Shown here one piece after another: positions 1-64,000 of a DNA stretch of 64,000 bases (within the stretch, counting starts at the first letter, position 1; each line of letters starts with the position of its first letter). A program made the translations under genes and the position numbers. The notes under the pieces are model-generated. The model was not told where the DNA came from, searched no databases, and saw nothing but the letters and a program-made list of their open reading frames with translations. Source of the stretch: Dehalobacter sp. (GTDB lineage Bacteria; Bacillota; Desulfitobacteriia; Desulfitobacteriales; Syntrophobotulaceae); contig JAMPIU010000053.1 of the NCBI GenBank assembly GCA_023667845.1, positions 124,001 through 188,000 on the forward strand. The letters run 5' to 3'.

Positions 1-175
1 TGTGAGTTTTTCCATTGGTGCTGCATTAGGGGATGCTTATAATGGCAGCTTAGACCACATTTATAGGAATGCCGATAATGAAATGTATAAAAATAAACAA
101 GAAAAGCGAGAGCAATACAAGCTTTGGTTCAACTCGTTATATGCTGAGTATGGGGATAAACTATTTAATAACTAA
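1..175 (+). CDS. GGDEF-domain protein, C-terminal end (partial)
   Basis: The open frame enters from the left edge (frame starting at base 2) and ends at TAA 173-175. The visible 57 residues begin VSFSIGAA and continue to RNADNEMYKNKQ. This matches the end of a GGDEF domain, where a strand of the type (L/V)SIG(V/A)A is followed by a helix with ADxAMYxAK. Such domains make c-di-GMP from two GTP. The catalytic GGDEF motif itself lies outside the window, so activity cannot be judged. The frame stops shortly before the duplicated tRNA-fragment region, so this gene is probably host chromosome next to an integrated element. Confidence 0.7.
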   Translation, partial: VSFSIGAALGDAYNGSLDHIYRNADNEMYKNKQEKREQYKLWFNSLYAEYGDKLFNN

Positions 176-214
176 TTTACTTTGCCGCCAGGCCATGGAT
201 GACAGCAGGAGCGG

Positions 215-461
215 CCGCCCGTTCAAATCCCACCTTCTTCTTTATTAAAATAAGCTTCATCTTGCGATGAAGCTTTATCTTCAGTGGCGGAGAAGGTGGG
301 ATTCGCTCCGCTCGCCTTCGGCTCGCTTTCACGCCGGGGTGGGAAAACCCTCCCATGGGTCGGCTTTTCTTCATCCGCCCGTTCGAATCCCACCTTCTTA
401 TTAATATAAGCTTCATCTTACGATGAAGCTTTATCTTCAGTGGCGGAGAAGGTGGGATTCG
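215..461. repeat. Two direct copies of an ~87-bp segment with tRNA-Ser 3'-end-like ends
   Basis: Bases 215-305 and 374-461 are nearly identical. Each begins with CCGCCCGTTC and AATCCCACCTTCTT, has a short perfect hairpin in the middle (arms AAGCTTCATC and GATGAAGCTT), and ends with GGCGGAGAAGGTGGGATTCG. Each copy therefore carries a T-arm-like tRNA 3' sequence on the plus strand at its left end and another on the minus strand at its right end. The second copy runs into the tRNA-Ser fragment at 441-501; the first diverges after GGATTCG. Repeated integration or recombination at the tRNA gene would explain the duplication, but this is inference. Confidence 0.75.
408..431 (-). terminator. Hairpin downstream of the tRNA-Ser 3' end
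   Basis: A perfect 10-bp stem (AAGCTTCATC / GATGAAGCTT) with a 4-base loop lies just past the CCA end of the minus-strand tRNA fragment. The T-tract is weak, so this is a possible terminator of the tRNA transcript. A copy differing only in the loop (TTGC instead of TTAC) sits at about 252-275. Confidence 0.4.
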
Positions 462-501
462 AACCCACGTGCCCTCGCGGACAACCGCATTTCGAGTGCA
501 A
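441..501 (-). other. 3' half of a tRNA-Ser(CGA) gene, probable att site
   Basis: Read on the minus strand, the sequence gives an anticodon loop CTCGAAA (anticodon CGA), a long variable arm, a T-arm GTGGG-TTCGAAT-CCCAC, the acceptor 3' strand CTTCTCC, discriminator G and encoded CCA. No D-arm or 5' acceptor strand follows on the other side. The break falls in the anticodon stem, the usual crossover place for tyrosine recombinases that use tRNA genes. The geometry places old chromosome at coordinates below 441 and inserted DNA above about 501. The intact tRNA-Ser would then lie at the far end of the element; I did not find it in the window. Confidence 0.7.
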
Positions 502-762
502 CTATAAAAGTCGAAAATAGTGGAAGTTAGCAGTAAATACCTGTAGATAAAAATCGCCAAAAACCTTATGGAATCAGGGTCACCGAGAATTTTTCCCGTG
601 TTTACAAGGAAAGCTGAGCATGGCAAAAAACCAACGAAAAATTGAATCAAAACCTGTTTTTGGATAGAACTCGGATAGAACTAGAAAAATTTATCATTGT
701 TAACACAAAGATTTGCTTTCACTCGCTTGCCGTTGACAAATTTGAGAAAGTGAGTGAAGCAA

Positions 763-1341
763 ATGAATTTTAACGAATATTGTTCTTCAGTAATTGATCG
801 TTATCCCGAATATGTCACGCAAAAAGAAATGTGCGCTATCTTGGGTATTTGCACATCCACTGCTTACTCCATTCAGAAAAAAGGCATGATTCCATTTGAA
901 TATATAAACACATCAGAAGGAAGAAGACAACGGATAAAGATTACCGACATCCTGCGATACCAATACAAAACGCTGTGCTTCGCTGAATCAGAAAATGTGT
1001 TTATTGAAGGTTTGCGCCGTTATTACCAAAAGCAATTGCGTAAATTCTCTAAACTGCTTTTGGTTTCAGATGTAATGCGTTTTACCGGATATTCAAAAAC
1101 AGCAGTAAACAATTGGATACTGCGCAATGAATTGAAGCCTCTAAGCTTCAAAAACAAGCGAATACAATCATTTCGTAGAGGTAAGGGGTCCGTTATAACA
1201 AAAGATACTTTCCTTGATTTTTTAACCGGCCCGTATTATAGGAACATAACAAGGAAATCAGACGTGCATAAAGAGCAAGCCAGACAATATGAGCAACTCT
1301 TTGACACTTTCAGGTCAAAGCGAGGTGCTGTGAGTGTCTGA
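763..1341 (+). CDS. Helix-turn-helix protein (accessory, unknown role)
   Basis: A 192-residue protein. Residues about 15-60 (YVTQKEMCAILGICTSTAYS and following) read as a winged-helix or MerR-like DNA-binding domain. A second HTH-like stretch occurs near residues 100-125 (SDVMRFTGYSKTAVNNWI). It is translationally coupled to the next gene, which has the same opening pattern (IDRYPEYVT / IDRYPEFIT), so the two are paralogues. The first in-frame start is GTG 754; ATG 763 seems as likely. The position beside the att-like tRNA fragment fits an excisionase or element regulator, but no family was recognised with certainty. Confidence 0.6.
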   Translation: MNFNEYCSSVIDRYPEYVTQKEMCAILGICTSTAYSIQKKGMIPFEYINTSEGRRQRIKITDILRYQYKTLCFAESENVFIEGLRRYYQKQLRKFSKLLLVSDVMRFTGYSKTAVNNWILRNELKPLSFKNKRIQSFRRGKGSVITKDTFLDFLTGPYYRNITRKSDVHKEQARQYEQLFDTFRSKRGAVSV

Positions 1342-1882
1342 CTATAGCTTTCTAATAGATAGGTATCCCGAATTTATAACGAAAGATCAATTCTATAAGA
1401 TATGCCATATTAGCAAAAATACAGCGCGTCATTATCTAGAAAATGGCTTTATCCCTTGCATTGATTCTGGCAAAAAGACACGCAGATATAAAATTGCGTT
1501 GAAAGATATTATTTTATTTTTAGAAGATAGAGACAAAAATCCTGAAAAATACTATCTGCCGAATCATTATAACAATCCTTTTTTACCAAGCGAAATTAGG
1601 CAGTATAAGGCCAAACCACGGCCTGATACTTATAAATATGCTTATAAGCTAAAAGGCTTAAAAGAGGTCAAAGATTATCAGAAATATCTTGAACAGCAAT
1701 TTGCAGATTATCCAGATATGATGACCAGTTTACAAATACAGCAAGTTACGGGACATTTAATAAGTACAATAGTTTCATGGTGTAAATCTGGAAAGGTAAA
1801 ATGTATCAGGCACCATAACGCTAACCTTCTACAAAAAAAAAGCGTTATCAGCTATCTGTTCAATCAAGAACAACAACAATAA
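1334..1882 (+). CDS. Helix-turn-helix protein, paralogue of the upstream gene
   Basis: A 182-residue protein starting at GTG 1334, overlapping the previous gene by 8 bases, which implies coupled translation. The N-terminus (IDRYPEFITKDQFYKICHIS) repeats the opening of the upstream protein and is followed by NTARHYLENGFIPC, an HTH recognition-helix-like segment. A second similar segment occurs near residues 130-155 (MMTSLQIQQVTGHLISTIV). It could bind DNA as a heterodimer with its neighbour. A rho-independent terminator follows directly. Function beyond DNA binding is not visible. Confidence 0.6.
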   Translation: MSDYSFLIDRYPEFITKDQFYKICHISKNTARHYLENGFIPCIDSGKKTRRYKIALKDIILFLEDRDKNPEKYYLPNHYNNPFLPSEIRQYKAKPRPDTYKYAYKLKGLKEVKDYQKYLEQQFADYPDMMTSLQIQQVTGHLISTIVSWCKSGKVKCIRHHNANLLQKKSVISYLFNQEQQQ

Positions 1883-1889
1883 TGACTCA

Positions 1890-1940
1890 AAAAGGCCGTT
1901 TGCTTTTTCCCATATTAAACAGACGGCCTTTTGGTGTCTC
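1890..1940 (+). terminator. Rho-independent terminator
   Basis: AAAAGGCCGT (1890-1899) pairs with ACGGCCTTTT (1923-1932), followed by a T-rich stretch. It ends the two-gene HTH operon. Its sequence resembles the hairpin at 4128-4169. Confidence 0.75.
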
Positions 1941-2074
1941 TTTTTTTATATATCATTTCACTGGATTAATGGAAATAAATTCATATAAGTAATATAATCA
2001 TATTAAAATGATTGTTTTAAATCTTAATTGGGTAGTAAATCTCATTATAAAGAACATATGGAGTAATATTAATT

Positions 2075-2905
2075 ATGTTTAACATAACAACACATGAAAA
2101 GGCAAAGGAGTTTTTAAGTTCGTTTTTAAAAATAGCATCCGAAAAAATTGATGATTATATCTTTAATAACACAAAAGATTATGATGTAGATAATTTTTTA
2201 GAGACCTATAATATAGATTTGCAAAAAATACATATTGAAAATATGCAATTGATCGTACAGCATGTAACTACTAACGATGATAAATGTGGCTCTTTAGAAA
2301 AATTCGGTCTATTAAATCTGCAACAATCTCTTACTATGGAAACAACGCTTAAAAAATACCTAGATCGTTTTAATATTCATTTTGATATATCAAATAAATG
2401 GATGTTTTGTAATGGAACGAAAATTGATATACCTTATAAATCAGATGATATAAACCTTCCTAGTGATTCGCAAAAACATCGAATTTGTAGAGTAGCGCAT
2501 AAAATATACTATGATTATCAAATAAGTGGATTTTTTAGTATGGAAAATGAAACTGATTATGGTGGTAGAGTTCACGAGAGACCTGAATTTTTGCATAATC
2601 TAAAAGAGCTTTTTAAATCAAGCTTAATCGAGGATACATGGAAAAAATCAGTGAAACCTTATTTGATTACATTTAAAGCTAGTTTAGATAGTTTTGCGTG
2701 GTTTAGCTTTTATGGTGAAAAATATGAGTATGAAGATGACTATTTGAGGAAAGAGGCACTCGTAAAGTGGCTAATAAATAAGGCTCTTTACGGAATATGG
2801 GACATGTACCATTATGATTCCAATCCAGAAATTTTTGCTTATATGAAACCAGAAGTTATTATTCCACCAAGTGATTTTTTAAATATTAAACCAATAAATA
2901 TCTGA
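2075..2905 (+). CDS. Unknown protein, coupled to an HNH-like gene
   Basis: A 276-residue soluble protein, AT-rich compared with the ICE genes downstream. I recognise no domain. It is acidic and aromatic-rich, with no membrane segment and no signal peptide. Its TGA stop overlaps the ATG of the next gene (2905), so the two are translated together and likely act together. The gene lies between two hairpins of similar sequence (1890-1932 and 4128-4169), as an accessory cassette would. A defence or toxin-type role is possible by context only. Confidence 0.6.
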   Translation: MFNITTHEKAKEFLSSFLKIASEKIDDYIFNNTKDYDVDNFLETYNIDLQKIHIENMQLIVQHVTTNDDKCGSLEKFGLLNLQQSLTMETTLKKYLDRFNIHFDISNKWMFCNGTKIDIPYKSDDINLPSDSQKHRICRVAHKIYYDYQISGFFSMENETDYGGRVHERPEFLHNLKELFKSSLIEDTWKKSVKPYLITFKASLDSFAWFSFYGEKYEYEDDYLRKEALVKWLINKALYGIWDMYHYDSNPEIFAYMKPEVIIPPSDFLNIKPINI

Positions 2906-3753
2906 TGAGGTTAAGCATGAAGGATAATATTGGTATGTGCGCATTATGTAAAGAAGAAAATGTTGAATTAAGAGAAAGCCATATCATACCTAAATTAGCA
3001 TATAAGCGTATTAAGGCGTTTCAAAATTCTCGGTTCCGTAATTTTTATGATATAAATTCGATATATCAAGATGGTGAAAAAAAACCGCTCCTATGCTCAA
3101 ATTGCGAGTTATTTTTTAGTAAATATGAAACTCATTTTGCAAACAATTATTTGGATAAATTTCTTGAGGGGAATCGCAAGTTACCGAAATTATATGATAA
3201 AATTGATATTTATATTTTCAGTGTAGCATGGAGAATTTTATATGACGACCTCTTTATCCTAAACTCTTTTGATGGAGAATATGCAAGAAAAGTATTTGAA
3301 GAATTTGAAAAGAAATTACTATGCTATTTAGAAGAATTAAGAATAGGGAACTCTCCAACATCCCCTCAATGTATAAAAAATTATATATTTACTATTAGAG
3401 ATTTAGGATTTATTAATGAAGTCGCTGAATTTCTTGAGCCATCATTATTTGGCTATTCGTTTCATAGTGGCGATCAAAGTAAATATATTGTGTTCTCACA
3501 TTATGCTGGTATTATTATTGCTACAGTTTATCGACCGGCAAATGTTATTATATTGGGTAGAAAGCTAAGTGAATATATCTTGGATCGGTACACTTCGCAA
3601 ACCGTCAAAAAGCTATTAAATGAAGAAATCATCTATCAAGTAAATAAGATGATTGAACAGCAACCGATTAATGAGAAGGTGTTAGAGGCTGGACTAAGAG
3701 AAAAAATCAAAAATAGATATAAATTAGATAAAAGAATGAATCGTGGTAAGTAA
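2905..3753 (+). CDS. HNH-like zinc-motif protein
   Basis: A 282-residue protein. The N-terminus has CALCKEE (residues 12-15 region), then ESHIIPKLAYKRIK, then LLCSNCE. This CxxC-H-CxxC layout is typical of HNH-type nuclease or zinc-binding folds, where the His after the first CxxC is catalytic. The remaining ~200 residues are mostly helical and not recognised. The start ATG overlaps the stop of the previous gene; a second ATG at 2917 is also possible. It could be the nuclease of a two-gene accessory system. Nuclease activity is inferred from the motif only. Confidence 0.6.
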   Translation: MRLSMKDNIGMCALCKEENVELRESHIIPKLAYKRIKAFQNSRFRNFYDINSIYQDGEKKPLLCSNCELFFSKYETHFANNYLDKFLEGNRKLPKLYDKIDIYIFSVAWRILYDDLFILNSFDGEYARKVFEEFEKKLLCYLEELRIGNSPTSPQCIKNYIFTIRDLGFINEVAEFLEPSLFGYSFHSGDQSKYIVFSHYAGIIIATVYRPANVIILGRKLSEYILDRYTSQTVKKLLNEEIIYQVNKMIEQQPINEKVLEAGLREKIKNRYKLDKRMNRGK

Positions 3754-3903
3754 GAATATTATATGCTTAGGCTTGCAGGGCAAACAGGAACAAAAGCATT
3801 TGCAATTAGCCTTGGTCTCATAGTCTTTATTGTTTTAGGGTTTATTCGTGAGAATGTAGGTCAAGCAAGAACTGAAAGCACTAAAAGAATGGGGGTAAAA
3901 ACT

Positions 3904-4008
3904 ATGAGAACTAAAATGAAGCAAAAAGCGATATTAGCTGGTTGGTCATTTTGTAATTCTATTTGGACTATGGGTGCTAATCTAATTGCTAGTGCCCTGT
4001 TAGCCTAA
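3904..4008 (+). CDS. Possible 34-residue membrane-active peptide
   Basis: ATG 3904 follows a GGGGGT ribosome site. The peptide has a short basic N-terminus (MRTKMKQK) and then a hydrophobic segment with Gly, Trp and a single Cys (AILAGWSFCNSIWTMGANLI). The same frame opens further upstream (ATG 3763), which would add another hydrophobic segment and give 81 residues. It could be a small toxin, a bacteriocin-like peptide or a non-functional frame. The low complexity of the evidence keeps confidence low. Confidence 0.3.
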   Translation: MRTKMKQKAILAGWSFCNSIWTMGANLIASALLA

Positions 4009-4076
4009 GCATATATTATCGTACTTACCTCACCACTCAATTAACGAATATTTTAAATCAATAGTTGAATGAATAA

Positions 4077-4110
4077 GAGGACATAGGCTTTTGGCCTGTG
4101 TTCTCTTTTC
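4077..4110 (+). terminator. Rho-independent terminator
   Basis: GAGGACATAGGC pairs imperfectly with GGCCTGTGTTCTC across a TTTT loop, followed by TTTTC. It closes the accessory cassette before parA. Confidence 0.65.
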
Positions 4111-4127
4111 ATATATAAGCAAGGAAG

Positions 4128-4169
4128 AAGCCGTTTGCTTTATCGATCAGATAGAGCAGACGGCTTTTT
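4128..4169 (+). terminator. Hairpin with T-run just before parA
   Basis: AAGCCGT (4128-4134) pairs with ACGGCTT (4160-4166); inner pairs TGCT/AGCA and TATC/GATA extend the stem, and a T-run follows. It lies 20 bases upstream of the parA start, so it may be a terminator for upstream transcription or an attenuator of the par operon. Its arms resemble those of the hairpin at 1890-1932. Confidence 0.6.
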
Positions 4170-4188
4170 GCATGAAAGGAGGATTTTA

Positions 4189-5013
4189 ATGTCAAAAGTA
4201 ATTGCCTTGGCCAATCAAAAAGGCGGTACCGGAAAAACGACGACAGCAGTCAATCTGGGCATCGGACTTGCTAGGCAAGGAAAAAAGGTATTACTTATAG
4301 ACTCGGACGCGCAGGGTAATCTGACGGATTCTTTAGGCTATCAAGAACCGGACAATCTTCCTTTTTCATTGGCCAGCGTCCTGACCAAAATCATGACGGA
4401 GGAACCGCATGAACCTGATGAGAGTATCCTTCACCATGCGGAAGGCGTAGACCTGATGCCGGGAAACATTGAACTGTCTGCTATTGAGGTGTCGCTGGTC
4501 AACACCATGAGCCGGGAAACGATACTCCGCACATATATCAACACGGTCAAAGACAGGTATGATTATGTGCTAATAGATTGCATGCCCTCTCTTGGCATGA
4601 TGACCATCAACGCCCTTGCAGCCGCAGACAGCGTAATCATTCCCGTCCAGGCCCACTATTTGCCCGTTAAAGGAATGACACAGCTTTTACAGACCATTGC
4701 CAGGGTGAGAAGGCAAATCAATCCCAGACTTACCATTGACGGTGTGTTGCTAACAATGGTGGATAACCGCACCAATTTCGCAAAGGATATTTCCTTTGTC
4801 CTGCGGCGGGACTACGGCGACAAGCTGCGAGTTTTTCAAACGGAAATTCCCCTGTCCATCCGGGCGGCTGAAACAAGCGCGCAGGGAAAAAGCATCTATG
4901 CGTTCGATCCGCACGGAATAGCTGCCAGAGCCTATCAATCCTTTACAAAGGAGGTGCAGGACATTGGCGAAAAACGACGTGCGAAACAGCATCAAGCTGA
5001 CCTCAGTAGATGA
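4189..5013 (+). CDS. parA: ParA-type ATPase of the ICE
   Basis: A 274-residue Soj/ParA ATPase that, with ParB, partitions or stabilises the element DNA. The start MSKVIALANQKGGTGKTTTA carries the deviant Walker A motif of the family (KGGTGKTT); DSDAQGN is Walker A' and the VLIDCMPSLG segment is Walker B. Start ATG 4189 has AAGGAGG upstream and is preferred over an earlier in-frame start at 4135, which lies inside the upstream hairpin. The gene overlaps parB by 50 bases. ParA/ParB at the front of the module is usual in clostridial ICEs. Confidence 0.92.
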   Translation: MSKVIALANQKGGTGKTTTAVNLGIGLARQGKKVLLIDSDAQGNLTDSLGYQEPDNLPFSLASVLTKIMTEEPHEPDESILHHAEGVDLMPGNIELSAIEVSLVNTMSRETILRTYINTVKDRYDYVLIDCMPSLGMMTINALAAADSVIIPVQAHYLPVKGMTQLLQTIARVRRQINPRLTIDGVLLTMVDNRTNFAKDISFVLRRDYGDKLRVFQTEIPLSIRAAETSAQGKSIYAFDPHGIAARAYQSFTKEVQDIGEKRRAKQHQADLSR

Positions 5014-5911
5014 ATTATTTACCACGGAGGAAAACCGCGCAGATAGTCAGCGAGAAAAGGTTCTGGATATTCCCCTGTCGGAAATCAGTGATTTTTCAAA
5101 TCATCCTTTTAAAGTAAAAGCGGATGAAGCTATTCTGGAAATGGCAGACAGTGTAACACAGTACGGCGTTTTAGTCCCCGGCCTTGTACGCCCCAAAGTA
5201 GACGGCGGCTATGAAATGGTGGCCGGACACCGCCGCAAAAAAGCAAGCGAGCTTGCGGGCAAGGAAACAATGCCCTGTATTGTCCGTGAATTGGACGACG
5301 ATGCTGCTACAATTATCATGGTTGACAGCAACCTACAACGGGAAAGCATTTTGCCGAGCGAAAAAGCCTTTGCCTATAAAATGAAGTTGGAAGCCATGAA
5401 ACGTCAAGCAGGCCGACCAAGCAAAGAAAATTCAGTTCAAGTTGAACTGGATTATAAAGGACAACAATCACGGGATTTATTAGCAAAACAAACTGGAGAA
5501 AGCGGCCCTCAAATTCACCGTTACATTCGCCTTACCTTCCTGCTCCCCTCTATTCTTGAAATGGTGGACGAAAAAGAGATTGCTTTTAATCCAGCGGTGG
5601 AAATCTCCTACCTGTCCGAAAATGAACAGCAGGACCTTTACAATACCATACAGTCGGAGGACTGCACCCCTTCCCTATCACAAGCACAACGGATAAAGAA
5701 GTTCAGCCAGGAAGGCAGGCTGAACGCAGATGTCATTTATTCCATTCTCACGGAAGAAAAGCCCAATCAAAAAGAAAGATTTCATATTCAGCGTGACCGT
5801 ATCGACCGCTATTTTCCTAAAAACTTTACCGAAAAACAAAAGGAGGAGTTAGTTGTCCAGCTTCTGGAAAGCTGGTACAAGAAGCGCCAGAGGGAGCAGC
5901 AGGAGCGATGA
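4964..5911 (+). CDS. parB: ParB-type DNA-binding protein of the ICE
   Basis: A 315-residue ParB/Noc-family protein. The ParB N-terminal nuclease-like domain is clear: a strand IPLSEI, then VLVPGLVRP, the box II segment AGHRRKKASELAG and PCIVRELDD. The HTH region follows (ESGPQIHRYIRLTFLLP). A basic ParB-like tail (WYKKRQREQQER) ends the protein. The start is TTG 4964, chosen because AAGGAGGT lies 7 bases upstream. The gene starts inside parA, which couples the pair. A terminator at 5947-5978 follows. Confidence 0.9.
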   Translation: MAKNDVRNSIKLTSVDELFTTEENRADSQREKVLDIPLSEISDFSNHPFKVKADEAILEMADSVTQYGVLVPGLVRPKVDGGYEMVAGHRRKKASELAGKETMPCIVRELDDDAATIIMVDSNLQRESILPSEKAFAYKMKLEAMKRQAGRPSKENSVQVELDYKGQQSRDLLAKQTGESGPQIHRYIRLTFLLPSILEMVDEKEIAFNPAVEISYLSENEQQDLYNTIQSEDCTPSLSQAQRIKKFSQEGRLNADVIYSILTEEKPNQKERFHIQRDRIDRYFPKNFTEKQKEELVVQLLESWYKKRQREQQER

Positions 5912-5946
5912 AACAGGTTACTACAGCTGCATAAAAATAATCATTT

Positions 5947-5978
5947 TGCTCTCAAACCAGCAGGAGCATTTTTTATTG
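5947..5978 (+). terminator. Rho-independent terminator after parB
   Basis: TGCTC (5947-5951) pairs with GAGCA (5964-5968), followed by six T. Confidence 0.6.
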
Positions 5979-6003
5979 TCCTTTTTTAAAAGGAGGTGCC
6001 TCC

Positions 6004-6183
6004 ATGTACTTTACAGAAGGACAGTTGCGCAAATACGAACGCATCATGCAGGAAAAACCGGAATTTGACCGCAAAAGTATTATTACTAAAACGGTAGAAG
6101 AACGGGATTGCAAGCACTGTCTTTACTTTGTCAAGCATCACAGTAAATGCAGCAAGAAAAAGTGCGTTTTGTTTGAAGAGTAA
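6004..6183 (+). CDS. Small Cys-containing ICE protein
   Basis: A 59-residue protein starting MYFTEGQLRKYERIMQ, with AGGAGGTGCC just upstream of ATG 6004. It contains four Cys, as CKHC and later C-x5-C (KCSKKKC), a possible zinc site, in an otherwise charged protein. It sits in the usual small-gene block between parB and the large helicase. Function is unknown; the clear ribosome site and coding-like composition support a real gene. Confidence 0.7.
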   Translation: MYFTEGQLRKYERIMQEKPEFDRKSIITKTVEERDCKHCLYFVKHHSKCSKKKCVLFEE

Positions 6184-6358
6184 CAACCTTATAGAAATTG
6201 TATGCCAAGGGGGTGGTATGTCCATTTGTTTGCAGTCATCGAATTGGGGGCTTGCCGTTTCCCCCTCCCCACACCCCTCCCCTCAAAATTTACCAGCCGA
6301 AAAAGAAATACTCTTCGTCTGGTAAACCACTAAATTGATCCCAGAAAGGAACCTTTTT

Positions 6359-6508
6359 ATGAAACAGACAGCAGAAAAGAAGCCGAAAGTCTTTCGTACC
6401 CTTATTCGCCAGGTTCATACGGACAATAAGGAGATACAGAAGGATAACAAAGTTCAGGCTACTGAGAAGGAGCGAAAAAACCAACCGCCCTTCTTTTTCG
6501 GCCTGTAA
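6359..6508 (+). CDS. Small basic ICE protein
   Basis: A 49-residue protein, very basic and hydrophilic (MKQTAEKKPKVFRTLIRQVH), ending PPFFFGL. AGAAAGGA precedes ATG 6359 by 8 bases. A strong terminator follows directly, suggesting it ends a small operon with the Cys-containing gene. No domain is recognised. Confidence 0.6.
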   Translation: MKQTAEKKPKVFRTLIRQVHTDNKEIQKDNKVQATEKERKNQPPFFFGL

Positions 6509-6512
6509 TGGT

Positions 6513-6543
6513 GCTCTCTATTTAAACGCAGAGAGCTTTTTTT
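6513..6543 (+). terminator. Rho-independent terminator
   Basis: GCTCTCT (6513-6519) pairs with AGAGAGC (6530-6536), followed by seven T. Confidence 0.8.
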
Positions 6544-6604
6544 ATGAACGGGACGGCGATTCATCCCTATTCCGCCATCCATTTGATTGGAGAGTGATAG
6601 CAAA

Positions 6605-7213
6605 ATGGATGATTCTAAACGCATGGTTGATACCTATGAGGTAAAACACGCCATCCATGTCGGCGATAAAGAAATCCTCTTTCTGGTAGATGAGAAAATA
6701 ACCTCCTGCCCGTATATTGTGTGCAACTGTTCCTGGGATAACCCTTTAGGCGTTGACCAATATAGTGATGCCATGGGAAGCGCGAACTATCTGGAAATGA
6801 TGACGGAGTTTACCGAACGCGTAAGAAAACAGCTTGAAGCGGTTAATGCGGAACGGAACAAGATTACTGTTCCTTTACAGCCTTTTACTTTGAAGCATTG
6901 CATCCCAAGCGATTACAAAGAGAACATTGAAAACAAGGTGGTAATCATCCGCGCGGAATGCCTGCACCCCGAATACCGTACCGCCGATAAGCAGCTTGTG
7001 CTGGTCACTGGCGGTTTTGGCGCTTATGGCAATTCCAGAGGCCGCGCGGTCTACACCGTTAACCTTTACTCCGGCAAGGAATCGCGCTGGAACCGGGAGG
7101 ATATTTTAGGTTTGCTTAAACCGGAATATATGCCCGATTGGGCAAAGAAACGCCTGAAACAGATACAGGCCGAGCGGCAGGCAAGGCATAAAAATCAGGA
7201 ACAAGAGCGTTAG
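6605..7213 (+). CDS. Conserved-type ICE protein, unknown function
   Basis: A 202-residue soluble protein, with no signal peptide or membrane segment. It has a mixed alpha/beta N-terminal part, a middle segment VVIIRAECLHPEYRTADKQL and a Gly-rich LVTGGFGAYGNSRGRAV loop, and ends in a charged helix. ATG 6605 is preferred because GGAG precedes it and an earlier TTG (6587) overlaps that site. It is followed after 12 bases by another small gene and then the helicase gene. The block resembles accessory genes of Tn1549-like or CTn ICEs; I do not assign a function. Confidence 0.65.
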   Translation: MDDSKRMVDTYEVKHAIHVGDKEILFLVDEKITSCPYIVCNCSWDNPLGVDQYSDAMGSANYLEMMTEFTERVRKQLEAVNAERNKITVPLQPFTLKHCIPSDYKENIENKVVIIRAECLHPEYRTADKQLVLVTGGFGAYGNSRGRAVYTVNLYSGKESRWNREDILGLLKPEYMPDWAKKRLKQIQAERQARHKNQEQER

Positions 7214-7225
7214 GGGGGTTGAGTT

Positions 7226-7525
7226 ATGGAAAAAGAGATTAATGCCGGATATACCATTACCGACCGGCTGACCGTAGCAAATGCTGAATTTGTCATCGGG
7301 CAGAGCGACAGTGCCCCCGCCAAATTTGTAACCTGGAAGGTCAAAAAGGGTGAAAGGGATTATTATTGGGGCCATTACAGCAATGACCGCCTGACTGCCC
7401 TTGAAGATCTGTGCAATCGCGCGCTGGATGAAGTCCATCATTTGAAAAGCCTCCGGCAGGAGCAAAACGCTGGCGAGAACCCGGTGAGGCAGAATGGGAA
7501 GAAAAAGTCTGTACCGGAGCGTTAG
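7226..7525 (+). CDS. Small conserved-type ICE protein
   Basis: A 99-residue protein with a GGGGGGTT ribosome site. The core (NAEFVIGQSDSAPAKFVTWKV, then RDYYWGHYSNDRLTALEDLC) reads as a small beta-sheet domain followed by a helix; the tail is charged. Similar small proteins lie before the large methylase-helicase of clostridial ICEs. Its partner and role are unknown. About 200 bases to the next gene contain only short frames without good starts. Confidence 0.65.
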   Translation: MEKEINAGYTITDRLTVANAEFVIGQSDSAPAKFVTWKVKKGERDYYWGHYSNDRLTALEDLCNRALDEVHHLKSLRQEQNAGENPVRQNGKKKSVPER

Positions 7526-7730
7526 GAGGGTTATAGCAAGCGACTATAACTTCTATGCTTACTGCTTTAAAAAGGCAAAAGAACGGCTCATGATAAAGGT
7601 AAGGGTAAACAAATACAGCCCGCTCTCAAAAAGGAAAAACGAAGTCCGAAACGATAAAGGGCCTTGTTATTCGGAGCAAACAGGAAAGCTATCCACAACC
7701 AATACTCATTTAAGGAAGGAGGGATAAACG

Positions 7731-10700
7731 TTGGTAACGAAATTGCAGTTAATTACAGAGTTATCGCAGACAATAGCCCGCAGCATCACAAGAAACTATG
7801 TCAACTGGACCTCCTTTCTGAAAACGGCTGCCTGGAACTATAAATATCCTTTTCAGGACCAGCTTTTGATTTATGCGCAGCGACCCGGCGCGACAGCCTG
7901 TGCTCCAATTGAAGTATGGAACGAGAAATTGGGCCGTTGGGTCAACCGCGGGGCAAAGGGTATTGCCCTCTTCGACGACCGTGGAGGCAGGCTGAGCCTG
8001 CGCCATGTATTCGACGTTTCGGATACCAACAGTCGCTACAACCACCCTGTCATACTCTGGGAAATGAAGGACCGGTACGCCGAAACCGTAACAGAGACGC
8101 TGGAGAATGCCTTTGGCGGCCTGGAGGATAAAAGCAGCTTGCCCGCCGCCTTGTTTTCAGCCGCCCACAATGCAGTGGAGGACAATTTTACGGATTATCT
8201 CCTCGACTTGCTTTCCTTTCGGGAGAACAGCTATTTGGAGGAGCTGGACGACCTCAATGTCGAAATCTATTTCAAAAACGCTTTAAAAAGCTCCGTGGCC
8301 TACATGCTCTTAGTTCGCTGCGGCTGCAATGCCGATCAATACCTGACTTTAGAGGATTTTCAAGACGTTGCCAATTTCAATACGCTGGATACCGTTTCCC
8401 GCCTGGGAACCGCTGCCAGCGATATTTCTGAAATGCTCCTGCGGGAAATCGAGACGACGGTCAAGGAACTGCAAATCACGGAGAAAAAACAAAACCGCAC
8501 CTTTGCAAAAAATCAGGATGTTCCGCACAATGAAAGCGTAAAGCAAGCTCAAAAGTCTGAAAGGATTGATGAATATGGAACTGACTTACACGTTGCACGG
8601 CGATTATCTGATACCCGACCTGACGCTGCCGGAGGAAGCAACGCCCATAGGCAAGTATGGGATGTTGCGCAAAACATATCTGAAAAATCACAGGAAAGGG
8701 ATGTACGCCAGCCTGATGCTGTCTGGCAAGCTGAACAGCCACCTGACGGAGATCGACCGGACGGCGAAGGAGCACATCGAACAGATCACGGCGAAGCTCT
8801 TGCAGAGAAGTCCCGCGCCGGACAAGGTGACCGACCCGCTGGTCTGGGCGGGACACATGAACAGCCTACGGCATTCGGCGGAGGAAACAGTCCTAGCGGA
8901 GCTGATTTACAATTAGCATGGTATGACAGGGAAACGGAGGATAAAAGTCTTCCGTTTTTCCATTCCACGCCGCTTATTAATCAAATACTTCGCTCCACAC
9001 CTCACTTGAAAGCGACAAAGCAGGAAATTGTGGCTTTTTATACTGTCCACGAGGACAATAGCGAGCGTACTCAATACATTAAAAGCATCTTAAATAACGA
9101 CTATACAGAGTTGGCTATCGGTGAAGATCAGCGTGTCGGGTACAAGACCTATCAAAACGTTCTTCATCTTTGGGAAGGCAGTTACGCCTCAAGAACATCC
9201 CAAGGGTATTATGACTGGGGCGTCATTGCCGGACACTTCGGCAGCATGATATTGCTGAACGAATTCCTTGATCAAGCGGCATTGCCCTCGGTGCAGCAGC
9301 AAATGACTCTGATCGAACAGGCGGAGGAAGAAAAATCCTCCGCTTTTTCTATTCCCCAGGAAGTTATTGATACGGTTTTACAGCAAGGAAGCGGTATCCA
9401 GGACGGCAAATACCGGATTTATCTGCACTTTCAGCAGAATGTTTCTGCAAAAGAAACAATTGACTTCTTGAAAAGAGAATACGGCATAGGCGGGCGCGCA
9501 CCTGTTCTGATCGGTTCCGATATCGACGAATGGCACGACGCCAAGGGCATCACCCTTACCAGAGGAAAGCACACCGAACCTGACATAAAAATAGTTCTAC
9601 CCTGGGCAAAGGTGCAAAAACGCCTTGGCGAACTGATTGCCGCCGACCGCTACTTAAACAGCAAGGAAAAGGAATACCTACCTGTTTATGAGCAGCAGAT
9701 GGAGGAACGCCGGCAACAGCTTGCCGAGCAAGCCTACGCCCGTGAAATCCTGAACCGGGAACCAGCCTCCTCCGAAAAACCGGGGCCGCCATCAAGGGAA
9801 AATGCCCATTACGCCTTCTCTCTTGGCGACACTGTGTATCTTGGCGCGGATAAATATGAGATTTTTTCCTTTGACGGAGGTAAGGTCGTTCTCCGGGACA
9901 TAAGCTTTCCGCTGTTCAGCAAAAATCTGACACGGGATGACTTTGACCGGATGCTGCGGGAAAATCCCTTAAACGACCATCTTATTGCACACGAGAGGTC
10001 ACCGGAGCAACCAGCCGAAGAAAAAACGGAATCAGCATCCCCCCGTGTGCTATATCAGGCGTATCTGCCCCAAATCGTCAATAAGATACGAACCGACCAG
10101 ATCTACCTATACCTCCGTGACAGGGATACTGACCCGGACAGTGCGGAACGGGAGCTAGACGAGGCCATCGACCGTATTGTCCTTTCCATGCGGGAGGAAC
10201 ACCCTGCTTTTTATGAAGCCTATACCACCCTACCCCAGTTTAAGGAATGGCTTGCCGAGGATGTATTCCAGCGAACTTATGAAGATTATCTGACGGAAAA
10301 AAGGGACAGCGTTACCCTTCATGCTGACGACCCCGACGCGCCGAAATGGGTGCGGGCAACCGGCGATCCGGCCATTACCCACGAAGGCGGTACTGTCACC
10401 ATTGACAGCGGCGGTGAGGGTGAAAAACTCAAGATGGGGTTGGATGAAGATCTTTCAGATGTTCAAGCAGGAGAAACGGAAAAGCAACCGGCCGAAAAAG
10501 AAATGGCTGTGGGCATGGAATTTGCTATTAAGGATCGCAAGTATGCCATAGACAGCATTAATGAGAAAACCGGCACGGTCAGCCTGCGGGATATTACCTT
10601 CCAACAAAACACCGGCTTCCCCATTTTCCGCAGCGAGACCATTGGGTTTGTCCGCGGCGTTTTGGAGCAGGCGAAAGAACCCGCGTGGCAAAAAACTCGG

Positions 10701-13700
10701 GATGGCCAAGTATCGAAAGTCATCATTGACCTTCAGCAGGAAACACCAAAACAACTACGCGTCGATTTCCGAATCATCGACGACAACCTGGGCGCTGGCG
10801 GCCAAAAAACCAAATATGGCTGGAATGCCGCCGCTATCCGGCTATTGAACAAACTGGAGGAACAAAACCGCCTTGCCACCCCGGAGGAACAGGAGATCCT
10901 TTCAAAATATGTCGGATGGGGCGGTATCCCGCAGGTGTTTGACGAGCAGAACAGTCAGTGGGCGAAGGAATACACCGAATTGAAGGAGCTGCTCACTGAG
11001 GAGGAATATACGTCCGCACGGGCCTCCACCTTAAATGCCCATTATACCTCCCCCACCATCATCAAGGCCATGTACGCCTGTCTGGAAAACATGGGTTTTA
11101 AGACAGGCAATATTTTGGAGCCCGCCTGCGGCATCGGTAACTTTTTCGGCCTTGTACCGGAGAGCATGAAAAACTTCAAACTGTATGGCATCGAACTAGA
11201 CAGCATCACGGGGCGTATGGCCAAACAGCTTTACCAGCAAGCCAGTATCGCGGTGCAGGGCTTTGAGGAAACCAATCTGCCCGACAGCTTTTTCGACCTG
11301 GCTATAGGCAACGTGCCTTTCGGCAGCTATGGGGTGGCGGACAAAAAGTATGACAAGTACAAGTTTTACATCCACGATTATTTTTTTGCCAAAACTTTAG
11401 ACAAGGTGCGGCCCGGAGGCATAATCGCCTTTATCTCTTCCAAAGGAACGATGGATAAGCAGAACCCCGAAGTCCGCAAGTACATCGCCCAGCGGGCCGA
11501 ACTATTGGGAGCCGTCAGGCTTCCCAACAATGCTTTCCTTGCCAACGCCGGAACCGAGGTTACGACCGACATCTTTTTCCTGCAAAAGCGCGACCGGGTT
11601 ATCGACATTGAACCGGATTGGGTGCATCTTTCCACGACTGAGGATGGCGTGCCAATCAATCAGTATTTCGCAGCCAACCCGGACATGGTGCTGGGCACGA
11701 TGGCCTTTGACGACCGGATGTACGGCAACCAAAGCGAAACCACCTGTATCCCTTATGAGGGTGTCGACCTTGCTGAGCTTTTGCGCGAGGCGCTGGAAAA
11801 CATCCATGCGGAAATCACGGAATACGAACTTGATGATGTCACCGAACAAGCAGATACTTCCATCCCGGCAGATCCTAATGTGCGAAATTTCAGCTTTTGC
11901 CTGGTGGACGGCGAAATCTATTACCGCGAAAACAGCCGGATGAACAAGGTAGAAGTTTCCTTCACGGCGGTCAACCGAATCAAGGGCATGATCGCCATCC
12001 GGGACTGTGTCCGTGAACTCATCGAATACCAAACCGAGGATTACTCAGACGAAATTATCCGGGAACAGCAACGCACGCTGAACCGCCTGTATGACGACTT
12101 TATCGTCAAGTATGGACTTTTGAACAGCCGCGGCAACAACATGGCCTTCTCCGATGACAGCTCCTACTGCCTGCTCTGCTCTCTGGAGATTCTCGATGAA
12201 AATGGCGAATTGGAGCGCAAGGCGGATATGTTCACCAAACGCACCATCAAGCAGCGCACTGTTGTCACCCATGTGGATACCGCCACCGAAGCATTGGCAA
12301 TCTCTATCGCAGAAAAAGCTTGCGTGGACATAGGTTTCATGCAAAACCTGACAGGGCTTTCAGAGGAACAGATCGAAAAAGACCTTCAAGGAGTAATCTT
12401 CCGCAACCTCGGAGAACAAGACCCGGCGGATGTGCCGAAAGCCTTTTTTGATATAACCCGTTGTCCCTTTGTTACAGCCGATGAATATCTTTCCGGCAAT
12501 GTGAGGAATAAGCTCCGCCTTGCCAGAGGACTTGCCCAGATGCGGCCCGACCTTGCAGAGCAGATTGCCCCTAACGTCACGGCGCTGGAGGCAGTACAAC
12601 CGAAAGACCTTGATGCCTCGGAAATTGACGTCCGGCTTGGTGCAACCTGGCTGCCTCCTGAGGAGGTCAAGGACTTCATTTTTGAGCTTTTGGAAACCCC
12701 TAATATGTATAGGCGGTACATCGACGTTTTCTATTCCTCCTATACCGCCAACTGGAACGTCAAGGGCAAAAGCGACGACCGCAGTGACAACATTAAGGCC
12801 AATGTGACCTACGGCACCAAACGCATCAATGCCTACAAAATTATCGAGGAAACCCTGAATCTCCGGGATGTGCGCATTTTCGACACCGTTTATGAGGACG
12901 GCGTTGAGAAGCGTGTACTGAACAAAAAAGAAACCGCCATTGCCCAACAAAAACAGGAGGCCATCAAGGAAGCGTTCCAAAACTGGATATGGAAAGACCC
13001 CCAGCGCCGGGAACGGCTGACAAGGCTCTATAACGACCGTTTCAACTCCATCCGTCCCCGCGAATACGACGGCAGCCATATCCGGTTTACCGGCATGAAT
13101 CCGGAAATAACCCTGCGCAGGCACCAGGTGGACGCGGTGGCGCACATCCTGTACGGCGGCAACACCCTGCTGGCCCACTGCGTGGGTGCGGGCAAAACCT
13201 ACGAGATGACGGCGGCTGCCATGGAAAACAAGCATTTGGGGCTTTGCAACAAAAGCATGTTCGTCGTTCCCAACCACCTGACCGAGCAGTGGGCCGGGGA
13301 ATTTTTACAGCTCTACCCATCAGCCAACATCCTTGTAGCGACGAAAAAGGACTTTGAAACCAAAAACCGTAAGAAATTCTGCGCCAGAATCGCCACCGGC
13401 GACTACGACGCGGTAATTATCGGCCACAGCCAGTTTGAGAAAATTCCCATTTCTGCTGATCGCCAAAAGCGGCAGCTGCAGGAGCAAATTGCAGAGATTA
13501 CCAACGGGATCCAGGAACTTAAGGAGGAGCGGGGCGAACGTTACGCCATCAAACAGCTTGAAAAGACAAAGAAAACCTTAAAGCTGAAGCTGGAAAAACT
13601 CAATGACACCAGCCGTAAGGATGATGTCGTCACTTTTGAAGAATTAGGCGTTGACCGCTTATTTGTGGACGAGGCCGATTTTTACAAGAACCTGTTCTTA

Positions 13701-15605
13701 TACACCAAAATGCGCAACGTGGCAGGCCTGTCCCAGACTGAGGCGCAGAAGTCATCCGACATGTTTGCCAAGTGCCGTTACCTGGATGAGTTAACGGAGG
13801 GACGCGGCATCATCTTTGCCACAGGAACACCCATTTCCAACTCCATCACCGAGATGTATACCATGCAGCGGTACCTGCAATACGAGGCTCTGCGCAGAAA
13901 CGGGCTCCAGCATTTTGATTGCTGGGCCTCTACCTTTGGGGAAACCGTGACCGCCATCGAGCTTGCGCCGGAGGGGACGGGCTACCGGGCCAAAACCAGG
14001 TTCGCCCGCTTCTATAACCTGCCGGAGCTCATGAACATGTTCAAGGAAATCGCTGACATCAAGACTGCGGACATACTTAAGCTTCCCGTGCCAAAAGCCA
14101 ACTACCATAATGTTGCGGTCAAGCCGAGCGAATTCCAGCAGGATATGGTGGCCGAGCTTGCGGAGCGCGCCGAACGGGTCCGCAACCGGATGGTAGAGCC
14201 GAATGAGGACAACATGCTGAAAATAACCAACGATGGCCGCAAGCTGGCTCTTGACCAGCGGCTGATGAGCCCCATGCTTCCCGATCACGAGGACAGCAAG
14301 GTAAACACCTGCGTGGAAAATGTGTTCCGTTTTTGGCGGGAAAACAGAGATAAGAAGCTCACTCAGCTTGTGTTCTGCGACCTGTCCACACCCAAAGGCG
14401 ATGGGAATTTCAACGTATACGATGATGTCAAGCAAAAGCTCGTTTCCCGCGGTGTTCCCGCCGATGAGCTTACTTTCATCCATAATGCCGACACGGAAAC
14501 GAAGAAAAAAGAACTGTTTGCCAAGGTGCGCAAGGGACAGGTACGGATCCTGTTAGGCTCCACCTTTAAAATGGGGGCCGGGACCAACGTGCAGGATAAG
14601 CTCATTGCCCTCCATGACCTGGACTGCCCTTGGCGTCCCCGTGATCTGGAACAGCGAAGCGGCAGGATTGTCCGCCAGGGAAACAAAAACGACGAAGTGC
14701 ATATCTTCCGCTATGTGACGGAAAACACTTTTGACGCCTATCTCTATCAGGTTTTGGAGAATAAACAGCGGTTTATTTCCCAGATTATGACCAGCAAATC
14801 CCCCGTGCGAAGCGCCGAGGATATTGATGAAACGGCGCTTTCCTATGCCGAAGTCAAGGCACTGGCGACGGGTAACCCGTTTATAAAAGAGAAGATGGAT
14901 TTAGACATTCAGGTTTCCAAGCTGAAATTACTGAAAGCCAACCACTTAAGCCAGCGTTATGCTTTGGAAGACAGATTGCTCAAGCATTATCCGCAGCAGA
15001 TCAAAACCACCGAGGAACGCATTGCGGGCTATGAAAAAGATCTTGCCCTGTATAAACAGCACAGCGTATTGGAACCCACCGAAGGCAACACAGAAGACAG
15101 CCAATTTGCAGGCATGATGGTAAAAAACGTTGCCTACACTGAAAAAGCCAACGCAGGCGCGGCAATTCTGGAAGAATGTAAGCTGATGACTTCTCCCGAA
15201 CCGCAGGAGCTGGGCAGCTACATGGGTTTTTCAATGCTGTTTTCCTTTGACAGCTTCCATAAGCAATATCAAATCACCCTGCAGGGCACTCTAAGCCATA
15301 CAGTATCACTGGGTACGGACATTTACGGGAATATTACCCGACTTAACAATGCCCTTGCTGAAATGCCCAAAAAACTGGAATATTGCCGGGAGCAATTAAG
15401 CACTCTTCGCCAGCAGATGGAAACGGCTAAAGAACAGATTGACATCCCCTTTGAAAAGGAACAGGAGCTGCAAACCAAGTCTGCGCGACTGGCAGAGCTG
15501 AACATTTTGCTCAACATGGATAAACATGAAAACGAGGTGATCGACTGCGAGCCTGACGAGGATATAGATGTTCCGGAAAAGAAAACTGTGGGTTATGAAA
15601 GGTGA
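7731..15605 (+). CDS. Giant ICE protein: ArdC/LtrC-like, N6-methylase and SNF2-type helicase
   Basis: A 2624-residue cytoplasmic protein. The start (TTG 7731) follows AAGGAGGGA. Residues 1-100 (WTSFLKTAAWNYKYPFQDQL, IYAQRPGATA) resemble the LtrC/ArdC-like domain of ICE proteins. Near residue 1129 EPACGIGNFFG is an AdoMet-binding motif I, and near 1193 NVPFGSYG stands for the NPPF/NPPY motif of N6-adenine methylases. From about 1785 a superfamily 2 helicase follows: Walker A VGAGKT (about 1816), VDEAD (about 1979), GTPIS, and QRSGRIVRQ (about 2307). Such proteins are typical of clostridial ICEs and are thought to protect or process the transferred DNA. Residues about 280-385 are low-complexity and are encoded opposite the overlapping tnpV frame. 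Confidence 0.9.
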   Translation: MVTKLQLITELSQTIARSITRNYVNWTSFLKTAAWNYKYPFQDQLLIYAQRPGATACAPIEVWNEKLGRWVNRGAKGIALFDDRGGRLSLRHVFDVSDTNSRYNHPVILWEMKDRYAETVTETLENAFGGLEDKSSLPAALFSAAHNAVEDNFTDYLLDLLSFRENSYLEELDDLNVEIYFKNALKSSVAYMLLVRCGCNADQYLTLEDFQDVANFNTLDTVSRLGTAASDISEMLLREIETTVKELQITEKKQNRTFAKNQDVPHNESVKQAQKSERIDEYGTDLHVARRLSDTRPDAAGGSNAHRQVWDVAQNISEKSQERDVRQPDAVWQAEQPPDGDRPDGEGAHRTDHGEALAEKSRAGQGDRPAGLGGTHEQPTAFGGGNSPSGADLQLAWYDRETEDKSLPFFHSTPLINQILRSTPHLKATKQEIVAFYTVHEDNSERTQYIKSILNNDYTELAIGEDQRVGYKTYQNVLHLWEGSYASRTSQGYYDWGVIAGHFGSMILLNEFLDQAALPSVQQQMTLIEQAEEEKSSAFSIPQEVIDTVLQQGSGIQDGKYRIYLHFQQNVSAKETIDFLKREYGIGGRAPVLIGSDIDEWHDAKGITLTRGKHTEPDIKIVLPWAKVQKRLGELIAADRYLNSKEKEYLPVYEQQMEERRQQLAEQAYAREILNREPASSEKPGPPSRENAHYAFSLGDTVYLGADKYEIFSFDGGKVVLRDISFPLFSKNLTRDDFDRMLRENPLNDHLIAHERSPEQPAEEKTESASPRVLYQAYLPQIVNKIRTDQIYLYLRDRDTDPDSAERELDEAIDRIVLSMREEHPAFYEAYTTLPQFKEWLAEDVFQRTYEDYLTEKRDSVTLHADDPDAPKWVRATGDPAITHEGGTVTIDSGGEGEKLKMGLDEDLSDVQAGETEKQPAEKEMAVGMEFAIKDRKYAIDSINEKTGTVSLRDITFQQNTGFPIFRSETIGFVRGVLEQAKEPAWQKTRDGQVSKVIIDLQQETPKQLRVDFRIIDDNLGAGGQKTKYGWNAAAIRLLNKLEEQNRLATPEEQEILSKYVGWGGIPQVFDEQNSQWAKEYTELKELLTEEEYTSARASTLNAHYTSPTIIKAMYACLENMGFKTGNILEPACGIGNFFGLVPESMKNFKLYGIELDSITGRMAKQLYQQASIAVQGFEETNLPDSFFDLAIGNVPFGSYGVADKKYDKYKFYIHDYFFAKTLDKVRPGGIIAFISSKGTMDKQNPEVRKYIAQRAELLGAVRLPNNAFLANAGTEVTTDIFFLQKRDRVIDIEPDWVHLSTTEDGVPINQYFAANPDMVLGTMAFDDRMYGNQSETTCIPYEGVDLAELLREALENIHAEITEYELDDVTEQADTSIPADPNVRNFSFCLVDGEIYYRENSRMNKVEVSFTAVNRIKGMIAIRDCVRELIEYQTEDYSDEIIREQQRTLNRLYDDFIVKYGLLNSRGNNMAFSDDSSYCLLCSLEILDENGELERKADMFTKRTIKQRTVVTHVDTATEALAISIAEKACVDIGFMQNLTGLSEEQIEKDLQGVIFRNLGEQDPADVPKAFFDITRCPFVTADEYLSGNVRNKLRLARGLAQMRPDLAEQIAPNVTALEAVQPKDLDASEIDVRLGATWLPPEEVKDFIFELLETPNMYRRYIDVFYSSYTANWNVKGKSDDRSDNIKANVTYGTKRINAYKIIEETLNLRDVRIFDTVYEDGVEKRVLNKKETAIAQQKQEAIKEAFQNWIWKDPQRRERLTRLYNDRFNSIRPREYDGSHIRFTGMNPEITLRRHQVDAVAHILYGGNTLLAHCVGAGKTYEMTAAAMENKHLGLCNKSMFVVPNHLTEQWAGEFLQLYPSANILVATKKDFETKNRKKFCARIATGDYDAVIIGHSQFEKIPISADRQKRQLQEQIAEITNGIQELKEERGERYAIKQLEKTKKTLKLKLEKLNDTSRKDDVVTFEELGVDRLFVDEADFYKNLFLYTKMRNVAGLSQTEAQKSSDMFAKCRYLDELTEGRGIIFATGTPISNSITEMYTMQRYLQYEALRRNGLQHFDCWASTFGETVTAIELAPEGTGYRAKTRFARFYNLPELMNMFKEIADIKTADILKLPVPKANYHNVAVKPSEFQQDMVAELAERAERVRNRMVEPNEDNMLKITNDGRKLALDQRLMSPMLPDHEDSKVNTCVENVFRFWRENRDKKLTQLVFCDLSTPKGDGNFNVYDDVKQKLVSRGVPADELTFIHNADTETKKKELFAKVRKGQVRILLGSTFKMGAGTNVQDKLIALHDLDCPWRPRDLEQRSGRIVRQGNKNDEVHIFRYVTENTFDAYLYQVLENKQRFISQIMTSKSPVRSAEDIDETALSYAEVKALATGNPFIKEKMDLDIQVSKLKLLKANHLSQRYALEDRLLKHYPQQIKTTEERIAGYEKDLALYKQHSVLEPTEGNTEDSQFAGMMVKNVAYTEKANAGAAILEECKLMTSPEPQELGSYMGFSMLFSFDSFHKQYQITLQGTLSHTVSLGTDIYGNITRLNNALAEMPKKLEYCREQLSTLRQQMETAKEQIDIPFEKEQELQTKSARLAELNILLNMDKHENEVIDCEPDEDIDVPEKKTVGYER
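8569..8916 (+). CDS. tnpV: TnpV-like protein encoded in the +1 frame inside the giant gene
   Basis: A 115-residue protein, MNMELTYTLHGDYLIPDLTL followed by GKYGMLRKTYLKNHRKGMY, ending VLAELIYN. I recognise this as the transposon-encoded TnpV family of clostridial mobile elements. AAAGG precedes ATG 8569/8575. The giant protein's own frame across the same bases gives a Gly/Asp/Arg/His-rich linker, as expected for the frame forced by another gene. This is therefore a true overlapping pair rather than a random shadow. TnpV's exact role is uncertain; it is loosely linked to excision in Tn4451-like elements. Confidence 0.75.
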   Translation: MNMELTYTLHGDYLIPDLTLPEEATPIGKYGMLRKTYLKNHRKGMYASLMLSGKLNSHLTEIDRTAKEHIEQITAKLLQRSPAPDKVTDPLVWAGHMNSLRHSAEETVLAELIYN

Positions 15606-15617
15606 GGTGATAAAGAA

Positions 15618-16565
15618 ATGCCTTATGTAACACCAGAGCAGATTGAACGGGCCAAGCAAATGGATCTGCTGACTTATTTGCAATATTACGAGCCGCATGA
15701 GCTGGTGCACTTTTCCGGCAACGTCTATACCACCCGCACTCATGACAGCCTGAAAATCAGTAACGGAAGATGGTGCTGGTGGTCGCGCAGCATCGGCGGG
15801 CGCTCTGCATTGGACTATCTCATCAAGGTTCGAGGTATGACGCTCCCTGAAGCAGTCATTCAGATAGACGGACGGGCGGCTATCATGCCGCCGGTCCCGT
15901 CAAAAGCACAAGAACCCACCAACCAGAGAAACTTACTTTTGCCGGAAAAAAACAAAAACAACAACTGTGTGATTGCTTATCTCTCCGGGCGCGGCATCCA
16001 CAGGACTTTAATTGAATACAGCATCCGGACCGGACGGCTATACGAAGGCCACGAACATCATAATGCTGTATTTGTCGGTTTTAACCGCCAGGGTGTTCCC
16101 AAATATGCGACGTTTCGTGGAACAACCGGCAAGCGGTTTTTAGGGGAAGCCGAAGGAAGCGACAAGCATTTTTCCTTTTCCATTCCGGCACGGCAGGGAA
16201 GCCGTAAACTCCATCTTTTTGAAAGCGCCATTGACCTCCTTTCCTACGGCACGCTGGAGCTGTTTTCCGGCAGGGACTGGAGGAAGGAAAACTGTCTGTC
16301 CCTTGCGGGAATCTATAAGCCGAAAAAGATTATCGAACAAAGCACCTCACCCGCCGCGCTCGTCCAATACTTAAAAGACTTCCCGCAGATCAAGGAAATT
16401 GCGTTACACCTGGACAACGATACGGCGGGACGGCTGGCGGCAAAAACCCTTCAAACCATCCTCCCCCCTGCTTACGCTATTTCCGACGAACCGCCGAAGC
16501 ACGGGAAGGATATGAACGATTATCTGAGAAATGTATTGGAAAAACAACGGGGACAGGAACGATAA
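15618..16565 (+). CDS. DUF3991/Toprim primase-like ICE protein
   Basis: A 315-residue protein. The N-terminal half (TPEQIERAKQMDLLTYLQYY; GRWCWWSRSIGGRSALDYLI) resembles the DUF3991 CHC2-related zinc-finger region, here without the Cys ligands. The C-terminal half resembles a Toprim_2 domain: LHLFESAIDLLSYG carries the E, and IALHLDNDTAGRLAA the DxD. Such proteins are found next to the large ICE helicase and probably act in DNA replication or priming during transfer. It follows the giant gene by 12 bases with an AGGTGA site and is likely in the same transcript. Confidence 0.8.
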   Translation: MPYVTPEQIERAKQMDLLTYLQYYEPHELVHFSGNVYTTRTHDSLKISNGRWCWWSRSIGGRSALDYLIKVRGMTLPEAVIQIDGRAAIMPPVPSKAQEPTNQRNLLLPEKNKNNNCVIAYLSGRGIHRTLIEYSIRTGRLYEGHEHHNAVFVGFNRQGVPKYATFRGTTGKRFLGEAEGSDKHFSFSIPARQGSRKLHLFESAIDLLSYGTLELFSGRDWRKENCLSLAGIYKPKKIIEQSTSPAALVQYLKDFPQIKEIALHLDNDTAGRLAAKTLQTILPPAYAISDEPPKHGKDMNDYLRNVLEKQRGQER

Positions 16566-16715
16566 TCTTTTTATTATTTGCCTGTTATCACCTAAAAAGC
16601 AATGATAGCATGCAAAAAACAAAATACTTTTATAAGTTTATAGGGTTATAACCCTAATCTATTCATGTATATTCGCTCTGTTTTGTGGTATAATACCAAT
16701 AAGGCGGTGGTTATC

Positions 16716-17936
16716 ATGATCCAAAGAGATTTATACATGAAGCAAATCAGGCCGTTCATCGGGAAACCGTTTGTTAAGGTGCTGACAGGCATCCGGCGCT
16801 GTGGGAAATCCTCCATTCTGATGATGCTGCGGGATGAGCTTCAGAGCAGCGGCGTTGCACCGGAAAACATCCTGTATATCAATTTTGAAAACCTTGATTT
16901 CTCCGACCTGAATACGGCGGAGAAGCTGCACAGTTATGTGAAAGCGCGCATGACAGGTGAAGGCCGATATTATATCCTTTTAGATGAGATCCAAGAAGTC
17001 AAGCGCTGGGAGAAAGCGGTCAACTCTCTACTGGCAGGCGCCAACTCCGACTTGTATATCACAGGCTCAAATTCGCGCCTGCTGTCATCCGAACTTGCGA
17101 CCTACATCGCAGGCCGTTATATCGAGATTAAAATCAACACACTCTCTTTCAAGGAATATCTGCTGTTTAAGGAGGTGCGCACAGGCGAGAAGCCGGTCAA
17201 TATGCGGGAGGAAGTCAGGGACTATATCCGTCTTGGCGGGTTTCCCGCCGTCCACATCGGTGATTATGAAGAAGACACGGCTTACCGCATTGTGAACGAC
17301 ATCTATTCTTCGGCAATTCTCCGCGACACCGTACAGCGGCATAACATCCGCAATATCGAACTGTTGGAGCGGGTGGTCAAGTTTGTGTTTGACAACATCG
17401 GCAATACCTTTTCCGCAAAAAATGTAGCCGACTATTTTAAGAGCCAGCAGCGCAAGATTGACTTAAATACCGTCTACAACTATTTAAGCGCCCTCGAAAG
17501 CGCCTATATAATCAGAAAGATTCCCCGTTATGACATCAAGGGCAAAGAGATTCTACAAACCAACGAAAAATATTATATCGGGGATCAGTCCTTGGCCTAT
17601 GCGGTTATGGGCTACAAAGACAGGCTGATTGCCGGGATACTGGAAAACATCGTTATGCTGGAGCTTGAGCGAAGGGGCTACCGTGTTTTTGTAGGAAAGC
17701 TCGATACCAAAGAGGTTGACTTCATTGCCGAGAGAAAAAATGAAAAAGTTTACGTTCAAGTATCCTATACACCCGCTGTCGCCCAGGAAACCATTAACCG
17801 TGAGTTTGCTCCGCTGCTGGCCATCAAAGACCATTATCCGAAATACGTCGTTACAATGGATGATTTTTGGAATGATAACGTGGAGGGCATTAAGCACAAG
17901 CATCTTGCGGAATTCCTGTTGATGGACGTGTATTAA
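16716..17936 (+). CDS. AAA_14-type ATPase with DUF4143 domain
   Basis: A 406-residue protein starting at ATG 16716 (ribosome site AAGGCGGTGG; the upstream in-frame ATG 16665 lies in the promoter region, which has TATAAT near 16689). Walker A is GIRRCGKSSI (residues about 25-34), Walker B YYILLDEIQEV, and a sensor-like TGSNSRLLSSELA follows. The C-terminal part (KYYIGDQSLAYAVMG, VMLELERRGYRVFVGKL, EVDFIAE) is the DUF4143 nuclease-like domain with a PD-(D/E)xK flavour. Proteins of this family are widespread in bacteria and archaea with unclear roles. It has its own promoter and sits as cargo between replication and transfer genes. Confidence 0.85.
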   Translation: MIQRDLYMKQIRPFIGKPFVKVLTGIRRCGKSSILMMLRDELQSSGVAPENILYINFENLDFSDLNTAEKLHSYVKARMTGEGRYYILLDEIQEVKRWEKAVNSLLAGANSDLYITGSNSRLLSSELATYIAGRYIEIKINTLSFKEYLLFKEVRTGEKPVNMREEVRDYIRLGGFPAVHIGDYEEDTAYRIVNDIYSSAILRDTVQRHNIRNIELLERVVKFVFDNIGNTFSAKNVADYFKSQQRKIDLNTVYNYLSALESAYIIRKIPRYDIKGKEILQTNEKYYIGDQSLAYAVMGYKDRLIAGILENIVMLELERRGYRVFVGKLDTKEVDFIAERKNEKVYVQVSYTPAVAQETINREFAPLLAIKDHYPKYVVTMDDFWNDNVEGIKHKHLAEFLLMDVY

Positions 17937-17981
17937 GTACACAAGCATAGCCTTAAAAATAAGACAATTACGTTTACAAAT

Positions 17982-18016
17982 ACCTGATTGACAAATACGT
18001 TAACCAGGTTTTTTAT
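17982..18016 (+). terminator. Possible rho-independent terminator
   Basis: ACCTG (17982-17986) pairs with CAGGT (18005-18009), followed by TTTTTATTTTC. The stem is short with a long loop. Confidence 0.4.
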
Positions 18017-18130
18017 TTTCTTCTTATAATTAGTATTTGCAATAAATATTTTGGTTTTGCGAGTGCGAACGATGACTGGCAGACTTTTCTTTTCGGCAGG
18101 TATCTATTGAGACCAATCGTGACTTTTTTA

Positions 18131-18220
18131 CAACACAAGACTGATGTCTTGTGTTGCAGCAAGCACTGAATTTGGCTAGCCAAATTCGCTTGTTAGGGGG
18201 ATGCCCCCCTAAAACCCCAA
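18131..18220 (+). other. oriT: Putative origin of transfer (oriT)
   Basis: The 529-base gap 17937-18465 has no gene but dense symmetry. A perfect 11-bp stem lies at 18131-18156 (CAACACAAGAC / GTCTTGTGTTG). A perfect 20-base palindrome follows at 18168-18187 (centre GGCTAGCC), then GGGGG-ATG-CCCCCC at 18196-18209 and AAAACCCC. Such stacked inverted repeats upstream of mobC and a relaxase are typical of oriT, and the TTAGGGGGATGCCCCC block is like those of other clostridial ICEs. The exact nick site cannot be fixed. The rest of the gap shows no clear gene. Confidence 0.65.
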
Positions 18221-18465
18221 AAAAATGCAGGGCTCATGGGTATTCCTATTCCGTCTTACTCCCGCTTTCATGTGCCCATGCACTGAATCATGAATGATGG
18301 CACATCAAAGCGCTCGCGGGGACCGGTCCGCCATACGCTGAGTGGTGACACTCCTCGTACCGCGGCCTTTTGATTACAAATGAATGCCTTATTTTTTGGC
18401 GATGCCATTGGGTCCGCCTTTATGTATTTTTATAAGAACATTTAATACGAAAGGGAGGAAAATGA

Positions 18466-18876
18466 ATGGGAAATTATGACACTATAGACCAATGGCGTAA
18501 TGAATACTACTACAAATTGCGGGACTGCAAAAAAGCCATGATGGATGACTGTGCCTTATCGCAGGCGTACAACAGCAACACATTAAAGAAGTTTATGGAA
18601 CAGCTTATTGGGACGCATGGCTTGGAGAATGTGTCCCTTTTACTGTCCAACACTATCCGGGAAGCTCCTTGGGACAAGCGTTACTCCAGTAAAGTCAAAG
18701 CTTGGGCGAACCGCTATCCGGAAATCCAACCGGCACCTGTGGAAGAAAAAGAGCCTCTGCGTATTTTCGCCTTAAACTTATATGAACATCCCGCCATCCT
18801 GAATCAGGCTGCGCGGATTGCTATGCAAAAGGAAAAGGAACTCTCCCAGCCCAAGCCTAAGGAGCAGGCACGATGA
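18466..18876 (+). CDS. Conserved-type ICE protein before mobC
   Basis: A 136-residue helical protein with AGGGAGGAAAATGA before ATG 18466. It begins MGNYDTIDQWRNEYYYKLRD and holds a segment NTLKKFMEQLIGTHGLENVS, then a Pro-rich stretch and a C-terminal helix. Proteins of this type precede mobC in many ICEs of this family. Its stop overlaps the mobC start by 4 bases. Function is not known; a relaxosome accessory role is inferred from place only. Confidence 0.65.
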   Translation: MGNYDTIDQWRNEYYYKLRDCKKAMMDDCALSQAYNSNTLKKFMEQLIGTHGLENVSLLLSNTIREAPWDKRYSSKVKAWANRYPEIQPAPVEEKEPLRIFALNLYEHPAILNQAARIAMQKEKELSQPKPKEQAR

Positions 18877-19244
18877 GAAAACGCAATATTCCAATTCTTG
18901 TACGACTGGACACCAAAGAACGGCAGAACCTTGCCAAGCAGGTAAAGAAATCGGGTCTGTCCCAGGAAACCTTTATCCGTACTCTCATTAACGGTTATGT
19001 GCCCAAAGAACTTCCTCCACCCGATTACTACGCCATGATGCGCGAGCTTCGCGCCATTGGCGTCAACTTAAACCAAATCGCGGCCAAGGCCAATGCCACG
19101 GGACACATTGACCGGACGCTATTCCAGTATGAAGCCACCCGGCTGAGAAAGACCGTGCTGGACATCCAGGCGGCGGTCACGTCGCCGGAAAGGAGAAATG
19201 AAGATGGCGACCACAGCAATATGGGATGTAAAAGACCGCCTTGA
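18873..19244 (+). CDS. mobC: MobC-type relaxosome protein
   Basis: A 123-residue protein. The N-terminus (IPILVRLDTKERQNLAKQVK followed by SGLSQETFIRTLING) is a ribbon-helix-helix type fold; the second part (MMRELRAIGVNLNQIAAKAN) is the signature of MobC/MobL accessory proteins. It would bind oriT and help the relaxase nick. It overlaps both the preceding gene and the relaxase gene, implying one transcript. The oriT-like repeats lie about 650 bases upstream. Confidence 0.88.
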   Translation: MRKRNIPILVRLDTKERQNLAKQVKKSGLSQETFIRTLINGYVPKELPPPDYYAMMRELRAIGVNLNQIAAKANATGHIDRTLFQYEATRLRKTVLDIQAAVTSPERRNEDGDHSNMGCKRPP

Positions 19245-20601
19245 TCGGGTAATCAACTATGCCGTCAATTCCCAGAAAACAGAGAACCTCTATTTCTCAA
19301 ATCCGGATTTCCAGGGGCTTCGCAACGTGCTGGAATATACCGCACAGGACGATAAGACTGAAAAACAGTTTTACGTAACCGGCATCAATTGTGATCCGGT
19401 TATTGCCTGTGAGCAAATGACCCGGACAAAGCTGCAATTCCAGAAAACCGACGGCATCCTTGCCTTCCACGGCTATCAATCCTTTATGCCGGGAGAAGCT
19501 ACTCCCGAAGCCGCCCATCACATCGGTGTAAAGCTGGCAAAAGAACTTTGGGGTAACCGCTTTGAGGTGGTGGTTTCCACCCATATTGACAAGCATCACC
19601 TTCATAATCATTTTGTTCTCAACTCCGTATCCTTCGTGGACGGCAAGCGGTACTACGACAACAACGCTACCTATGCCCTCATGCGGGAGACTTCCGACCG
19701 GCTGTGTCGGGAATACGCCCTGTCCGTCATCGAAAACCCGCAGTGGGGCAAATCCAAGCACCACGCCGAATGGCAGGCCGAGCAGGAAGGTAAGCCCACC
19801 TGGCGGGGCCTCATCCGCAAGGATGTGGACAAAGCCGTTGCCGCATCCATTACCTTCACGCAATTTATCGTCACCCTACGTCAACAGGGCTACGAGGTAA
19901 AAACGGGTGTAAAATATATGGCGGTGCGTCCCCCGGGAAAAGAACGTTTTGTTCGGTTGAAAACTTTGGGCGACGATTATGCCGAGGAAGCTATTAAGCA
20001 GCGGATTCTTCGAAACCGCGCTCCGAAACGGCCACATTCATTTCCGGAGCCAAAGCGAAAACGCTATGCCATCCGGGATAGTAAGAACTTGAAAACCGCA
20101 AAAAAGCTTACCGGTATGCAGGCACTTTACCTTCACTACCTCTATAAAATGGGCATTTTGCCAAAAAAATCCGCGTCCAGCAAAAGGACGCATTTTTTAT
20201 TGCGCGAGGACCTCCGGCACATGGAGAAACTTACCGCCCAAACCAAGCTACTCTGCACCCGCCATATTTCGAGTAAAGAGCAGCTTCTCACTTATAAGCA
20301 GGGATTACAGCAGGAAATGACTACTTTGTTTGACTCCCGCAAAGCTCTTTACAACCGGATACGCCGGTGTAAGAACGATGAGCAAGTTTCGGCATACAAG
20401 GGGCAGATTGCTGGGCTTTCCCGACAAATCAGCCTGCACCGTAAGGAAATAAAGCTCTGTGCGGACATCCTGTCCCGTTCTGGGGAGATGCAGAAAAAGC
20501 TATCCCGGATTAAGCAGGAGGAAATCCAGCAAAGGAAGGAGGAAAAGACCTATGAACAACGGAGCCGACGCAGCGGATCAGATCGTCAATATGACCTTTA
20601 A
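19204..20601 (+). CDS. Relaxase (MobA/VirD2 family)
   Basis: A 465-residue relaxase that nicks oriT and pilots the strand. The His triad is in HIDKHHLHNHF (about residues 126-136), in keeping with the HxDxxHxHxH motif of MOBP relaxases. The family N-terminal motif includes YTAQDDKTEKQFYVTG, and PGEATPEAAHHIGVKLAKEL precedes the His triad. The catalytic Tyr is not assigned. The second half is helical and basic. ATG 19204 is preferred over ATG 19198 because AAGGAG is 9 bases away. It overlaps mobC by 41 bases and pcfB by 50 bases. Confidence 0.92.
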   Translation: MATTAIWDVKDRLDRVINYAVNSQKTENLYFSNPDFQGLRNVLEYTAQDDKTEKQFYVTGINCDPVIACEQMTRTKLQFQKTDGILAFHGYQSFMPGEATPEAAHHIGVKLAKELWGNRFEVVVSTHIDKHHLHNHFVLNSVSFVDGKRYYDNNATYALMRETSDRLCREYALSVIENPQWGKSKHHAEWQAEQEGKPTWRGLIRKDVDKAVAASITFTQFIVTLRQQGYEVKTGVKYMAVRPPGKERFVRLKTLGDDYAEEAIKQRILRNRAPKRPHSFPEPKRKRYAIRDSKNLKTAKKLTGMQALYLHYLYKMGILPKKSASSKRTHFLLREDLRHMEKLTAQTKLLCTRHISSKEQLLTYKQGLQQEMTTLFDSRKALYNRIRRCKNDEQVSAYKGQIAGLSRQISLHRKEIKLCADILSRSGEMQKKLSRIKQEEIQQRKEEKTYEQRSRRSGSDRQYDL

Positions 20602-21382
20602 AGGAATTGAGGTACTAGCCAGAATCTCCGGCGAGGGCGCGAAAAACCTTGCCACCTATTTGTACGCTGTGTTGAGAGATCAGAAGAAAACCAGAGGTAA
20701 AACCCGTCTGGAAACGCTTTTGCGCAGCGGCAAGGAACTGAAAGTCTTTACAGTCAGAAACGAGGACTTGCAGAAATTCACCCAGGAAGCCAGACGCTAC
20801 GGCATTTTATACTGCGCCCTGCGGGACAAGAAGAATCTGGACGAGATGTGCGACATCATGGTACGGGCTGAAGACGCTTCCAAAATCAACCGCATCGTGG
20901 AACGTTTCAAGCTGGCTACCGTGGACACCGCAAGCATCAAAAGCGAAATCGAAAAATCCAGGGCCGCCAAGCAAAAGGACACTAATCCTGATAAAAAGGG
21001 TACAGACGAAAAAGCGCCTCCCGCCAAGGAAACGCCCGCCGAAAAAAGTGCGGACGCTTTTCTGGATAAACTGATGGCAAAACCCGGCCAGCCGGAGCCT
21101 GCCGCCAAACAGCCTGACAACCCAAACCCTACGAAGGCGACGGCGGAGAAACCCCTTCCGTCCGAGCCTACCTCAGAGCGCAGCGGGAAAACCGCCGGGG
21201 GTACAGTTGAGCCGGAACGGAAATCCGTCCGTCAGGAATTGAAGGAAATCCGGGAGGCTCAAAGGGAGCAGGCGGAAGCCAAGCGCGAGCCTGCTAAAGA
21301 AATGCAGAAAACTACAAAACAGACAGCTAAATCAAACAGGCAGAAATCAAAGTCCAAATCCAAAAAACCGAAAGAGAGGTAA
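20552..21382 (+). CDS. pcfB: PcfB-like (DUF3801) transfer protein
   Basis: A 276-residue protein. Residues 1-150 (DQIVNMTFKGIEVLARISGE, then LETLLRSGKELKVFTVRNED) match the PcfB/DUF3801 domain, which in the pCF10 system links the relaxase to the VirD4 coupling protein. The rest is a long disordered Lys/Pro/Glu-rich tail (AKETPAEKSADAF; KSKSKKPKER). Start ATG 20552 has AAGGAGG upstream and lies inside the relaxase gene. Confidence 0.85.
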   Translation: MNNGADAADQIVNMTFKGIEVLARISGEGAKNLATYLYAVLRDQKKTRGKTRLETLLRSGKELKVFTVRNEDLQKFTQEARRYGILYCALRDKKNLDEMCDIMVRAEDASKINRIVERFKLATVDTASIKSEIEKSRAAKQKDTNPDKKGTDEKAPPAKETPAEKSADAFLDKLMAKPGQPEPAAKQPDNPNPTKATAEKPLPSEPTSERSGKTAGGTVEPERKSVRQELKEIREAQREQAEAKREPAKEMQKTTKQTAKSNRQKSKSKSKKPKER

Positions 21383-21388
21383 GATGCT

Positions 21389-22288
21389 ATGAGCAGTTTC
21401 GATGATCTTTTCCGGCAGGAAAAGGAAGCACCTGCCCCCCGGAACGACCAGCCTTTTGACAAAGAGGCATGGAAGCAGCAGAAGCAGGAGCAACGGGAAA
21501 TGGTGTACTCCCTGATCGACGACACGGCCGAAGCGGTAGCTCAGGGCGGTACTCAATTCCAAAGCTATCTGGATGTACAAAGCCGCTTTGACCGTTACAG
21601 TGTTTCCAACGCCCTCTTAATCCTTGCTCAAAAACCGAATGCTACACGCATTGCGGATTTCGATACTTGGAAAGAGCAAGGCATCTATATCCGCAAAAAG
21701 GAAAGCGGTTTTTACATCCTGGAACCGGGTGAAGAATACCAGCGTGACGACGGCACCAGTGGCATCAGCTATAACCCCAAAAAGATGTTCGACATTTCCC
21801 AGACCGGGAAAGCCCTAAAACACGAGACTTCGGCCTATCCCGACGACCGCACCCGTATCAAGGCGCTGATGGATCACGCCCCTGTTCCTATTCGTATCAG
21901 TGATACGCTGCCGGAAGGTACAAACGCGCTGTATCAGCCGGACACGCGGGAAATTCAAATCCGGTGCGGCATGGACACGGAAAATATTTTCCGCGCCCTA
22001 TCCCAGGAACTGGCCCATGCCGAAATGGACAAAGGCGACAGAGATTATGGCCGTTCCGAACATGGCTTCCACGCCTACTGCACGTCATATATGCTTTGCA
22101 AGCAATACGGTGCGGATACAAGCGGCTACCGTTTCGACCACGCTCCGGAAATGCTGGGAAGCATGAATCCACAAGAGATTCGCGCCGAGCTTTCAACCAT
22201 TAGAGAAACTGCCGGTGAAATTTCCGGCAGGATGAACCGGATGCTTGTACAGCAGCGGCAGGAAAAGAGACTGGAACGGGAACGTTAG
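21389..22288 (+). CDS. ArdC/LtrC-like protein with metallopeptidase-like region
   Basis: A 299-residue protein. Residues about 45-130 (YLDVQSRFDRYSVSNALLIL, AQKPNATRIADFDTWKE) match the ssDNA-binding N-terminal domain of ArdC-type antirestriction proteins. The second half (EIQIRCGMDTENIFRALSQE, then LAHAEMDKG) resembles the ImmA/zincin-like domain usual in this family, although HExxH is not intact (ELAHAE). It starts 6 bases after pcfB. The family is thought to protect incoming single-stranded DNA; activity here is inferred. Confidence 0.75.
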   Translation: MSSFDDLFRQEKEAPAPRNDQPFDKEAWKQQKQEQREMVYSLIDDTAEAVAQGGTQFQSYLDVQSRFDRYSVSNALLILAQKPNATRIADFDTWKEQGIYIRKKESGFYILEPGEEYQRDDGTSGISYNPKKMFDISQTGKALKHETSAYPDDRTRIKALMDHAPVPIRISDTLPEGTNALYQPDTREIQIRCGMDTENIFRALSQELAHAEMDKGDRDYGRSEHGFHAYCTSYMLCKQYGADTSGYRFDHAPEMLGSMNPQEIRAELSTIRETAGEISGRMNRMLVQQRQEKRLERER

Positions 22289-22299
22289 GAGGAATTCCT

Positions 22300-22491
22300 A
22301 TGAAGGAAGAAGAAAGAGTGCTTACCCTGGACGACTACGAATACGGCGTTATGGTAAACGCCTTGAACGAACTCAGAAACGACCTGATTGAAGAACAACG
22401 CCCCACCGATGCCGTAGACGAGCTGCTTCTTAAAACCATTGACGCCCCGACCAAAAAGCAGAAGCGCAGGAGTCACGATGAAGCGCGTTGA
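22300..22491 (+). CDS. Small acidic ICE protein
   Basis: A 63-residue protein (MKEEERVLTLDDYEYGVMVN, then NELRNDLIEE) with a strong TTAGGAGGAATTCCT site. It is short, acidic in the first half and basic at the end (KKQKRRSHDEAR). It overlaps the virD4 start by 14 bases, indicating coupled translation. This small gene is a regular neighbour of virD4 in clostridial ICEs; its function is unknown. Confidence 0.7.
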   Translation: MKEEERVLTLDDYEYGVMVNALNELRNDLIEEQRPTDAVDELLLKTIDAPTKKQKRRSHDEAR

Positions 22492-24241
22492 AACCGTAAG
22501 GAGCAACCTCATACTCTTTGCGGTTTTTTTAATCCCTGTGGTATGGGCGGCCTTGCTGACCGCCCCTTCCCTTTCCGGAGGGCTTCCTGAAATTCTTGCC
22601 AATCTCACGGTAGCGATAAACAATCCTTTTGACATTCGGTGGGTAAACGATTCGCTCAAGTGTATCCTGCTCTTTGTTGCCGCCTACGGCATGGGCATAG
22701 GGATTTACCTCTCTACCAAGCGCAATTACCGCAGGCGGGAGGAGCACGGCAGCGCGCGCTGGGGAGGCGCGGCGACTGTCTGCAAGAAATACCGGGACAA
22801 AGAGCCTCAAAAAAACAAACTCCTGACGCAAAACGTTCGTATAGGCCTGGATGGCCGTAAGCACAAACGGAATTTGAATGTCATGGTGGTGGGCGGCTCC
22901 GGCTCCGGTAAGACAAGGTTTTACGCCAAACCCAACGTCATGCAGGCTAACACCTCTTTTATCGTTCTCGATCCCAAGGGGGAAATCCTGCGGGACACAG
23001 GAAACCTGCTGAAAGCAAAAGGTTATGAAATCAAGGTTCTGGATTTAATCAACATGCACCTGTCCCATTGCTACAATCCCTTCGCCTACCTCAAGGATGA
23101 CAAAGACGTGTTAAAGCTCGTCACCAACCTGATCCGCAACACTACGCCCAAAGGTTCCAACACTAACGACCCCTTTTGGGAACGCGCTGAAACCGCTTTA
23201 CTGGAAGCATTAATCCTCTATCTTCTTTATGAAGCACCGAAGGAAGAGCAGAATTTTCCGATGGTCATGGAGATGATCGCCGCCGCTGAGGTCCATGAGG
23301 ATGACGAATCCTATCAAAGCCCCCTTGACGAGCTGTTCGAAAGGCTGGAAATGCAGGAATCGGATCACCTAGCAGTCAAGCAATATAACATCTTCAAGCT
23401 GGCGGCGGGCAAAACGGCCAAATCTATTCTCATCGGTTTGGGTGTCCGGCTGGAAAAGTTTAACCTGTCCACCCTTGCGGGAATCACTACGGTGGATGAA
23501 ATGGAACTGTCCTCAGTCGGGGAGAAAAAGACAGCGCTTTTTGCCGTGATACCCGACAACGATTTATCCTTTAATTTTATAGTCGGGATGCTTTACACCC
23601 AGCTATTTCAAAACCTCATGTACCTTGCCGACTATAAGTACGGAGGCAGGTTGCCCGTTCATGTCCACTTTGTTATGGATGAATTTGCCAATGTCGCTCT
23701 GCCTGATGAGTTTGACAAGCTGCTGTCCACCATACGTTCCAGGGAAATATCCGTGTCCATCATCCTACAAAACCTGGCACAGCTCAAAGCCCTGTTTAAG
23801 GATACCTGGGAATCCATTCTAGGTAATTGTGACGAGTTTCTATATTTGGGCGGCAATGAGCAAAGTACCCATAAGTATGTATCCGAGCTTTTAGGCAAGG
23901 AAACCATTGACATGAACACCTACGGCCAGAGCAAGGGCCGTAATGGAAGCTACTCCGTCAATTATCAGTTGTCGGGGCGCGAGCTTCTGACCCCCGACGA
24001 GGTGCGAATGCTGGACAACCGCTATGCCTTGCTCTTTATCCGCGGTGAACGAGCCATTATGGACGACAAGTATGATATCCTTAAACACTCCAATCTGAAA
24101 CTGACTGTTGACGGCGGCGGCCAACCTTTCCGGCACGGCGGTACGGAAACCGCCCTGGACTGGAAAGCTGTGGTCCTAAACGAAAACAGCGATTACGAGC
24201 TTCTCTCCGAGGAAGAACTCGAAACCCAGATGCAATCCTGA
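22478..24241 (+). CDS. virD4: VirD4/TraG-type coupling protein
   Basis: A 587-residue membrane ATPase that joins the relaxosome to the secretion channel. Two N-terminal membrane segments (residues about 9-30 and 60-80) precede the ATPase. Walker A is GGSGSGKTRFYAKP (about 138-146), followed by LDPKGEILRDTG, a family hallmark; Walker B is HFVMDEFANV (about 397). The start ATG 22478 has AGGAG upstream and overlaps the preceding small gene; an earlier in-frame start is poorer. Its place between relaxase and channel genes is standard. Confidence 0.93.
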   Translation: MKRVETVRSNLILFAVFLIPVVWAALLTAPSLSGGLPEILANLTVAINNPFDIRWVNDSLKCILLFVAAYGMGIGIYLSTKRNYRRREEHGSARWGGAATVCKKYRDKEPQKNKLLTQNVRIGLDGRKHKRNLNVMVVGGSGSGKTRFYAKPNVMQANTSFIVLDPKGEILRDTGNLLKAKGYEIKVLDLINMHLSHCYNPFAYLKDDKDVLKLVTNLIRNTTPKGSNTNDPFWERAETALLEALILYLLYEAPKEEQNFPMVMEMIAAAEVHEDDESYQSPLDELFERLEMQESDHLAVKQYNIFKLAAGKTAKSILIGLGVRLEKFNLSTLAGITTVDEMELSSVGEKKTALFAVIPDNDLSFNFIVGMLYTQLFQNLMYLADYKYGGRLPVHVHFVMDEFANVALPDEFDKLLSTIRSREISVSIILQNLAQLKALFKDTWESILGNCDEFLYLGGNEQSTHKYVSELLGKETIDMNTYGQSKGRNGSYSVNYQLSGRELLTPDEVRMLDNRYALLFIRGERAIMDDKYDILKHSNLKLTVDGGGQPFRHGGTETALDWKAVVLNENSDYELLSEEELETQMQS

Positions 24242-24268
24242 AAAACAATACATTGGAGGCATGATTCT

Positions 24269-24577
24269 ATGAAAATGTCCAGGAAAATCAAAAGGACTAT
24301 TGCCGTTTACTGCACACTGGTACTAATGCTTTCCTTCTTGACCGCCCCTGCTTACGCGGCAGGCGATCCCCTCCAGGTGGTGAACAATCTGTCCGACTTC
24401 ATCTTTGGACTGATCCGCGCCATTGGGATGATTCTCTTAGGCTTCGGCATTGTGCAAATCGGCCTTTCCCTTAAATCCCACGACCCTTCCCAGCGGGCCA
24501 ACGGCTTCCTGACGTTGGCGGGCGGAGTGATTATTACCTTTGCCAAAGAGATCCTTACTCTGATTACAGGAGGTTGA
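24269..24577 (+). CDS. VirB2-like/Maff2 small membrane protein
   Basis: A 102-residue protein with a signal peptide (basic start, hydrophobic core, cleavage near APAYAAGDP), followed by two membrane segments (LSDFIFGLIRAIGMILLGFG and GFLTLAGGVIITFAKEILTL). This layout matches the pilin-like VirB2 subunits and the Maff2 family of clostridial ICEs. TTGGAGGCATGATTCT precedes the start. It follows virD4 by 27 bases and precedes the VirB6-like gene, as in T4SS operons. Confidence 0.75.
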   Translation: MKMSRKIKRTIAVYCTLVLMLSFLTAPAYAAGDPLQVVNNLSDFIFGLIRAIGMILLGFGIVQIGLSLKSHDPSQRANGFLTLAGGVIITFAKEILTLITGG

Positions 24578-24582
24578 TCGTC

Positions 24583-24810
24583 ATGTTTAATACATTTCCG
24601 ATCAATGAAGAAATGCACATTCATTCACTGAACGGCGAACTGCGGAAAGCTACCATCCTCAAGAGACTGGGTGACAACGATTATCTTGCCGAATATAACG
24701 GAGTCAAGTGCCACGCAATCTATAACCCGTTTGTCAATAAATTCTACGTGGATGACAAATATGGCGTCATCAGGGACAAAATGCCCAGCAGGGATGAATC
24801 ATGCCGGTAA
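24583..24810 (+). CDS. Small ICE protein between VirB2-like and VirB6-like genes
   Basis: A 75-residue soluble protein (MFNTFPINEEMHIHSLNGEL, then KRLGDNDYLAEYNGVKCHAI). AGGAGG lies 9 bases before ATG 24583; an earlier TTG (24574) overlaps the previous stop. It looks like a small beta-rich domain. A hairpin follows. Its function is unknown, but the place is conserved in this ICE type. Confidence 0.7.
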   Translation: MFNTFPINEEMHIHSLNGELRKATILKRLGDNDYLAEYNGVKCHAIYNPFVNKFYVDDKYGVIRDKMPSRDESCR

Positions 24811-24823
24811 TGATTACAAGGAT

Positions 24824-24850
24824 AAGCCCACGTTTCGTACGCGGGCTTTG
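24824..24850 (+). terminator. Hairpin, possible terminator or attenuator
   Basis: AAGCCCACGT pairs with ACGCGGGCTT (one mismatch) around a TTCGT loop, followed by TGTCTC. It lies inside the transfer operon, so it may only reduce read-through or shape the mRNA. Confidence 0.4.
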
Positions 24851-24873
24851 TCTCGGAAATGAGGTGAGTTTAT

Positions 24874-25713
24874 TTGTCAAACGGCAACTGGGTCATCGAC
24901 AATCTCAATAATGCCCTGGCAACCTGGAATGCAAAGCTGGCGGAGATTTTGCAAATTATTACGCAATCGCCAACTGAATTTAAAGGCGGCGGTATTTGGA
25001 ATGTTATCGTTAATATTCACGGCGCATTGCAGGCCGTTGGCATGGCCCTGTTGGTGTTGTTTTTTGTCATTGGCGTAGTCAAAACCTGCGGCAGCTTCGC
25101 CGAAGTCAAAAAGCCGGAGCACGCCTTGAAGCTTTTCATCCGGTTTGCCCTGGCCAAAGGCGTCGTGACTTATGGACTGGACTTAATGATGGCGCTGTTC
25201 AATATCGTGCAGGGGATTATCTCCAGCATCATGAGCGCTGCAGGCTTTGGGACGACCACCCAGACCGTACTGCCTGACACCATTGTGCAGGCCATTGAGA
25301 ATTGCGGTTTCTGGGCGAGTATTCCGCTGTGGGCGGTGACGCTCATCGGCGGTTTATTTATTACGGTTCTGTCTTTTATTATGATCCTTACGGTGTACGC
25401 CCGCTTTTTTAAAATATTTTTATACACCGCCATTGCCCCTGTGCCTCTGGCCTCCTTCGCCGGAGAGCCGAGCCAAAGCATCGGCAAAGCCTTTTTGAAA
25501 GGCTACGCCGCCGTGTGTCTGGAAGGAGCCATTATCGTCCTGGCCTGCGTAATTTTTTCCGTCTTTGCGTCTTCCCCACCGTTGGTGGACACCGGTGCCA
25601 GCGCCGTCACAATGGTATGGTCCTATATCGGGGAGTCGATTTTCAATATGCTGGTGCTGGTCGGGGCCGTAAAAATGGCTGACCGGGTGGTGCGGGAAAT
25701 GATGGGGTTGTAA
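24874..25713 (+). CDS. VirB6/TrbL-like channel membrane protein
   Basis: A 279-residue protein with about six membrane segments, including ALQAVGMALLVLFFVIGVV and PLWAVTLIGGLFITVLSFIM. A central FFKIFLYTAIAPVPLASFAG segment is typical of the VirB6-like proteins of clostridial ICEs. It would form part of the inner channel. Start TTG 24874 has GAGGTGAG upstream. The next genes are on the opposite strand, so this ends the first transfer operon. Confidence 0.82.
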   Translation: MSNGNWVIDNLNNALATWNAKLAEILQIITQSPTEFKGGGIWNVIVNIHGALQAVGMALLVLFFVIGVVKTCGSFAEVKKPEHALKLFIRFALAKGVVTYGLDLMMALFNIVQGIISSIMSAAGFGTTTQTVLPDTIVQAIENCGFWASIPLWAVTLIGGLFITVLSFIMILTVYARFFKIFLYTAIAPVPLASFAGEPSQSIGKAFLKGYAAVCLEGAIIVLACVIFSVFASSPPLVDTGASAVTMVWSYIGESIFNMLVLVGAVKMADRVVREMMGL

Positions 25714-25724
25714 ATTTAATACTC

Positions 25725-26009
25725 TCAGGTGTTTATGTCCTCATAATATTGGTTTTCCTTCTGCTCCCGCCTGTGCCGGATTTTTCGGCGGATGGCCGCA
25801 ACCCAACTCAGGGCCACAAGGCCAAGCAGGGCTAAAAAGATTAGGGTTGTCAGCATTTCATGTTCCTGTACAAAGTTTGGGAACAAAGCGCCCACCAAAA
25901 GAACATAAAGCAACGGAATGCCCAAGCGAAAAACCGACGCAATCTTAAAGATGAAGTTTAGAGCCAGCATCAGTAAAAATAAGAAAATGGATGTATACAA
26001 CACAAACAA
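25725..26009 (-). CDS. Small membrane protein, antisense to the transfer genes
   Basis: A 94-residue protein with a first hydrophobic helix (YTSIFLFLLMLALNFIFKIA), a second (GIPLLYVLLVGALFPNF) and a third (LIFLALLGLVALSWVAAI), then a basic, Glu-rich tail. AAAGGAGGG precedes the start on the minus strand. It lies next to an XRE regulator on the same strand. Its role is unknown; surface or immunity-type functions are possible but unproven. Confidence 0.65.
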   Translation of the reverse strand: MFVLYTSIFLFLLMLALNFIFKIASVFRLGIPLLYVLLVGALFPNFVQEHEMLTTLIFLALLGLVALSWVAAIRRKIRHRREQKENQYYEDINT

Positions 26010-26093
26010 ACCCTCCTTTCCTATCCCCTATTATCACGTATCGAGGAAGGAATTGGAAGGCTGCGCACGGACTATTTTAGCGGTGTACCCGCA

Positions 26094-26348
26094 TTAATCA
26101 TTCAGCCTTTTCCCCAGCAAATCTTCAATAGAAATATCCAATGCTTTCGCAATCGCAACGATCTCATAATCCTGAACAAGACGGTATTGCCCTTCAAGAC
26201 GTGAAAGACTTGTCGCACTGATGTCCAAGCCCACGGTTTGCAGTTTCGCTAAAAAATCTTTCTGCTTAATTTTCTTTGCTTTCCGAAGGGCAACAACCTT
26301 GGCTCCAATCATGTTTTTATTGCCGGGCGGGTTCTGTCGTGGTTTCAT
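26094..26348 (-). CDS. XRE-family regulator
   Basis: An 84-residue protein with an N-terminal basic stretch and a Cro/CI-type helix-turn-helix: VVALRKAKKIKQKDFLAKLQ, then ISATSLSRLEGQYR, then IVAIAKALDISIEDLLG. ATG at 26348 is chosen over the earlier start (26393) because GAGGTGCAAGGG precedes it. The intergenic region just upstream holds two copies of a palindromic 11-mer (26404 and 26434), good candidates for its operator. It likely controls itself and the divergent transfer genes. Confidence 0.8.
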   Translation of the reverse strand: MKPRQNPPGNKNMIGAKVVALRKAKKIKQKDFLAKLQTVGLDISATSLSRLEGQYRLVQDYEIVAIAKALDISIEDLLGKRLND

Positions 26349-26403
26349 ACCCTTGCACCTCACTATTCTTCTCAATTTTATGTGAGGGAACAATGGTTTT
26401 AAT

Positions 26404-26444
26404 GCGATAATCGCAGTAAAATATAAAAATAAGTCGATAATCGC
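26404..26444. promoter_or_regulatory. Two candidate operator sites of the XRE regulator
   Basis: GCGATAATCGC (26404-26414) and TCGATAATCGC (26434-26444) are spaced 30 bases apart, centre to centre, and are both followed by AGTAAAA. Both contain the palindrome CGATAATCG. They lie between the XRE gene and the rightward genes. Confidence 0.5.
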
Positions 26445-26497
26445 AGTAAAAACCGAAAGGAGTCCTTCTAAAAGATGAGACAGAAATCTGCTGTTTC

Positions 26498-26611
26498 ATG
26501 GTATGTAAACACATCAAGCTGCATTATGAGGATGATGAAGAACACTCCTTTGTCATCCGGCTTAAAATCAGACAAAGGAGATTAGAGAATGAAAAAGGGG
26601 TCTCTCTATGA
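26498..26611 (+). CDS. Possible 37-residue protein upstream of a small ICE gene
   Basis: ATG 26498 opens a frame with coding-like composition (KHIKLHYEDDEEHSFVIRLK) that overlaps the next start by 23 bases. No good ribosome site is seen at the ATG; the same frame continues upstream without a start. It could be a real coupled gene or the end of a decayed one. Confidence 0.3.
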   Translation: MVCKHIKLHYEDDEEHSFVIRLKIRQRRLENEKGVSL

Positions 26612-26786
26612 CGAATTTGAAAGAGAGAAGAAAAAACTCAACAGACTTGGTAATAAAGCCTTGAAAAACGGTATTCGCCTTATACAGGATGAGGCATTTA
26701 TGGAACAGAACCGTAAGGTTGACGAATTGGTGGTCAAGATCCAAATCGAAAAAGAAAAGCATAAAAAAAACCGGCAGGAACGGTAA
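26589..26786 (+). CDS. Small charged ICE protein
   Basis: A 65-residue, highly charged helical protein (KKGSLYDEFEREKKKLNRLG, then QNRKVDELVVKIQ). AAAGGAGA lies 8 bases before ATG 26589. It is followed by a terminator and then the PrgI/VirB3-like gene. No domain was recognised. Confidence 0.65.
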   Translation: MKKGSLYDEFEREKKKLNRLGNKALKNGIRLIQDEAFMEQNRKVDELVVKIQIEKEKHKKNRQER

Positions 26787-26798
26787 ATAATTCTTGCT

Positions 26799-26828
26799 AG
26801 CGCTTCGTTGAGGGGCGCTGTTTTTTTA
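26799..26828 (+). terminator. Rho-independent terminator
   Basis: AGCGC pairs with GCGCT across an 11-base loop, followed by GTTTTTTTA. It separates the small-gene block from the second transfer operon. Confidence 0.6.
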
Positions 26829-26844
26829 CGGAGGTGGATACACT

Positions 26845-27210
26845 TTGGAAGTTAAAATCAACCGGGAAATCCGGGATTACACAGAAAGCTTGTTCTTTGG
26901 ACTGTCCATGCGGCAGTTTGTTTTTTCTCTCCTGGCTGTTGGCGTTGCCATCGGCATCTACTTCGGCCTGCGGAATGTCTTAGGCACGGAAACAGTGAGC
27001 TGGGTGTGCATTTTAGGCGCGTTTCCTTTTGCCGCCATGGGGTTTATCCGCTATCACGGCATGACAGCGGAACAGTTTTTCTGGGCGTATCTCAAATCGG
27101 AGTTTATCCTGCCCAAAAAACTGATGTTTTATCCGACAAACGTGTATTTCGAAGCGTTGAAGCAGACCGTTCAAAACAAGGAAAGGGAGGAATCAAAACG
27201 CCATGATTAA
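26845..27210 (+). CDS. prgI: PrgI/VirB3-like membrane protein
   Basis: A 121-residue protein starting at TTG 26845 with GGAGGTGG upstream. Two membrane segments (MRQFVFSLLAVGVAIGIYFG; SWVCILGAFPFAAMGFI) follow the motif EIRDYTESLFFGLSMRQ, typical of the PrgI family, the VirB3 equivalent in Gram-positive T4SS. It overlaps the virB4 start by 8 bases, as VirB3 and VirB4 usually do. Confidence 0.85.
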   Translation: MEVKINREIRDYTESLFFGLSMRQFVFSLLAVGVAIGIYFGLRNVLGTETVSWVCILGAFPFAAMGFIRYHGMTAEQFFWAYLKSEFILPKKLMFYPTNVYFEALKQTVQNKEREESKRHD

Positions 27211-29539
27211 GACCCTGCAAAAAATTATGAAGCAGGATAAGGAGCAGTTTGTTATCCCCAAAGGCGTTCAGCAGGTCATTCCCATCAAGGCTATCTGGCC
27301 GGACGGAATTTTTAAGGTAGGCAACAAGTTTTCCAAATCCTTTCGTTTTACGGACATCAATTACGCAGTAGCTTCAAAAGAAGATAAAGAAGCGATGTTC
27401 CTGTCCTATTCCGAACTGCTCAATGCCCTGGACAGTGGGGCGACTACTAAAATCACCATCAATAATCGGCGCTTGAACAAAACGGACTTTGAAAGCTCCA
27501 TCCTCATCCCGCTCAAGGAGGACGGGCTGGACGAATATCGCGGCGAATACAACCGGATGCTTTTGGACAAGGCCACCGGCGCTAACGGGATTGTCCAAGA
27601 CAAATACGTGACCTTATCGGTACTGAAAAAAAATATCGAGGAAGCGCGGAACTACTTTTCCCGCGTTGGTGCGGACCTGATCACCCACTTTTCCCACCTG
27701 GGCTCAAAGTGCGTGGAGCTGGACGCTGTTGATCGCCTACGCATCCTGTACGACTTTTTCCGTCCAGGCGAGGAAACTGATTTTCGTTTTGATCTGTCCG
27801 AAACGATGCGAAAAGGTCACGATTTCAAGGACTATATTTGTCCCAGTACTTTTGAATTTGAAAAAGACCACTTCCGTATGGGGAACAAGTTTGGGCGCGT
27901 GATTTTCCTGCGGGAATATGCCAGCTACATCAAGGACAGCATGATATCCGAACTCTGCGATTTGAACCGCAGCATGATGTTGTCGTTGGATATTATCCCC
28001 ATCCCCACGGATGAAGCGGTACGGGAGGTGGAAAACAGACTGCTTGGGGTGGAAACCAACATCACAAACTGGCAGAGACGGCAAAACCAGAACAATAACT
28101 TTTCCGCCGTTGTACCCTACGACATGGAACAGCAACGCAAAGAAAGCAAGGAATTCCTCGACGACCTGACAACCCGCGACCAGCGGATGATGTTTGCGGT
28201 ACTTACCATGGTGCATGTTGCGGACAGCAAGGAGCAGCTGGACAGCGATACCGAAACCTTGCTGACCACTGCGCGGAAGCATCTCTGCCAGTTTTCCACC
28301 CTGACATTCCAACAGATGGACGGATTAAATACGGCACTGCCCTATGGACTAAGGAAAATTGAAGCTATCCGGACGCTAACCACCGAGAGTACGGCGGTGT
28401 TTATTCCTTTCCGGGCGCAGGAAATTTCCCACAGCGGCGGCATCTATTATGGCCAAAATGTCATATCCAAGAACATGATAATCGCCAACCGCAAGCAGCT
28501 CTTAAACGGCAACAGCTTCATCCTGGGCGTATCCGGTTCCGGCAAGAGCTTTACAGCCAAGCGGGAGATTGTCAACCAGATCCTGTCCAGCGATGACGAC
28601 ATAATACTGATCGACCCGGAGCGAGAATATTCTTCCCTTGTCAAAGCCATGGGCGGTGAGATCATTCATATTTCCGCAACCTCCCCCAACCATATCAATG
28701 CTATGGATATGAACCGGGATTACGGGGACGGGGCCAACCCGGTCATCCTGAAGTCCGAATTTGTCCTTTCCTTATGCGAGCAGCTGATCGGCGGTCAAAA
28801 CCTGGGGGCCAAGCAGAAGTCCCTGATCGACCGCTGCACCGCGAATGTCTACCGAAAGTATCTGCAAAGCAATTTCCAGGCAATTACACCCACCTTGCAG
28901 GATTTTCACGCAGAGCTCCTAAAGCAGGACGAACCGGAAGCGCAGGAAATTGCCCTGGCTATTGAGCTGTTCACCAGCGGCAGCCTGAACACTTTCGCCA
29001 AACCGACCAATGTGGACGTCAACAACCGCCTGATTTGCTACGACATTCTGGACTTGGGCAAGCAGCTTTTGCCCATCGGTATGCTGGTGGTGCTGGACAG
29101 CATCCTGAACCGGATTACCCGGAACCGGGCCAAGGGTAAAAATACTTTCATAATTATTGATGAGATTTACCTGATGTTTCAGCATGAGTATTCGGCCAAT
29201 TTCCTTTTTACCCTGTGGAAGCGCGTCCGGAAGTACGGGGCGTTCTGCACAGGCATTACCCAAAATGTTGATGATTTGCTGCAGAGCCACACGGCTAGGA
29301 CCATGCTGGCCAACAGTGAATTCATCGTCATGCTCAATCAGGCCAGCACCGACAGAATGGAGCTGGCTAGGCTTTTGAACATTTCCGACCTTCAGCTCAG
29401 CTACATCACCAACGTGGATGCGGGGAATGGGTTGATTAAGGTGGGAAGTTCCCTTGTCCCCTTTGCCGATCAATTTCCGCGCAATACCAGGCTCTACCGC
29501 CTGATGACCACAAAACCTGGCGAACAGGCTGAAATCTAA
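27203..29539 (+). CDS. virB4: VirB4/TraE-type ATPase
   Basis: A 778-residue ATPase that powers the conjugation channel. Residues about 1-400 form the TraE/CagE-VirB4 N-terminal domain. Walker A is GVSGSGKSFTAKRE (about 442-455), with DPEREYSSL nearby, and Walker B is FIIIDEIYLMFQ (about 650). Late motifs GITQNVDDLLQS and NSEFIVMLNQA are typical of the family. AGGGAGG precedes the ATG. The length is normal for ICE VirB4 proteins. Confidence 0.93.
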   Translation: MIKTLQKIMKQDKEQFVIPKGVQQVIPIKAIWPDGIFKVGNKFSKSFRFTDINYAVASKEDKEAMFLSYSELLNALDSGATTKITINNRRLNKTDFESSILIPLKEDGLDEYRGEYNRMLLDKATGANGIVQDKYVTLSVLKKNIEEARNYFSRVGADLITHFSHLGSKCVELDAVDRLRILYDFFRPGEETDFRFDLSETMRKGHDFKDYICPSTFEFEKDHFRMGNKFGRVIFLREYASYIKDSMISELCDLNRSMMLSLDIIPIPTDEAVREVENRLLGVETNITNWQRRQNQNNNFSAVVPYDMEQQRKESKEFLDDLTTRDQRMMFAVLTMVHVADSKEQLDSDTETLLTTARKHLCQFSTLTFQQMDGLNTALPYGLRKIEAIRTLTTESTAVFIPFRAQEISHSGGIYYGQNVISKNMIIANRKQLLNGNSFILGVSGSGKSFTAKREIVNQILSSDDDIILIDPEREYSSLVKAMGGEIIHISATSPNHINAMDMNRDYGDGANPVILKSEFVLSLCEQLIGGQNLGAKQKSLIDRCTANVYRKYLQSNFQAITPTLQDFHAELLKQDEPEAQEIALAIELFTSGSLNTFAKPTNVDVNNRLICYDILDLGKQLLPIGMLVVLDSILNRITRNRAKGKNTFIIIDEIYLMFQHEYSANFLFTLWKRVRKYGAFCTGITQNVDDLLQSHTARTMLANSEFIVMLNQASTDRMELARLLNISDLQLSYITNVDAGNGLIKVGSSLVPFADQFPRNTRLYRLMTTKPGEQAEI

Positions 29540-29558
29540 TCCTATATGTTTATTGGGG

Positions 29559-29588
29559 AAAGCCTGTACGTAATGACGGCTTTTTCAT
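29559..29588 (+). terminator. Weak terminator-like hairpin after virB4
   Basis: AAAGCC pairs with GGCTTTTT across a ~13-base loop, with T-rich DNA after it. It may only lower transcription into downstream genes. Confidence 0.45.
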
Positions 29589-29609
29589 CATACTGAAGGA
29601 GAAAATCTA

Positions 29610-30017
29610 ATGGAAAATATCTGGTTTGCAGACAAAGAGCATGAGGCCTTTTATTACAATATGCTTAAAGCGGCATGTAATACTGATGTATATCACAGGG
29701 CGTTTTTCTACACGATGGGGATTAGTAAGGAGACAAGGGAGCATATTCATTCCCTGTTCAACTTTGAAGAAAATTGTATCGAGCCGCAAAATCTTGCGGC
29801 AGCCTGGCAGACGGGAGGAACTATTCGTCTGTGCCGTTTGGCTTTTAACCTTTGGAACGGGTGGACTGAGGAGGGAAAAGAGAGGTACTCTGCCCCGTAT
29901 GAACTGTTTGACTGCCGTTTTGCTCCTTACTTTTTTGAAGCTATCCGGCTGCGCTATCCCGAGTATTGCCGGGGTACGGAGCATCCTGATCGGCAGCTCT
30001 CTGCAAAGGAACTGTAA
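29610..30017 (+). CDS. DUF6075-type ICE protein
   Basis: A 135-residue soluble protein. The pattern FADKEHEAFYYNMLKAACNT and YHRAFFYTMGISKETREHIH followed by LCRLAFNLWNGW is that of the DUF6075 family, a common small protein of clostridial ICEs. AAGGAGAAAATCTA precedes the start. Family function is unknown. It sits between VirB4 and the cell-wall hydrolase. Confidence 0.7.
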   Translation: MENIWFADKEHEAFYYNMLKAACNTDVYHRAFFYTMGISKETREHIHSLFNFEENCIEPQNLAAAWQTGGTIRLCRLAFNLWNGWTEEGKERYSAPYELFDCRFAPYFFEAIRLRYPEYCRGTEHPDRQLSAKEL

Positions 30018-30062
30018 ACCTTTCAGATAGATTATGTCCAGTCGGGGAGGAGGTGTGGGTTA

Positions 30063-32000
30063 ATGAAAGAAATAAGGACGAAATCTGTTATCAGAGACAT
30101 TAAGGTACTGGATAAAGCTTCGGATGTATCGCACAGGATGAAAGACGCCTATATCCGTACAAAGGAGCAGACGGAGCAAAACGGGCATAACGAAGACAGT
30201 AACTATGTGGATAAGGCAGTGAGTGGAGTAAAAGACGGTACGGAAACAGTTGCTCAAAAAGCGCTAACTGTGGGAGAACACGGTAAAAACGCGGTGTGGA
30301 AAATCAAGGAAAGGCGGGCAGGCGGGACGGGTACTTCTAATACTATTACTCGCAGGGATCAGTCGGGGCATACCTCCTATCCCGGCGCTAACGTTCCAAA
30401 ATCAAAACAGAGATATGTTCAGGGCAAAGCAACTTTAACGGCAAAGCAAACGGCTGAAAGAAAAGCTGCTCAAACCTTCCAAAATTCAGTTTTTCAACCC
30501 GCAGAAAAAGCAGCATTGCAGGTCGGCAAAATTCACGGCCAAACGGGACGCAGGATCAAACAATTTGCCAGAGAGCGTAGTATAACCGTAAAGCAAGCGA
30601 CTAAAGGCACGGTAAAAACGGCGCAGAGAAGAGTTAAGACCATCGAACGTAGTGCTGCCACAGCCATTAAGACCTCACGGTCAGCAGCCAAAAACACCGT
30701 TAAGACCGCCCAAACCGCTAAAAGGGCTACGCAGGCAACGCATGCGGCAACAAGAGTGGCGGCTGTCTCAGCAAAAGCGGCGGTAAAAGCAATGCAGACC
30801 ACAATTAAAGCAATCATTGCGGCGTTGAAGAGCCTGCTTGCAATGATTGCCGCAGGCGGCTGGGCAACGATTGTTATCATCCTGCTGATATGCCTGGTAG
30901 GGCTCATGTCAGAGTCAGTTTTCGGGGTTTTCTTTTCCAATGAAGACACCGGTAAGAATACGCCGGTTATGACAGAGGCCGTCAGCCAACTGAACGGAGA
31001 ATTTGCGACAAAACTTAATCAGATAGAGAAGAAAAACCCGCATGACACGCTGGATTTATCCAACAACGATAATAGCAATATGGTCAGTAACTGGCGGGAC
31101 ATCCTTGCGGTTTACGCGGTAAAAGTGGCCTCTGATCCGGAAAACGGCATTGAAGTTGCCACCCTTGACGACACAAAAGTTGGGATCTTGTGGAATATTT
31201 TTTGGGATATGAACAAAATCGACTACTGGCTAGAAACGATTGAGCATGAGGGAACGGCAACCACCATAGACAAGGACGGTAACACAAGCGAAGAAACGGT
31301 TACCAGCACCGAGACAGTCTTGCATATTCATGTCACCTCTAAATTTTATTCGAACATGATCGTCGAATACAATTTCAATCCGCAGCAAGTGGGAATGTTG
31401 AACGAGCTTATGCAGGATAAATACCAGCAGCTATTTATGAGGCTTATCGGCAGCTATACGGATATTACCCTTTCCCCGCAGGAAATTGCGGCTATTACGC
31501 AAAACCTGCCGGAAGATTTGGATGAACAACGGAAAAATACTGTGCTGGCTGCTTATTCCCTTCTCGGCAAAGTAAACTATTTTTGGGGCGGCAAATCCAC
31601 AGTTATCGGCTGGGACAGCCGGTGGGGAACACTTACCAAGGTAACAGCCGAGGGAAGTCCTACCACCGGAACAGTACGGCCTTTCGGATTGGACTGCTCG
31701 GGCTATGTGGCATGGGTGTTTGCCAATGCTACGGAAAATTCAGATATCGCGGATAGAATCGGATTCGGTACCTCCAGTCAGTATACTGCATGTACTGCGG
31801 TAAGTTGGAATCAGGCACAGCCGGGAGATCTGGCGTTTTATTCCGATTTAAGCCATGTGGGCATTGTTGTAGGCAAGGAAAATGGAAATCTGTTGATTGC
31901 CAATTGCAATGCCGGAGAGAACAATGTAGTGGTAACCAGTGTTTCGGGCTCAAGTTCATCAGGCTTCTATATGATTGTCAGACCTAAGTTTTTTGAATAG
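30063..32000 (+). CDS. NlpC/P60 cell-wall hydrolase of the T4SS
   Basis: A 645-residue bitopic protein. The first 260 residues are Lys/Arg/Thr/Ala-rich, with repeats such as KTAQRRVKT and SAAKNTVKTAQTAK, then a membrane segment (WATIVIILLICLVGLMSE, about 268-290). The extracytoplasmic part ends in an NlpC/P60 domain: catalytic Cys in GLDCSGYV (about 542-549) and His in SHVGIVVG (about 597). A lytic hydrolase such as this opens peptidoglycan for the conjugation channel (VirB1-like role, as CD1108-type proteins). It ends the recognisable ICE module; no integrase, topoisomerase or further T4SS gene follows. Confidence 0.87.
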   Translation: MKEIRTKSVIRDIKVLDKASDVSHRMKDAYIRTKEQTEQNGHNEDSNYVDKAVSGVKDGTETVAQKALTVGEHGKNAVWKIKERRAGGTGTSNTITRRDQSGHTSYPGANVPKSKQRYVQGKATLTAKQTAERKAAQTFQNSVFQPAEKAALQVGKIHGQTGRRIKQFARERSITVKQATKGTVKTAQRRVKTIERSAATAIKTSRSAAKNTVKTAQTAKRATQATHAATRVAAVSAKAAVKAMQTTIKAIIAALKSLLAMIAAGGWATIVIILLICLVGLMSESVFGVFFSNEDTGKNTPVMTEAVSQLNGEFATKLNQIEKKNPHDTLDLSNNDNSNMVSNWRDILAVYAVKVASDPENGIEVATLDDTKVGILWNIFWDMNKIDYWLETIEHEGTATTIDKDGNTSEETVTSTETVLHIHVTSKFYSNMIVEYNFNPQQVGMLNELMQDKYQQLFMRLIGSYTDITLSPQEIAAITQNLPEDLDEQRKNTVLAAYSLLGKVNYFWGGKSTVIGWDSRWGTLTKVTAEGSPTTGTVRPFGLDCSGYVAWVFANATENSDIADRIGFGTSSQYTACTAVSWNQAQPGDLAFYSDLSHVGIVVGKENGNLLIANCNAGENNVVVTSVSGSSSSGFYMIVRPKFFE

Positions 32001-32004
32001 TTTT

Positions 32005-32029
32005 ACCCGAAAATAAGGGTATTTTTGCT
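32005..32029 (+). terminator. Weak terminator after the NlpC/P60 gene
   Basis: ACCC pairs with GGGT across an 8-base A-rich loop, followed by ATTTTTG. The short stem makes it weak. Confidence 0.4.
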
Positions 32030-32079
32030 TTGATGGATTTGACGAATAATCAGCGGATGAACAAAGCTATCTCCTTGTC

Positions 32080-32775
32080 TTGATAGTAAAGGCGGTGATT
32101 ATCACGAATTGCCAATCAAAAAGTTCAGCCTGTTTTCTGGACAATATTTTGTCCGGTAGGATAAAAACAGAAATAGCTTTTCAGCCAATTTGGGATTTGC
32201 AGAAAATGAAGGTATTCGGTTTTGAAGCATTAGCTCGATGGGAAAATCTTAGGCCGGATAAAGTTTTTTTTGAGGCTGCCCAAAATAATTTAGTGCTGGA
32301 ATTGGAAACTTTGATTTTGGCGGAAATATGCCGGATCGGAAAAAGTACAAAAGGAAAGACGTTTATTAACGTTCATCCAAGCTTGCCCGATCCTTATTTT
32401 TGGGAGTGTTTAAAAGGTCAAAATGTAATTTTAGAAATAACGGAATCGGAAACAATTTGCTTTCCAGCTTTAAATGTCCTTAGAGACTTAGGTTTTATTT
32501 TGGCTTTAGATGATTTTGGTACCGGTTCGGCAACATTAGAATCTTTGTGCCTTGTCGAGCCTGAGTATATAAAGCTTGATAAAAGTCTCATCCAATCAAA
32601 GAATGTGGTAAGCCGGGATAGCCTGATAACGGCTTTTGTTGGACATGCCACAAGACTGAATACCAAGGTGATAGTTGAAGGCATAGAAAACCGTGAACAA
32701 TTGCAGGCTGCAAGGATAAACGGTTCTCACTACGGACAAGGTTATTTCCTCGGAAAACCTGAAATTATTTGTTGA
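32080..32775 (+). CDS. EAL-domain c-di-GMP phosphodiesterase
   Basis: A 231-residue protein consisting almost wholly of one EAL domain; no sensor is attached. The catalytic residues are present: FEALARW (EAL, about residues 48-54), NVHP (Asn), EITES (Glu), DDFGTG, IKLDKS (Lys), EGIE and QGYFLGKP. It should hydrolyse c-di-GMP to pGpG. The start is uncertain: TTG 32080 or GTG 32095; AAAGGCGGTG lies between. It is the first gene of the pilus locus, so it may tune pilus assembly by lowering c-di-GMP. Confidence 0.85.
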   Translation: MIVKAVIITNCQSKSSACFLDNILSGRIKTEIAFQPIWDLQKMKVFGFEALARWENLRPDKVFFEAAQNNLVLELETLILAEICRIGKSTKGKTFINVHPSLPDPYFWECLKGQNVILEITESETICFPALNVLRDLGFILALDDFGTGSATLESLCLVEPEYIKLDKSLIQSKNVVSRDSLITAFVGHATRLNTKVIVEGIENREQLQAARINGSHYGQGYFLGKPEIIC

Positions 32776-32804
32776 AGGTGATAATAAATTAAGGAGTGGT
32801 TTTT

Positions 32805-33566
32805 TTGAGAAGAATATTATTTATTTTAGGTTTGGTTATCGCTTTAGGGAGCGGCATAGGCCTTTATTTTTATATGGATTATGCAAAAGGTTTGATTCCT
32901 GTGGTTTATGCCGCCACAAATATTACTGAAGATACCGTTATAAGCGCACAACAATTGAAAGTTAAAAGTGTTCCAAGGGAAAGTGTGCCTTCAGGAGTTG
33001 CAGCAAGTATCAACCAGGTAGTAAATAAGTCTCTTAATTGGCCTTTAAAAGAAGGCGATCCGGTGCGGTTGGATAAAATAGAACAAAACACAAAGGCGGA
33101 GATTGAAAATTCGAGATTAATCGCCTTCAAAACAGATTACAACGGATCCATTGCCGGCCTTGCTAAATACGGACAAACCGTTGACCTTGTTTTAACTCTT
33201 GACCCAAAACAAACGGGTAATTTATCGCTTGCCGGATATATTGTCACTGATTTATTTATTGAAGCGACTGCTGATTCATCGGGGAAGATATTATCTTCTG
33301 CAGATATCCCGAATTTAAATAAATCAGCATCTGTTGTGAGTTTATCAGGCAGTGAGCAAACAACCGGTATCCCGACAGAAATAATAGCAAAGGTTACGCC
33401 TAAACAGTTTTTAGTAATAAAACAAGCCGAAACAATGGGAACTATTTCGTTGGGGCAGCGCGATAAGAATGCCAAGAATCTATACAATATAAACGATGTT
33501 ATCGAAAATTCACAGATGAATATTGGCAAAGATTTTATTGTTTCATTGCTTCAGCTTCAAAAGTAA
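32805..33566 (+). CDS. cpaB: CpaB/RcpC-like Flp pilus assembly protein
   Basis: A 253-residue protein with an N-terminal membrane anchor (ILFILGLVIALGSGIGLYFY), then a SAF-domain-like region (PVVYAATNITEDTVISAQQL; GDPVRLDKIE) and a beta-rich CpaB/RcpC part. CpaB acts in outer envelope steps of Tad pilus assembly. TTG 32805 is favoured over GTG 32796 because AAGGAG would overlap the latter. It is followed after 20 bases by the CpaE-like gene. Confidence 0.82.
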   Translation: MRRILFILGLVIALGSGIGLYFYMDYAKGLIPVVYAATNITEDTVISAQQLKVKSVPRESVPSGVAASINQVVNKSLNWPLKEGDPVRLDKIEQNTKAEIENSRLIAFKTDYNGSIAGLAKYGQTVDLVLTLDPKQTGNLSLAGYIVTDLFIEATADSSGKILSSADIPNLNKSASVVSLSGSEQTTGIPTEIIAKVTPKQFLVIKQAETMGTISLGQRDKNAKNLYNINDVIENSQMNIGKDFIVSLLQLQK

Positions 33567-33586
33567 GAGTTATTGGAGGAAATCTT

Positions 33587-34414
33587 ATGGTTGATGAAAA
33601 TAAAGCGGTTAATGAGCAGGCGAAGAAAATAATCGCCTTATGGAGTGTCTGCAGTGTTGGAAAGTCGACGCTTGCATGCAATTTGGCCCGGAAACTGGCA
33701 AAGGAAACAAACTTAAAAATAGGGTTGTTGGATTTTTCGCTAATAACGCCCTGCCTCCACTTATTTTTAGATCTGGAAGATAAAGAAAGCTCAATTGAAT
33801 ATATCCTTAAGTCCTGGCAGGATAATTATTCTTATCACGATTTGCTTAAGGAAAACGCCCACATAACGAAGAACCTTCCAAATTTATTATGTTGGACGGG
33901 ATTAATTAAAAACCCCCAATTAATTGATAAGCTGGGAGATATTCAAGCCCGTACAATAATATACGAGTTATTCGATCTCGTAGATATTCTTTTTATTGAC
34001 GTCCAAAGCGATACGCTGCTTATTTCCACCGACGCAGCGCTGAAAACAGCAACAGATGTGTTGGTCGTTGTAGACCAGAACAGAAACACGATTGAGAACA
34101 CTGCTAAATGGCTTAATAATTTACATGCCCGAAATATGGATATGAATAAATTCCAATTAATCATCAACCAATATTCCAATAAAGCAGTGTACACGAAAAA
34201 TAAAATTGAGGGCAATCTTTCGCTGCCCCTGCTTGGAACAGTACCGGGCGTTTCCAAGGTGAATTATGATAACTCCACTGTCTCGCTGGTTCCCTTATTA
34301 AAATACGGTAAATTTGATAAAGCAATTGAAAATATTCTGCTGCGGCTTCATTTAACTAAAGCCGTAAAAAAACGACGTATATTGCGGGATTCGAATTGGA
34401 GGATATTTAAATGA
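33587..34414 (+). CDS. CpaE/TadZ-like ATPase of the pilus locus
   Basis: A 275-residue MinD/ParA-superfamily protein. The P-loop is WSVCSVGKSTLACNLARKL, lacking the Gly-rich first part of the usual motif but keeping GKST; FIDVQSDT is the Walker B region and VLVVVDQNRNT follows. CpaE/TadZ proteins localise the Tad pilus to the pole. No receiver domain is attached, unlike many CpaE proteins. GGAGGAAAT precedes ATG 33587. It overlaps cpaF by 4 bases. Confidence 0.78.
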   Translation: MVDENKAVNEQAKKIIALWSVCSVGKSTLACNLARKLAKETNLKIGLLDFSLITPCLHLFLDLEDKESSIEYILKSWQDNYSYHDLLKENAHITKNLPNLLCWTGLIKNPQLIDKLGDIQARTIIYELFDLVDILFIDVQSDTLLISTDAALKTATDVLVVVDQNRNTIENTAKWLNNLHARNMDMNKFQLIINQYSNKAVYTKNKIEGNLSLPLLGTVPGVSKVNYDNSTVSLVPLLKYGKFDKAIENILLRLHLTKAVKKRRILRDSNWRIFK

Positions 34415-35835
34415 GAATCAGTTCAGTTAAAGCTGTTGAACAAAAAGCGTATGACACAGAAAGCAAAAATCATCTATATCAAACAACAAGTATTATTCAG
34501 ACAATATTAACTGAAAACCACCCTAAATTGCTTAACGATGCTATTTATGGGGTAGGTGAATGTCAAAAACAAATCCGCAATGTTATAAAAGATATTATTC
34601 GTCATGAGAAACTCGATGTACCCGATATGAGTATCGATGAAATTGCTTGGGAGGTATATAAATACATCATTGGGTATGATGTTATCCATGACCTTCTTCT
34701 TGATGCTGAGATAACAGAAATATGCGTAAATGGTCCGTATCAAATCACGTATAAAAAGAATGGAATCAGGTATTTAGCAAAGGATATTAAGTTTACAGAT
34801 CTGGCTCATCTTGAAAAAATAACAGAACGCATCTTGCTCACCTGCCACTCAGAAGCTAATGAGGGCAGCCCTATGGTGGATAATGCTTGGCTTCCGGATC
34901 GAAGCAGGGTTGTAATTAATAAAAGCTCGATCGTCCCTAGCCACGGAATTACATTAAATATCCGGAGATTTAGGGATAAAAACTTTTCCTTGGAAGAACT
35001 TGAAAAGATCGGGACGTTAAAAATAGCTGAAAAAAGCAGATCTCTAAATTCTCTAAATAAAGAGCGTGAAGTGATCAAAAGTATTCCAAGCAAAGAACAT
35101 TCTTATCGACAGCTTGATTTTATTCGGGATGTTGTAAGAGCGGGCGCTACTATCATAGTCAGCGGCGGGACTCACACCGGAAAAACAACTTTGATTCGTA
35201 CCTTGGCCTCAATTTTTCAAGATCTTATTCCGGATGAAAATGTTCCTGGCGATCCCGAAAGCGGTTTGCGAATAATAACTATCGAAAATGGCCCGGAGCT
35301 GCAGCTGGTAAAATACTACCCTGGTCTTGAGGTAGTTGAAATGCTTGAACGCGACACAAAATACAATCCTTTAGGGGTAGAGGAAATCTACCCGCAGGTT
35401 ATGAGAATGGACCCGGATGTAATTTTGGTTGGTGAAATCCGTTTTCCGATTGAGGCAATGTATACTTTGCGGGCCATGCGATCCGGTCACGCCAATACAA
35501 TGGCCTCAATTCATACCTATGACGCTGAATCATGCTGTCAGGAATTAAGAACCAAGGTTCAAGCTATCTCCAATGTCAGTGACAAGGTAATTAACACAGA
35601 AATCGTCACGGCAGTGGATATTATTATCCAGTTAGGGATAGTGGATAGAAAAATTGAAATTACCCAAGTCGCTGAATTAGATCTGGATTCGGAGTGTAAT
35701 ATTGTTATTAAAGATATTTTTAAAAGAGATAGCGACGGGAAAATGATCTTTAACCTCATAAGCAAAAAACTTGCAACTCGTCTTATGGCCAAGGGCAGAA
35801 AAAATGCAAGTGATGTTAAGAGGTGGTTGGTATGA
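34411..35835 (+). CDS. cpaF: CpaF/TadA-type pilus secretion ATPase
   Basis: A 474-residue hexameric ATPase of the Tad system. Family motifs include LLLDAEITEICVNGPYQI, Walker A SGGTHTGKTTLIRTLA (about 250-265), IENGPELQL, Asp box MDPDVILVGEIR (Walker B), and the His box GHANTMASIHTYDAESCC. It drives assembly (and possibly retraction) of Flp pili. It overlaps both neighbours, so the pilus genes form one operon. Confidence 0.9.
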   Translation: MRISSVKAVEQKAYDTESKNHLYQTTSIIQTILTENHPKLLNDAIYGVGECQKQIRNVIKDIIRHEKLDVPDMSIDEIAWEVYKYIIGYDVIHDLLLDAEITEICVNGPYQITYKKNGIRYLAKDIKFTDLAHLEKITERILLTCHSEANEGSPMVDNAWLPDRSRVVINKSSIVPSHGITLNIRRFRDKNFSLEELEKIGTLKIAEKSRSLNSLNKEREVIKSIPSKEHSYRQLDFIRDVVRAGATIIVSGGTHTGKTTLIRTLASIFQDLIPDENVPGDPESGLRIITIENGPELQLVKYYPGLEVVEMLERDTKYNPLGVEEIYPQVMRMDPDVILVGEIRFPIEAMYTLRAMRSGHANTMASIHTYDAESCCQELRTKVQAISNVSDKVINTEIVTAVDIIIQLGIVDRKIEITQVAELDLDSECNIVIKDIFKRDSDGKMIFNLISKKLATRLMAKGRKNASDVKRWLV

Positions 35836-36788
35836 CGCTTGTTCTTTGTTATGGAATAAGCATCGGGCTTTTATTGTCTGTCATTGTATGGTTTCTCGGG
35901 AAAAAAGAAAAGAAGCAAATATCAGGTTTCATAAATGAAAGGATATACTATTTGCAAGACAAAGTTAAAAATAACAACAGGATAAGTAATTTTGTGAGAT
36001 ATTACAATAAAAAAATCTACATTACAAATTTGAAGTTGAGCTTAAAAGCTCTTTTTTTTATTAGTATAGGGTTTTGTTTCATTTCTTTTTTCCTCTCAAT
36101 AGTGATTCTTTCGGAAAAAATTCCGAATCCCACCTACCAGAATCCGGGAGCTGTAATCGTAAGCCATAATATTTTTGGGATTGTTATTTTTATGATTGTT
36201 GGCTTCATGATCCCCTGGGTATTGTTAAATTTAATCTATCACAGTACGCGAAGAATGTTAAATAAACAGGCCTTGAACACTTTCAATCTTATATTAAACA
36301 ATTATATCGTGCGCAATAATCTTGAAGCTGCAACCTGGGATTCAATTGCTGCCATGCCTTCTCAAATGCGGTCTTTGTTTAGCCGAATCCAGTCCCGGGT
36401 CAATAATGGAGAAGAATTCGATACGGTTGTCTATAAAATATCGATACTTCTAAAACTGCAGTCTTTCAGGGACTTTTACAACGTCATCGTTTCTTCTAGG
36501 CTGGCCGGGGGTAACACAGAAGACCTTTTATACAGGCTTACAGATAAAATCAGATCAAGAAAAAACAGGGCACAATCAATTAAAGAGGATCTTAATCCGC
36601 TAATCTCGAAAGCTGTGGCTTTTACGCTGGTAATGATTCTTACGTATTTAGGCGTAAGTCTTGTTTGGCCAGATTCAATAGCCCTGGTAAAACAATCCTC
36701 AATAGGACACCTTTATATCAACTCCATAATAATCTCCATTTTAATTGAGACTGCTCTATTGCTGAAATTTTTATCAATGGAGGATTAA
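35832..36788 (+). CDS. tadB: TadB-like inner membrane platform protein
   Basis: A 318-residue protein with membrane segments at the N-terminus (LCYGISIGLLLSVIVWFLG), near 90-110, 120-145 and the C-terminus, and a T2SSF-type cytoplasmic domain between (ALNTFNLILNNYIVRNN; SSRLAGGNTEDLLYRLTDKI). This is the TadB/GspF layout. ATG 35832 has AGAGGTGG upstream; an earlier GTG (35823) is less likely. It overlaps cpaF by 4 bases. Confidence 0.82.
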   Translation: MTLVLCYGISIGLLLSVIVWFLGKKEKKQISGFINERIYYLQDKVKNNNRISNFVRYYNKKIYITNLKLSLKALFFISIGFCFISFFLSIVILSEKIPNPTYQNPGAVIVSHNIFGIVIFMIVGFMIPWVLLNLIYHSTRRMLNKQALNTFNLILNNYIVRNNLEAATWDSIAAMPSQMRSLFSRIQSRVNNGEEFDTVVYKISILLKLQSFRDFYNVIVSSRLAGGNTEDLLYRLTDKIRSRKNRAQSIKEDLNPLISKAVAFTLVMILTYLGVSLVWPDSIALVKQSSIGHLYINSIIISILIETALLLKFLSMED

Positions 36789-37700
36789 GTGAGTATGAAT
36801 ACATTATTGATTTGTTCTATAGGAATTTCACTGGGTTTGTTACTGCTTTTTGCGGCGTTTTTTATTAAGACCAACCGCAAGGAGTCTAAGAGAATAAATT
36901 CTCTTCGCACTGCTGTGCTTTCATATAGGCAAGCCCAGGATACTTCTTTAGAAAAACTTCGCAAAAAGATGTCAAATTATATCTCTAAATTATTAAGCAA
37001 AAAGCCGGGGCATAATCGTTCGGCGAACATGCTGGAAATACTCAAACAGCCTGGAAAACCAATGCCGATAGGTTATGCGGAATATAAGACTTTTAAAAAT
37101 TTATCCCCTTTCATATTTGCAGTCTTATTTGGCTTTGCAGGCTTTTCCACGAAAGACTTGATGATGGCAATAGGGTTGATCTGTGTAGGCTTTTTTGTGG
37201 GGAACATAGCGCCCACAGCCATACTTGCGTATTTTTACAACCAGTACAAAAATGCCCTCATCAATGAGTTGTCGGAAATCATGGCCTATATTGTTGATTT
37301 GAGAAAAGCGGGACAAACCATAGCCGATTCTATTCGCGGGGCCTTATTCGCGACCAATAAATTGCGGCCTCACTTGGAGAAACTTTTGCAGGATATGTCT
37401 ATAACAGGGCCAAAACCGGCGCTTGCCAAATTGAGTAAAGAAACTGATATCGATGAATTGAAAAATCTCGCGGATATTTTAATGCAATCTATCACCATTG
37501 ATAGTTCTAATATGGTTGCATATATGGCAAGCCGGTCACGGGACATTGAATATATTGAGGGGTTAAAAGAAATAAGGCGGTATAAAAACAAAAAAATGCT
37601 TGTCGAAGCCTTGACTGCAATCCCATTTGTTATGATCCCTCTCATAATTCTTGTCCCGCTGCTATACCAGGCCAATCAAAGCCTTGGCCAAATAATGTAG
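36789..37700 (+). CDS. tadC: TadC-like inner membrane platform protein
   Basis: A 303-residue protein, partner of TadB. N-terminal membrane segment (LLICSIGISLGLLLLFAAFF), then one or two segments (LSPFIFAVLFGFAGFSTKDL; MAIGLICVGFFVGNIAPTAI), a T2SSF domain (ELSEIMAYIVDLRKAGQTI) and a C-terminal segment (VEALTAIPFVMIPLIILVPL). GTG 36789 or ATG 36795 is the start, after GGAGG. Its place before the pilins is standard. Confidence 0.82.
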   Translation: MSMNTLLICSIGISLGLLLLFAAFFIKTNRKESKRINSLRTAVLSYRQAQDTSLEKLRKKMSNYISKLLSKKPGHNRSANMLEILKQPGKPMPIGYAEYKTFKNLSPFIFAVLFGFAGFSTKDLMMAIGLICVGFFVGNIAPTAILAYFYNQYKNALINELSEIMAYIVDLRKAGQTIADSIRGALFATNKLRPHLEKLLQDMSITGPKPALAKLSKETDIDELKNLADILMQSITIDSSNMVAYMASRSRDIEYIEGLKEIRRYKNKKMLVEALTAIPFVMIPLIILVPLLYQANQSLGQIM

Positions 37701-37713
37701 GAGGTGGCAATAT

Positions 37714-37893
37714 GTGAAAAAAATTGTCTGCGGTCTGGCAACAGTGCTGCGTGATGAAAGGGGGGATCTTGTTCAAAATATCGTATTGCTGTTAGGGGGC
37801 ATTCTGGCAACGATAGGCATTGCAGTAATTCTTTACAATACAATAACAGCCAAAATAGCAAATGACTCAGCCGGAATGAGCAAACTTAATTAA
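37714..37893 (+). CDS. Flp-type pilin 1 (59 residues)
   Basis: A short prepilin: a basic leader (VKKIVCGLATVLRDERG) then DLVQNIVLLGGILATIGIAV, a hydrophobic helix, and a short tail. GTG 37714 follows AGGAGGTGGCAAT. Cleavage is expected after the Gly, as in Flp/class IVb pilins. The +5 residue is Asn rather than the usual Glu, a deviation shared with the next pilin. Identical GDLVQNI motifs tie the two together. Confidence 0.75.
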   Translation: MKKIVCGLATVLRDERGDLVQNIVLLLGGILATIGIAVILYNTITAKIANDSAGMSKLN

Positions 37894-37913
37894 GAAGGGG
37901 GGGTTATTTTTTT

Positions 37914-38090
37914 ATGGGAAATTTTCTAAAAAACCTTTACAAAGATGAAGGCGGAGATCTTGTTCAAAATATTATTTGGATATTCGGCGGTGTTCTGGCT
38001 ACGGTGGGAGCTGTATCGGTGCTGTTTGTCACGATCCGGGGCAAACTCACAAGTATGAATACCAGTATAACGAATATCACTACTCCTTAA
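37914..38090 (+). CDS. Flp-type pilin 2 (58 residues)
   Basis: A second prepilin starting at ATG 37914: leader MGNFLKNLYKDEGG, then DLVQNIIWIFGGVLATVGAV, a hydrophobic helix, and a polar Thr/Ser/Asn-rich end. It shares GDLVQNI with pilin 1, and the same Glu-to-Asn deviation at +5. One of the two is probably the main subunit. An 80-base gap follows before the TadE-like genes. Confidence 0.75.
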   Translation: MGNFLKNLYKDEGGDLVQNIIWIFGGVLATVGAVSVLFVTIRGKLTSMNTSITNITTP

Positions 38091-38168
38091 TTAAAATATT
38101 CCTCACTGTGAGGAGGAAAGGAGACGGCGGATAGTATATGTTCAGACGTATGCTATCCGCTTAAAATA

Positions 38169-38603
38169 ATGCTTAAATTACTAAAAAAAACAATAGAAAA
38201 CCCTGATAATGAACGGGGATCTACCTTGATTGAGTTCTTAATTGTTTTTGCATTATGGATGGCGATATTCTTCACATTCATATCGATGTTTTTCCTTAAC
38301 AATCTGCAGGGCTCAATGGTTAATGCCGTGAATCTCGGGTTGGAAAGGGCTGCTATTGTTGGAGGAACTACGACAGAGGTCCGAAATCTAATTAAAGATC
38401 AACTGAAACACACCGGCGTCGATACTAGTTTATTTACGATTACAGGGTCGGGCAGTGATGTAAGCCGCACTGCTTATGGACAATATATAACAATTTCGAT
38501 AACCGGACCCCGAAAGTTTACTGATTGGTCAAGTGGGCATCCGGTTTCCAAATCGGAGACGGTTACAGTAACCAAAACGATCATGAGTCAATATTTGCCT
38601 TAA
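38169..38603 (+). CDS. TadE-like pseudopilin 1
   Basis: A 144-residue protein with prepilin signal ERGSTLIEFLIVFALW: Gly at -1, Glu at +5, then a hydrophobic helix. The rest is an exported domain of beta character (ALERAAIVGGTTTEVRNLI-like segment). TadE/TadF proteins are minor pseudopilins cut by the prepilin peptidase encoded downstream. It abuts the next gene. Confidence 0.75.
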   Translation: MLKLLKKTIENPDNERGSTLIEFLIVFALWMAIFFTFISMFFLNNLQGSMVNAVNLGLERAAIVGGTTTEVRNLIKDQLKHTGVDTSLFTITGSGSDVSRTAYGQYITISITGPRKFTDWSSGHPVSKSETVTVTKTIMSQYLP

Positions 38604-39140
38604 ATGAGGGTGTTTATGAAGAAGATATATAAAATAATAAAAGACGACCGGGGTTCAACTTTAATTGAACTGCTGATTTTTTTGGGCATTTCTCTTGTCC
38701 TTATTGGCTGGGCGACGGATTACTACCATGCCATAAACATAAAACGGGGAATAACAGACAGTATAAAATTTGCCGCTTTAGCGGCCAGCCAGCAAACCGA
38801 TCAGGCAAAATTAAACCAAGGTATTTTGGCTATAGACTCAACGCAAGCGGATGTTGTTTTTTTAGATATGTTAAAGAAAAATTTATCTTTAGACAATGAC
38901 CTGAATCCACTTCCTGGATCACCGGTTATTTATGTAAATAAAGCAACGCTTTATTATCAAACCTATAATTCTGATGTTTTGCCGGCAGTAAGCCCGATAG
39001 ACAGCCACGCTATCACTGAGCCGTCTTATGTTGTTTATATTGAAGTCAGAGTAAGTCGCGGCTTAACACAAATCGTCAATTCAACCCCTTATTGGACGAT
39101 TAAAGTAGCGAAAGACGCTGCATTAAAAATCTCACCATAA
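38604..39140 (+). CDS. TadE-like pseudopilin 2
   Basis: A 178-residue protein. Its signal DRGSTLIELLIFLGISLVLI again shows Gly(-1) and Glu(+5) followed by a membrane helix. The exported domain (SIKFAALAASQQTDQAKLNQ; YVVYIEVRVSRGLTQI) is not further recognised. Start ATG 38604 directly follows the stop of pseudopilin 1; a second ATG (38616) has GAGGGTG upstream. It is probably co-translated with its neighbour. Confidence 0.72.
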   Translation: MRVFMKKIYKIIKDDRGSTLIELLIFLGISLVLIGWATDYYHAINIKRGITDSIKFAALAASQQTDQAKLNQGILAIDSTQADVVFLDMLKKNLSLDNDLNPLPGSPVIYVNKATLYYQTYNSDVLPAVSPIDSHAITEPSYVVYIEVRVSRGLTQIVNSTPYWTIKVAKDAALKISP

Positions 39141-39167
39141 TTTGAAATGTAAGGAATGATTAAATAT

Positions 39168-39686
39168 ATGGTTAATTATTTAGCATTACTGGCACCTTTA
39201 ACTATGTTGTTAATTTGTGTTGTGACGGATTGGCGGAAGCGGAAAATATATAATTGGGTGACAACACCCGGGTTTTTTCTCGGGATAATCCATGTAATAT
39301 GCGCCAAAACATATTCCGTAAATTATTGCGTTTCTTTCTTTTTCCTTTTCTTAATTCTCTTGTTAGTCTATTCCCACGGGGCAATGAGGGGAGGAGATGT
39401 TAAATTGCTGTCGGCTCTGAGCCTGTTTTTAACACCCGGAGCCTTCTTCTTTAATTTAGCGCTCTTTATGTTTTCAGCCTTCTTTTATTTCTTTTTTCAA
39501 ACTGTACGGGTTAAAGGTTTATCCCGAACTATTAATGATGTGAAAACAGATTCCCTTGTTTTGATCGCTATCGGAGAAAACAACAATTCTTTTGCAAATG
39601 GCGTAAAAAGCAGATTTTTTCCCGGTGGCGGTGCCGCTTTGATCTCATTATGCTATATAGTTACTTCATTCTTGTTTTGGTATTAA
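39168..39686 (+). CDS. Prepilin peptidase (TadV/CpaA-like, A24 family)
   Basis: A 172-residue membrane aspartic peptidase that processes the pilins. The first catalytic Asp is in VVTDWRKRKIYNW and the second in MRGGDVKLL (GxGD-type motif), both on cytosolic ends of membrane helices. Later there are four more hydrophobic stretches. AAGGA adjacent to ATG 39156 suggests the next ATG, 39168, as start. It closes the Tad locus; the next gene is on the other strand. Confidence 0.85.
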   Translation: MVNYLALLAPLTMLLICVVTDWRKRKIYNWVTTPGFFLGIIHVICAKTYSVNYCVSFFFLFLILLLVYSHGAMRGGDVKLLSALSLFLTPGAFFFNLALFMFSAFFYFFFQTVRVKGLSRTINDVKTDSLVLIAIGENNNSFANGVKSRFFPGGGAALISLCYIVTSFLFWY

Positions 39687-39734
39687 AGTTATTTTTACGA
39701 GTATTCCTAAATGAAAGAAATAGAGGTTTTGTTA

Positions 39735-40547
39735 TCATAAGTGCCCACCTTGAAAAAAAGTCCTATTTTTGGGGCCACCATAGCTATTATCCTTATTATC
39801 TAAATCTGAAACAATAACTGTTACCCATGTTCTTTTACCAATGCTTTGACCAAATAAAGAACACCATGAAGCATAAAGCATATTTCCAGAAGCGCGTTTA
39901 ACAGCCTTAGTTATTACCTCCTTAGGCCATACACGCACATCATCACCTGACTTTATATTTAATAAGGCTAAACGCTTTCCAGATAGTTTTTCTTTTATTT
40001 CGTCAGCAATCTCATAATTTTCTTTTTCATATTCACTTTTTAGAACTTTAAATGTTATTATTTCCGCTGTTCCAGATTTAGAAAATGCATAAAGTGGGCC
40101 ATCATACCACGGCACGTGATCTTTGCTTATTATTACTTCATCAAATGCTTCAACCAAAAACGAAATTGCATACGATACTGGGTCAACTATTTTCTCATCT
40201 TCCCAATATTCATTTTCAAGAATCAAAAAAATGTCCGCTTCATTTTTAATTTGATTAACTGCCAATTGATCTCGTAATGAGGCTTTTGGGGTAATAACCG
40301 TAATAAAGGTATGGCTATTACGGCATAGGCGGATTAATTCAATTGCATTGGTTATCTCATCACTCTTTTGAAAACAAGAGACAATATACATGTTTTTTAT
40401 TTCCTTCAAAAGAGGGAGCAATTTTGTAAATGGTTTAGATATATCAATAATTTTCTTTGAGGGGCTGCTAATATTTTCAGGGTTAAACAAAGCATAGTTA
40501 CCAAACTGGCATATACCAAAATCATCACTAACATTAACTTCGTACAT
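39735..40547 (-). CDS. Divergent FtsZ/tubulin-like protein lacking the G-loop
   Basis: A 270-residue protein. From about residue 45 it follows the FtsZ order: MYIVSCFQKSDEIT (where FtsZ has its GGGTGTG loop), FITVITPKASLRDQ, ADIFLILENE, a helix with LVEAFDEVI, then the C-terminal domain with KRLALLNIKSGDDV, and WVTVIVSD, which aligns with the VTVIAT strand. The N-terminal GTP-binding Gly-rich loop and T4 loop are absent or replaced. It therefore looks like a degenerate member of the FtsZ/tubulin superfamily that may not bind GTP. A ribosome site (GGGGGGT) precedes the start. The role is unknown; the assignment rests on pattern matching by eye. Confidence 0.45.
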   Translation of the reverse strand: MYEVNVSDDFGICQFGNYALFNPENISSPSKKIIDISKPFTKLLPLLKEIKNMYIVSCFQKSDEITNAIELIRLCRNSHTFITVITPKASLRDQLAVNQIKNEADIFLILENEYWEDEKIVDPVSYAISFLVEAFDEVIISKDHVPWYDGPLYAFSKSGTAEIITFKVLKSEYEKENYEIADEIKEKLSGKRLALLNIKSGDDVRVWPKEVITKAVKRASGNMLYASWCSLFGQSIGKRTWVTVIVSDLDNKDNSYGGPKNRTFFQGGHL

Positions 40548-40602
40548 TAATTTACCCCCCGCTCGCTTGGTGAAATATTTTTATATTTTCCATATAATCT
40601 CA

Positions 40603-40806
40603 TCAAATAGCTTGAATATAATCCGTCAATTCATCGTAATCCTTTAAGGCAAATACTTTTACTTCATAATCGTTGTGAACTGATAAATCATATATTCTAT
40701 TTTTCATTTTCTTGTTGGTTAACAGTAGAAAGTCACCTTCATGAATAAGTATTCTCCTTATATCCTTGTAAAGTCCTTGATTATCGCTTGCCCTAATTCT
40801 TATAAT
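40603..40806 (-). pseudogene. Open frame with no start codon, possible gene remnant
   Basis: Read on the minus strand, about 65 codons run open to a stop at 40603 (DNQGLYKDIRRILIHEGDFL, LLTNKKMKNRIYDLSV). No ATG, GTG or TTG start lies in the first part; only an internal ATG (MKNRIYDL) is available. The composition looks coding. It overlaps the 3' end of the SIR2/AbiH-like gene by a few bases in another frame. It may be a truncated C-terminus left after a deletion. Confidence 0.35.
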
Positions 40807-42199
40807 TAATTATATACAGCATTAACAGGGCGGCTGGCAAAACACCTTCACGCAACCCTATATTGCCGATCTCTATAATGTCCCGTTCCAGCTCTTTTTC
40901 GTTTTTAGGATTTTTACGGCTTTTTTGCTCTTCCAGTTTTTTTCTTACGATTGCACATAGCCGGGTCGCTTCAAACTGTGGAATGGAGTTTACTTCGTCA
41001 ATAATTTTCTTCTTAGGAACTGGGTCAAATGACAATGCATTGAACACCTCGATGAACTTATCCACTTCGGAGTTATCCGGTATGGGATAGGAGTAATTGT
41101 ATATTTTCCTTTCAGCGTCTAACGATTTCCATAAATCCCTGACGGGCAATGGTTCATAGGGTTTGGTGACGGGGATGACTTTATTTGTTTCGGAAAAATA
41201 GTAAAACCAGATCTTCTCCAATTTGCTTTCGTTTATGCACCTAAATATATGGCTATCATTATTCGGGGATAGGCCGATAATATGTAGCTCTCCGTCTAGG
41301 TTTGAGAGCGTTTCAAAATGATAATCCGTGCCTACCTTCAGATTAGGGTTCTGAACGTACGTGTTAACGAACTGGAAAGCATATTCGTCCTTTGCCCTCA
41401 GAAGTGCAGTTTGCTTTTTAAATTCCGCTTCGTCGCGTCTTGATAGCTCAAGCCAGCGATTCATTTCGGTGGTGCCTTTCTTGACATTTAAAGCTCGTTT
41501 AATTTTGAGTTCGCCGCTATAATCCAGCAGCGCATTGCAAAAGCAATGCCGGAACTCGTCAATGACAACCAACTGCCCTGCCTGCTGGCGCATATACCCT
41601 TCAACAGTGTCGGGGTTTTCACTGTCAGCGGGGACAGAATAGTTGCCGTGTAGATGAAGCACATTCCTACCTGTTAACGCTTCGAGGTTGCAATCATAAT
41701 TAAGAGAAAAAATATTATCGAATCCAGCAAAAAAACGCTTCACCTTTTTGTTCATATTTTGATGGACGTCAGTAAGCATCCCATCATTATAGATTCCATC
41801 AAGGATCATACGCTCAAATCCTTGCTTTGCTGACTGCCACTGATCTTTTATGTCGGCATTCGCAATAAAGAACAACCGGATCAGCAGAAACCAGTCCTCA
41901 AGCATAATCTCATAATATTTGGTGACAGGAACGGTATATCTGTCCTTAAAATCCGCAATGGCTTTGCGGTCATCAGAATTGCCGATTCTATCATAATCAC
42001 CGTTTCGAGCTTTGTTTGCAATATCTACGAAAGCTCTGAAGATGCTCTCAATGCCTTCACCTGAAAGTAGGCCGTCAAACAATGGATTATATTTATTCGC
42101 TTTGGCGTTGAACATGATCCTCATTAAGATGAAGTCATTGCAATAGGCCTTACCGCCAAATTGAATATTGATTCCATTGCCGATTAAAACTGATTTCAT
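40793..42199 (-). CDS. SIR2/AbiH-like protein
   Basis: A 468-residue protein starting MKSVLIGNGINIQFGG at 42199 (GAAAGGTC upstream), whose GNGIN loop is the nucleotide-binding start of AbiH and SIR2-like defence proteins. FSLNYDCNLE and NVLHLHGNY match the family's later N-x-D and H-x-H-G motifs; HIIGLSPNNDSH follows. Such proteins are linked to abortive infection through NAD-related activity. The gene is 58 bases downstream of an HTH gene on the same strand, and the pair reads as a defence operon. Catalysis is inferred. Confidence 0.72.
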   Translation of the reverse strand: MKSVLIGNGINIQFGGKAYCNDFILMRIMFNAKANKYNPLFDGLLSGEGIESIFRAFVDIANKARNGDYDRIGNSDDRKAIADFKDRYTVPVTKYYEIMLEDWFLLIRLFFIANADIKDQWQSAKQGFERMILDGIYNDGMLTDVHQNMNKKVKRFFAGFDNIFSLNYDCNLEALTGRNVLHLHGNYSVPADSENPDTVEGYMRQQAGQLVVIDEFRHCFCNALLDYSGELKIKRALNVKKGTTEMNRWLELSRRDEAEFKKQTALLRAKDEYAFQFVNTYVQNPNLKVGTDYHFETLSNLDGELHIIGLSPNNDSHIFRCINESKLEKIWFYYFSETNKVIPVTKPYEPLPVRDLWKSLDAERKIYNYSYPIPDNSEVDKFIEVFNALSFDPVPKKKIIDEVNSIPQFEATRLCAIVRKKLEEQKSRKNPKNEKELERDIIEIGNIGLREGVLPAALLMLYIINYKN

Positions 42200-42257
42200 A
42201 TAAAAATGACCTTTCTTTCTAATGCAAGTAGCTTTACAAATAATGGTACAACATGAG

Positions 42258-43304
42258 TCAATCAACATCAACTATTTTCGTCAATTCCGATACTTGCCTA
42301 ATATCCAGAACGTTCATTAATCTGAGTAAGTAGTAACAGTCTGGATTCGTGTCTCCGCTTTCCCACTTTTGATATGTTCTTAGTGATGCACCAATCCAAT
42401 CAGCGATCTGTTGCTGTGTTAAGCCCTCTCTCTTTCTTATGTCTTTCAGTGCCTCAAAGTCAAACTCCATCAGTTGAGGACCGACATATAGCTCGTACCA
42501 AGCGTCGGAACCATCATCATTTGGTCCCCAACAATTCCGACCTCGGATTAATGTTTTAGGATTTGCTTCAACAAACAGATATCCCTTATGCTTTTCATTG
42601 ACCTCTGCCCATATGCGAGTGGCGTTTCTAACATCAACACCTATCCATCGCATAATCGGTCTTCCCTTTTCATCGCAAGGGAATGTACCTTCCATCCGGA
42701 AAATATTTTTCGTTCTGCCCACGTATTCCCCGATGAACATTTCCTTTAAATCAAAAATGACTGGGGGCAGTTTTTCCTTTTCGAGCAGACTATTATAGGA
42801 AATAAAAAAGTGTTGCGGCATTAGGTCCTCTATATCGTATTTTTGTGCTAACTCAAGATAATGCACCCATTGTAAAAGCAGGTCTGCTTGTTCGATGCGC
42901 CCACTTTGAATAATGGGGTATTCAAAGATCTCACTCACAGAAATTTTATAATCGTATAATAACTTTTCAAGCGTTTTATAAAAAACTTCAATTTTGTCGC
43001 GATAGGATTCTTCATTCCTATTGTTAATATAAAAACTGTTAATATATTGGGACAAGCAACCTACCCTATCTGCGCTTATGTCTGGTTTATAGAAGTAGAA
43101 TGGAATTCTACGAAGGAATACTTTTTTGGGAATAGGTGGGAATAAGAGACTGTCTCCAATATTTGAGTAATCCTTGCCAAGATATGAAAATATCTCCCGA
43201 CCAACAACATCATGCCGATTCAGATAATCCAGAAATCTTTCTTGAACACCCTTATTTTGAAAATACTGTAATACAACTTGATTAATTAATTGCTCCATTT
43301 CCAT
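42258..43304 (-). CDS. Protein with C-terminal XRE-type HTH, partner of the AbiH-like gene
   Basis: A 348-residue protein. Its C-terminal ~60 residues are a clear Cro/CI helix-turn-helix (IRKREGLTQQQIADWIGASL, then RTYQKWESGDTNPDCYYLLR). The first 280 residues are not recognised; they include YHYLELAQK-like helices and a WIGVDVRNATRIWAEV segment. GGGAGGTAGG precedes the start. An XRE domain at the C-terminus of a long protein is unusual for a plain repressor, so it may sense or control the downstream effector. Confidence 0.7.
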   Translation of the reverse strand: MEMEQLINQVVLQYFQNKGVQERFLDYLNRHDVVGREIFSYLGKDYSNIGDSLLFPPIPKKVFLRRIPFYFYKPDISADRVGCLSQYINSFYINNRNEESYRDKIEVFYKTLEKLLYDYKISVSEIFEYPIIQSGRIEQADLLLQWVHYLELAQKYDIEDLMPQHFFISYNSLLEKEKLPPVIFDLKEMFIGEYVGRTKNIFRMEGTFPCDEKGRPIMRWIGVDVRNATRIWAEVNEKHKGYLFVEANPKTLIRGRNCWGPNDDGSDAWYELYVGPQLMEFDFEALKDIRKREGLTQQQIADWIGASLRTYQKWESGDTNPDCYYLLRLMNVLDIRQVSELTKIVDVD

Positions 43305-43778
43305 TTCCGATTCCTACCTCCCTAAATTCTTATATATATATTGTAATATGAAGAAAATGGGTAGTAAATACGTCAAATGTTTCGTTATACTTTGCTTCTA
43401 CCTTCTTAAATACCAGTACAACCCTACTCAGTTTTTATTATCTCCCTGCTTGATGGCGTAAACTATGACATATCAAGTGATACTATTTTTATTCAAATGC
43501 ATCTATAGAAAACGGGCTAGAAAAGATCAAGGGGTGATGTAGTCATTCTGATATAAGTAAGATAGATCTACCAGCCAAAGATTACAGTTGCCGATTCTTA
43601 GGCAAATAAGAACGATTTCTAACATTGAAAGTGGACCAGTTTTTTTGGGGGACCCTCAATCATCTGGACCACTATTTTTTTGGTTCAACTTGTGGGGAGG
43701 CGATCAAGTTGTAACAACTAATGAAAATCTATGAAATAATGAATATCTAAGAGCAAATTCTATAATTGAAGAGGAGAT
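43305..43778. other. Intergenic region with an IS-like remnant
   Basis: No gene is seen in these 470 bases. At 43629-43690 the motif TGGACCA recurs (GTGGACCAGTTTTTTTGGGG and ATCTGGACCACTATTTTTTTGG), a layout seen at the ends of insertion sequences, but no transposase frame is nearby. A promoter for the rightward operon should lie in the last 100 bases; none is clear-cut. Confidence 0.35.
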
Positions 43779-43784
43779 ATGGAT

Positions 43785-44051
43785 ATGTTTAAATGGGAAC
43801 TAGAGGTTTCAGATAACTTAAATCAAAGAACGGAAGGATTCAGCGCGTCGATTGGGATGAGCAAGGAAAGATTTATCAAGCTTGCCATATTGTCTCAACT
43901 GGAGGAAATGGAGATGAATATGGACGAACGTCGCAGAACTGCTGACTCGTCGGAGAAAAAAACACTTTCCCAAACCTATATCGAAATAGGCGATGAGGAT
44001 GTTCCGGTAGGCCCGAAAGGAGGATACGACCATGTTAAAGTTAAGAGTTAA
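43785..44051 (+). CDS. Ribbon-helix-helix-like small protein
   Basis: An 88-residue protein. The first 40 residues (KWELEVSDNLNQRTEGFSAS, then GMSKERFIKLAILSQLEEME) follow a strand-helix-helix pattern like ribbon-helix-helix repressors; the tail is polar. GAGGAG lies 8 bases before ATG 43785 (an ATG at 43779 is closer). It overlaps the lipoprotein gene by 20 bases, so it belongs to the same operon. It may regulate that operon or bind a leader; no firm function can be given. Confidence 0.55.
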   Translation: MFKWELEVSDNLNQRTEGFSASIGMSKERFIKLAILSQLEEMEMNMDERRRTADSSEKKTLSQTYIEIGDEDVPVGPKGGYDHVKVKS

Positions 44052-44811
44052 AACATTTTCTATTCTGCTTCTTGTTTTGTCCTTGATTCTTTTTGGATGC
44101 AGTTCCAAAAAGACTGAGCCGGTACAAAATGTTCCGGTCCAGCAGGATACCCAGACTCAAAAAGACAATCAAAGCCCGGAAAAAGAGCTTGAGCCGATTA
44201 AAGAGGCTGAGCCTGAGCAAGCTCCGCAGCCGGAAGTCAAAACCGAAACAAAAGCTGAACCTAGTGTTCAACCCAAAGCTCAGCCAAAGACTGAGCCGGT
44301 TGCGCCAAGTAAGCCGGAGCCGGAGCAGAAACCTCCCGCCAATTCCGGGTTATCTTTGTCTAGCTTGGGGCACCAGGTCGATGTCCAAAATAACGCTGCC
44401 AAAACAGACAAAGAAAAAGCCGCTTATGAAGCGGCCGCCCGGTGGCTGGTAGAGTTCAAATCTACCGATTATAAGAAGCTTGAGGCAATGTCGCAAATGC
44501 CGGGAAGCAGTTACACAACGGCGAATTTCCAAAATTCGTTGGACAACTTTTTTCCGAATTTCAAATCGGAAAGCATCAAAAACAAGGATACCAGACAAGT
44601 GAAGTCTTTATGCCTTGACGATATAAGTTTTAATCAAATCCCCCAATTAAATAATCAGGAAGGGGCTTTTCTGAAGTTAACTATCGTCATCAATGCAGCG
44701 CAGAATGGCGGCAACTTTTGGGTAAGCAAATATGAGGAAAGAATTATTTTGCTGCAGGTAAACGGGGTTTGGAAGGTCGATTCTGAAGAAAACACCCAGC
44801 TGAAGATGTAG
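44032..44811 (+). CDS. Lipoprotein with Pro/Glu/Lys-rich linker
   Basis: A 259-residue protein. The signal peptide ends in the lipobox LFGC (Cys 23), so it should be lipid-anchored outside the membrane. A ~80-residue linker rich in Pro, Glu and Lys follows (EPVAPSKPEPEQKPP). The C-terminal part (AAYEAAARWLVEFKSTDYKK; KYEERIILLQVNGVWKVDSE) looks like an NTF2-like or similar small globular domain. AAAGGAGG precedes ATG 44032. It is 11 bases before the radical SAM gene and may bind or display the modified product on the surface. Confidence 0.72.
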   Translation: MLKLRVKTFSILLLVLSLILFGCSSKKTEPVQNVPVQQDTQTQKDNQSPEKELEPIKEAEPEQAPQPEVKTETKAEPSVQPKAQPKTEPVAPSKPEPEQKPPANSGLSLSSLGHQVDVQNNAAKTDKEKAAYEAAARWLVEFKSTDYKKLEAMSQMPGSSYTTANFQNSLDNFFPNFKSESIKNKDTRQVKSLCLDDISFNQIPQLNNQEGAFLKLTIVINAAQNGGNFWVSKYEERIILLQVNGVWKVDSEENTQLKM

Positions 44812-44822
44812 GGAGTATGCTT

Positions 44823-46283
44823 ATGAATTTAATAGCCAAAGATGAATTGTATCAGTTCCGGAAATTCAACAACAAATACGAAAGGGAGCTGCGCAGCTCA
44901 GTTTACCAGGAAATTATGCCCGGCATGGGTTCCGGGGAGATTCTGGACGTTATTGCCGGCAATAAAAGCTTGATGTTCTCCATGTCTCTCAAGCAAATAA
45001 AAAGGCATAATGAGTATTTTGAGGGCGATATCGATTTCAAAAAGATGGCTGCCGCAGAAAATATTACTTACCCAGATAAAACTACTTTGATCGTAAAAAC
45101 GACGCATGCCTGCAACTTGCATTGTCCGTATTGTTACGACGTGATGTTCCGCAAGGATCTTGACGCGGAAGGGAACAAAGTCACGCTGGAAGTGGTCAGA
45201 CAGATTTTAAAAGTGTTCAAAGACGTGAATGTCGGCACCTGGATATGGCACGGCGGGGAGCCTTTGCTGATCGGAAAAGAATTTTATGAAGAAGCAAACG
45301 CCATGATTAAGCAGCAATTCAAGAAAGCCAATATTTGCATGCAATCCAATTTGACGCTTATTAACGAGGAGAATGCGGCTGTGCTAAAGAAGTGGAACAT
45401 CCGGCCGGGGTTCAGTTTCGATGGCTTAACAAATCATTTAACCCGGAAAAATACTAATCGGCTAATGCGGTCCATTGCCACGGCAGATAAAAACGAGGTC
45501 TTGGGCGGCGCGATCATGATTATCACGAAAGATAATATTCACCAAATGATTGATGAATATGAATACTTTAAACGCTTAGGCCTGGGCTGCAAGATGAACC
45601 TCATCTTTGCGGCCCATAAAAATATGAATTCCTATACTCTGGACGGGAAAATGGTTGCGGAGGAAATCTGCAAATTCTTTGACTATTGGATCTTAGACAC
45701 TTATAGGCCGGCTGATTCGGATCTGTGCGAGAGATATCTGATGGCCGCATTGGATGCCGGAGGTTCCTGCGCTTTTACGGATTGCGCCGGGAAGGATTAC
45801 TGGTTTTCAACCCAGCCCGACGGTACGGTTTATCATTGCGGCCGGGACTGGCCGGAGAGTGCCGCCGTGTCTTTCGGGAATATTTTTGAGATGGAATCAG
45901 TTGAGGATATCTTAAATCATCCCAACCATAAAAGATGGCGCGAGGGAACCCGGCGGATGCTGCAGCATTGCGGCGATTGTGATTATTTCTTCAGCTGTCA
46001 TAGCGGCTGCTACAATGACAACATCCAGTATGATTTGACCATGAATAAACCGGAGCCTGAAAATTGTTACACCCATCAGCACGTGATCAGTCATATCATA
46101 AGCGTTATTAATGAAATTGATTATGACGATATGCCGAAATATAACCCGAGATTCTTGAACTTTTTATTCAGGCATCAATTCAGAAGCGCCAAGATGATGA
46201 AAAATATTTTAGAAGAATCGATTAAACGGATCGAAACTCCTGCTCACGCTGAAAACAAGCTGAAGGAGTTTCTCGTTATTTAA
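44823..46283 (+). CDS. Radical SAM/SPASM peptide-modifying enzyme
   Basis: A 486-residue protein. The radical SAM motif is CNLHCPYC (about 97-104, CxxxCxxC), preceded by LIVKTTHA and followed by the GGEP motif (WHGGEPLL). The C-terminal SPASM domain carries Cys in CAFTDCAG, VYHCGRDW, CGDCDYFFSCHSGC and NCYTH, enough for two auxiliary [4Fe-4S] clusters. The organisation is that of anSME and RiPP maturases (cyclophane or thioether forming). The first 90 residues may serve as a peptide-binding region. It lies upstream of a repeat protein with aromatic-X-Asn triads, its likely substrate. ATG 44823 is better spaced from GGGAG than ATG 44817. Confidence 0.85.
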   Translation: MNLIAKDELYQFRKFNNKYERELRSSVYQEIMPGMGSGEILDVIAGNKSLMFSMSLKQIKRHNEYFEGDIDFKKMAAAENITYPDKTTLIVKTTHACNLHCPYCYDVMFRKDLDAEGNKVTLEVVRQILKVFKDVNVGTWIWHGGEPLLIGKEFYEEANAMIKQQFKKANICMQSNLTLINEENAAVLKKWNIRPGFSFDGLTNHLTRKNTNRLMRSIATADKNEVLGGAIMIITKDNIHQMIDEYEYFKRLGLGCKMNLIFAAHKNMNSYTLDGKMVAEEICKFFDYWILDTYRPADSDLCERYLMAALDAGGSCAFTDCAGKDYWFSTQPDGTVYHCGRDWPESAAVSFGNIFEMESVEDILNHPNHKRWREGTRRMLQHCGDCDYFFSCHSGCYNDNIQYDLTMNKPEPENCYTHQHVISHIISVINEIDYDDMPKYNPRFLNFLFRHQFRSAKMMKNILEESIKRIETPAHAENKLKEFLVI

Positions 46284-46298
46284 GAGAGGTTGATATTC

Positions 46299-47492
46299 AT
46301 GATTAATATCTTTAAGAAAAAACAAAAATTTCCCCCAAAGAATCAGACGCAGGAACTGTATTACTCAGTTCCTTTATTGTTTGATTATGGATATATTCAG
46401 GAATTAATAAGGCTTAACAGCCAGGATAAGGCGAAGTATAAAATCCGCTCCGTATATAACAGTTTGCCTGTTACTTCCTATGCAAAATCAGGACATGAAC
46501 ATGGCCGGTCGGTTAATTTGCAGGAAGACAGCGGCAAAATCCGGACTCTGGAAGATTTAAAGCCCTATATCAAAAAGCTTTCCGATAACGGGATAGCGTT
46601 CATTTATCTGATGAATAATATCTCAACCGTTTCCCTGTATGACTTTGAATCGAATATTCCCCAACTGAAGCAGTTTGTCGAGCATCTGTCGGATATCGGG
46701 GTGAGAAGTATTACTGTCGGGAGCCAGCTTCTTGCCGACTTCCTGAAAGAGGAATTCAGCGGGCTGGCAGTAAACGCTTCAACGATGATGGATATCCGGT
46801 CAATTAACCAGGCGAAGTATGTCAGCGAAAATCTAGGGATCGCCAATATCATTCCTGCTTCCGATCTCAATAAAGATTTTACTTTTATTGAATCCTTTAA
46901 AAAGCTGCTGCCTGATCTTGGCTTGGAGTTGATGGCCGATGAGGGCTGTATATTTTGTTGTCCGACCAAGAATATTCACTACGCCTTGTTTGGCAAGCAG
47001 GAAAACATTCATAAATGCAGTCCGTTATTCCGGGAATTCCCTAAATTCATTTGCGATCAGATAACCTTTAAAAGTCCGGCAATTCAAATGGTGCTGAACA
47101 GGATTATTTACCCTTGGGAAATCCCCGATTATGAGAAAATAGGGGTTAATAGTATCAAGCTGGTTGGCAGGGATCACCCCAAGCCGGAATTGGTCAATAA
47201 AATAAAGGCCTACATGTTTGGCGTGACCGATCCGGAATATGCCCTGAATGAATTCTATAATACTTACAATTCACGTTTTATGAACAAAGTTTTCCATCCG
47301 TACGGGACGCTGAAGATGAAGGAAATATTTGAGTTTTTGCCAAAGCTCGATTATTTCCTGGAAAAAAAGCCCCAATGCGCCGCCCAGTGCGGGGCCACAT
47401 GCAAGTATTGTTTCAATAATGCGGAACAGATTGAGAATTATGTTGCGGGGAAAGGGCAGGGGGATCCATTGTCCTGCGATGTAGGTGAATGA
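46299..47492 (+). CDS. U32-family-like protein of the modification operon
   Basis: A 397-residue protein. The TIM-barrel segments GIAFIYLMNNISTVSLYDFE, VNASTMMDIRSINQAKYVSE and IIPASDLNKDF match peptidase U32-type proteins. Cys residues (DEGCIFCCPTK, HKCSP, and CAAQCGATCKYC at about 360-371) could bind an iron-sulfur cluster, as in the UbiU/UbiV and RlhA/TrhP members that hydroxylate in the absence of oxygen. It could thus modify the repeat protein rather than cleave it. TTG 46290 is possible, but ATG 46299 has GAGAGG upstream. It sits between the SPASM enzyme and the repeat protein. Confidence 0.7.
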   Translation: MINIFKKKQKFPPKNQTQELYYSVPLLFDYGYIQELIRLNSQDKAKYKIRSVYNSLPVTSYAKSGHEHGRSVNLQEDSGKIRTLEDLKPYIKKLSDNGIAFIYLMNNISTVSLYDFESNIPQLKQFVEHLSDIGVRSITVGSQLLADFLKEEFSGLAVNASTMMDIRSINQAKYVSENLGIANIIPASDLNKDFTFIESFKKLLPDLGLELMADEGCIFCCPTKNIHYALFGKQENIHKCSPLFREFPKFICDQITFKSPAIQMVLNRIIYPWEIPDYEKIGVNSIKLVGRDHPKPELVNKIKAYMFGVTDPEYALNEFYNTYNSRFMNKVFHPYGTLKMKEIFEFLPKLDYFLEKKPQCAAQCGATCKYCFNNAEQIENYVAGKGQGDPLSCDVGE

Positions 47493-47493
47493 T

Positions 47494-48261
47494 ATGGCAA
47501 GAACATTTTCCAGATTGAAAAAATTGCTGTTTGCCTTTCTTTCACTAAGTATCCTTCATACATCAATAACTCAAGACCTGGTTCTTGACAACAATCACCA
47601 GGATCAGCCCAAAGCCAAGGAGGGAAAATACTCCAAGGCTTTGGGCCTTAAGTTTTCCTTGCAGCCTGAAAAAGCTTTCGCTTGGGTGGAATGGTCCTGG
47701 CCTAACTCCGGATGGACCAATTATGGAAATTACGGCGCTTATACCGATGTCTACAACAATACTTACGGCAATTATGTAAATTGGAACGCCAATTACTCTA
47801 ATACCGGTGTTTGGGAAAACCATACGCAATGGGAAAATCATACTGAAACATGGAGCCAATATTCTAATTGGACTGCTTATTCTAATTACAGTAACTACAG
47901 CAATTATGGTGATTGGGGCGCTTACAGCAATTATTCCAACTATAGCAATTGGAATAATTGGACGCCGCCCCCATCGGTTGTTGCAAGTGTACAGGCCGTC
48001 GCATTTCCAAACACAACAATTCAGATTTCAGCAACAACAAACGGGACCACCACTTTCGTCACTGCAACGAATTCTTTAAATTCAACAGTAATTACCTTTA
48101 CGAATACCGGCGGAAATGCATGGGTTGGATATTTTAATGTACCTGCCGGGACAACCGTTCAGCCGATAACTTTTTATGTTACTGCTAGTAATAGTTCCGG
48201 ATCGAGTAATGCTATTGCCGTCACAAATGTAAAGCACTTTCAAAATGTAATTACTCGATAA
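47494..48261 (+). CDS. Secreted aromatic-X-Asn repeat protein (likely substrate)
   Basis: A 255-residue protein. Residues 1-27 look like a signal peptide (RLKKLLFAFLSLSILHTS). Residues about 74-157 are a run of three-residue units starting with Tyr or Trp: WTN, YGN, YGA, YTD, YNN, YGN, YVN, YSN, WEN, then YSN YSN YSN and again YSN YSN YSN WNN. I count 16 exact aromatic-X-Asn triads and about 7 variants. The repeat is not due to recent DNA duplication: Tyr, Ser and Asn codons all vary. A Pro-rich hinge and a ~95-residue beta-rich, Thr/Asn-rich domain (NTTIQISATTNGTTTF) follow. ATG 47494 has AGGTGA upstream. It is the best candidate target of the neighbouring radical SAM enzymes. Confidence 0.82.
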   Translation: MARTFSRLKKLLFAFLSLSILHTSITQDLVLDNNHQDQPKAKEGKYSKALGLKFSLQPEKAFAWVEWSWPNSGWTNYGNYGAYTDVYNNTYGNYVNWNANYSNTGVWENHTQWENHTETWSQYSNWTAYSNYSNYSNYGDWGAYSNYSNYSNWNNWTPPPSVVASVQAVAFPNTTIQISATTNGTTTFVTATNSLNSTVITFTNTGGNAWVGYFNVPAGTTVQPITFYVTASNSSGSSNAIAVTNVKHFQNVITR

Positions 48262-48335
48262 ATTAAATCATCATTTCTATTCTTTTCACTGTCCGGAATG
48301 TTTTAAAGATATTTTTTTTTACGAGGAGTGTTTCT

Positions 48336-49316
48336 ATGAATATTATGTTAAATAATTACTGCAACTTGAAATGTTCATATTGCTTTGCAAATTGTGATCC
48401 GAAAAACAAGGTCAATATTTCCGATGATAATTATCAATATATCATTAATTTTTTAAAAAAATCAGCGCATGTTGATTTAAGGTTGCTTGGGGGGGAGCCG
48501 ACACTGCATCCGAACTTTGAAAAATGGGTGAATCAAGGAATCGATGATCCATTTTTTCGGAGAATCCAGGTTTTCACCAATGCCATTGCTTTTGATCATG
48601 CCTTGAGCCGATCTATAGCGGATAATAAAGTTTCATTCTTAATTAATTTGAATGGGCCTGATGTAATCGGTGAGTATCTATATAATAAGACAATAAGTAA
48701 TGTAGAAAACCTTGTATTTGAATATCGGAGAAGAAATATCGAACCCCAGGTTACTCTCGGCATTAATATCTTTGAGCCGAATTTTAAATATCAATATATT
48801 ATTGAGCAAAGCAAAAGGCTAAAACTAAAAACCATCCGATACAGCATTACTGTACCCTCAGATAATAATCAGAAAGGCAGTCTTGAACATTACGAAAGTT
48901 TTGTAGCCGGATTAGCTGAGTTTTTAGATGATTGCCATAGAAACGGAATTTCTCCCCATGTTGATTGCAATAATCCGCCCAAGTGTATCTTTACAAATGA
49001 GCAGCTTGTAAATTTCATCTACTCGGGTTTTGATCTGATTCACAAGGGGATATGTTCGCCGGTTATGGATATAAGGCCCGACTTGAGCGTCGCCCGATGT
49101 TTCGTTTTTGAAGATTATCTGAGTGTGAATATACAAGACTTTAATACCGTTCAAGATGTCAACGATTTTTTTCTGCGTGAGATTGACAGTAAAAGATACA
49201 GTAACCCTCCGTTTAAGCAATGCCCCGGATGCAGGTTCTGGGACGAAAAGAAATGTATCGGCGGTTGTTTGGGCTATAGTATCAGGGGAAAATCATCTGC
49301 ATGCTGTGCCATATAG
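48336..49316 (+). CDS. Second radical SAM enzyme of the operon
   Basis: A 326-residue protein with CNLKCSYC at residues 9-16, only eight residues from the start, so it has no N-terminal recognition domain. LRLLGGEPTLHP is the GGEP motif; the SPASM-like end has CSPV, CFVFED, CPGCRFWDEKKCIGGCLG and two more Cys. ATG 48336 has ACGAGGAG upstream. It follows the repeat protein by 74 bases. It may act on the same substrate or on a second position of it. Confidence 0.78.
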   Translation: MNIMLNNYCNLKCSYCFANCDPKNKVNISDDNYQYIINFLKKSAHVDLRLLGGEPTLHPNFEKWVNQGIDDPFFRRIQVFTNAIAFDHALSRSIADNKVSFLINLNGPDVIGEYLYNKTISNVENLVFEYRRRNIEPQVTLGINIFEPNFKYQYIIEQSKRLKLKTIRYSITVPSDNNQKGSLEHYESFVAGLAEFLDDCHRNGISPHVDCNNPPKCIFTNEQLVNFIYSGFDLIHKGICSPVMDIRPDLSVARCFVFEDYLSVNIQDFNTVQDVNDFFLREIDSKRYSNPPFKQCPGCRFWDEKKCIGGCLGYSIRGKSSACCAI

Positions 49317-49360
49317 CTTTCTTTTCTACAATTTTACCATTCAAATATTGACAGTTTAAA

Positions 49361-49394
49361 TTGACATGCGAATAGCTTTATGTTAACTTATAAA
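49361..49394 (+). promoter_or_regulatory. Possible promoter of the riboswitch-ablAB transcript
   Basis: TTGACA at 49361-49366 is followed 16-17 bases later by TTAACT/TATAAA-like sequence. A second TTGACAG starts at 49348. The start of transcription would lie ~170 bases before the aptamer. Confidence 0.4.
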
Positions 49395-49559
49395 AAAAGC
49401 TAAACTTGATTATTACCTAAATAAAAGAATTTTATAAAGTTAGTTTCGGTTGGAATGGTTTTACCATTTTCAAGAGAAGCAGGCTCTGGGGTGGGAGGCT
49501 AAAGATATATTTGGCTGTCTGCCCTTTAATTATTTATACAGATAACCAAAACTGAATAA

Positions 49560-49700
49560 GTATATGCGCTGAATCCGTAAGGAACGGGAGACCCAAACAA
49601 TAGGGGTGAATCCAAAGCGGTTGCTTTGGTAGGGTTAAGCTCTTTCGACCCGAATCCGTCAGCTAATCTCGTAAGCGTTGGAAGAGAAGGTGATTGATAT
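49560..49700 (+). ncRNA. c-di-AMP (ydaO/yuaA) riboswitch
   Basis: Conserved blocks of the ydaO aptamer occur in order: GCGCTGAATCCGTAAGGAAC, GGGAGACCCAA, GGGGTGAATCC, AGGGTTAAGCTCTTTCGACC, and CGAATCCGTCAGCTAATCTC followed by GTAAGCGTTGGAAGAGAAGG. A terminator follows at 49743-49770. Members of this class turn off the downstream gene when c-di-AMP is high. Here the controlled genes are ablA and ablB, that is, synthesis of a compatible solute. Confidence 0.85.
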
Positions 49701-49742
49701 GCTTAATGACACCTTTAGTTAAGGTATATATTATTGGCATAC

Positions 49743-49770
49743 GCTGCAGATACTTCTCTGCAGCTTTTTG
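49743..49770 (+). terminator. Riboswitch expression-platform terminator
   Basis: GCTGCAGA (49743-49750) pairs perfectly with TCTGCAGC (49757-49764), followed by TTTTTG. It lies between the aptamer and the ablA start. Confidence 0.82.
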
Positions 49771-49836
49771 TTTTGTATACCACAAATGTTGAGGATGACA
49801 ATCCTCGATGAGAATCTGAAGGGGGAATTAAATAAT

Positions 49837-51120
49837 ATGCAAAGAAATTATAGTGATATACCCTTATATAAAAATGTAACGGAAGAACAATGGCAGGACT
49901 GGCAGTGGCAGATTTCCAACAGAATCACAAGGATTGAGCAATTGGAACAGGTGGTCAAGCTTACTCAGGATGAGCGTCAGGGAGTGGCGGTAAGTCTAAA
50001 AAAATTACGCATGGCAATAACACCCTATTATTCTACACTTATGGATCCAAATGACGAACATTGCCCGGTAAGACGGCAAGCAATTCCAACGATTCATGAA
50101 ACCAAAATATCCAAGTTCGACTGTAGTGACCCGCTGCATGAAACAGCCGACTCGCCGGTTCCCGGCCTTACTCACAGATATCCCGATCGTGTGCTGTTGC
50201 TTATCACTGATCAGTGTTCAATGTATTGCCGCCACTGTACAAGAAGACGATTTGCCGGGCAAGAGGATAAGGCGCTTTCCCTGGATAATATCAAACGGGC
50301 AATCAACTATATTAAAGCGCATAAAGAAGTCAGGGATGTGCTTTTGTCGGGCGGGGATCCATTGTGTCTCTCTGATGACAAGCTGGAAGCAATTATAAAA
50401 TCAATTCGGGAAATTAAACACGTGGAAATAATTCGCATAGGCACTAGAACACCGGTTGTCATGCCTCAGAGAATCACTGATAAGCTCTGCACAATGCTGA
50501 AAAAATACCATCCAATTTGGCTGAATACGCACTTTAACCACCCCAAGGAACTGACAGCTGAGGCCAGGGAGGCCTGCGAAAAATTGATTGACGCAGGAAT
50601 ACCTTTAGGCAACCAGTCGGTGCTTCTAAAAGGCATTAACGATTGTTCGTATATTATGCGCGATTTGGTGCAAAAACTGGTAAGCTCCAGAATCAGACCA
50701 TATTACCTTTATCAGTGTGACCTTTCAGAAGGAATAGAGCATTTCAGAACTCCGGTTTCCGTGGGAATAGAAATCATGGAAATGCTGCGTGGACATACCT
50801 CAGGGTTAGCCATTCCACAGTTTGTTGTGGACGCTCCGGGAGGTGGAGGGAAGATTCCGGTCAATCCACAATACTTGATTTCATATTCTCCTGAAAAGGT
50901 TATTCTTAGAAATTTCGAAGGTGTGATTTGCGCGTATACAGAACCAAAGAATAAAACGCACCAGTGCCAAAAATGCGGCACGTGCGGTAAATTCAAGAAT
51001 AAAGAATCTCGGGGATTAGAAAAGTTATACAGAGATGAACAAGTATGTTTGATCCCAAGTGTAAACGTAAGACTCAACAAGAGGGAGGGCTTCCATGAAT
51101 ATAGAACAAGACGACTGTAA
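49837..51120 (+). CDS. ablA: Lysine 2,3-aminomutase
   Basis: A 427-residue KamA-family radical SAM enzyme making beta-lysine from L-lysine with PLP and SAM. The motif CSMYCRHCTRR (about 127-137) gives CxxxCxxC; LLSGGDPL (GGDP) and HPKELTAEAREACEKL follow. The PLP Lys is expected in the C-terminal part (VVDAPGGGGKIPVNP). Near the end Cys in CQKCGTCGKF is a zinc site of the family. Start ATG 49837 has GAAGGGGGA upstream; an earlier frame-start at 49768 lies in the riboswitch terminator. It overlaps ablB by 26 bases; together they make N-epsilon-acetyl-beta-lysine, an osmolyte. Confidence 0.93.
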   Translation: MQRNYSDIPLYKNVTEEQWQDWQWQISNRITRIEQLEQVVKLTQDERQGVAVSLKKLRMAITPYYSTLMDPNDEHCPVRRQAIPTIHETKISKFDCSDPLHETADSPVPGLTHRYPDRVLLLITDQCSMYCRHCTRRRFAGQEDKALSLDNIKRAINYIKAHKEVRDVLLSGGDPLCLSDDKLEAIIKSIREIKHVEIIRIGTRTPVVMPQRITDKLCTMLKKYHPIWLNTHFNHPKELTAEAREACEKLIDAGIPLGNQSVLLKGINDCSYIMRDLVQKLVSSRIRPYYLYQCDLSEGIEHFRTPVSVGIEIMEMLRGHTSGLAIPQFVVDAPGGGGKIPVNPQYLISYSPEKVILRNFEGVICAYTEPKNKTHQCQKCGTCGKFKNKESRGLEKLYRDEQVCLIPSVNVRLNKREGFHEYRTRRL

Positions 51121-51946
51121 GAATTTTTATACAAACTTTTCGGGTGTGGACATGTACGTGGATTATCGCAATAAAAGGCTTAAAATATTAAGTCATTCTC
51201 TTCTGTCTGAGTTGATAATCAAAGAGATTATTGATTATTCCAAAAAAGAAAACCTGGGTAAAATTATTGCGAATTGTCATAAACAAGATCTTAGTATCTT
51301 TGAGGAATGCGGATTTGTAGCGGAGGGGATTATCGACGGTTTTTTTCAGGGAGAGGATGCAACCTGTATGTCGTTTTTTCTTGATAAGAAACGGGAAAAC
51401 TCACTCTATGGGGAGAAAGAAAACAGAATTATTGATTATTGCGTTAAGAATACCAATAAATTCGAGCTGACTAAGAATAAAAACTATACGATGAGGCAGG
51501 CCGTTCCGGACGATATTCCCCAGATGATTCAGCTTTTTCAAACGGTATTTGAAACCTATCCAACTCCTATTTTTAGCAGAGAGTATCTTCAAGAAGTCAT
51601 GCGGGATTATGTATTGTTTATGGTGGCGGAAGAGGGAGCTGGAATTATTAGTATTGCTTCGGCGGTTCTAGATAAACGACACATGAATGCTGAAATAACT
51701 GATTGCGCCACTTATCCGAAGTATAGTGGAAAAAACATATTAAGCGAATTAATATTCCAACTGGAAACGCAATTGAAACGTAATGGTTTTGCTACATCAT
51801 ATAGCCTTGCAAGGGCTAATAATCTTGGAATTAATCGGTCATTAAGCAAGCTGGGCTATATGTATCGCGGTAGGCTTATTAACAACTGCAATATTTGCGG
51901 CGGTTTTGAAGATATGAATATTTGGGTAAAAATATTAAGCAAGTAA
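51095..51946 (+). CDS. ablB: Beta-lysine N-acetyltransferase
   Basis: A 283-residue protein with two parts: an N-terminal region (residues 1-120) and a GNAT fold (YTMRQAVPDDIPQMIQLFQT onwards; then AEITDCATYPKYSGKNILSE, the acetyl-CoA-binding segment). This matches AblB, which N-epsilon-acetylates beta-lysine with acetyl-CoA. The start overlaps ablA, as usual for the ablAB pair. The terminator at 51952-52003 ends the operon. Confidence 0.9.
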   Translation: MNIEQDDCKNFYTNFSGVDMYVDYRNKRLKILSHSLLSELIIKEIIDYSKKENLGKIIANCHKQDLSIFEECGFVAEGIIDGFFQGEDATCMSFFLDKKRENSLYGEKENRIIDYCVKNTNKFELTKNKNYTMRQAVPDDIPQMIQLFQTVFETYPTPIFSREYLQEVMRDYVLFMVAEEGAGIISIASAVLDKRHMNAEITDCATYPKYSGKNILSELIFQLETQLKRNGFATSYSLARANNLGINRSLSKLGYMYRGRLINNCNICGGFEDMNIWVKILSK

Positions 51947-51951
51947 ATTAT

Positions 51952-52003
51952 AGGACATTAACCTATCATTGAAACCATCAATAGCTGGCTAATGTCCTTT
52001 ATT
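51952..52003 (+). terminator. Terminator after ablB
   Basis: AGGACATTA pairs with TAATGTCCT (loop about 29 bases), followed by TTATTC. The long loop may hold a further stem. Confidence 0.55.
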
Positions 52004-52124
52004 CATAAGTTTTATGATCTATAATGAGGAATTAGCTTGACTACGAAGGTTTGAGCATTACTTAATTTTTGGTATAATTACTATTAAGATATTTCGGTAT
52101 TTAAGGTAAGTAGGAGGTTTTCTA

Positions 52125-52532
52125 ATGGAAGAATGGAAAAGGCAGATACTTGACGCGGTTAAATCCGGACGTGCAAGTTTAGCAAATGAATATGCCCATG
52201 CGGCAATACAAAATCCAGAGAATGAGATTTCTTTTGGGGAATTTATGTGCGGCAAAAAATACTATATGGGGGTTATCGCTAAAAACAATGTTGAGGCTCA
52301 TTTATTATACCCCGATACGAAGGACCGGCTCGAACTTGGGACGGGCGATGTAATCACAGTTAAATATGGTGATTTATATATAGTAGGTATATTTACGCTT
52401 TCAGACGATGAGATCGGAATAAAGACGTTGACGAGTGTGGATTGTCAAGGGGAAGAAGATTTTGTTCAATTACGTAATGGTGGAGCTAACCATGTCGCTT
52501 TTCTTTTCCATGTTCCAAAGGATGAGAGATAG
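52125..52532 (+). CDS. Unknown soluble protein
   Basis: A 135-residue protein with TAGGAGG upstream of ATG 52125. The first 30 residues form a helix (EEWKRQILDAVKSGRASLAN), the rest is a beta-rich domain (YYMGVIAKNNVEAHLLY; LGTGDVITVKYGDLYIVGIF). No family was recognised. It stands alone between the ablAB operon and the nhaB leader, with a possible promoter near 52067 (TATAAT). Confidence 0.6.
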   Translation: MEEWKRQILDAVKSGRASLANEYAHAAIQNPENEISFGEFMCGKKYYMGVIAKNNVEAHLLYPDTKDRLELGTGDVITVKYGDLYIVGIFTLSDDEIGIKTLTSVDCQGEEDFVQLRNGGANHVAFLFHVPKDER

Positions 52533-52687
52533 CCTGATTTGCGAAAGGATCATATTAAAAGCAAAATACTTAAGATAAATAACTGGACAATTCAGCATAA
52601 AATGGATATATTCAGGGTATTCAAAAGAAAAATTATTTGTTATAATATAAAAGCTTAAGCAAAAATAACAATATAAAGTTGTACGAG

Positions 52688-52780
52688 TTGGTGCAAACTT
52701 CGTGAAAGTGAAGGACGCTAAAGCTATGGGTCTAAGGCTGCTTGTAAGTTGCTATGATTGCCAGGCTGCAAGTAATTGAA
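52688..52780 (+). ncRNA. GEMM-I riboswitch (c-di-GMP-I type)
   Basis: The conserved blocks are GGTGCAAACTTCGTGAAAGT, GGACGCTAAAGCTATGGGTC (the GACGCAAAGC box, here with an extra T) and TATGATTGCCAGGCTGC (the ATG-xx-GCCAGG block). A TATAAT box is at 52641-52646 and a terminator at 52791-52825. The class senses c-di-GMP, or cGAMP in a variant; which one cannot be decided from this sequence. The controlled gene is nhaB. Confidence 0.78.
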
Positions 52781-52790
52781 CTTCTTGGGG

Positions 52791-52825
52791 GGGAGTAGTT
52801 CCATTTTGGATTACTCTCTTTTTTA
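52791..52825 (+). terminator. Riboswitch expression-platform terminator
   Basis: GGAGTAGTTCC pairs with GGATTACTCTC (two G-U pairs), followed by TTTTTTAT. It lies between the GEMM aptamer and the nhaB start. Confidence 0.72.
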
Positions 52826-52858
52826 TGTCTTTTATTTTCACTTGGGAGGATGGTACAT

Positions 52859-54364
52859 ATGAAACAAATGGGCATCGGACAAGCATTCAGAGCAAATTTT
52901 CTGGGTCACGCTCCGGACTGGTACAAAAGAGCAATTCTTGCTTTTCTGTTATTGAACCCTATTTTGATGGTTACCGCCGGTATGTATGTTACCGGTTGGG
53001 TGTTGATTGTCGAATTCATTTTTACCCTGGCAATGGCGTTAAAATGTTATCCGCTTCCTGCCGGTGGGCTTCTGGCGATCGAAGCCGTTGTGATTGGACT
53101 TACCAACCCTCAAACGGTCTATCACGAAGTTGAAACAAACCTGCCGGTTATTCTTCTTCTGATGTTCATGGTTGCTGGGATCTATTTTATGAAAGAAGGT
53201 CTTGTGTACCTGTTTTCCAAGATCCTTACTAAAGTACACTCTAAAGTCGCGCTTTCATTCCTGTTCGCTGTACTGGGTGCGGTTCTTTCCGCGTTTTTGG
53301 ACGCGCTGACCGTAACGGCAGTGATTATCGCCGTGGCCTATGGTTTCTATAACATCTTCCACAAGTTTGCTTCCGGCGAAAAAGTATACGAGAAGTATGA
53401 CATCAATCACGACCATAGTGTTGATGAGAAATATCATGAGGACCTGGACGAGTTTCGTGGTTTTCTGCGTAATCTTATGATGCATGGCGCTGTGGGCACT
53501 GCGCTGGGCGGAGCAATAACGCTGGTTGGTGAACCGCAGAACCTGTTGATTGGCTCCATTATGAAATGGGACTTCGTAGATTTCTTTATACAATGTGCCC
53601 CTGTGTCTATCCCGGTATTGATTGTTGGTCTTCTGACCGCCATTATCCTTGAAGTTACCAATTTCTGGGGGTACGGCTACCAGCTTCCTGAGTCTGTGCG
53701 AAAGGTTATGGAAGATGATGTAAAAGTCAAAGATGCCGCCAGGAATATGCGCGGACGTGTACGCCTGATTGTTATGGCTTTGTGCGGCGTTCTGCTGATC
53801 TTCTCCTTGGCACTGCACCTGGCGGAAGTAGGTATTATTGGTCTGATGATTATTATCCTGCTTACCGCTTTCAACGGGGTTACTGAAGAAAAGCGCATTG
53901 GTCATGCGTTTGAAGAAGCACTGCCGTTTACTGCGCTGCTGGTCATATTTTTTGCCGTCGTTGCGGTTATTCATGACCAGCATTTGTTTACGCCGATTAT
54001 TCAATGGGTACTGAACATGGAAGGACAAAATCAGCTGGTCGCTTTTTTTGCGGCCAATGGTGTCCTTTCGGCAATCAGTGACAACGTTTTTGTCGCTACG
54101 GTATATATGACTGAAACACAGCAAGCGTTTGAAGCCGGAGGCATTGCGCTGGAGCAGTACAACAAGCTGGCAGTTGCCATTAACATGGGTACAAATATCC
54201 CTTCCGTTGCCACACCAAACGGTCAGGCGGCGTTTCTGTTCATCTTGACTTCCGCTCTAGCTCCGCTGATTCGCCTGTCTTACTTGGAAATGGTAAAGCT
54301 GGCTCTGCCTTACGCCGTCGTTATGACTCTTACAGGTCTGCTGGCAACAATGTACCTGTTGTAA
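52859..54364 (+). CDS. nhaB: Na+/H+ antiporter NhaB
   Basis: A 501-residue membrane protein (11-12 helices). It begins [20 protein letters not shown] with PDWYK, and contains [30 protein letters not shown] and the region [12 protein letters not shown], all close to NhaB of E. coli type. It exports Na+ against protons. ATG 52859 has GGGAGGA upstream; an ATG at 52850 overlaps it. NhaB is mostly known from Gram-negative bacteria, so its presence here is of note. It is likely controlled by the GEMM-I leader. Confidence 0.92.
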
Positions 54365-54399
54365 CATCTTCTTCAGGTTCTTCTTTAGTTGTAAGCAAG

Positions 54400-54604
54400 A
54401 GCAGAGCAGGGTTTATCGCATGTTTTCAGCTCTTGACACAAATGACAATATGCAATATTCTTTCGTTAGGTCGAGTTGTCTGTAAGCTCTTGGTAAAGCG
54501 CATTGAAATGAATTAAAACGTGTTAAAGCAACCATACTGATTAGTGCTCAAGGATGTTAACTTTTGGGGTGGGAAGTCTTTATTGATGCTTTCCGCTTTT
54601 TTTA
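54400..54604 (+). other. Long unexplained leader of the second transporter gene
   Basis: Between nhaB and the next transporter lie ~260 bases. TTGACA at 54434-54439 could be a -35 box. A run of conserved-looking blocks follows (AGTTGTCTGTAAGCTCTTGG; GTGTTAAAGCAACC; GTGCTCAAGG) and a terminator-like hairpin at 54571-54603. The layout resembles a riboswitch, but I cannot match it to a known class. Confidence 0.35.
54571..54603 (+). terminator. Terminator-like hairpin in the leader
   Basis: GGGAAG pairs with CTTTCC (one G-U pair), followed by GCTTTTTTTA. It sits just before the next transporter gene. Confidence 0.5.
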
Positions 54605-54624
54605 TCTAAAAGTGGAGGAGAAAG

Positions 54625-55908
54625 ATGTCACATAATACTCAAGTTATAGTTGCAGCGGTAATTTTTTTAACCACCTATGCTTTTATAATAAGCGAGAAAA
54701 TACATAGAACGGTGGTCGCTTTGGTCGGGAGTGCCCTTGTCATTTTAATAGGCATTCTAAACCAAGAGGAAGCAATTGGAGCAATAGATTTTAACACCAT
54801 AGGTTTACTCATTGGGATGATGATCATCGTCGGCATTACCCGTCGCACAGGTGTGTTTGAATTCCTGGCCTTAAAAGCGGCGAAGCTGGCAAAGGGAGAT
54901 CCATGGCTGATTATGCTGTTCTTGGCAATTCTAACAGCAATCGCATCTGCGTTTCTGGATAATGTGACGACGGTAATGCTTATGGTCCCTGTTACATTTT
55001 CGATAACTGAAAAACTCGATATAAATCCTATTCCATTTTTGCTTACGCAAGTTATTGCCTCAAATATTGGGGGAACGGCTACGTTAATTGGTGATCCGCC
55101 GAACATTATGATCGGCAGCGCCACAGGCCTTACCTTTGTCGATTTTATCCTTAATCTAGGTGGGGCTATTGTAATAATCTTTATAGCGACGATGGTTGCT
55201 TTGAAATTTATTTATCGGAAATCGTTACGTGTGGATGATAATAAAAAAGTAAAAATTATGTCCTTGGATGAAAGTCGAGCGATCAAGGATCACCTTCTTT
55301 TGCGCAAATGCTTAGTTGTGCTTGCTGTTACAATAATAGGTTTTATGCTGCATGGTATGTTGCATCTGGAATCCGCGACGATCGCGTTGGCTGGTGCCAG
55401 CCTTTTATTATTAATCACCCGTGAGGAGCCGGAAGATATCCTTTTGTCAGTCGAATGGCCAACTATCTTTTTCTTTGCCGGACTGTTTGTACTGGTCGGG
55501 GCTTTAGGGCATGTAGGGATTATTGAATGGATTGCGAAAAAGGCACTGGATGCTACCGGTGGTTCGTTACCATTAACGACGATGTCCGTTCTATGGTTGT
55601 CTGCTATTGCTTCAGCATTTGTAGATAACATCCCCTTTGTTGCCACCATGATTCCTTTGATTCAAAAGATAGGGGAAATGGGCGGGATAGAAAACCTAAG
55701 ACCATTATGGTGGGCGCTTTCATTAGGGGCTTGTTTGGGAGGAAATGGGACTTTAATCGGGGCATCCGCTAATGTGATCGTTGCCGGGCTTGCGGAAAAG
55801 CAGGGTTTTTCAATTACGTTTAAAATGTTTTTTAAACTGGGTTTTCCTTTAATGTTACTTTCGATAGTAATAGCCTCAGTGTATGTCTACTTTGTTTACT
55901 TGTTTTAA
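54625..55908 (+). CDS. ArsB/NhaD-type transporter (SLC13-like)
   Basis: A 427-residue protein with about 11 membrane helices. Motifs SAFLDNVTTVMLMVPVTFSI, IASNIGGTATLIGDPPNIMI and ASAFVDNIPFVATMIPLIQ are those of the ArsB/NhaD ion transporter superfamily (arsenite or Na+/H+). The GGTATLIGDPPNIM segment is the family's core. Next to nhaB, a Na+/H+ role is more likely than arsenite, but substrate cannot be read from the sequence. GGAGGAGAAAG precedes ATG 54625. Confidence 0.82.
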   Translation: MSHNTQVIVAAVIFLTTYAFIISEKIHRTVVALVGSALVILIGILNQEEAIGAIDFNTIGLLIGMMIIVGITRRTGVFEFLALKAAKLAKGDPWLIMLFLAILTAIASAFLDNVTTVMLMVPVTFSITEKLDINPIPFLLTQVIASNIGGTATLIGDPPNIMIGSATGLTFVDFILNLGGAIVIIFIATMVALKFIYRKSLRVDDNKKVKIMSLDESRAIKDHLLLRKCLVVLAVTIIGFMLHGMLHLESATIALAGASLLLLITREEPEDILLSVEWPTIFFFAGLFVLVGALGHVGIIEWIAKKALDATGGSLPLTTMSVLWLSAIASAFVDNIPFVATMIPLIQKIGEMGGIENLRPLWWALSLGACLGGNGTLIGASANVIVAGLAEKQGFSITFKMFFKLGFPLMLLSIVIASVYVYFVYLF

Positions 55909-56075
55909 GTATAATACTATTGAGCACTTTTCTTATTAAAGCATCATCTTAGAATATTTAGTTGTTCTAAGTCAGAAAGAATTTTTGTAGCAGAAGTCTT
56001 CAAACCTAATCTTATATCAAAGACAATAATATTAATACCATCTTTATGACAATTTAGCTAAAATAGCGGTGAATG

Positions 56076-56114
56076 AGCGGCGGCATTTTTGAAAATAGAA
56101 TGCCGCCGCTTTGC
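56076..56114 (+). terminator. Strong rho-independent terminator
   Basis: AGCGGCGGCATT (56076-56087) pairs perfectly with AATGCCGCCGCT (56099-56110), followed by TTG. Bases 55909-56306 otherwise hold no gene, apart from the operator and promoter of the TetR gene. Confidence 0.7.
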
Positions 56115-56225
56115 ATCTATTTGGTATTGACTACCGCCAATTCCTTATAGAGAAAGGCCAAAAAGCTATGACACCAAAAGGAGTAGATTTTTTCTATAGT
56201 AGTATATTTTTTAGATGTAGTTTTT

Positions 56226-56280
56226 GTTGACAGAGGCCTGGAATGCCTGCTATTATTTTTTATAGACCATGTGGTCTATA
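56226..56280 (+). promoter_or_regulatory. TetR-type operator and promoter
   Basis: TTGACA (56227-56232) serves as a -35-like box. A perfect inverted repeat at 56261-56280 (TATAGACCA, then TG, then TGGTCTATA) is typical of TetR-family sites. It lies 27 bases before the TetR start, so it is the probable autoregulatory operator. Confidence 0.65.
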
Positions 56281-56306
56281 AAGCATTATAGAGGATCGGT
56301 GATGTA

Positions 56307-56945
56307 TTGAATGAAAAATCGTTTGAAAGAAAAACAGAGGTACTTGAGGCTGCGTTAAATGAATTTACTGCAAAAAGCTATCAAGACGCGTCGCTAAATA
56401 CCATTATCAAAAATGCCGGTATCAGCAAGGGGACGTTCTACTACCATTTTGAGGACAAACAGGCGCTTTATCTATATTTGCTTGAATCCTCAGTAAAAAC
56501 AAAATGGGAATTTATCAACGATAAGATTTATCATAACCCGGAATTAAATGCAGGCGGGAACATTTTTGATAATTTCAAACTGCAGGCACGGCTAGCAGCT
56601 GAGTTTGCCGCAATGCAACCCCAATATCACAAGCTTAGCCGGATGTTTTCAAGAGAACAGGGCAACCCAATATACATCGCCGCCAAAGACCTGCTGGGCG
56701 GCGATACGGAAGAAATTCTTGCCGCATTGATAGACAAGGCAATTGAGGCTGGCAGCCTAAAAAAAGAGTATTCCAGAGATTTTTTGGTTAAAATCTTAAG
56801 CTATCTTTTTTTACATTTTGATGAAATATTTGATAGAGATGAAGATTCTGACCTTGACAGGATGCTTTCAAATCTTGATTCATATGTTGATTTTATTCAG
56901 TACGGAATGAGCGGCAATAATATTAAGCATTCCTGTAATGAATGA
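56307..56945 (+). CDS. TetR-family regulator
   Basis: A 212-residue protein starting at TTG 56307. The HTH is at residues 10-50 (KTEVLEAALNEFTAKSYQDA, then SLNTIIKNAGISKGTFYYHF), a classical TetR DNA-binding domain. The ligand domain is helical (LYLLESSVKTKWEFIND onwards). The palindrome upstream fits its operator. The likely target would be downstream genes; the IS110 element now separates it from the membrane protein at 58765. Confidence 0.85.
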   Translation: MNEKSFERKTEVLEAALNEFTAKSYQDASLNTIIKNAGISKGTFYYHFEDKQALYLYLLESSVKTKWEFINDKIYHNPELNAGGNIFDNFKLQARLAAEFAAMQPQYHKLSRMFSREQGNPIYIAAKDLLGGDTEEILAALIDKAIEAGSLKKEYSRDFLVKILSYLFLHFDEIFDRDEDSDLDRMLSNLDSYVDFIQYGMSGNNIKHSCNE

Positions 56946-57039
56946 AAATGATCTTTGAGAAATAAACAACCCCCTGCTATGATTTAAGTGTGCCTGACAA
57001 ACGCACAAAAAACATAGAAAATCAGGGGGATGTAAGCAG

Positions 57040-58326
57040 ATGAAGAACCGTAACAATCTAAAATTAGAAGCAATAACACCTGGAACACTGGTAGTAGGAG
57101 TAGATATCGCTAAAGAAACGCAGTGGGCACGGTTCGTGGATTATCGCGGGATAGAACTAGGGAAAGCCTTAAAATTCCAGAACGATAAAACCGGCTTCGG
57201 AAATATATTAGCAAGCATAGAAGCAAATTGCAAGAACAAACGACTCAATAACGTAATCGTAGGAATGGAACCCACAGGGCACTATTGGAAACCACTGGCA
57301 AACTATCTGCTAGTGCATGAAGTAAAAGTAGTCATGGTTAATCCATACCACACCAAAAAGGCCAAAGAGCTGGATGACAACAGCCAGACCAAAAGCGACA
57401 AGAAAGATGCGCTAACCATAGCAAAACTTGTGCGTGACGGCAGGTATTACGAAGTATATATGCCCCAGGATATATTCGCGGAATTGAGGGTGTTAACAAA
57501 CGCAAGGATCAGCCTGATGAAGCGGCATAACGCCTTAAAAAACACCATAACGGCAGTAATGGATGAATACTTTCCTGAAATAGAAATCGTATTCAAGAAT
57601 CCGTTAAACGGGAAAGCGTCCATGCAGATATTAAAGACCTGTCCATTCCCTGAGCTGATACTTGAATTGGGAGTTGAGGGAGTACTTGCGGAGATAAAGA
57701 AAGCAGTCAAAAAGACAGTAGGCAGAAAAAAGGCACAACAGCTTGTAGAGACAGCGAAAAACTCCATCGGAGTAAGGTATGGAACCGTATCGGCAAAGCT
57801 CAAGTTAGAATTAATGATTGAGGAACTGGAATTATTAACGAAACAACTTGAGCAGCTGGAAAACGCAATGGAGTTAGCCTTAGCTCAGACAAAATATGGC
57901 GAGATAATTCTTGGCATCCCCGGCATAGGGGTTGTTAGTGCAGCAAGTTTTCTGGGCGAAATTGGCGATCCGTTGAGATTTGACCATCCGCGTCAAATAA
58001 GCAAAATGGCCGGATACAATCTTGTTGAGGACAGCTCCGGCAAGAGTAAAAGTGGAACAGCAATTTCAAAGCGCGGGAGGAAAAACTTGAGGAGCATTTT
58101 ATACCGGATGGCCATGACCATGGTTGCCATAAACAATGAAATGAAAGAACTTTACCAATACCTAAAAACTCGCGCAAACAATCCCCTCAAGAAGAAACAA
58201 GCACTTGTTGTTATCTCTAAGAAAATAATAACAGTGATATATAACCTGGTGAAAAAGCAAACAGAATACAAGGCAGAATTGGTGCTTGGCGAGTACAGGA
58301 AGAACCAAATGAAAGAAGCAGCCTAA
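57040..58326 (+). CDS. IS110-family transposase
   Basis: A 428-residue DEDD recombinase. The N-terminal RuvC-like catalytic domain has VVGVDIAKETQWARF (first Asp), GMEPTGHYWKPL (Glu) and SKSDKKDALTIAKL (Asp pair region). The C-terminal Transposase_20 domain contains ILGIPGIGVVSAASFLGEIG, and the catalytic Ser in EDSSGKSKSG. ATG 57040 has AGGGGGATG upstream. Length is normal and no frame disruption is visible, so it could be active. The bridge RNA would direct its recombination. Confidence 0.9.
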   Translation: MKNRNNLKLEAITPGTLVVGVDIAKETQWARFVDYRGIELGKALKFQNDKTGFGNILASIEANCKNKRLNNVIVGMEPTGHYWKPLANYLLVHEVKVVMVNPYHTKKAKELDDNSQTKSDKKDALTIAKLVRDGRYYEVYMPQDIFAELRVLTNARISLMKRHNALKNTITAVMDEYFPEIEIVFKNPLNGKASMQILKTCPFPELILELGVEGVLAEIKKAVKKTVGRKKAQQLVETAKNSIGVRYGTVSAKLKLELMIEELELLTKQLEQLENAMELALAQTKYGEIILGIPGIGVVSAASFLGEIGDPLRFDHPRQISKMAGYNLVEDSSGKSKSGTAISKRGRKNLRSILYRMAMTMVAINNEMKELYQYLKTRANNPLKKKQALVVISKKIITVIYNLVKKQTEYKAELVLGEYRKNQMKEAA

Positions 58327-58700
58327 GTATTAACCCAAGCTTCATTTTCCCGATTCGCAGTTAAGCTGCTTAAGCCTTAATACGGCTTAAGCAGTCCGTT
58401 ACAAGGGTTTTGGTTTCGTGCCGGATGTCAAGGGTAAATAAACGGCAGCGCCGCCCTTGACATCCGATAAAGCGAGTGCCTATGACGCAGCAAAGCAAGA
58501 AACATGAAATATGCCGATAAAGCGGAGATAAGGAGATCATCTCCATTAGGGCATGACCCAGTAAAAAAGCTTAAACGCTATCTCCGCTTTTATCCATAAA
58601 ACAGAACGAAGGAATGTAAGGGCATGGACCCAGTGAGTTATGATAGGGTGAGTTTTGGTTAGCACCGGCGAAAGTCATGTAAAATATTGCATTTTAAGAG
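58327..58700 (+). ncRNA. Candidate bridge RNA at the 3' end of the IS110 element
   Basis: Three strong structures follow the transposase stop. A perfect 11-bp hairpin is at 58366-58394 (CTGCTTAAGCC/GGCTTAAGCAG). A 13-bp stem with a 19-base loop is at 58422-58466 (CGGATGTCAAGGG/CCCTTGACATCCG). A long-range stem AGCGGAGATA (58521-58530)/TATCTCCGCT (58579-58588) encloses the small hairpin GGAGA/TCTCC. The repeat GGGCATG-ACCCAGT occurs at 58550 and 58620. Multi-loop RNAs like this in IS110-type elements guide donor and target choice. Confidence 0.5.
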
Positions 58701-58764
58701 ATACTGCGTTTGACGGAGCAATCCGTTGATATATTTCAAAAATTGAGATAGGGAGATATTTGAC

Positions 58765-59346
58765 ATGAAAGATGGGAAATTAAAGCGCTATGATAAGCCT
58801 TTAGCAATTGCTTTCGGGGTACTTACAATCCTGTTCATCATTCTGGCATCCACCAACGAGAGCTTCTTTAACTGGGTTTTTGCCCGTCATCAAAATCAGT
58901 TGAGCTGGTTTATAAGACCGTTGTTTTTAATACCCTTTTGTTTTTTTGCTTATAAAAGAAGTTGGTGCGGGATCTTTGGAACTGTATTCCTGCTATTGAC
59001 CAGCATGTTCTGGTTTCCAACGCCAAGTGTTGTAAACGATCAGGTGAAAACGTTTCTACAGATAGAAAAAGAATATTTAACCGTTGACTGGGGAACAGCA
59101 AAAATCCTGATTTCTCTCTTAATTCCTGTATCGCTCACTGCTTTAGGCATGGCATTCTGGAAACGCAGTCTGTGGCTCGGAATATCAGTTCTTGTTTTTA
59201 TTGCTATTGCTAAAATGTTCTGGAGTGTGGGATTCGGTGGCACTTCGGGAAGCTCCGTTATAGCACCGGCAATCATTGGTCTGGTAATCTGTATTGTTTT
59301 GATTTATATCGGATTTAAGAAGCTGGAGAAGAAGAAAAAAGAGTAA
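58765..59346 (+). CDS. Integral membrane protein of unknown function
   Basis: A 193-residue protein with about six hydrophobic segments, including LAIAFGVLTILFIILASTNE, FIRPLFLIPFCFFAY, TAKILISLLIPVSLTALGMA and VIAPAIIGLVICIVLIYIG. The ends are basic (KLKRYDK; KKLEKKKKE). GGGAGATATTTGAC precedes ATG 58765. Before the IS110 insertion it may have been the direct neighbour of the TetR gene, and thus its target; this is inference. Confidence 0.65.
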   Translation: MKDGKLKRYDKPLAIAFGVLTILFIILASTNESFFNWVFARHQNQLSWFIRPLFLIPFCFFAYKRSWCGIFGTVFLLLTSMFWFPTPSVVNDQVKTFLQIEKEYLTVDWGTAKILISLLIPVSLTALGMAFWKRSLWLGISVLVFIAIAKMFWSVGFGGTSGSSVIAPAIIGLVICIVLIYIGFKKLEKKKKE

Positions 59347-59410
59347 TACGTATACTTTTAGCAGAAGTAAGTAGCATAAAGTTATGATAAATATGACTTT
59401 CTAAATGATC

Positions 59411-59728
59411 TAAGACGTATTGAGCTATTAAGTAAGGCGTTACCAAATTTCAAAAAGGGCTACTCAATGTTACTTACAAATGATCCTTCATATTGGAATG
59501 GTTCTGAAAGAACTGATACAGTATATTATGAATTTTTGCTTAAATGACAGTTTAGAAAAAAATGGGATAATGAGATGGACCAGTCATGCAGGTAAAGGTA
59601 CAATTAAAGGAAGAGAAAACCCGATTATTTTGGAAAACAATTATTTAATTCAATGGAAAAAGTATTCTGAAATAGATGACCACCGCTCGGGAGTATTCAA
59701 GTATCTGCTCTTGTCATTGGCATTTTAA
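59411..59728 (+). pseudogene. Degraded gene of a conserved hypothetical family
   Basis: The frame from 59411 reads KALPNFKKGYSMLLTNDPSY, then YWNGSERTDTVYYEF, and stops at TGA (~59548). The continuation is in another frame: LEKNGIMRWTSHAGKGTIKG, then ENNYLIQWKKYSE and FKYLLLSLAF. Both parts belong to one known pattern of hypothetical proteins (LTNDPSYW ... GTxKGRE ... W.DYS). A deletion and frameshift near 59545-59560 split it, and the start is lost. Confidence 0.55.
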
Positions 59729-59848
59729 GTAAGTGTTGTATTTTAGCAAAGGATAGAGAGTTTATTCGATACCATTCTGAGGAAATTATCATTAATAGAA
59801 TTTCTAATTTTACCTCTTTATAACTGAGAAAAGATCTTAAAAAAAAGT

Positions 59849-59885
59849 ATCTGCCTGAAATAATCTTTTGGGCAGATTTTTTATG
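59849..59885 (+). terminator. Rho-independent terminator
   Basis: ATCTGCC (59849-59855) pairs with GGCAGAT (59871-59877), followed by TTTTTTAT. It separates the region from the ORP-type cluster. Confidence 0.65.
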
Positions 59886-59944
59886 AATAGGATTTGTACA
59901 AGATTCTACAATTCAGAGCAGATAAAGTGATTCTAAGAAGATTA

Positions 59945-59996
59945 TTGACATATGTTCAAAACTGCCTATAATTATAATCATAAAGGGCATATGTCA
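59945..59996 (+). promoter_or_regulatory. Promoter of the ORP/Mrp cluster with flanking inverted repeat
   Basis: TTGACA (59945-59950) and TATAAT (59967-59972) are 16 bases apart, a near-consensus sigma-A promoter. TGACATATG (59946-59954) is repeated in inverse as CATATGTCA (59988-59996), so one half-site covers the -35 box and the other lies past the start point. This looks like an operator that brackets the promoter. A regulator such as DUF134 is possible. Confidence 0.6.
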
Positions 59997-60021
59997 GAAA
60001 CTAAAAAAGGAGGGAATTCTT

Positions 60022-60270
60022 ATGCCGAGAAGAGACGGAACAGGTCCTTTAGGCCGCGGAGCAATGAGTGGTAAAGGTTTGGGGTTATGTACCGGAGTGA
60101 ATGCTGCCAGAAATGGTAACGGATCTGGTTTGGGCCGAAGAAGAGGCTATGGCAGAAATTTGGCGGATGATATGATGCTTTCTTCATCGAGAAAGGAATT
60201 GCTTTTAAGTCAAAAAGAACTCCTTGAAAAAAGACTCCATTCGATCAACAAACAAATAGAAAGTAAATAA
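60022..60270 (+). CDS. DUF5320-like small protein
   Basis: An 82-residue protein. Gly/Arg-rich start MPRRDGTGPLGRGAMSGKGL followed by GLCTG, as in the DUF5320 family, then a helical coiled-coil-like end (SSRKELLLSQKELLEKRLHS). AAAGGAGGG precedes ATG 60022. DUF5320 genes regularly occur with Mrp/NifX-like clusters in anaerobes; function is unknown. It is the first gene after the promoter. Confidence 0.8.
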   Translation: MPRRDGTGPLGRGAMSGKGLGLCTGVNAARNGNGSGLGRRRGYGRNLADDMMLSSSRKELLLSQKELLEKRLHSINKQIESK

Positions 60271-60284
60271 TAAACAAGAAATAG

Positions 60285-60300
60285 CAGGAGGACGCTCCTG
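60285..60300 (+). promoter_or_regulatory. Small inverted repeat before the DUF134 gene
   Basis: CAGGAG and CTCCTG form a 6-bp stem with a 4-base loop 30 bases before the DUF134 start. With TTACTTTCTT after it, it might be a weak terminator or a regulator site. Confidence 0.3.
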
Positions 60301-60332
60301 TTACTTTCTTACAAAAAGAGGGAAAGCCAATT

Positions 60333-60710
60333 ATGCCAAGACCAAGAAAAGGTAGAAAAGTATGCTGCTTGCCGGAAAGCAGTCTTTTTGGGCCGCTTAA
60401 CGCTGTCATCAATCAGGAGGATTTGGTCTTAATGCTGGTTGATGAATATGAAACAATACGGCTCATTGACATACAGGGTTTTACGCAGGAAGAGTGCGCA
60501 GAACAGATGCATATTGCCCGTACCACTGTTCAGCGTATTTATAACGATGCCCGGAAAAAGCTGGCGGAATCGCTGGTGAACGGAAAAGTCCTGCGGATAG
60601 AAGGCGGAGATTACGAGCTTTGTGAAGGATCGGAAAAAACCTGCCGTTGCGGGGGCTGCCGCAGGCACCATTGGGCAGAATTTTCAGGGGCTGATAACAA
60701 AGAAAACTAA
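60333..60710 (+). CDS. DUF134-family DNA-binding protein
   Basis: A 125-residue protein starting [15 protein letters not shown]. Family motifs [20 protein letters not shown] and [20 protein letters not shown] (a sigma-like HTH) are clear, followed by a Cys/His-rich end ([10 protein letters not shown]) that may bind metal. DUF134 proteins are predicted regulators located in Mrp/NifX clusters. It is a good candidate to bind the inverted repeat at 59946-59996. Confidence 0.87.
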
Positions 60711-60741
60711 GTAGTTGAATTTAACCACAGGAGGATTGATT

Positions 60742-61110
60742 ATGAAGATCGCTATACCGGTAGACAACAATTCGATGGATTCGAGCGTTTGTATTTCTTT
60801 TGGACGGGCTCCATACTTTCTCCTTTACGATACCGAAACAGAAGGAAGCAGTTTCCTGGATAACAGCGCCGCTACCAGCCAGGGCGGGGCAGGAATCAAA
60901 GCTGCGCAAAATATTGTTGACAGTGGAGCGGAGGCAATCATTACACCGCGTTGCGGAGAGAATGCGGCGGAAGTACTTAAAGCTACGGAGATTAAACTAT
61001 ATAAAAATATCAATAACTCAATCTGGGATAATATAGAAGCTTTGAAGGAAGGAAAATTGAATTTGCTGGACGATATTCACCCCGGTTTTCACCGGCATGG
61101 AGGAAACTAA
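60742..61110 (+). CDS. NifX/NifB-type small protein (dinitrogenase FeMo-cofactor family)
   Basis: A 122-residue protein. MKIAIPVDNNSMDSSVCISF, then FGRAPYFLLYDTET, and later GAGIKAAQNIVDSGAEAIIT match the NifX/VnfY-like fold that holds Fe-S or metal clusters, as in the orange protein ORP. CAGGAGG precedes ATG 60742. It abuts the first ATPase gene (overlap of one base), so it probably carries the cluster the ATPases process. Confidence 0.87.
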   Translation: MKIAIPVDNNSMDSSVCISFGRAPYFLLYDTETEGSSFLDNSAATSQGGAGIKAAQNIVDSGAEAIITPRCGENAAEVLKATEIKLYKNINNSIWDNIEALKEGKLNLLDDIHPGFHRHGGN

Positions 61111-61967
61111 TGAAAATTGCTGTCTTAAGCGGCAAAGGAGGCACGGGCAAGACCCTTGTCTCCGTCAATCTAGCGGCAGCAGCGGAGGCTGCTGTTTATA
61201 TCGACTGTGATGTGGAAGAACCCAACGGGCATCTGTTCCTTAAACCGCAGGACATAAAAAACGAAGGGGTAGCGGTTAAGCTTCCCCATGCTGACCCAAA
61301 ACTGTGCACCGGCTGCCGTACCTGTGTAGATTTCTGCAAGTTTAACGCTTTGGCTTATATTAAAGATAGGCTAATTGTCTTTAGCGAAGTTTGTCATTCC
61401 TGCGGAGGCTGCCTGCTTTTCTGCCCACAAAAGGCGATTTCGGAAAAAGAAAGGGAAATAGGTCTGATCCAAAGCGGGATATCCGGCAATGTCCGAGTCG
61501 TGTCCGGAATGATGAATATAGGAGAAGCGTCAGGGGTGCCGGTTATTAAAAAGCTTTTACGGGATAGCCGTAAGGAAAACAAAGATGTTTTTATAGACTG
61601 TCCTCCAGGGAGTGCCTGTATGGTCATGGAGAGTATCAAAGACGCCGACTATTGCCTTCTGGTAGCGGAGCCAACCATTTTTGGAGTCCATAATTTAGAA
61701 ATGGTTTACGAACTCGTAAGGCTTTTTCAGAAACCATTCGGCGTTGTCCTCAACAAATGTTTGGAAGAAGAAAACCCTGCCGAAGATTTTTGTCTGCAAA
61801 ACCAGATTACAATTCTGGGAAAAATCCCGTTTGATTTGAAATTGGGTACCATGAATTCCAATGGACAGATCGCCTCAAGAAAGCATCCGAAATACAAAGA
61901 CCTGTTTCTAAACCTGTTGGAGACGGTAAGGAAGGAGGCTAGGCATGAAACAGCTTCTGATACTTAG
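61110..61967 (+). CDS. MinD-type ATPase with two [4Fe-4S] sites (1)
   Basis: A 285-residue P-loop NTPase. MKIAVLSGKGGTGKTLVSVN gives the deviant Walker A. A ferredoxin-type insert carries CTGCRTCVDFCKFNAL and CHSCGGCLLFCPQKAI, enough for two [4Fe-4S] clusters. IDCPPGSACMV is Walker B. Proteins of this type pair up (see next gene) in ORP clusters. It overlaps the next gene by 23 bases. It probably handles iron-sulfur clusters in an ATP-dependent way. Confidence 0.9.
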   Translation: MKIAVLSGKGGTGKTLVSVNLAAAAEAAVYIDCDVEEPNGHLFLKPQDIKNEGVAVKLPHADPKLCTGCRTCVDFCKFNALAYIKDRLIVFSEVCHSCGGCLLFCPQKAISEKEREIGLIQSGISGNVRVVSGMMNIGEASGVPVIKKLLRDSRKENKDVFIDCPPGSACMVMESIKDADYCLLVAEPTIFGVHNLEMVYELVRLFQKPFGVVLNKCLEEENPAEDFCLQNQITILGKIPFDLKLGTMNSNGQIASRKHPKYKDLFLNLLETVRKEARHETASDT

Positions 61968-62808
61968 CGGCAAAGGCGGCACTGGAAAAACAACCATCGC
62001 CGGTGCTTTTATCAAGCTTGCGGAGTCCAGGGCTTATGCTGATTGTGATGTGGACGCCCCTAATCTTCACCTGATCAGGCCTCACGCTTCACCGGCCAGG
62101 CGATCGGATTATTATGGCATGAGAAAAGCGGTTATTAATGAAGACTCCTGCAAGAGTTGCGGTTTTTGCAGGCAAAACTGCTGCTTTGAGGCCATTAATG
62201 AAAGCAACGGCAAATATGTGGTTGATGCCTATGCCTGCGAAGGCTGCGGCGTGTGTGAAGCAGTGTGCCCGATAGGGGCGGTTTCTCTTCAACCGACTGT
62301 AGCCGGAGAGCTGATGCTTTATAAAGAAGATGGGGTCTTTTCCACAGCCAGGCTTAAGATGGGCAGCGGTACTTCCGGCAAGCTGGTGACAGAGGTGAAA
62401 AAGCAGTTGAAGCAGGAAGCGATTGACGCTGATCTGGCTGTTATCGATGGTTCGCCGGGAATCGGCTGTCCGGTGATCGCTTCGCTGAGCGGAGTGGACA
62501 TGGTCCTGATTGTTGCCGAACCATCGCTGTCTGGGCTCAGCGACATGGAGCGAATCATCAAAACGGCTGAAAAGTTTAAAATGAAAATCGGAGTCTGTGT
62601 AAACAAGTATGATACCAACAAAGAGCTTGCCCGGAAAATTGAAACATTTTGCCAGGAACGGGAGCTGCCTTTCGTGGGTAAAATTCCATTTGATAATGCA
62701 GCCATAAAAGCTATCAACAGGGGCCAAAGTATTGTCGATGTCGACTGCCCGGCAGGACGGGCTGCAACCAAAGTTTTTTATAAAACCTTACTGATAATGA
62801 ACAGCTAA
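61945..62808 (+). CDS. MinD-type ATPase with two [4Fe-4S] sites (2)
   Basis: A 287-residue paralogue. MKQLLILSGKGGTGKTTIAG is the Walker A; CKSCGFCRQNCCFEAI and CEGCGVCEAVCPIGAV are the ferredoxin clusters; VIDGSPGIGCPVI is the Walker B. It is translated from a start inside the previous gene (GGAAGGAGG). The two ATPases likely form a heterodimer, as in the Desulfovibrio ORP complex. An 80-base gap leads to the Mrp gene. Confidence 0.9.
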   Translation: MKQLLILSGKGGTGKTTIAGAFIKLAESRAYADCDVDAPNLHLIRPHASPARRSDYYGMRKAVINEDSCKSCGFCRQNCCFEAINESNGKYVVDAYACEGCGVCEAVCPIGAVSLQPTVAGELMLYKEDGVFSTARLKMGSGTSGKLVTEVKKQLKQEAIDADLAVIDGSPGIGCPVIASLSGVDMVLIVAEPSLSGLSDMERIIKTAEKFKMKIGVCVNKYDTNKELARKIETFCQERELPFVGKIPFDNAAIKAINRGQSIVDVDCPAGRAATKVFYKTLLIMNS

Positions 62809-62887
62809 ACTATAGTTTTGAAGGAAAATCAGGATAACTATCCACAGAGAATAAATTGATAACTTAATCATAAGGAGAAAACGTAAA

Positions 62888-64000
62888 ATGAGCGAAAATT
62901 GTGATCAGAATTGCAACACCTGCAGCGATGAATGCGCCGACAGAAAAGAGAAAGCAGATTTTTCCGCAAAACCGCATGAACTGAGCAATATCAAAAAAGT
63001 GATTGGTATTGTGAGCGGCAAAGGCGGCGTCGGCAAATCACTGGTAACTTCCATGCTGGCCGTGACCATGAACAGGAGGGGTTATAAGGCCGCCATACTC
63101 GATGCGGACATCACAGGCCCGTCCATTCCGAAAGCTTTTGGCATTAATCAGAAACCCGATACTAGCGAGCTTGGTCTGTTTCCCGCCAAGAGCAAAACAG
63201 GCATTCAGCTCATGTCGATCAACCTGCTGCTGGAAAATGAAACTGATCCTGTGATTTGGCGGGGGCCGATCCTTTCCGGCGTTATTAAACAGTTCTGGTC
63301 GGAAGTGATCTGGGGCGACGTTGATTTCATGTTTATCGATATGCCGCCCGGTACGGGCGATGTGCCGTTGACAGTATTCCAATCCATCAAGTTGGACGGT
63401 GTTATTATCGTAGCTTCGCCTCAGGAACTGGTTTCCATGATTGTTGCCAAAGCGGTTAAAATGGCTAAATCAATGAAAATACCGATTCTGGGATTTGTTG
63501 AAAACATGTCCTATTTTATGTGCCCGGAATGCGGCAAAGAATATAAAATATTCGGAGAAAGTGCGATTGATAAAATAGCCGAACAGCATCAGTTAAATGT
63601 GCTGGCCAAGCTGCCGATCGATCCCAAAATAGCTGCTGCATGTGATAAAGGAATGATTGAGCTTTATGACGGCAATTGGTTTGACGGGCCAGCGGACATT
63701 TTGGAAGATTTAGGAGTGGACATCGTTGATACAGCCAATGCACAGGATAAGAAGAGGAGGAGGAACACAAAAATGAAAATTGCAGTAGCGAGTGAAGGAA
63801 AAATGGTTACCGAACATTTTGGACACTGTGAGGGTTTTATAATCTTTGATACAGAAAACCAGCAAATTATCAAGAATGAAACCATACCGAACCCCGGACA
63901 CCGGCCCGGATTCTTGCCGAACTTTTTAAACGATATGGGAGTCAATGTAGTCATTTCAGGCGGCATGGGAGGAGGAGCCATTGAAATCTTCAATGAAAAG
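62888..64000 (+). CDS. Mrp/NBP35-type ATPase fused to a NifX-like domain (MrpORP-like, partial)
   Basis: A gene that runs off the right edge. Residues 1-20 have a Cys cluster (C5, C9, C12, C16 in MSENCDQNCNTCSDEC). From about residue 37 an Mrp domain follows: IGIVSGKGGVGKS (Walker A), IDMPPGTGD (Walker B), and CPECG, the CxxC that bridges a cluster between two subunits. With no stop, the frame goes on after KKRRRN into MKIAVASEGKMVTEHFGHCE (residue 296 on), a NifX-like domain. An internal ATG with GAGGAGG could also give a separate product. The fusion resembles MrpORP. AAGGAGAAAACGTAAA precedes the start. Confidence 0.88.
   Translation, partial: MSENCDQNCNTCSDECADRKEKADFSAKPHELSNIKKVIGIVSGKGGVGKSLVTSMLAVTMNRRGYKAAILDADITGPSIPKAFGINQKPDTSELGLFPAKSKTGIQLMSINLLLENETDPVIWRGPILSGVIKQFWSEVIWGDVDFMFIDMPPGTGDVPLTVFQSIKLDGVIIVASPQELVSMIVAKAVKMAKSMKIPILGFVENMSYFMCPECGKEYKIFGESAIDKIAEQHQLNVLAKLPIDPKIAAACDKGMIELYDGNWFDGPADILEDLGVDIVDTANAQDKKRRRNTKMKIAVASEGKMVTEHFGHCEGFIIFDTENQQIIKNETIPNPGHRPGFLPNFLNDMGVNVVISGGMGGGAIEIFNEK

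Follow-up and report, generated by a model that had tools for sequence, protein, structure and literature searches.

A Tyr/Trp-rich triad-repeat protein encoded with two radical SAM enzymes beside a Tad pilus operon in Dehalobacter, a probable substrate for multi-site cross-linking

A conserved cassette next to a Tad/Flp pilus operon

In the window analysed here, a 64,000-nucleotide stretch of Dehalobacter sp. DNA, a cassette of forward-strand genes forms an operon whose intergenic gaps are near zero. It opens with a small RHH/RelB-like protein (43785..44051), a possible regulator, which is kept in other cassettes and matches the NCBIfam RelB-like model at 0.0073, far under the cut-off. The following gene encodes a conserved lipoprotein (44032..44811; lipobox LILFGCSS) with a Pro/Glu/Lys-rich spacer and a C-terminal domain. 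Next comes the radical SAM/SPASM enzyme rSAM1 (44823..46283; motif WIWHGGEP), whose N-terminal domain (44823..45077; ELxxFRKFNNxxER) is a separate small gene in phage and prophage relatives. A U32-like protein with two Cys groups (46302..47492; Pfam Peptidase_U32, E 5.8e-12, over cut-off) precedes the triad-repeat protein REP (47494..48261), the proposed substrate, and the cassette ends with a second radical SAM enzyme, rSAM2 (48336..49316), which carries an extra Cys at its C-terminus and belongs to a family that also adjoins aromatic-repeat proteins in phages. No protease or transporter gene lies within the cassette.

The cassette is kept as a block, with eight copies in six Dehalobacter-group genomes among the 83 genomes of the class searched. 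An earlier note on this DNA had placed the same reading frames, had named the two radical SAM enzymes and the U32-like protein as neighbours of the repeat protein, and had proposed a co-occurrence check; the frames lie where it put them, the Pfam matches agree (radical SAM and SPASM both over cut-off), and the enzyme genes adjoin every close REP homologue in the class.

A Tad pilus operon (32796-39686), also on the forward strand, lies 4 kb upstream of the cassette. It encodes a CpaB/RcpC-like assembly protein (32796..33566; Pfam SAF 2.8e-10, RcpC 0.0012 and under cut-off), a TadZ-like MinD/ParA ATPase (33587..34414; assigned from Pfam CbiA/ParA and operon position), the TadA/CpaF pilus ATPase (34411..35835; Pfam T2SSE 3.7e-24), a TadB-like protein (35823..36788; Pfam T2SSF 8.7e-6) and a TadC-like protein (36789..37700; recognised by position and membrane profile, with no Pfam match). 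Two Flp-type pilins follow, the first of 59 aa with an ERG/D prepilin-type start (37714..37893) and the second at 37914..38090, both assigned by sequence with no Pfam match, then a TadE-like pseudopilin (38169..38603; NERGSTLIEF, no Pfam match), a TadF-like pseudopilin (38604..39140; Pfam N_methyl 0.001, under cut-off) and the A24 prepilin peptidase TadV (39156..39686; Pfam Peptidase_A24 3.1e-14). The Tad/Flp assignment thus combines T2SSE, T2SSF, SAF and A24 domains over cut-off with Flp-like pilins and TadC identified by sequence and order only. Such an operon adjoins the cassette in exactly the six cassette-bearing genomes and is found in none of the other 77 of the class; REP, the U32-like protein and TadC are each confined to the same 6/83. 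The link between REP and the pilus comes from genome context only. Neither the pilus nor the phage relatives described below had figured in the earlier note.

The repeat protein and its candidate enzymes

REP has 255 aa, with an N-terminal hydrophobic helix, a triad region (residues 64-158; 47683..47967) and a C-terminal beta-sandwich-like domain (residues 161-235; 47974..48198; AlphaFold2 pLDDT about 57-81). The triad region holds 27 Tyr/Trp residues and 17 exact aromatic-X-Asn triads, one more than the earlier note had counted. When the same residues of this region were permuted in 20,000 trials, 5.9 +/- 1.8 exact triads were obtained (maximum 14), and the 18 aromatic pairs observed at spacing 3 compare with 7.2 +/- 2.0 (maximum 16). 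In a ranking of the window's open reading frames by aromatic-X-[Asn/Asp] content, REP is far ahead, with 19 in 90 aa against 5 for the runner-up. Its ten Tyr-[Ser/Gly]-Asn triads are encoded by eight different 9-mers, which indicates that the repeat is maintained as protein sequence rather than having newly expanded as DNA. REP copies measure 255, 258 and 258 aa, and where their triad regions differ in length it is mostly by whole triads. No NCBIfam match was obtained for REP at E 1, a Foldseek search with its model returned nothing at E 0.001, PDB sequence searches with REP and the U32-like protein gave no useful match, and no clear signal-peptidase site stands beside the hydrophobic helix.

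rSAM1 exceeds the Pfam cut-off for both Radical_SAM (2.2e-14) and SPASM (4.1e-8), and falls under the cut-off of every curated cyclophane maturase (GrrM/OscB 73.7 bits against 310, AmcB 76.4 against 425, YhhB 60.1 against 445, XyeB 38.7 against 450, FxsB 50.9 against 370). Its PDB sequence matches are of the MoaA/ChlB type only. For rSAM1 and for the radical SAM enzymes at most triad loci tested, the top model is DynA, AmcB, YhhB or TIGR04083, three of which describe aromatic cross-linkers; the exception is locus L020, where a sulfatase maturase model ranks first and DynA second.

The U32-like domain has four invariant Cys (C216, C220, C239 and C251, spaced CX3CX18CX11C), and a second group follows at C359-x3-C-x3-C-x2-C370. 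Since its relatives UbiU and UbiV are O2-independent hydroxylases with a four-Cys [4Fe-4S] site (PMC6747719), this protein might itself be the main modifier, hydroxylating Tyr/Trp rings to give DOPA-like adhesive residues while the radical SAM enzymes serve its cofactor or a minor step. We regard this as very improbable. The domain and its invariant Cys fit such a role, but their spacing is unlike CX6CX15CX3/4C and CX6CX16CX38C (PMC6747719), an AlphaFold2 model from eight sequences (pLDDT 40) is too poor for placing the Cys, and the other triad-repeat cassettes that were read showed no U32 gene.

Distant relatives beside unrelated triad proteins

Distant relatives of rSAM1 and rSAM2 adjoin unrelated [Tyr/Trp/His]-X-[Asn/Asp] proteins in an Alkaliphilus Tad operon, in the tail region of a prophage and in several tail modules of phages. 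The Alkaliphilus operon is a second, independent Tad operon, in which the motif is His-X-Asn. Across relatives the motif is Tyr/Trp/His-X-Asn/Asp, wider than the aromatic-X-Asn of the earlier note. In the unrelated neighbours at L021, L074, L158, L164 and L188, Asn/Asp stands at +2 for 0.57-0.86 of the aromatic residues and at +3 for about 0-0.17. Read from sequence, this +2 placement is the geometry of triceptide cyclophanes. The enzyme of the L074 phage tail module groups with rSAM1 (support 100/99, identity 39-40%), and the gene order there runs from Baseplate_J and Mu gp48-like genes to a repeat protein, an rSAM2 homologue, the N-domain, a radical SAM enzyme and an rSAM1 homologue.

An aromatic-rich protein is directly adjacent at 6/10 rSAM2-family phage loci, against 0/54 among radical SAM control loci, a comparison whose threshold was picked after the data were seen; at threshold 15 the figures are 6/10 versus 6/54 (p 0.002). 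Aromatic density over the whole locus separates the groups weakly, and adjacency does better. A scan of viral_contigs with a Dehalobacter-only rSAM1 alignment gave no match, whereas a broader alignment did find relatives. A full-length rSAM2 relative is absent from the INPHARED phages, where the only matches are partial ones, to Campylobacter phages and to a single faecal phage; the Campylobacter stretch read carries no aromatic repeat and was set aside as a different system. The plasmid relatives H8 (adjoining PqqD, YcaO and TfuA) and H9 lack an aromatic repeat neighbour.

The neighbours are not uniform. The +2 Asn/Asp signal is absent from the Tyr-rich proteins beside gut-phage rSAM2 relatives (L076, L079, L081), and the neighbours in Chlorobi consist of Tyr-Ser-Ser repeats, so that rSAM1 and rSAM2 may differ in chemistry. 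At L070 and L077 the spacing is of four residues, W/Y-x-x-[R/N/Q/K/S], which resembles that of the Trp-Asn bond in dynobactin, from i to i+3 (PMC11002830), and DynA is the top curated match of rSAM1. The gut-phage neighbours, the four-residue spacing and the DynA match lend some weight to the reading that REP is modified by the radical SAM enzymes in a way other than three-residue cyclophanes (for example by cross-links of the Tyr-Tyr, Tyr-to-backbone or ether type, by aromatic C-N bonds, or by epimerisation or C-methylation), with the triad spacing serving for recognition or spacing only. However, +2 Asn/Asp is specifically enriched in several unrelated proteins beside rSAM1-type enzymes even where the aromatic spacing is irregular (L158, L188, L021), and we consider this reading unlikely.

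A further reading leaves REP as an unmodified aromatic, Asn-rich surface protein encoded nearby, while the enzymes act on the pilins or on a pilus-bound cofactor. Tad pilin genes do lie in the same region, and in phages there are low-complexity tails rich in aromatic residues and Asn that have no radical SAM genes with them. A DNA search of viral contigs for (Tyr-X-Asn)x4 returned 15 in-frame ORFs, several of them low-complexity or of doubtful frame, and none has a radical SAM gene in the stretch examined; the motif alone is thus not diagnostic, a result partly adverse to the earlier note, which had taken repeat proteins widely found without such neighbours as evidence against its proposal. 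Against pilins as the target, REP is conserved as a block with the enzymes, and the triad protein of most phage relatives directly adjoins the radical SAM gene where a pilus is absent. We give this reading a very small chance. The earlier note's proposal of a multi-site, triceptide-like substrate is the best supported of these readings and is borne out in part by the co-occurrence and by the independent [YWH]-X-[ND] triad proteins beside enzyme relatives, the cross-link itself being what we infer.

Proposed maturation and relation to known systems

We favour, as a fairly probable account, a secreted structural protein linked to the Tad pilus whose triads would be processed many times by the adjoining radical SAM enzymes. 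The chemistry, division of labour, export route and function of this REP system are inferred as follows. rSAM1, which resembles DynA and other SPASM cyclophane maturases, would most likely abstract the beta-hydrogen of the third triad residue, and the resulting carbon would be joined to the aromatic ring in a 13- to 14-membered cyclophane, with a change of -2 Da per triad. The N-terminal domain of rSAM1, free-standing as a small protein in phage systems, probably docks the substrate. rSAM1 probably installs many three-residue cyclophanes in REP, and rSAM2 likewise, although the latter could add a second modification or act on a subset of residues; the U32-like protein may contribute O2-independent hydroxylation. 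The rigid REP, with its C-terminal beta domain, would then leave the cell for display alongside the Tad pilus, and the lipoprotein would anchor REP or the assembly machine.

So far, radical SAM cross-linking has been described in small peptide products. The candidate substrates here appear to be structural surface proteins, each offering tens of sites, and are encoded in phage tail modules and in a pilus operon of organohalide- and dichloromethane-degrading anaerobes, and one Tyr/Trp-rich repeat protein probably carries dozens of ring-shaped cross-links. The findings point to an undescribed way to harden or decorate surface proteins without oxygen. We see about even chances that they represent a general class, as yet undescribed, of structural proteins matured by radical SAM enzymes, in which long [Tyr/Trp/His]-X-[Asn/Asp] arrays are converted into strings of strained cyclophanes. 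Such a class would have been recruited on separate occasions, to Tad pili in the Dehalobacter group and in Alkaliphilus and to phage tail proteins, and would give stiff or protease-proof surface fibres made without oxygen. If true, this would supply a covalent fibre-hardening chemistry that needs no oxygen, enzymes acting at many sites along one long protein, and a clue to how these tail-module phages bind their hosts. In open-access text we found no published account of such a system, none joining radical SAM, Tad pilus and post-translational, and no phage cyclophane literature.

The kind of enzyme is already known; the substrate class and its setting are new. The cassette U32-like protein has the U32 domain and conserved Cys in common with UbiU/UbiV and other U32 proteins, but differs in Cys spacing, in an added C-terminal Cys group and in its radical SAM partners. 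The His-Xaa-Ser (Hxs) system, an in silico prediction by Haft and Basu as cited in PMC9062424, shares paired radical SAM enzymes (HxsB/HxsC) and a triplet-repeat protein (HxsA). However, REP has no HxsA match, the HxsB model (cut-off 370) gives 53 bits for rSAM1 and 20.8 for rSAM2, and the motif is aromatic-X-Asn in REP and His-X-Asn in Alkaliphilus. The Aro-Xaa-Xaa-Asn, H(Y)NR and TVGG repeat RiPP clusters (PMC9062424) also have repeated aromatic/Asn or other motifs and several sites per radical SAM substrate, but theirs are few-repeat peptides from stand-alone clusters, with no pilus or phage tail setting. The dynobactin/darobactin maturases (DynA, DarE) come close in that DynA, which forms Trp-Asn C-C bonds, tops the curated matches of rSAM1 and several relatives; dynobactin, however, is a short antibiotic peptide with its Trp-Asn bond from i to i+3 (PMC11002830), and rSAM1 scores 130 bits, far under the DynA cut-off of 450. 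The links formed by triceptide enzymes run from i to i+2 and are of the types Trp-Cbeta(Asn/Asp), Tyr-Cbeta(Asp) and His-Cbeta (PMC11002830). The known enzymes (XncB, OscB, MscB, YxdB, HaaB, YhhB) are likewise radical SAM/SPASM enzymes beside an aromatic-X-X3 substrate, with precedent for Asn/Asp as X3 and for Tyr, Trp or His first (PMC11002830). Unlike their short, leader-bearing and released precursors, REP has 255 aa and some 20 triads, with a conserved beta domain at its C-terminus, and its system scores under all curated cut-offs and is set apart by a second radical SAM enzyme, a U32-like protein and a place in pilus operons or phage tail modules.

The cassette and its repeat protein

The cassette (43785-49316) consists of six genes on a single strand, with successive intergenic gaps of -20, 11, 18, 1, and 74 bases. 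The gene set described in the earlier note, a SPASM radical SAM enzyme, a U32-domain protein, and a second radical SAM enzyme beside the triad-repeat protein REP, was borne out. The first enzyme, rSAM1 (44823-46283), is a radical SAM/SPASM protein with the dynobactin maturase DynA as top curated match (130 bits vs. a cut-off of 450), and it falls below every curated family cut-off. A family search found a U32 domain in the protein encoded between rSAM1 and REP, and rSAM2 (48336-49316) is a radical SAM protein with additional C-terminal Cys. REP (47494-48261) had no match in domain and family searches; in its AlphaFold2 model, residues 2-25 form an N-terminal helix, the triad region is disordered, and the C-terminus folds, at moderate confidence, as a beta-sandwich. 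Residues 64-158 of REP hold 27 Tyr/Trp, 18 aromatic pairs at spacing 3, and 17 exact aromatic-X-Asn triads, rather than the 16 first counted; the repeat itself stands, as these values were never attained when the residues were shuffled 20,000 times. Eight different 9-mers encode its ten Tyr-[Ser/Gly]-Asn triads, indicating that REP is conserved as protein sequence and not as DNA repetition.

Conservation and linkage to Tad pilus genes

Searches with U32, REP, and TadC each matched exactly 6 of the 83 genomes of the class, two of which have two copies; named cassette-bearing records are Candidatus Dichloromethanomonas elyunquensis and a Peptococcaceae MAG. The gene order RHH, lipoprotein, rSAM1, U32, REP, rSAM2 is common to all cassettes (in two, the RHH frame was hidden by a longer opposite-strand ORF during gene picking), so that the repeat protein does co-occur with the enzyme genes, a check the earlier note had proposed. 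Among 398 phylum genomes outside the family, there were no further U32 matches at 1e-20 and one genome with an rSAM1 relative (G382). Seven cassettes have Tad genes beside them on a shared contig; in genome G056, which holds the eighth, the Tad operon end is on the cassette's contig and TadC on another. The Tad operon of the window (32796-39686) encodes CpaB, TadZ, TadA, TadB, TadC, two Flp-like pilins, TadE/F-like proteins, and an A24 peptidase. Because of this gene linkage, we infer that the repeat protein would be located at the Tad pilus or close to it.

A three-gene opposite-strand island (39735-43304, minus strand) separates the prepilin peptidase from the cassette. Its counterparts are inserted likewise in two related loci (L042 and L045) and missing from the remaining cassette copies; it encodes a 468-aa protein weakly matching the candidate defence family PDC-S21 and a 348-aa protein with an HTH. 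Upstream of the Tad operon, a by-eye reading found conjugation-type genes (VirD4/TraG-like, VirB4-like, NlpC/P60-like; 22439-32000), and this region may be an integrative element. Just downstream of the cassette (49768-51946) lie genes for lysine 2,3-aminomutase (AblA) and beta-lysine N-acetyltransferase (AblB), an osmolyte pathway whose linkage to the cassette is not present in all copies.

Relatives in cellular genomes and phages

In Alkaliphilus transvaalensis and a Clostridiaceae MAG, a SecA-like ATPase gene (L020 2555-4885; L021 2613-4916) has TadZ-like, TadA, and TadB-like genes directly upstream and, on its other side, a cluster encoding several radical SAM enzymes and a His-X-Asn triad protein. 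The ATPase, which matches Pfam SecA_DEAD at 1.2e-67 (L020 only), may serve repeat-protein export. According to the tree, radical SAM enzymes of this sort must have been recruited to Tad operons at least twice, separately. The G382 locus, flanked by endolysin/holin genes on one side and tail-fibre-like genes on the other, encodes relatives of rSAM1 and rSAM2 (the latter 35%), further radical SAM enzymes, a subtilase, a small separate protein resembling the rSAM1 N-domain, and a protein of 385 aa in which both Tyr-X-Asn/Asp and His-X-Asn/Asp triads occur.

Phage contig L074 carries, in order, Baseplate_J and Mu gp48-like genes, a repeat protein (excerpt ..YSDHTNSGYAVYSDHNNTGY..), an rSAM2 relative, an N-domain gene, a radical SAM gene, and an rSAM1 relative; this last enzyme groups with the window rSAM1 (support 100/99). 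Radical SAM genes also adjoin His/Trp/Tyr-X-Asn/Asp arrays in phage contigs L158, L164/L169, and L188/L198, with tail-like neighbour genes in L158 and L188. In other phages (L070, L076, L079, L081), the repeat proteins beside rSAM2-family genes are rich in Trp or Tyr but differ in spacing. Downstream of another rSAM2 relative, a Tyr-x-x-Gln/Asn/Arg repeat protein (L077, about 9600-10340) is open only with TAG read as Gln, and this phage may be recoded. A directly adjacent aromatic-rich protein (16 or more Tyr/Trp/His within 60 residues, a threshold chosen after looking) was found at 6 of 10 rSAM2-family viral loci vs. 0 of 54 other radical SAM genes (Fisher 2.8e-6); at a threshold of 15, the counts were 6/10 and 6/54 (p 0.002). 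The ten loci include two mutually close relatives (L070 and L072).

The small N-domain gene holds a conserved position: the gene that directly follows it encodes a radical SAM enzyme, of rSAM1 type or another. The profile of the Dehalobacter rSAM1 N-terminus matches the L074 small protein (E 5e-5, small database), which outscores all 2000 shuffles; L009 matches L074 by BLAST at 1e-7, and the L069 match to the profile is weaker, with one shuffle scoring higher. Given the profile match and conserved position, these small proteins are taken as homologous to the rSAM1 N-terminus; the N-domain perhaps docks the substrate.

Several other loci were also seen. In Chlorobiaceae (L022, L023, L027), Tyr-Ser-Ser repeats occur in Tat-type signal proteins beside rSAM1-like genes, with an Lcl_C domain in the L022 repeat protein and rSAM2-like genes in L022 and L027. 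In Armatimonadetes, an rSAM1-like gene adjoins a tandem gene pair (L024 7198-8297) whose products both bear signals and have tails rich in Tyr-X-Glu/Asp. In Nano-/Pacearchaeota (DPANN), small His/Tyr/Trp-rich acidic ORFs immediately after a DynA-like radical SAM gene (L026 7091-7387, L029 7100-7237) are possible peptide substrates. A Ca. Thiodictyon plasmid cluster of PqqD, rSAM2-like radical SAM, amidohydrolase, YcaO, and TfuA (L148 6576-12653) looks like a different RiPP-type system.

The triad signature and proposed chemistry

For each repeat protein, Asn/Asp were counted at offsets -4 to +5 from each Tyr/Trp/His and compared with shuffles. In the window, L021, L074, L158, L164, and L188, they peak at offset +2 (0.57-0.86; z-scores 5.0-12.2), with 0.01-0.17 at +3. 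A regular period is absent in L158, L188, and L021, so periodicity does not account for the peak. The same count found no +2 signal in gut-phage Tyr-rich proteins or the Chlorobi Tyr-Ser-Ser proteins. The earlier note had held that repeats widely found without radical SAM neighbours would argue against modification; phage Tyr-X-Asn arrays with no such gene in the surrounding stretch examined do occur, and the motif by itself is thus no proof of modification.

Triceptide enzymes link the ring of a Trp, Tyr, Phe, or His residue to the Cbeta of the i+2 residue, Asn/Asp included (PMC11002830). Predicted multi-site cyclophane formation is what best explains the triad proteins, given the triad itself, the similarity of the enzymes, and the fact that they are paired time and again with triad proteins of unrelated sequence. 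Relatives of rSAM2 also accompany Tyr-rich proteins without the +2 signal, and rSAM2 may therefore make a bond of a different kind. Since the other cassettes read showed no U32, the U32 step would be an addition made in the Dehalobacter group. U32 relatives carry out O2-independent hydroxylation (PMC6747719), but the Cys spacing of the cassette U32-like protein is unlike that of these hydroxylating enzymes.
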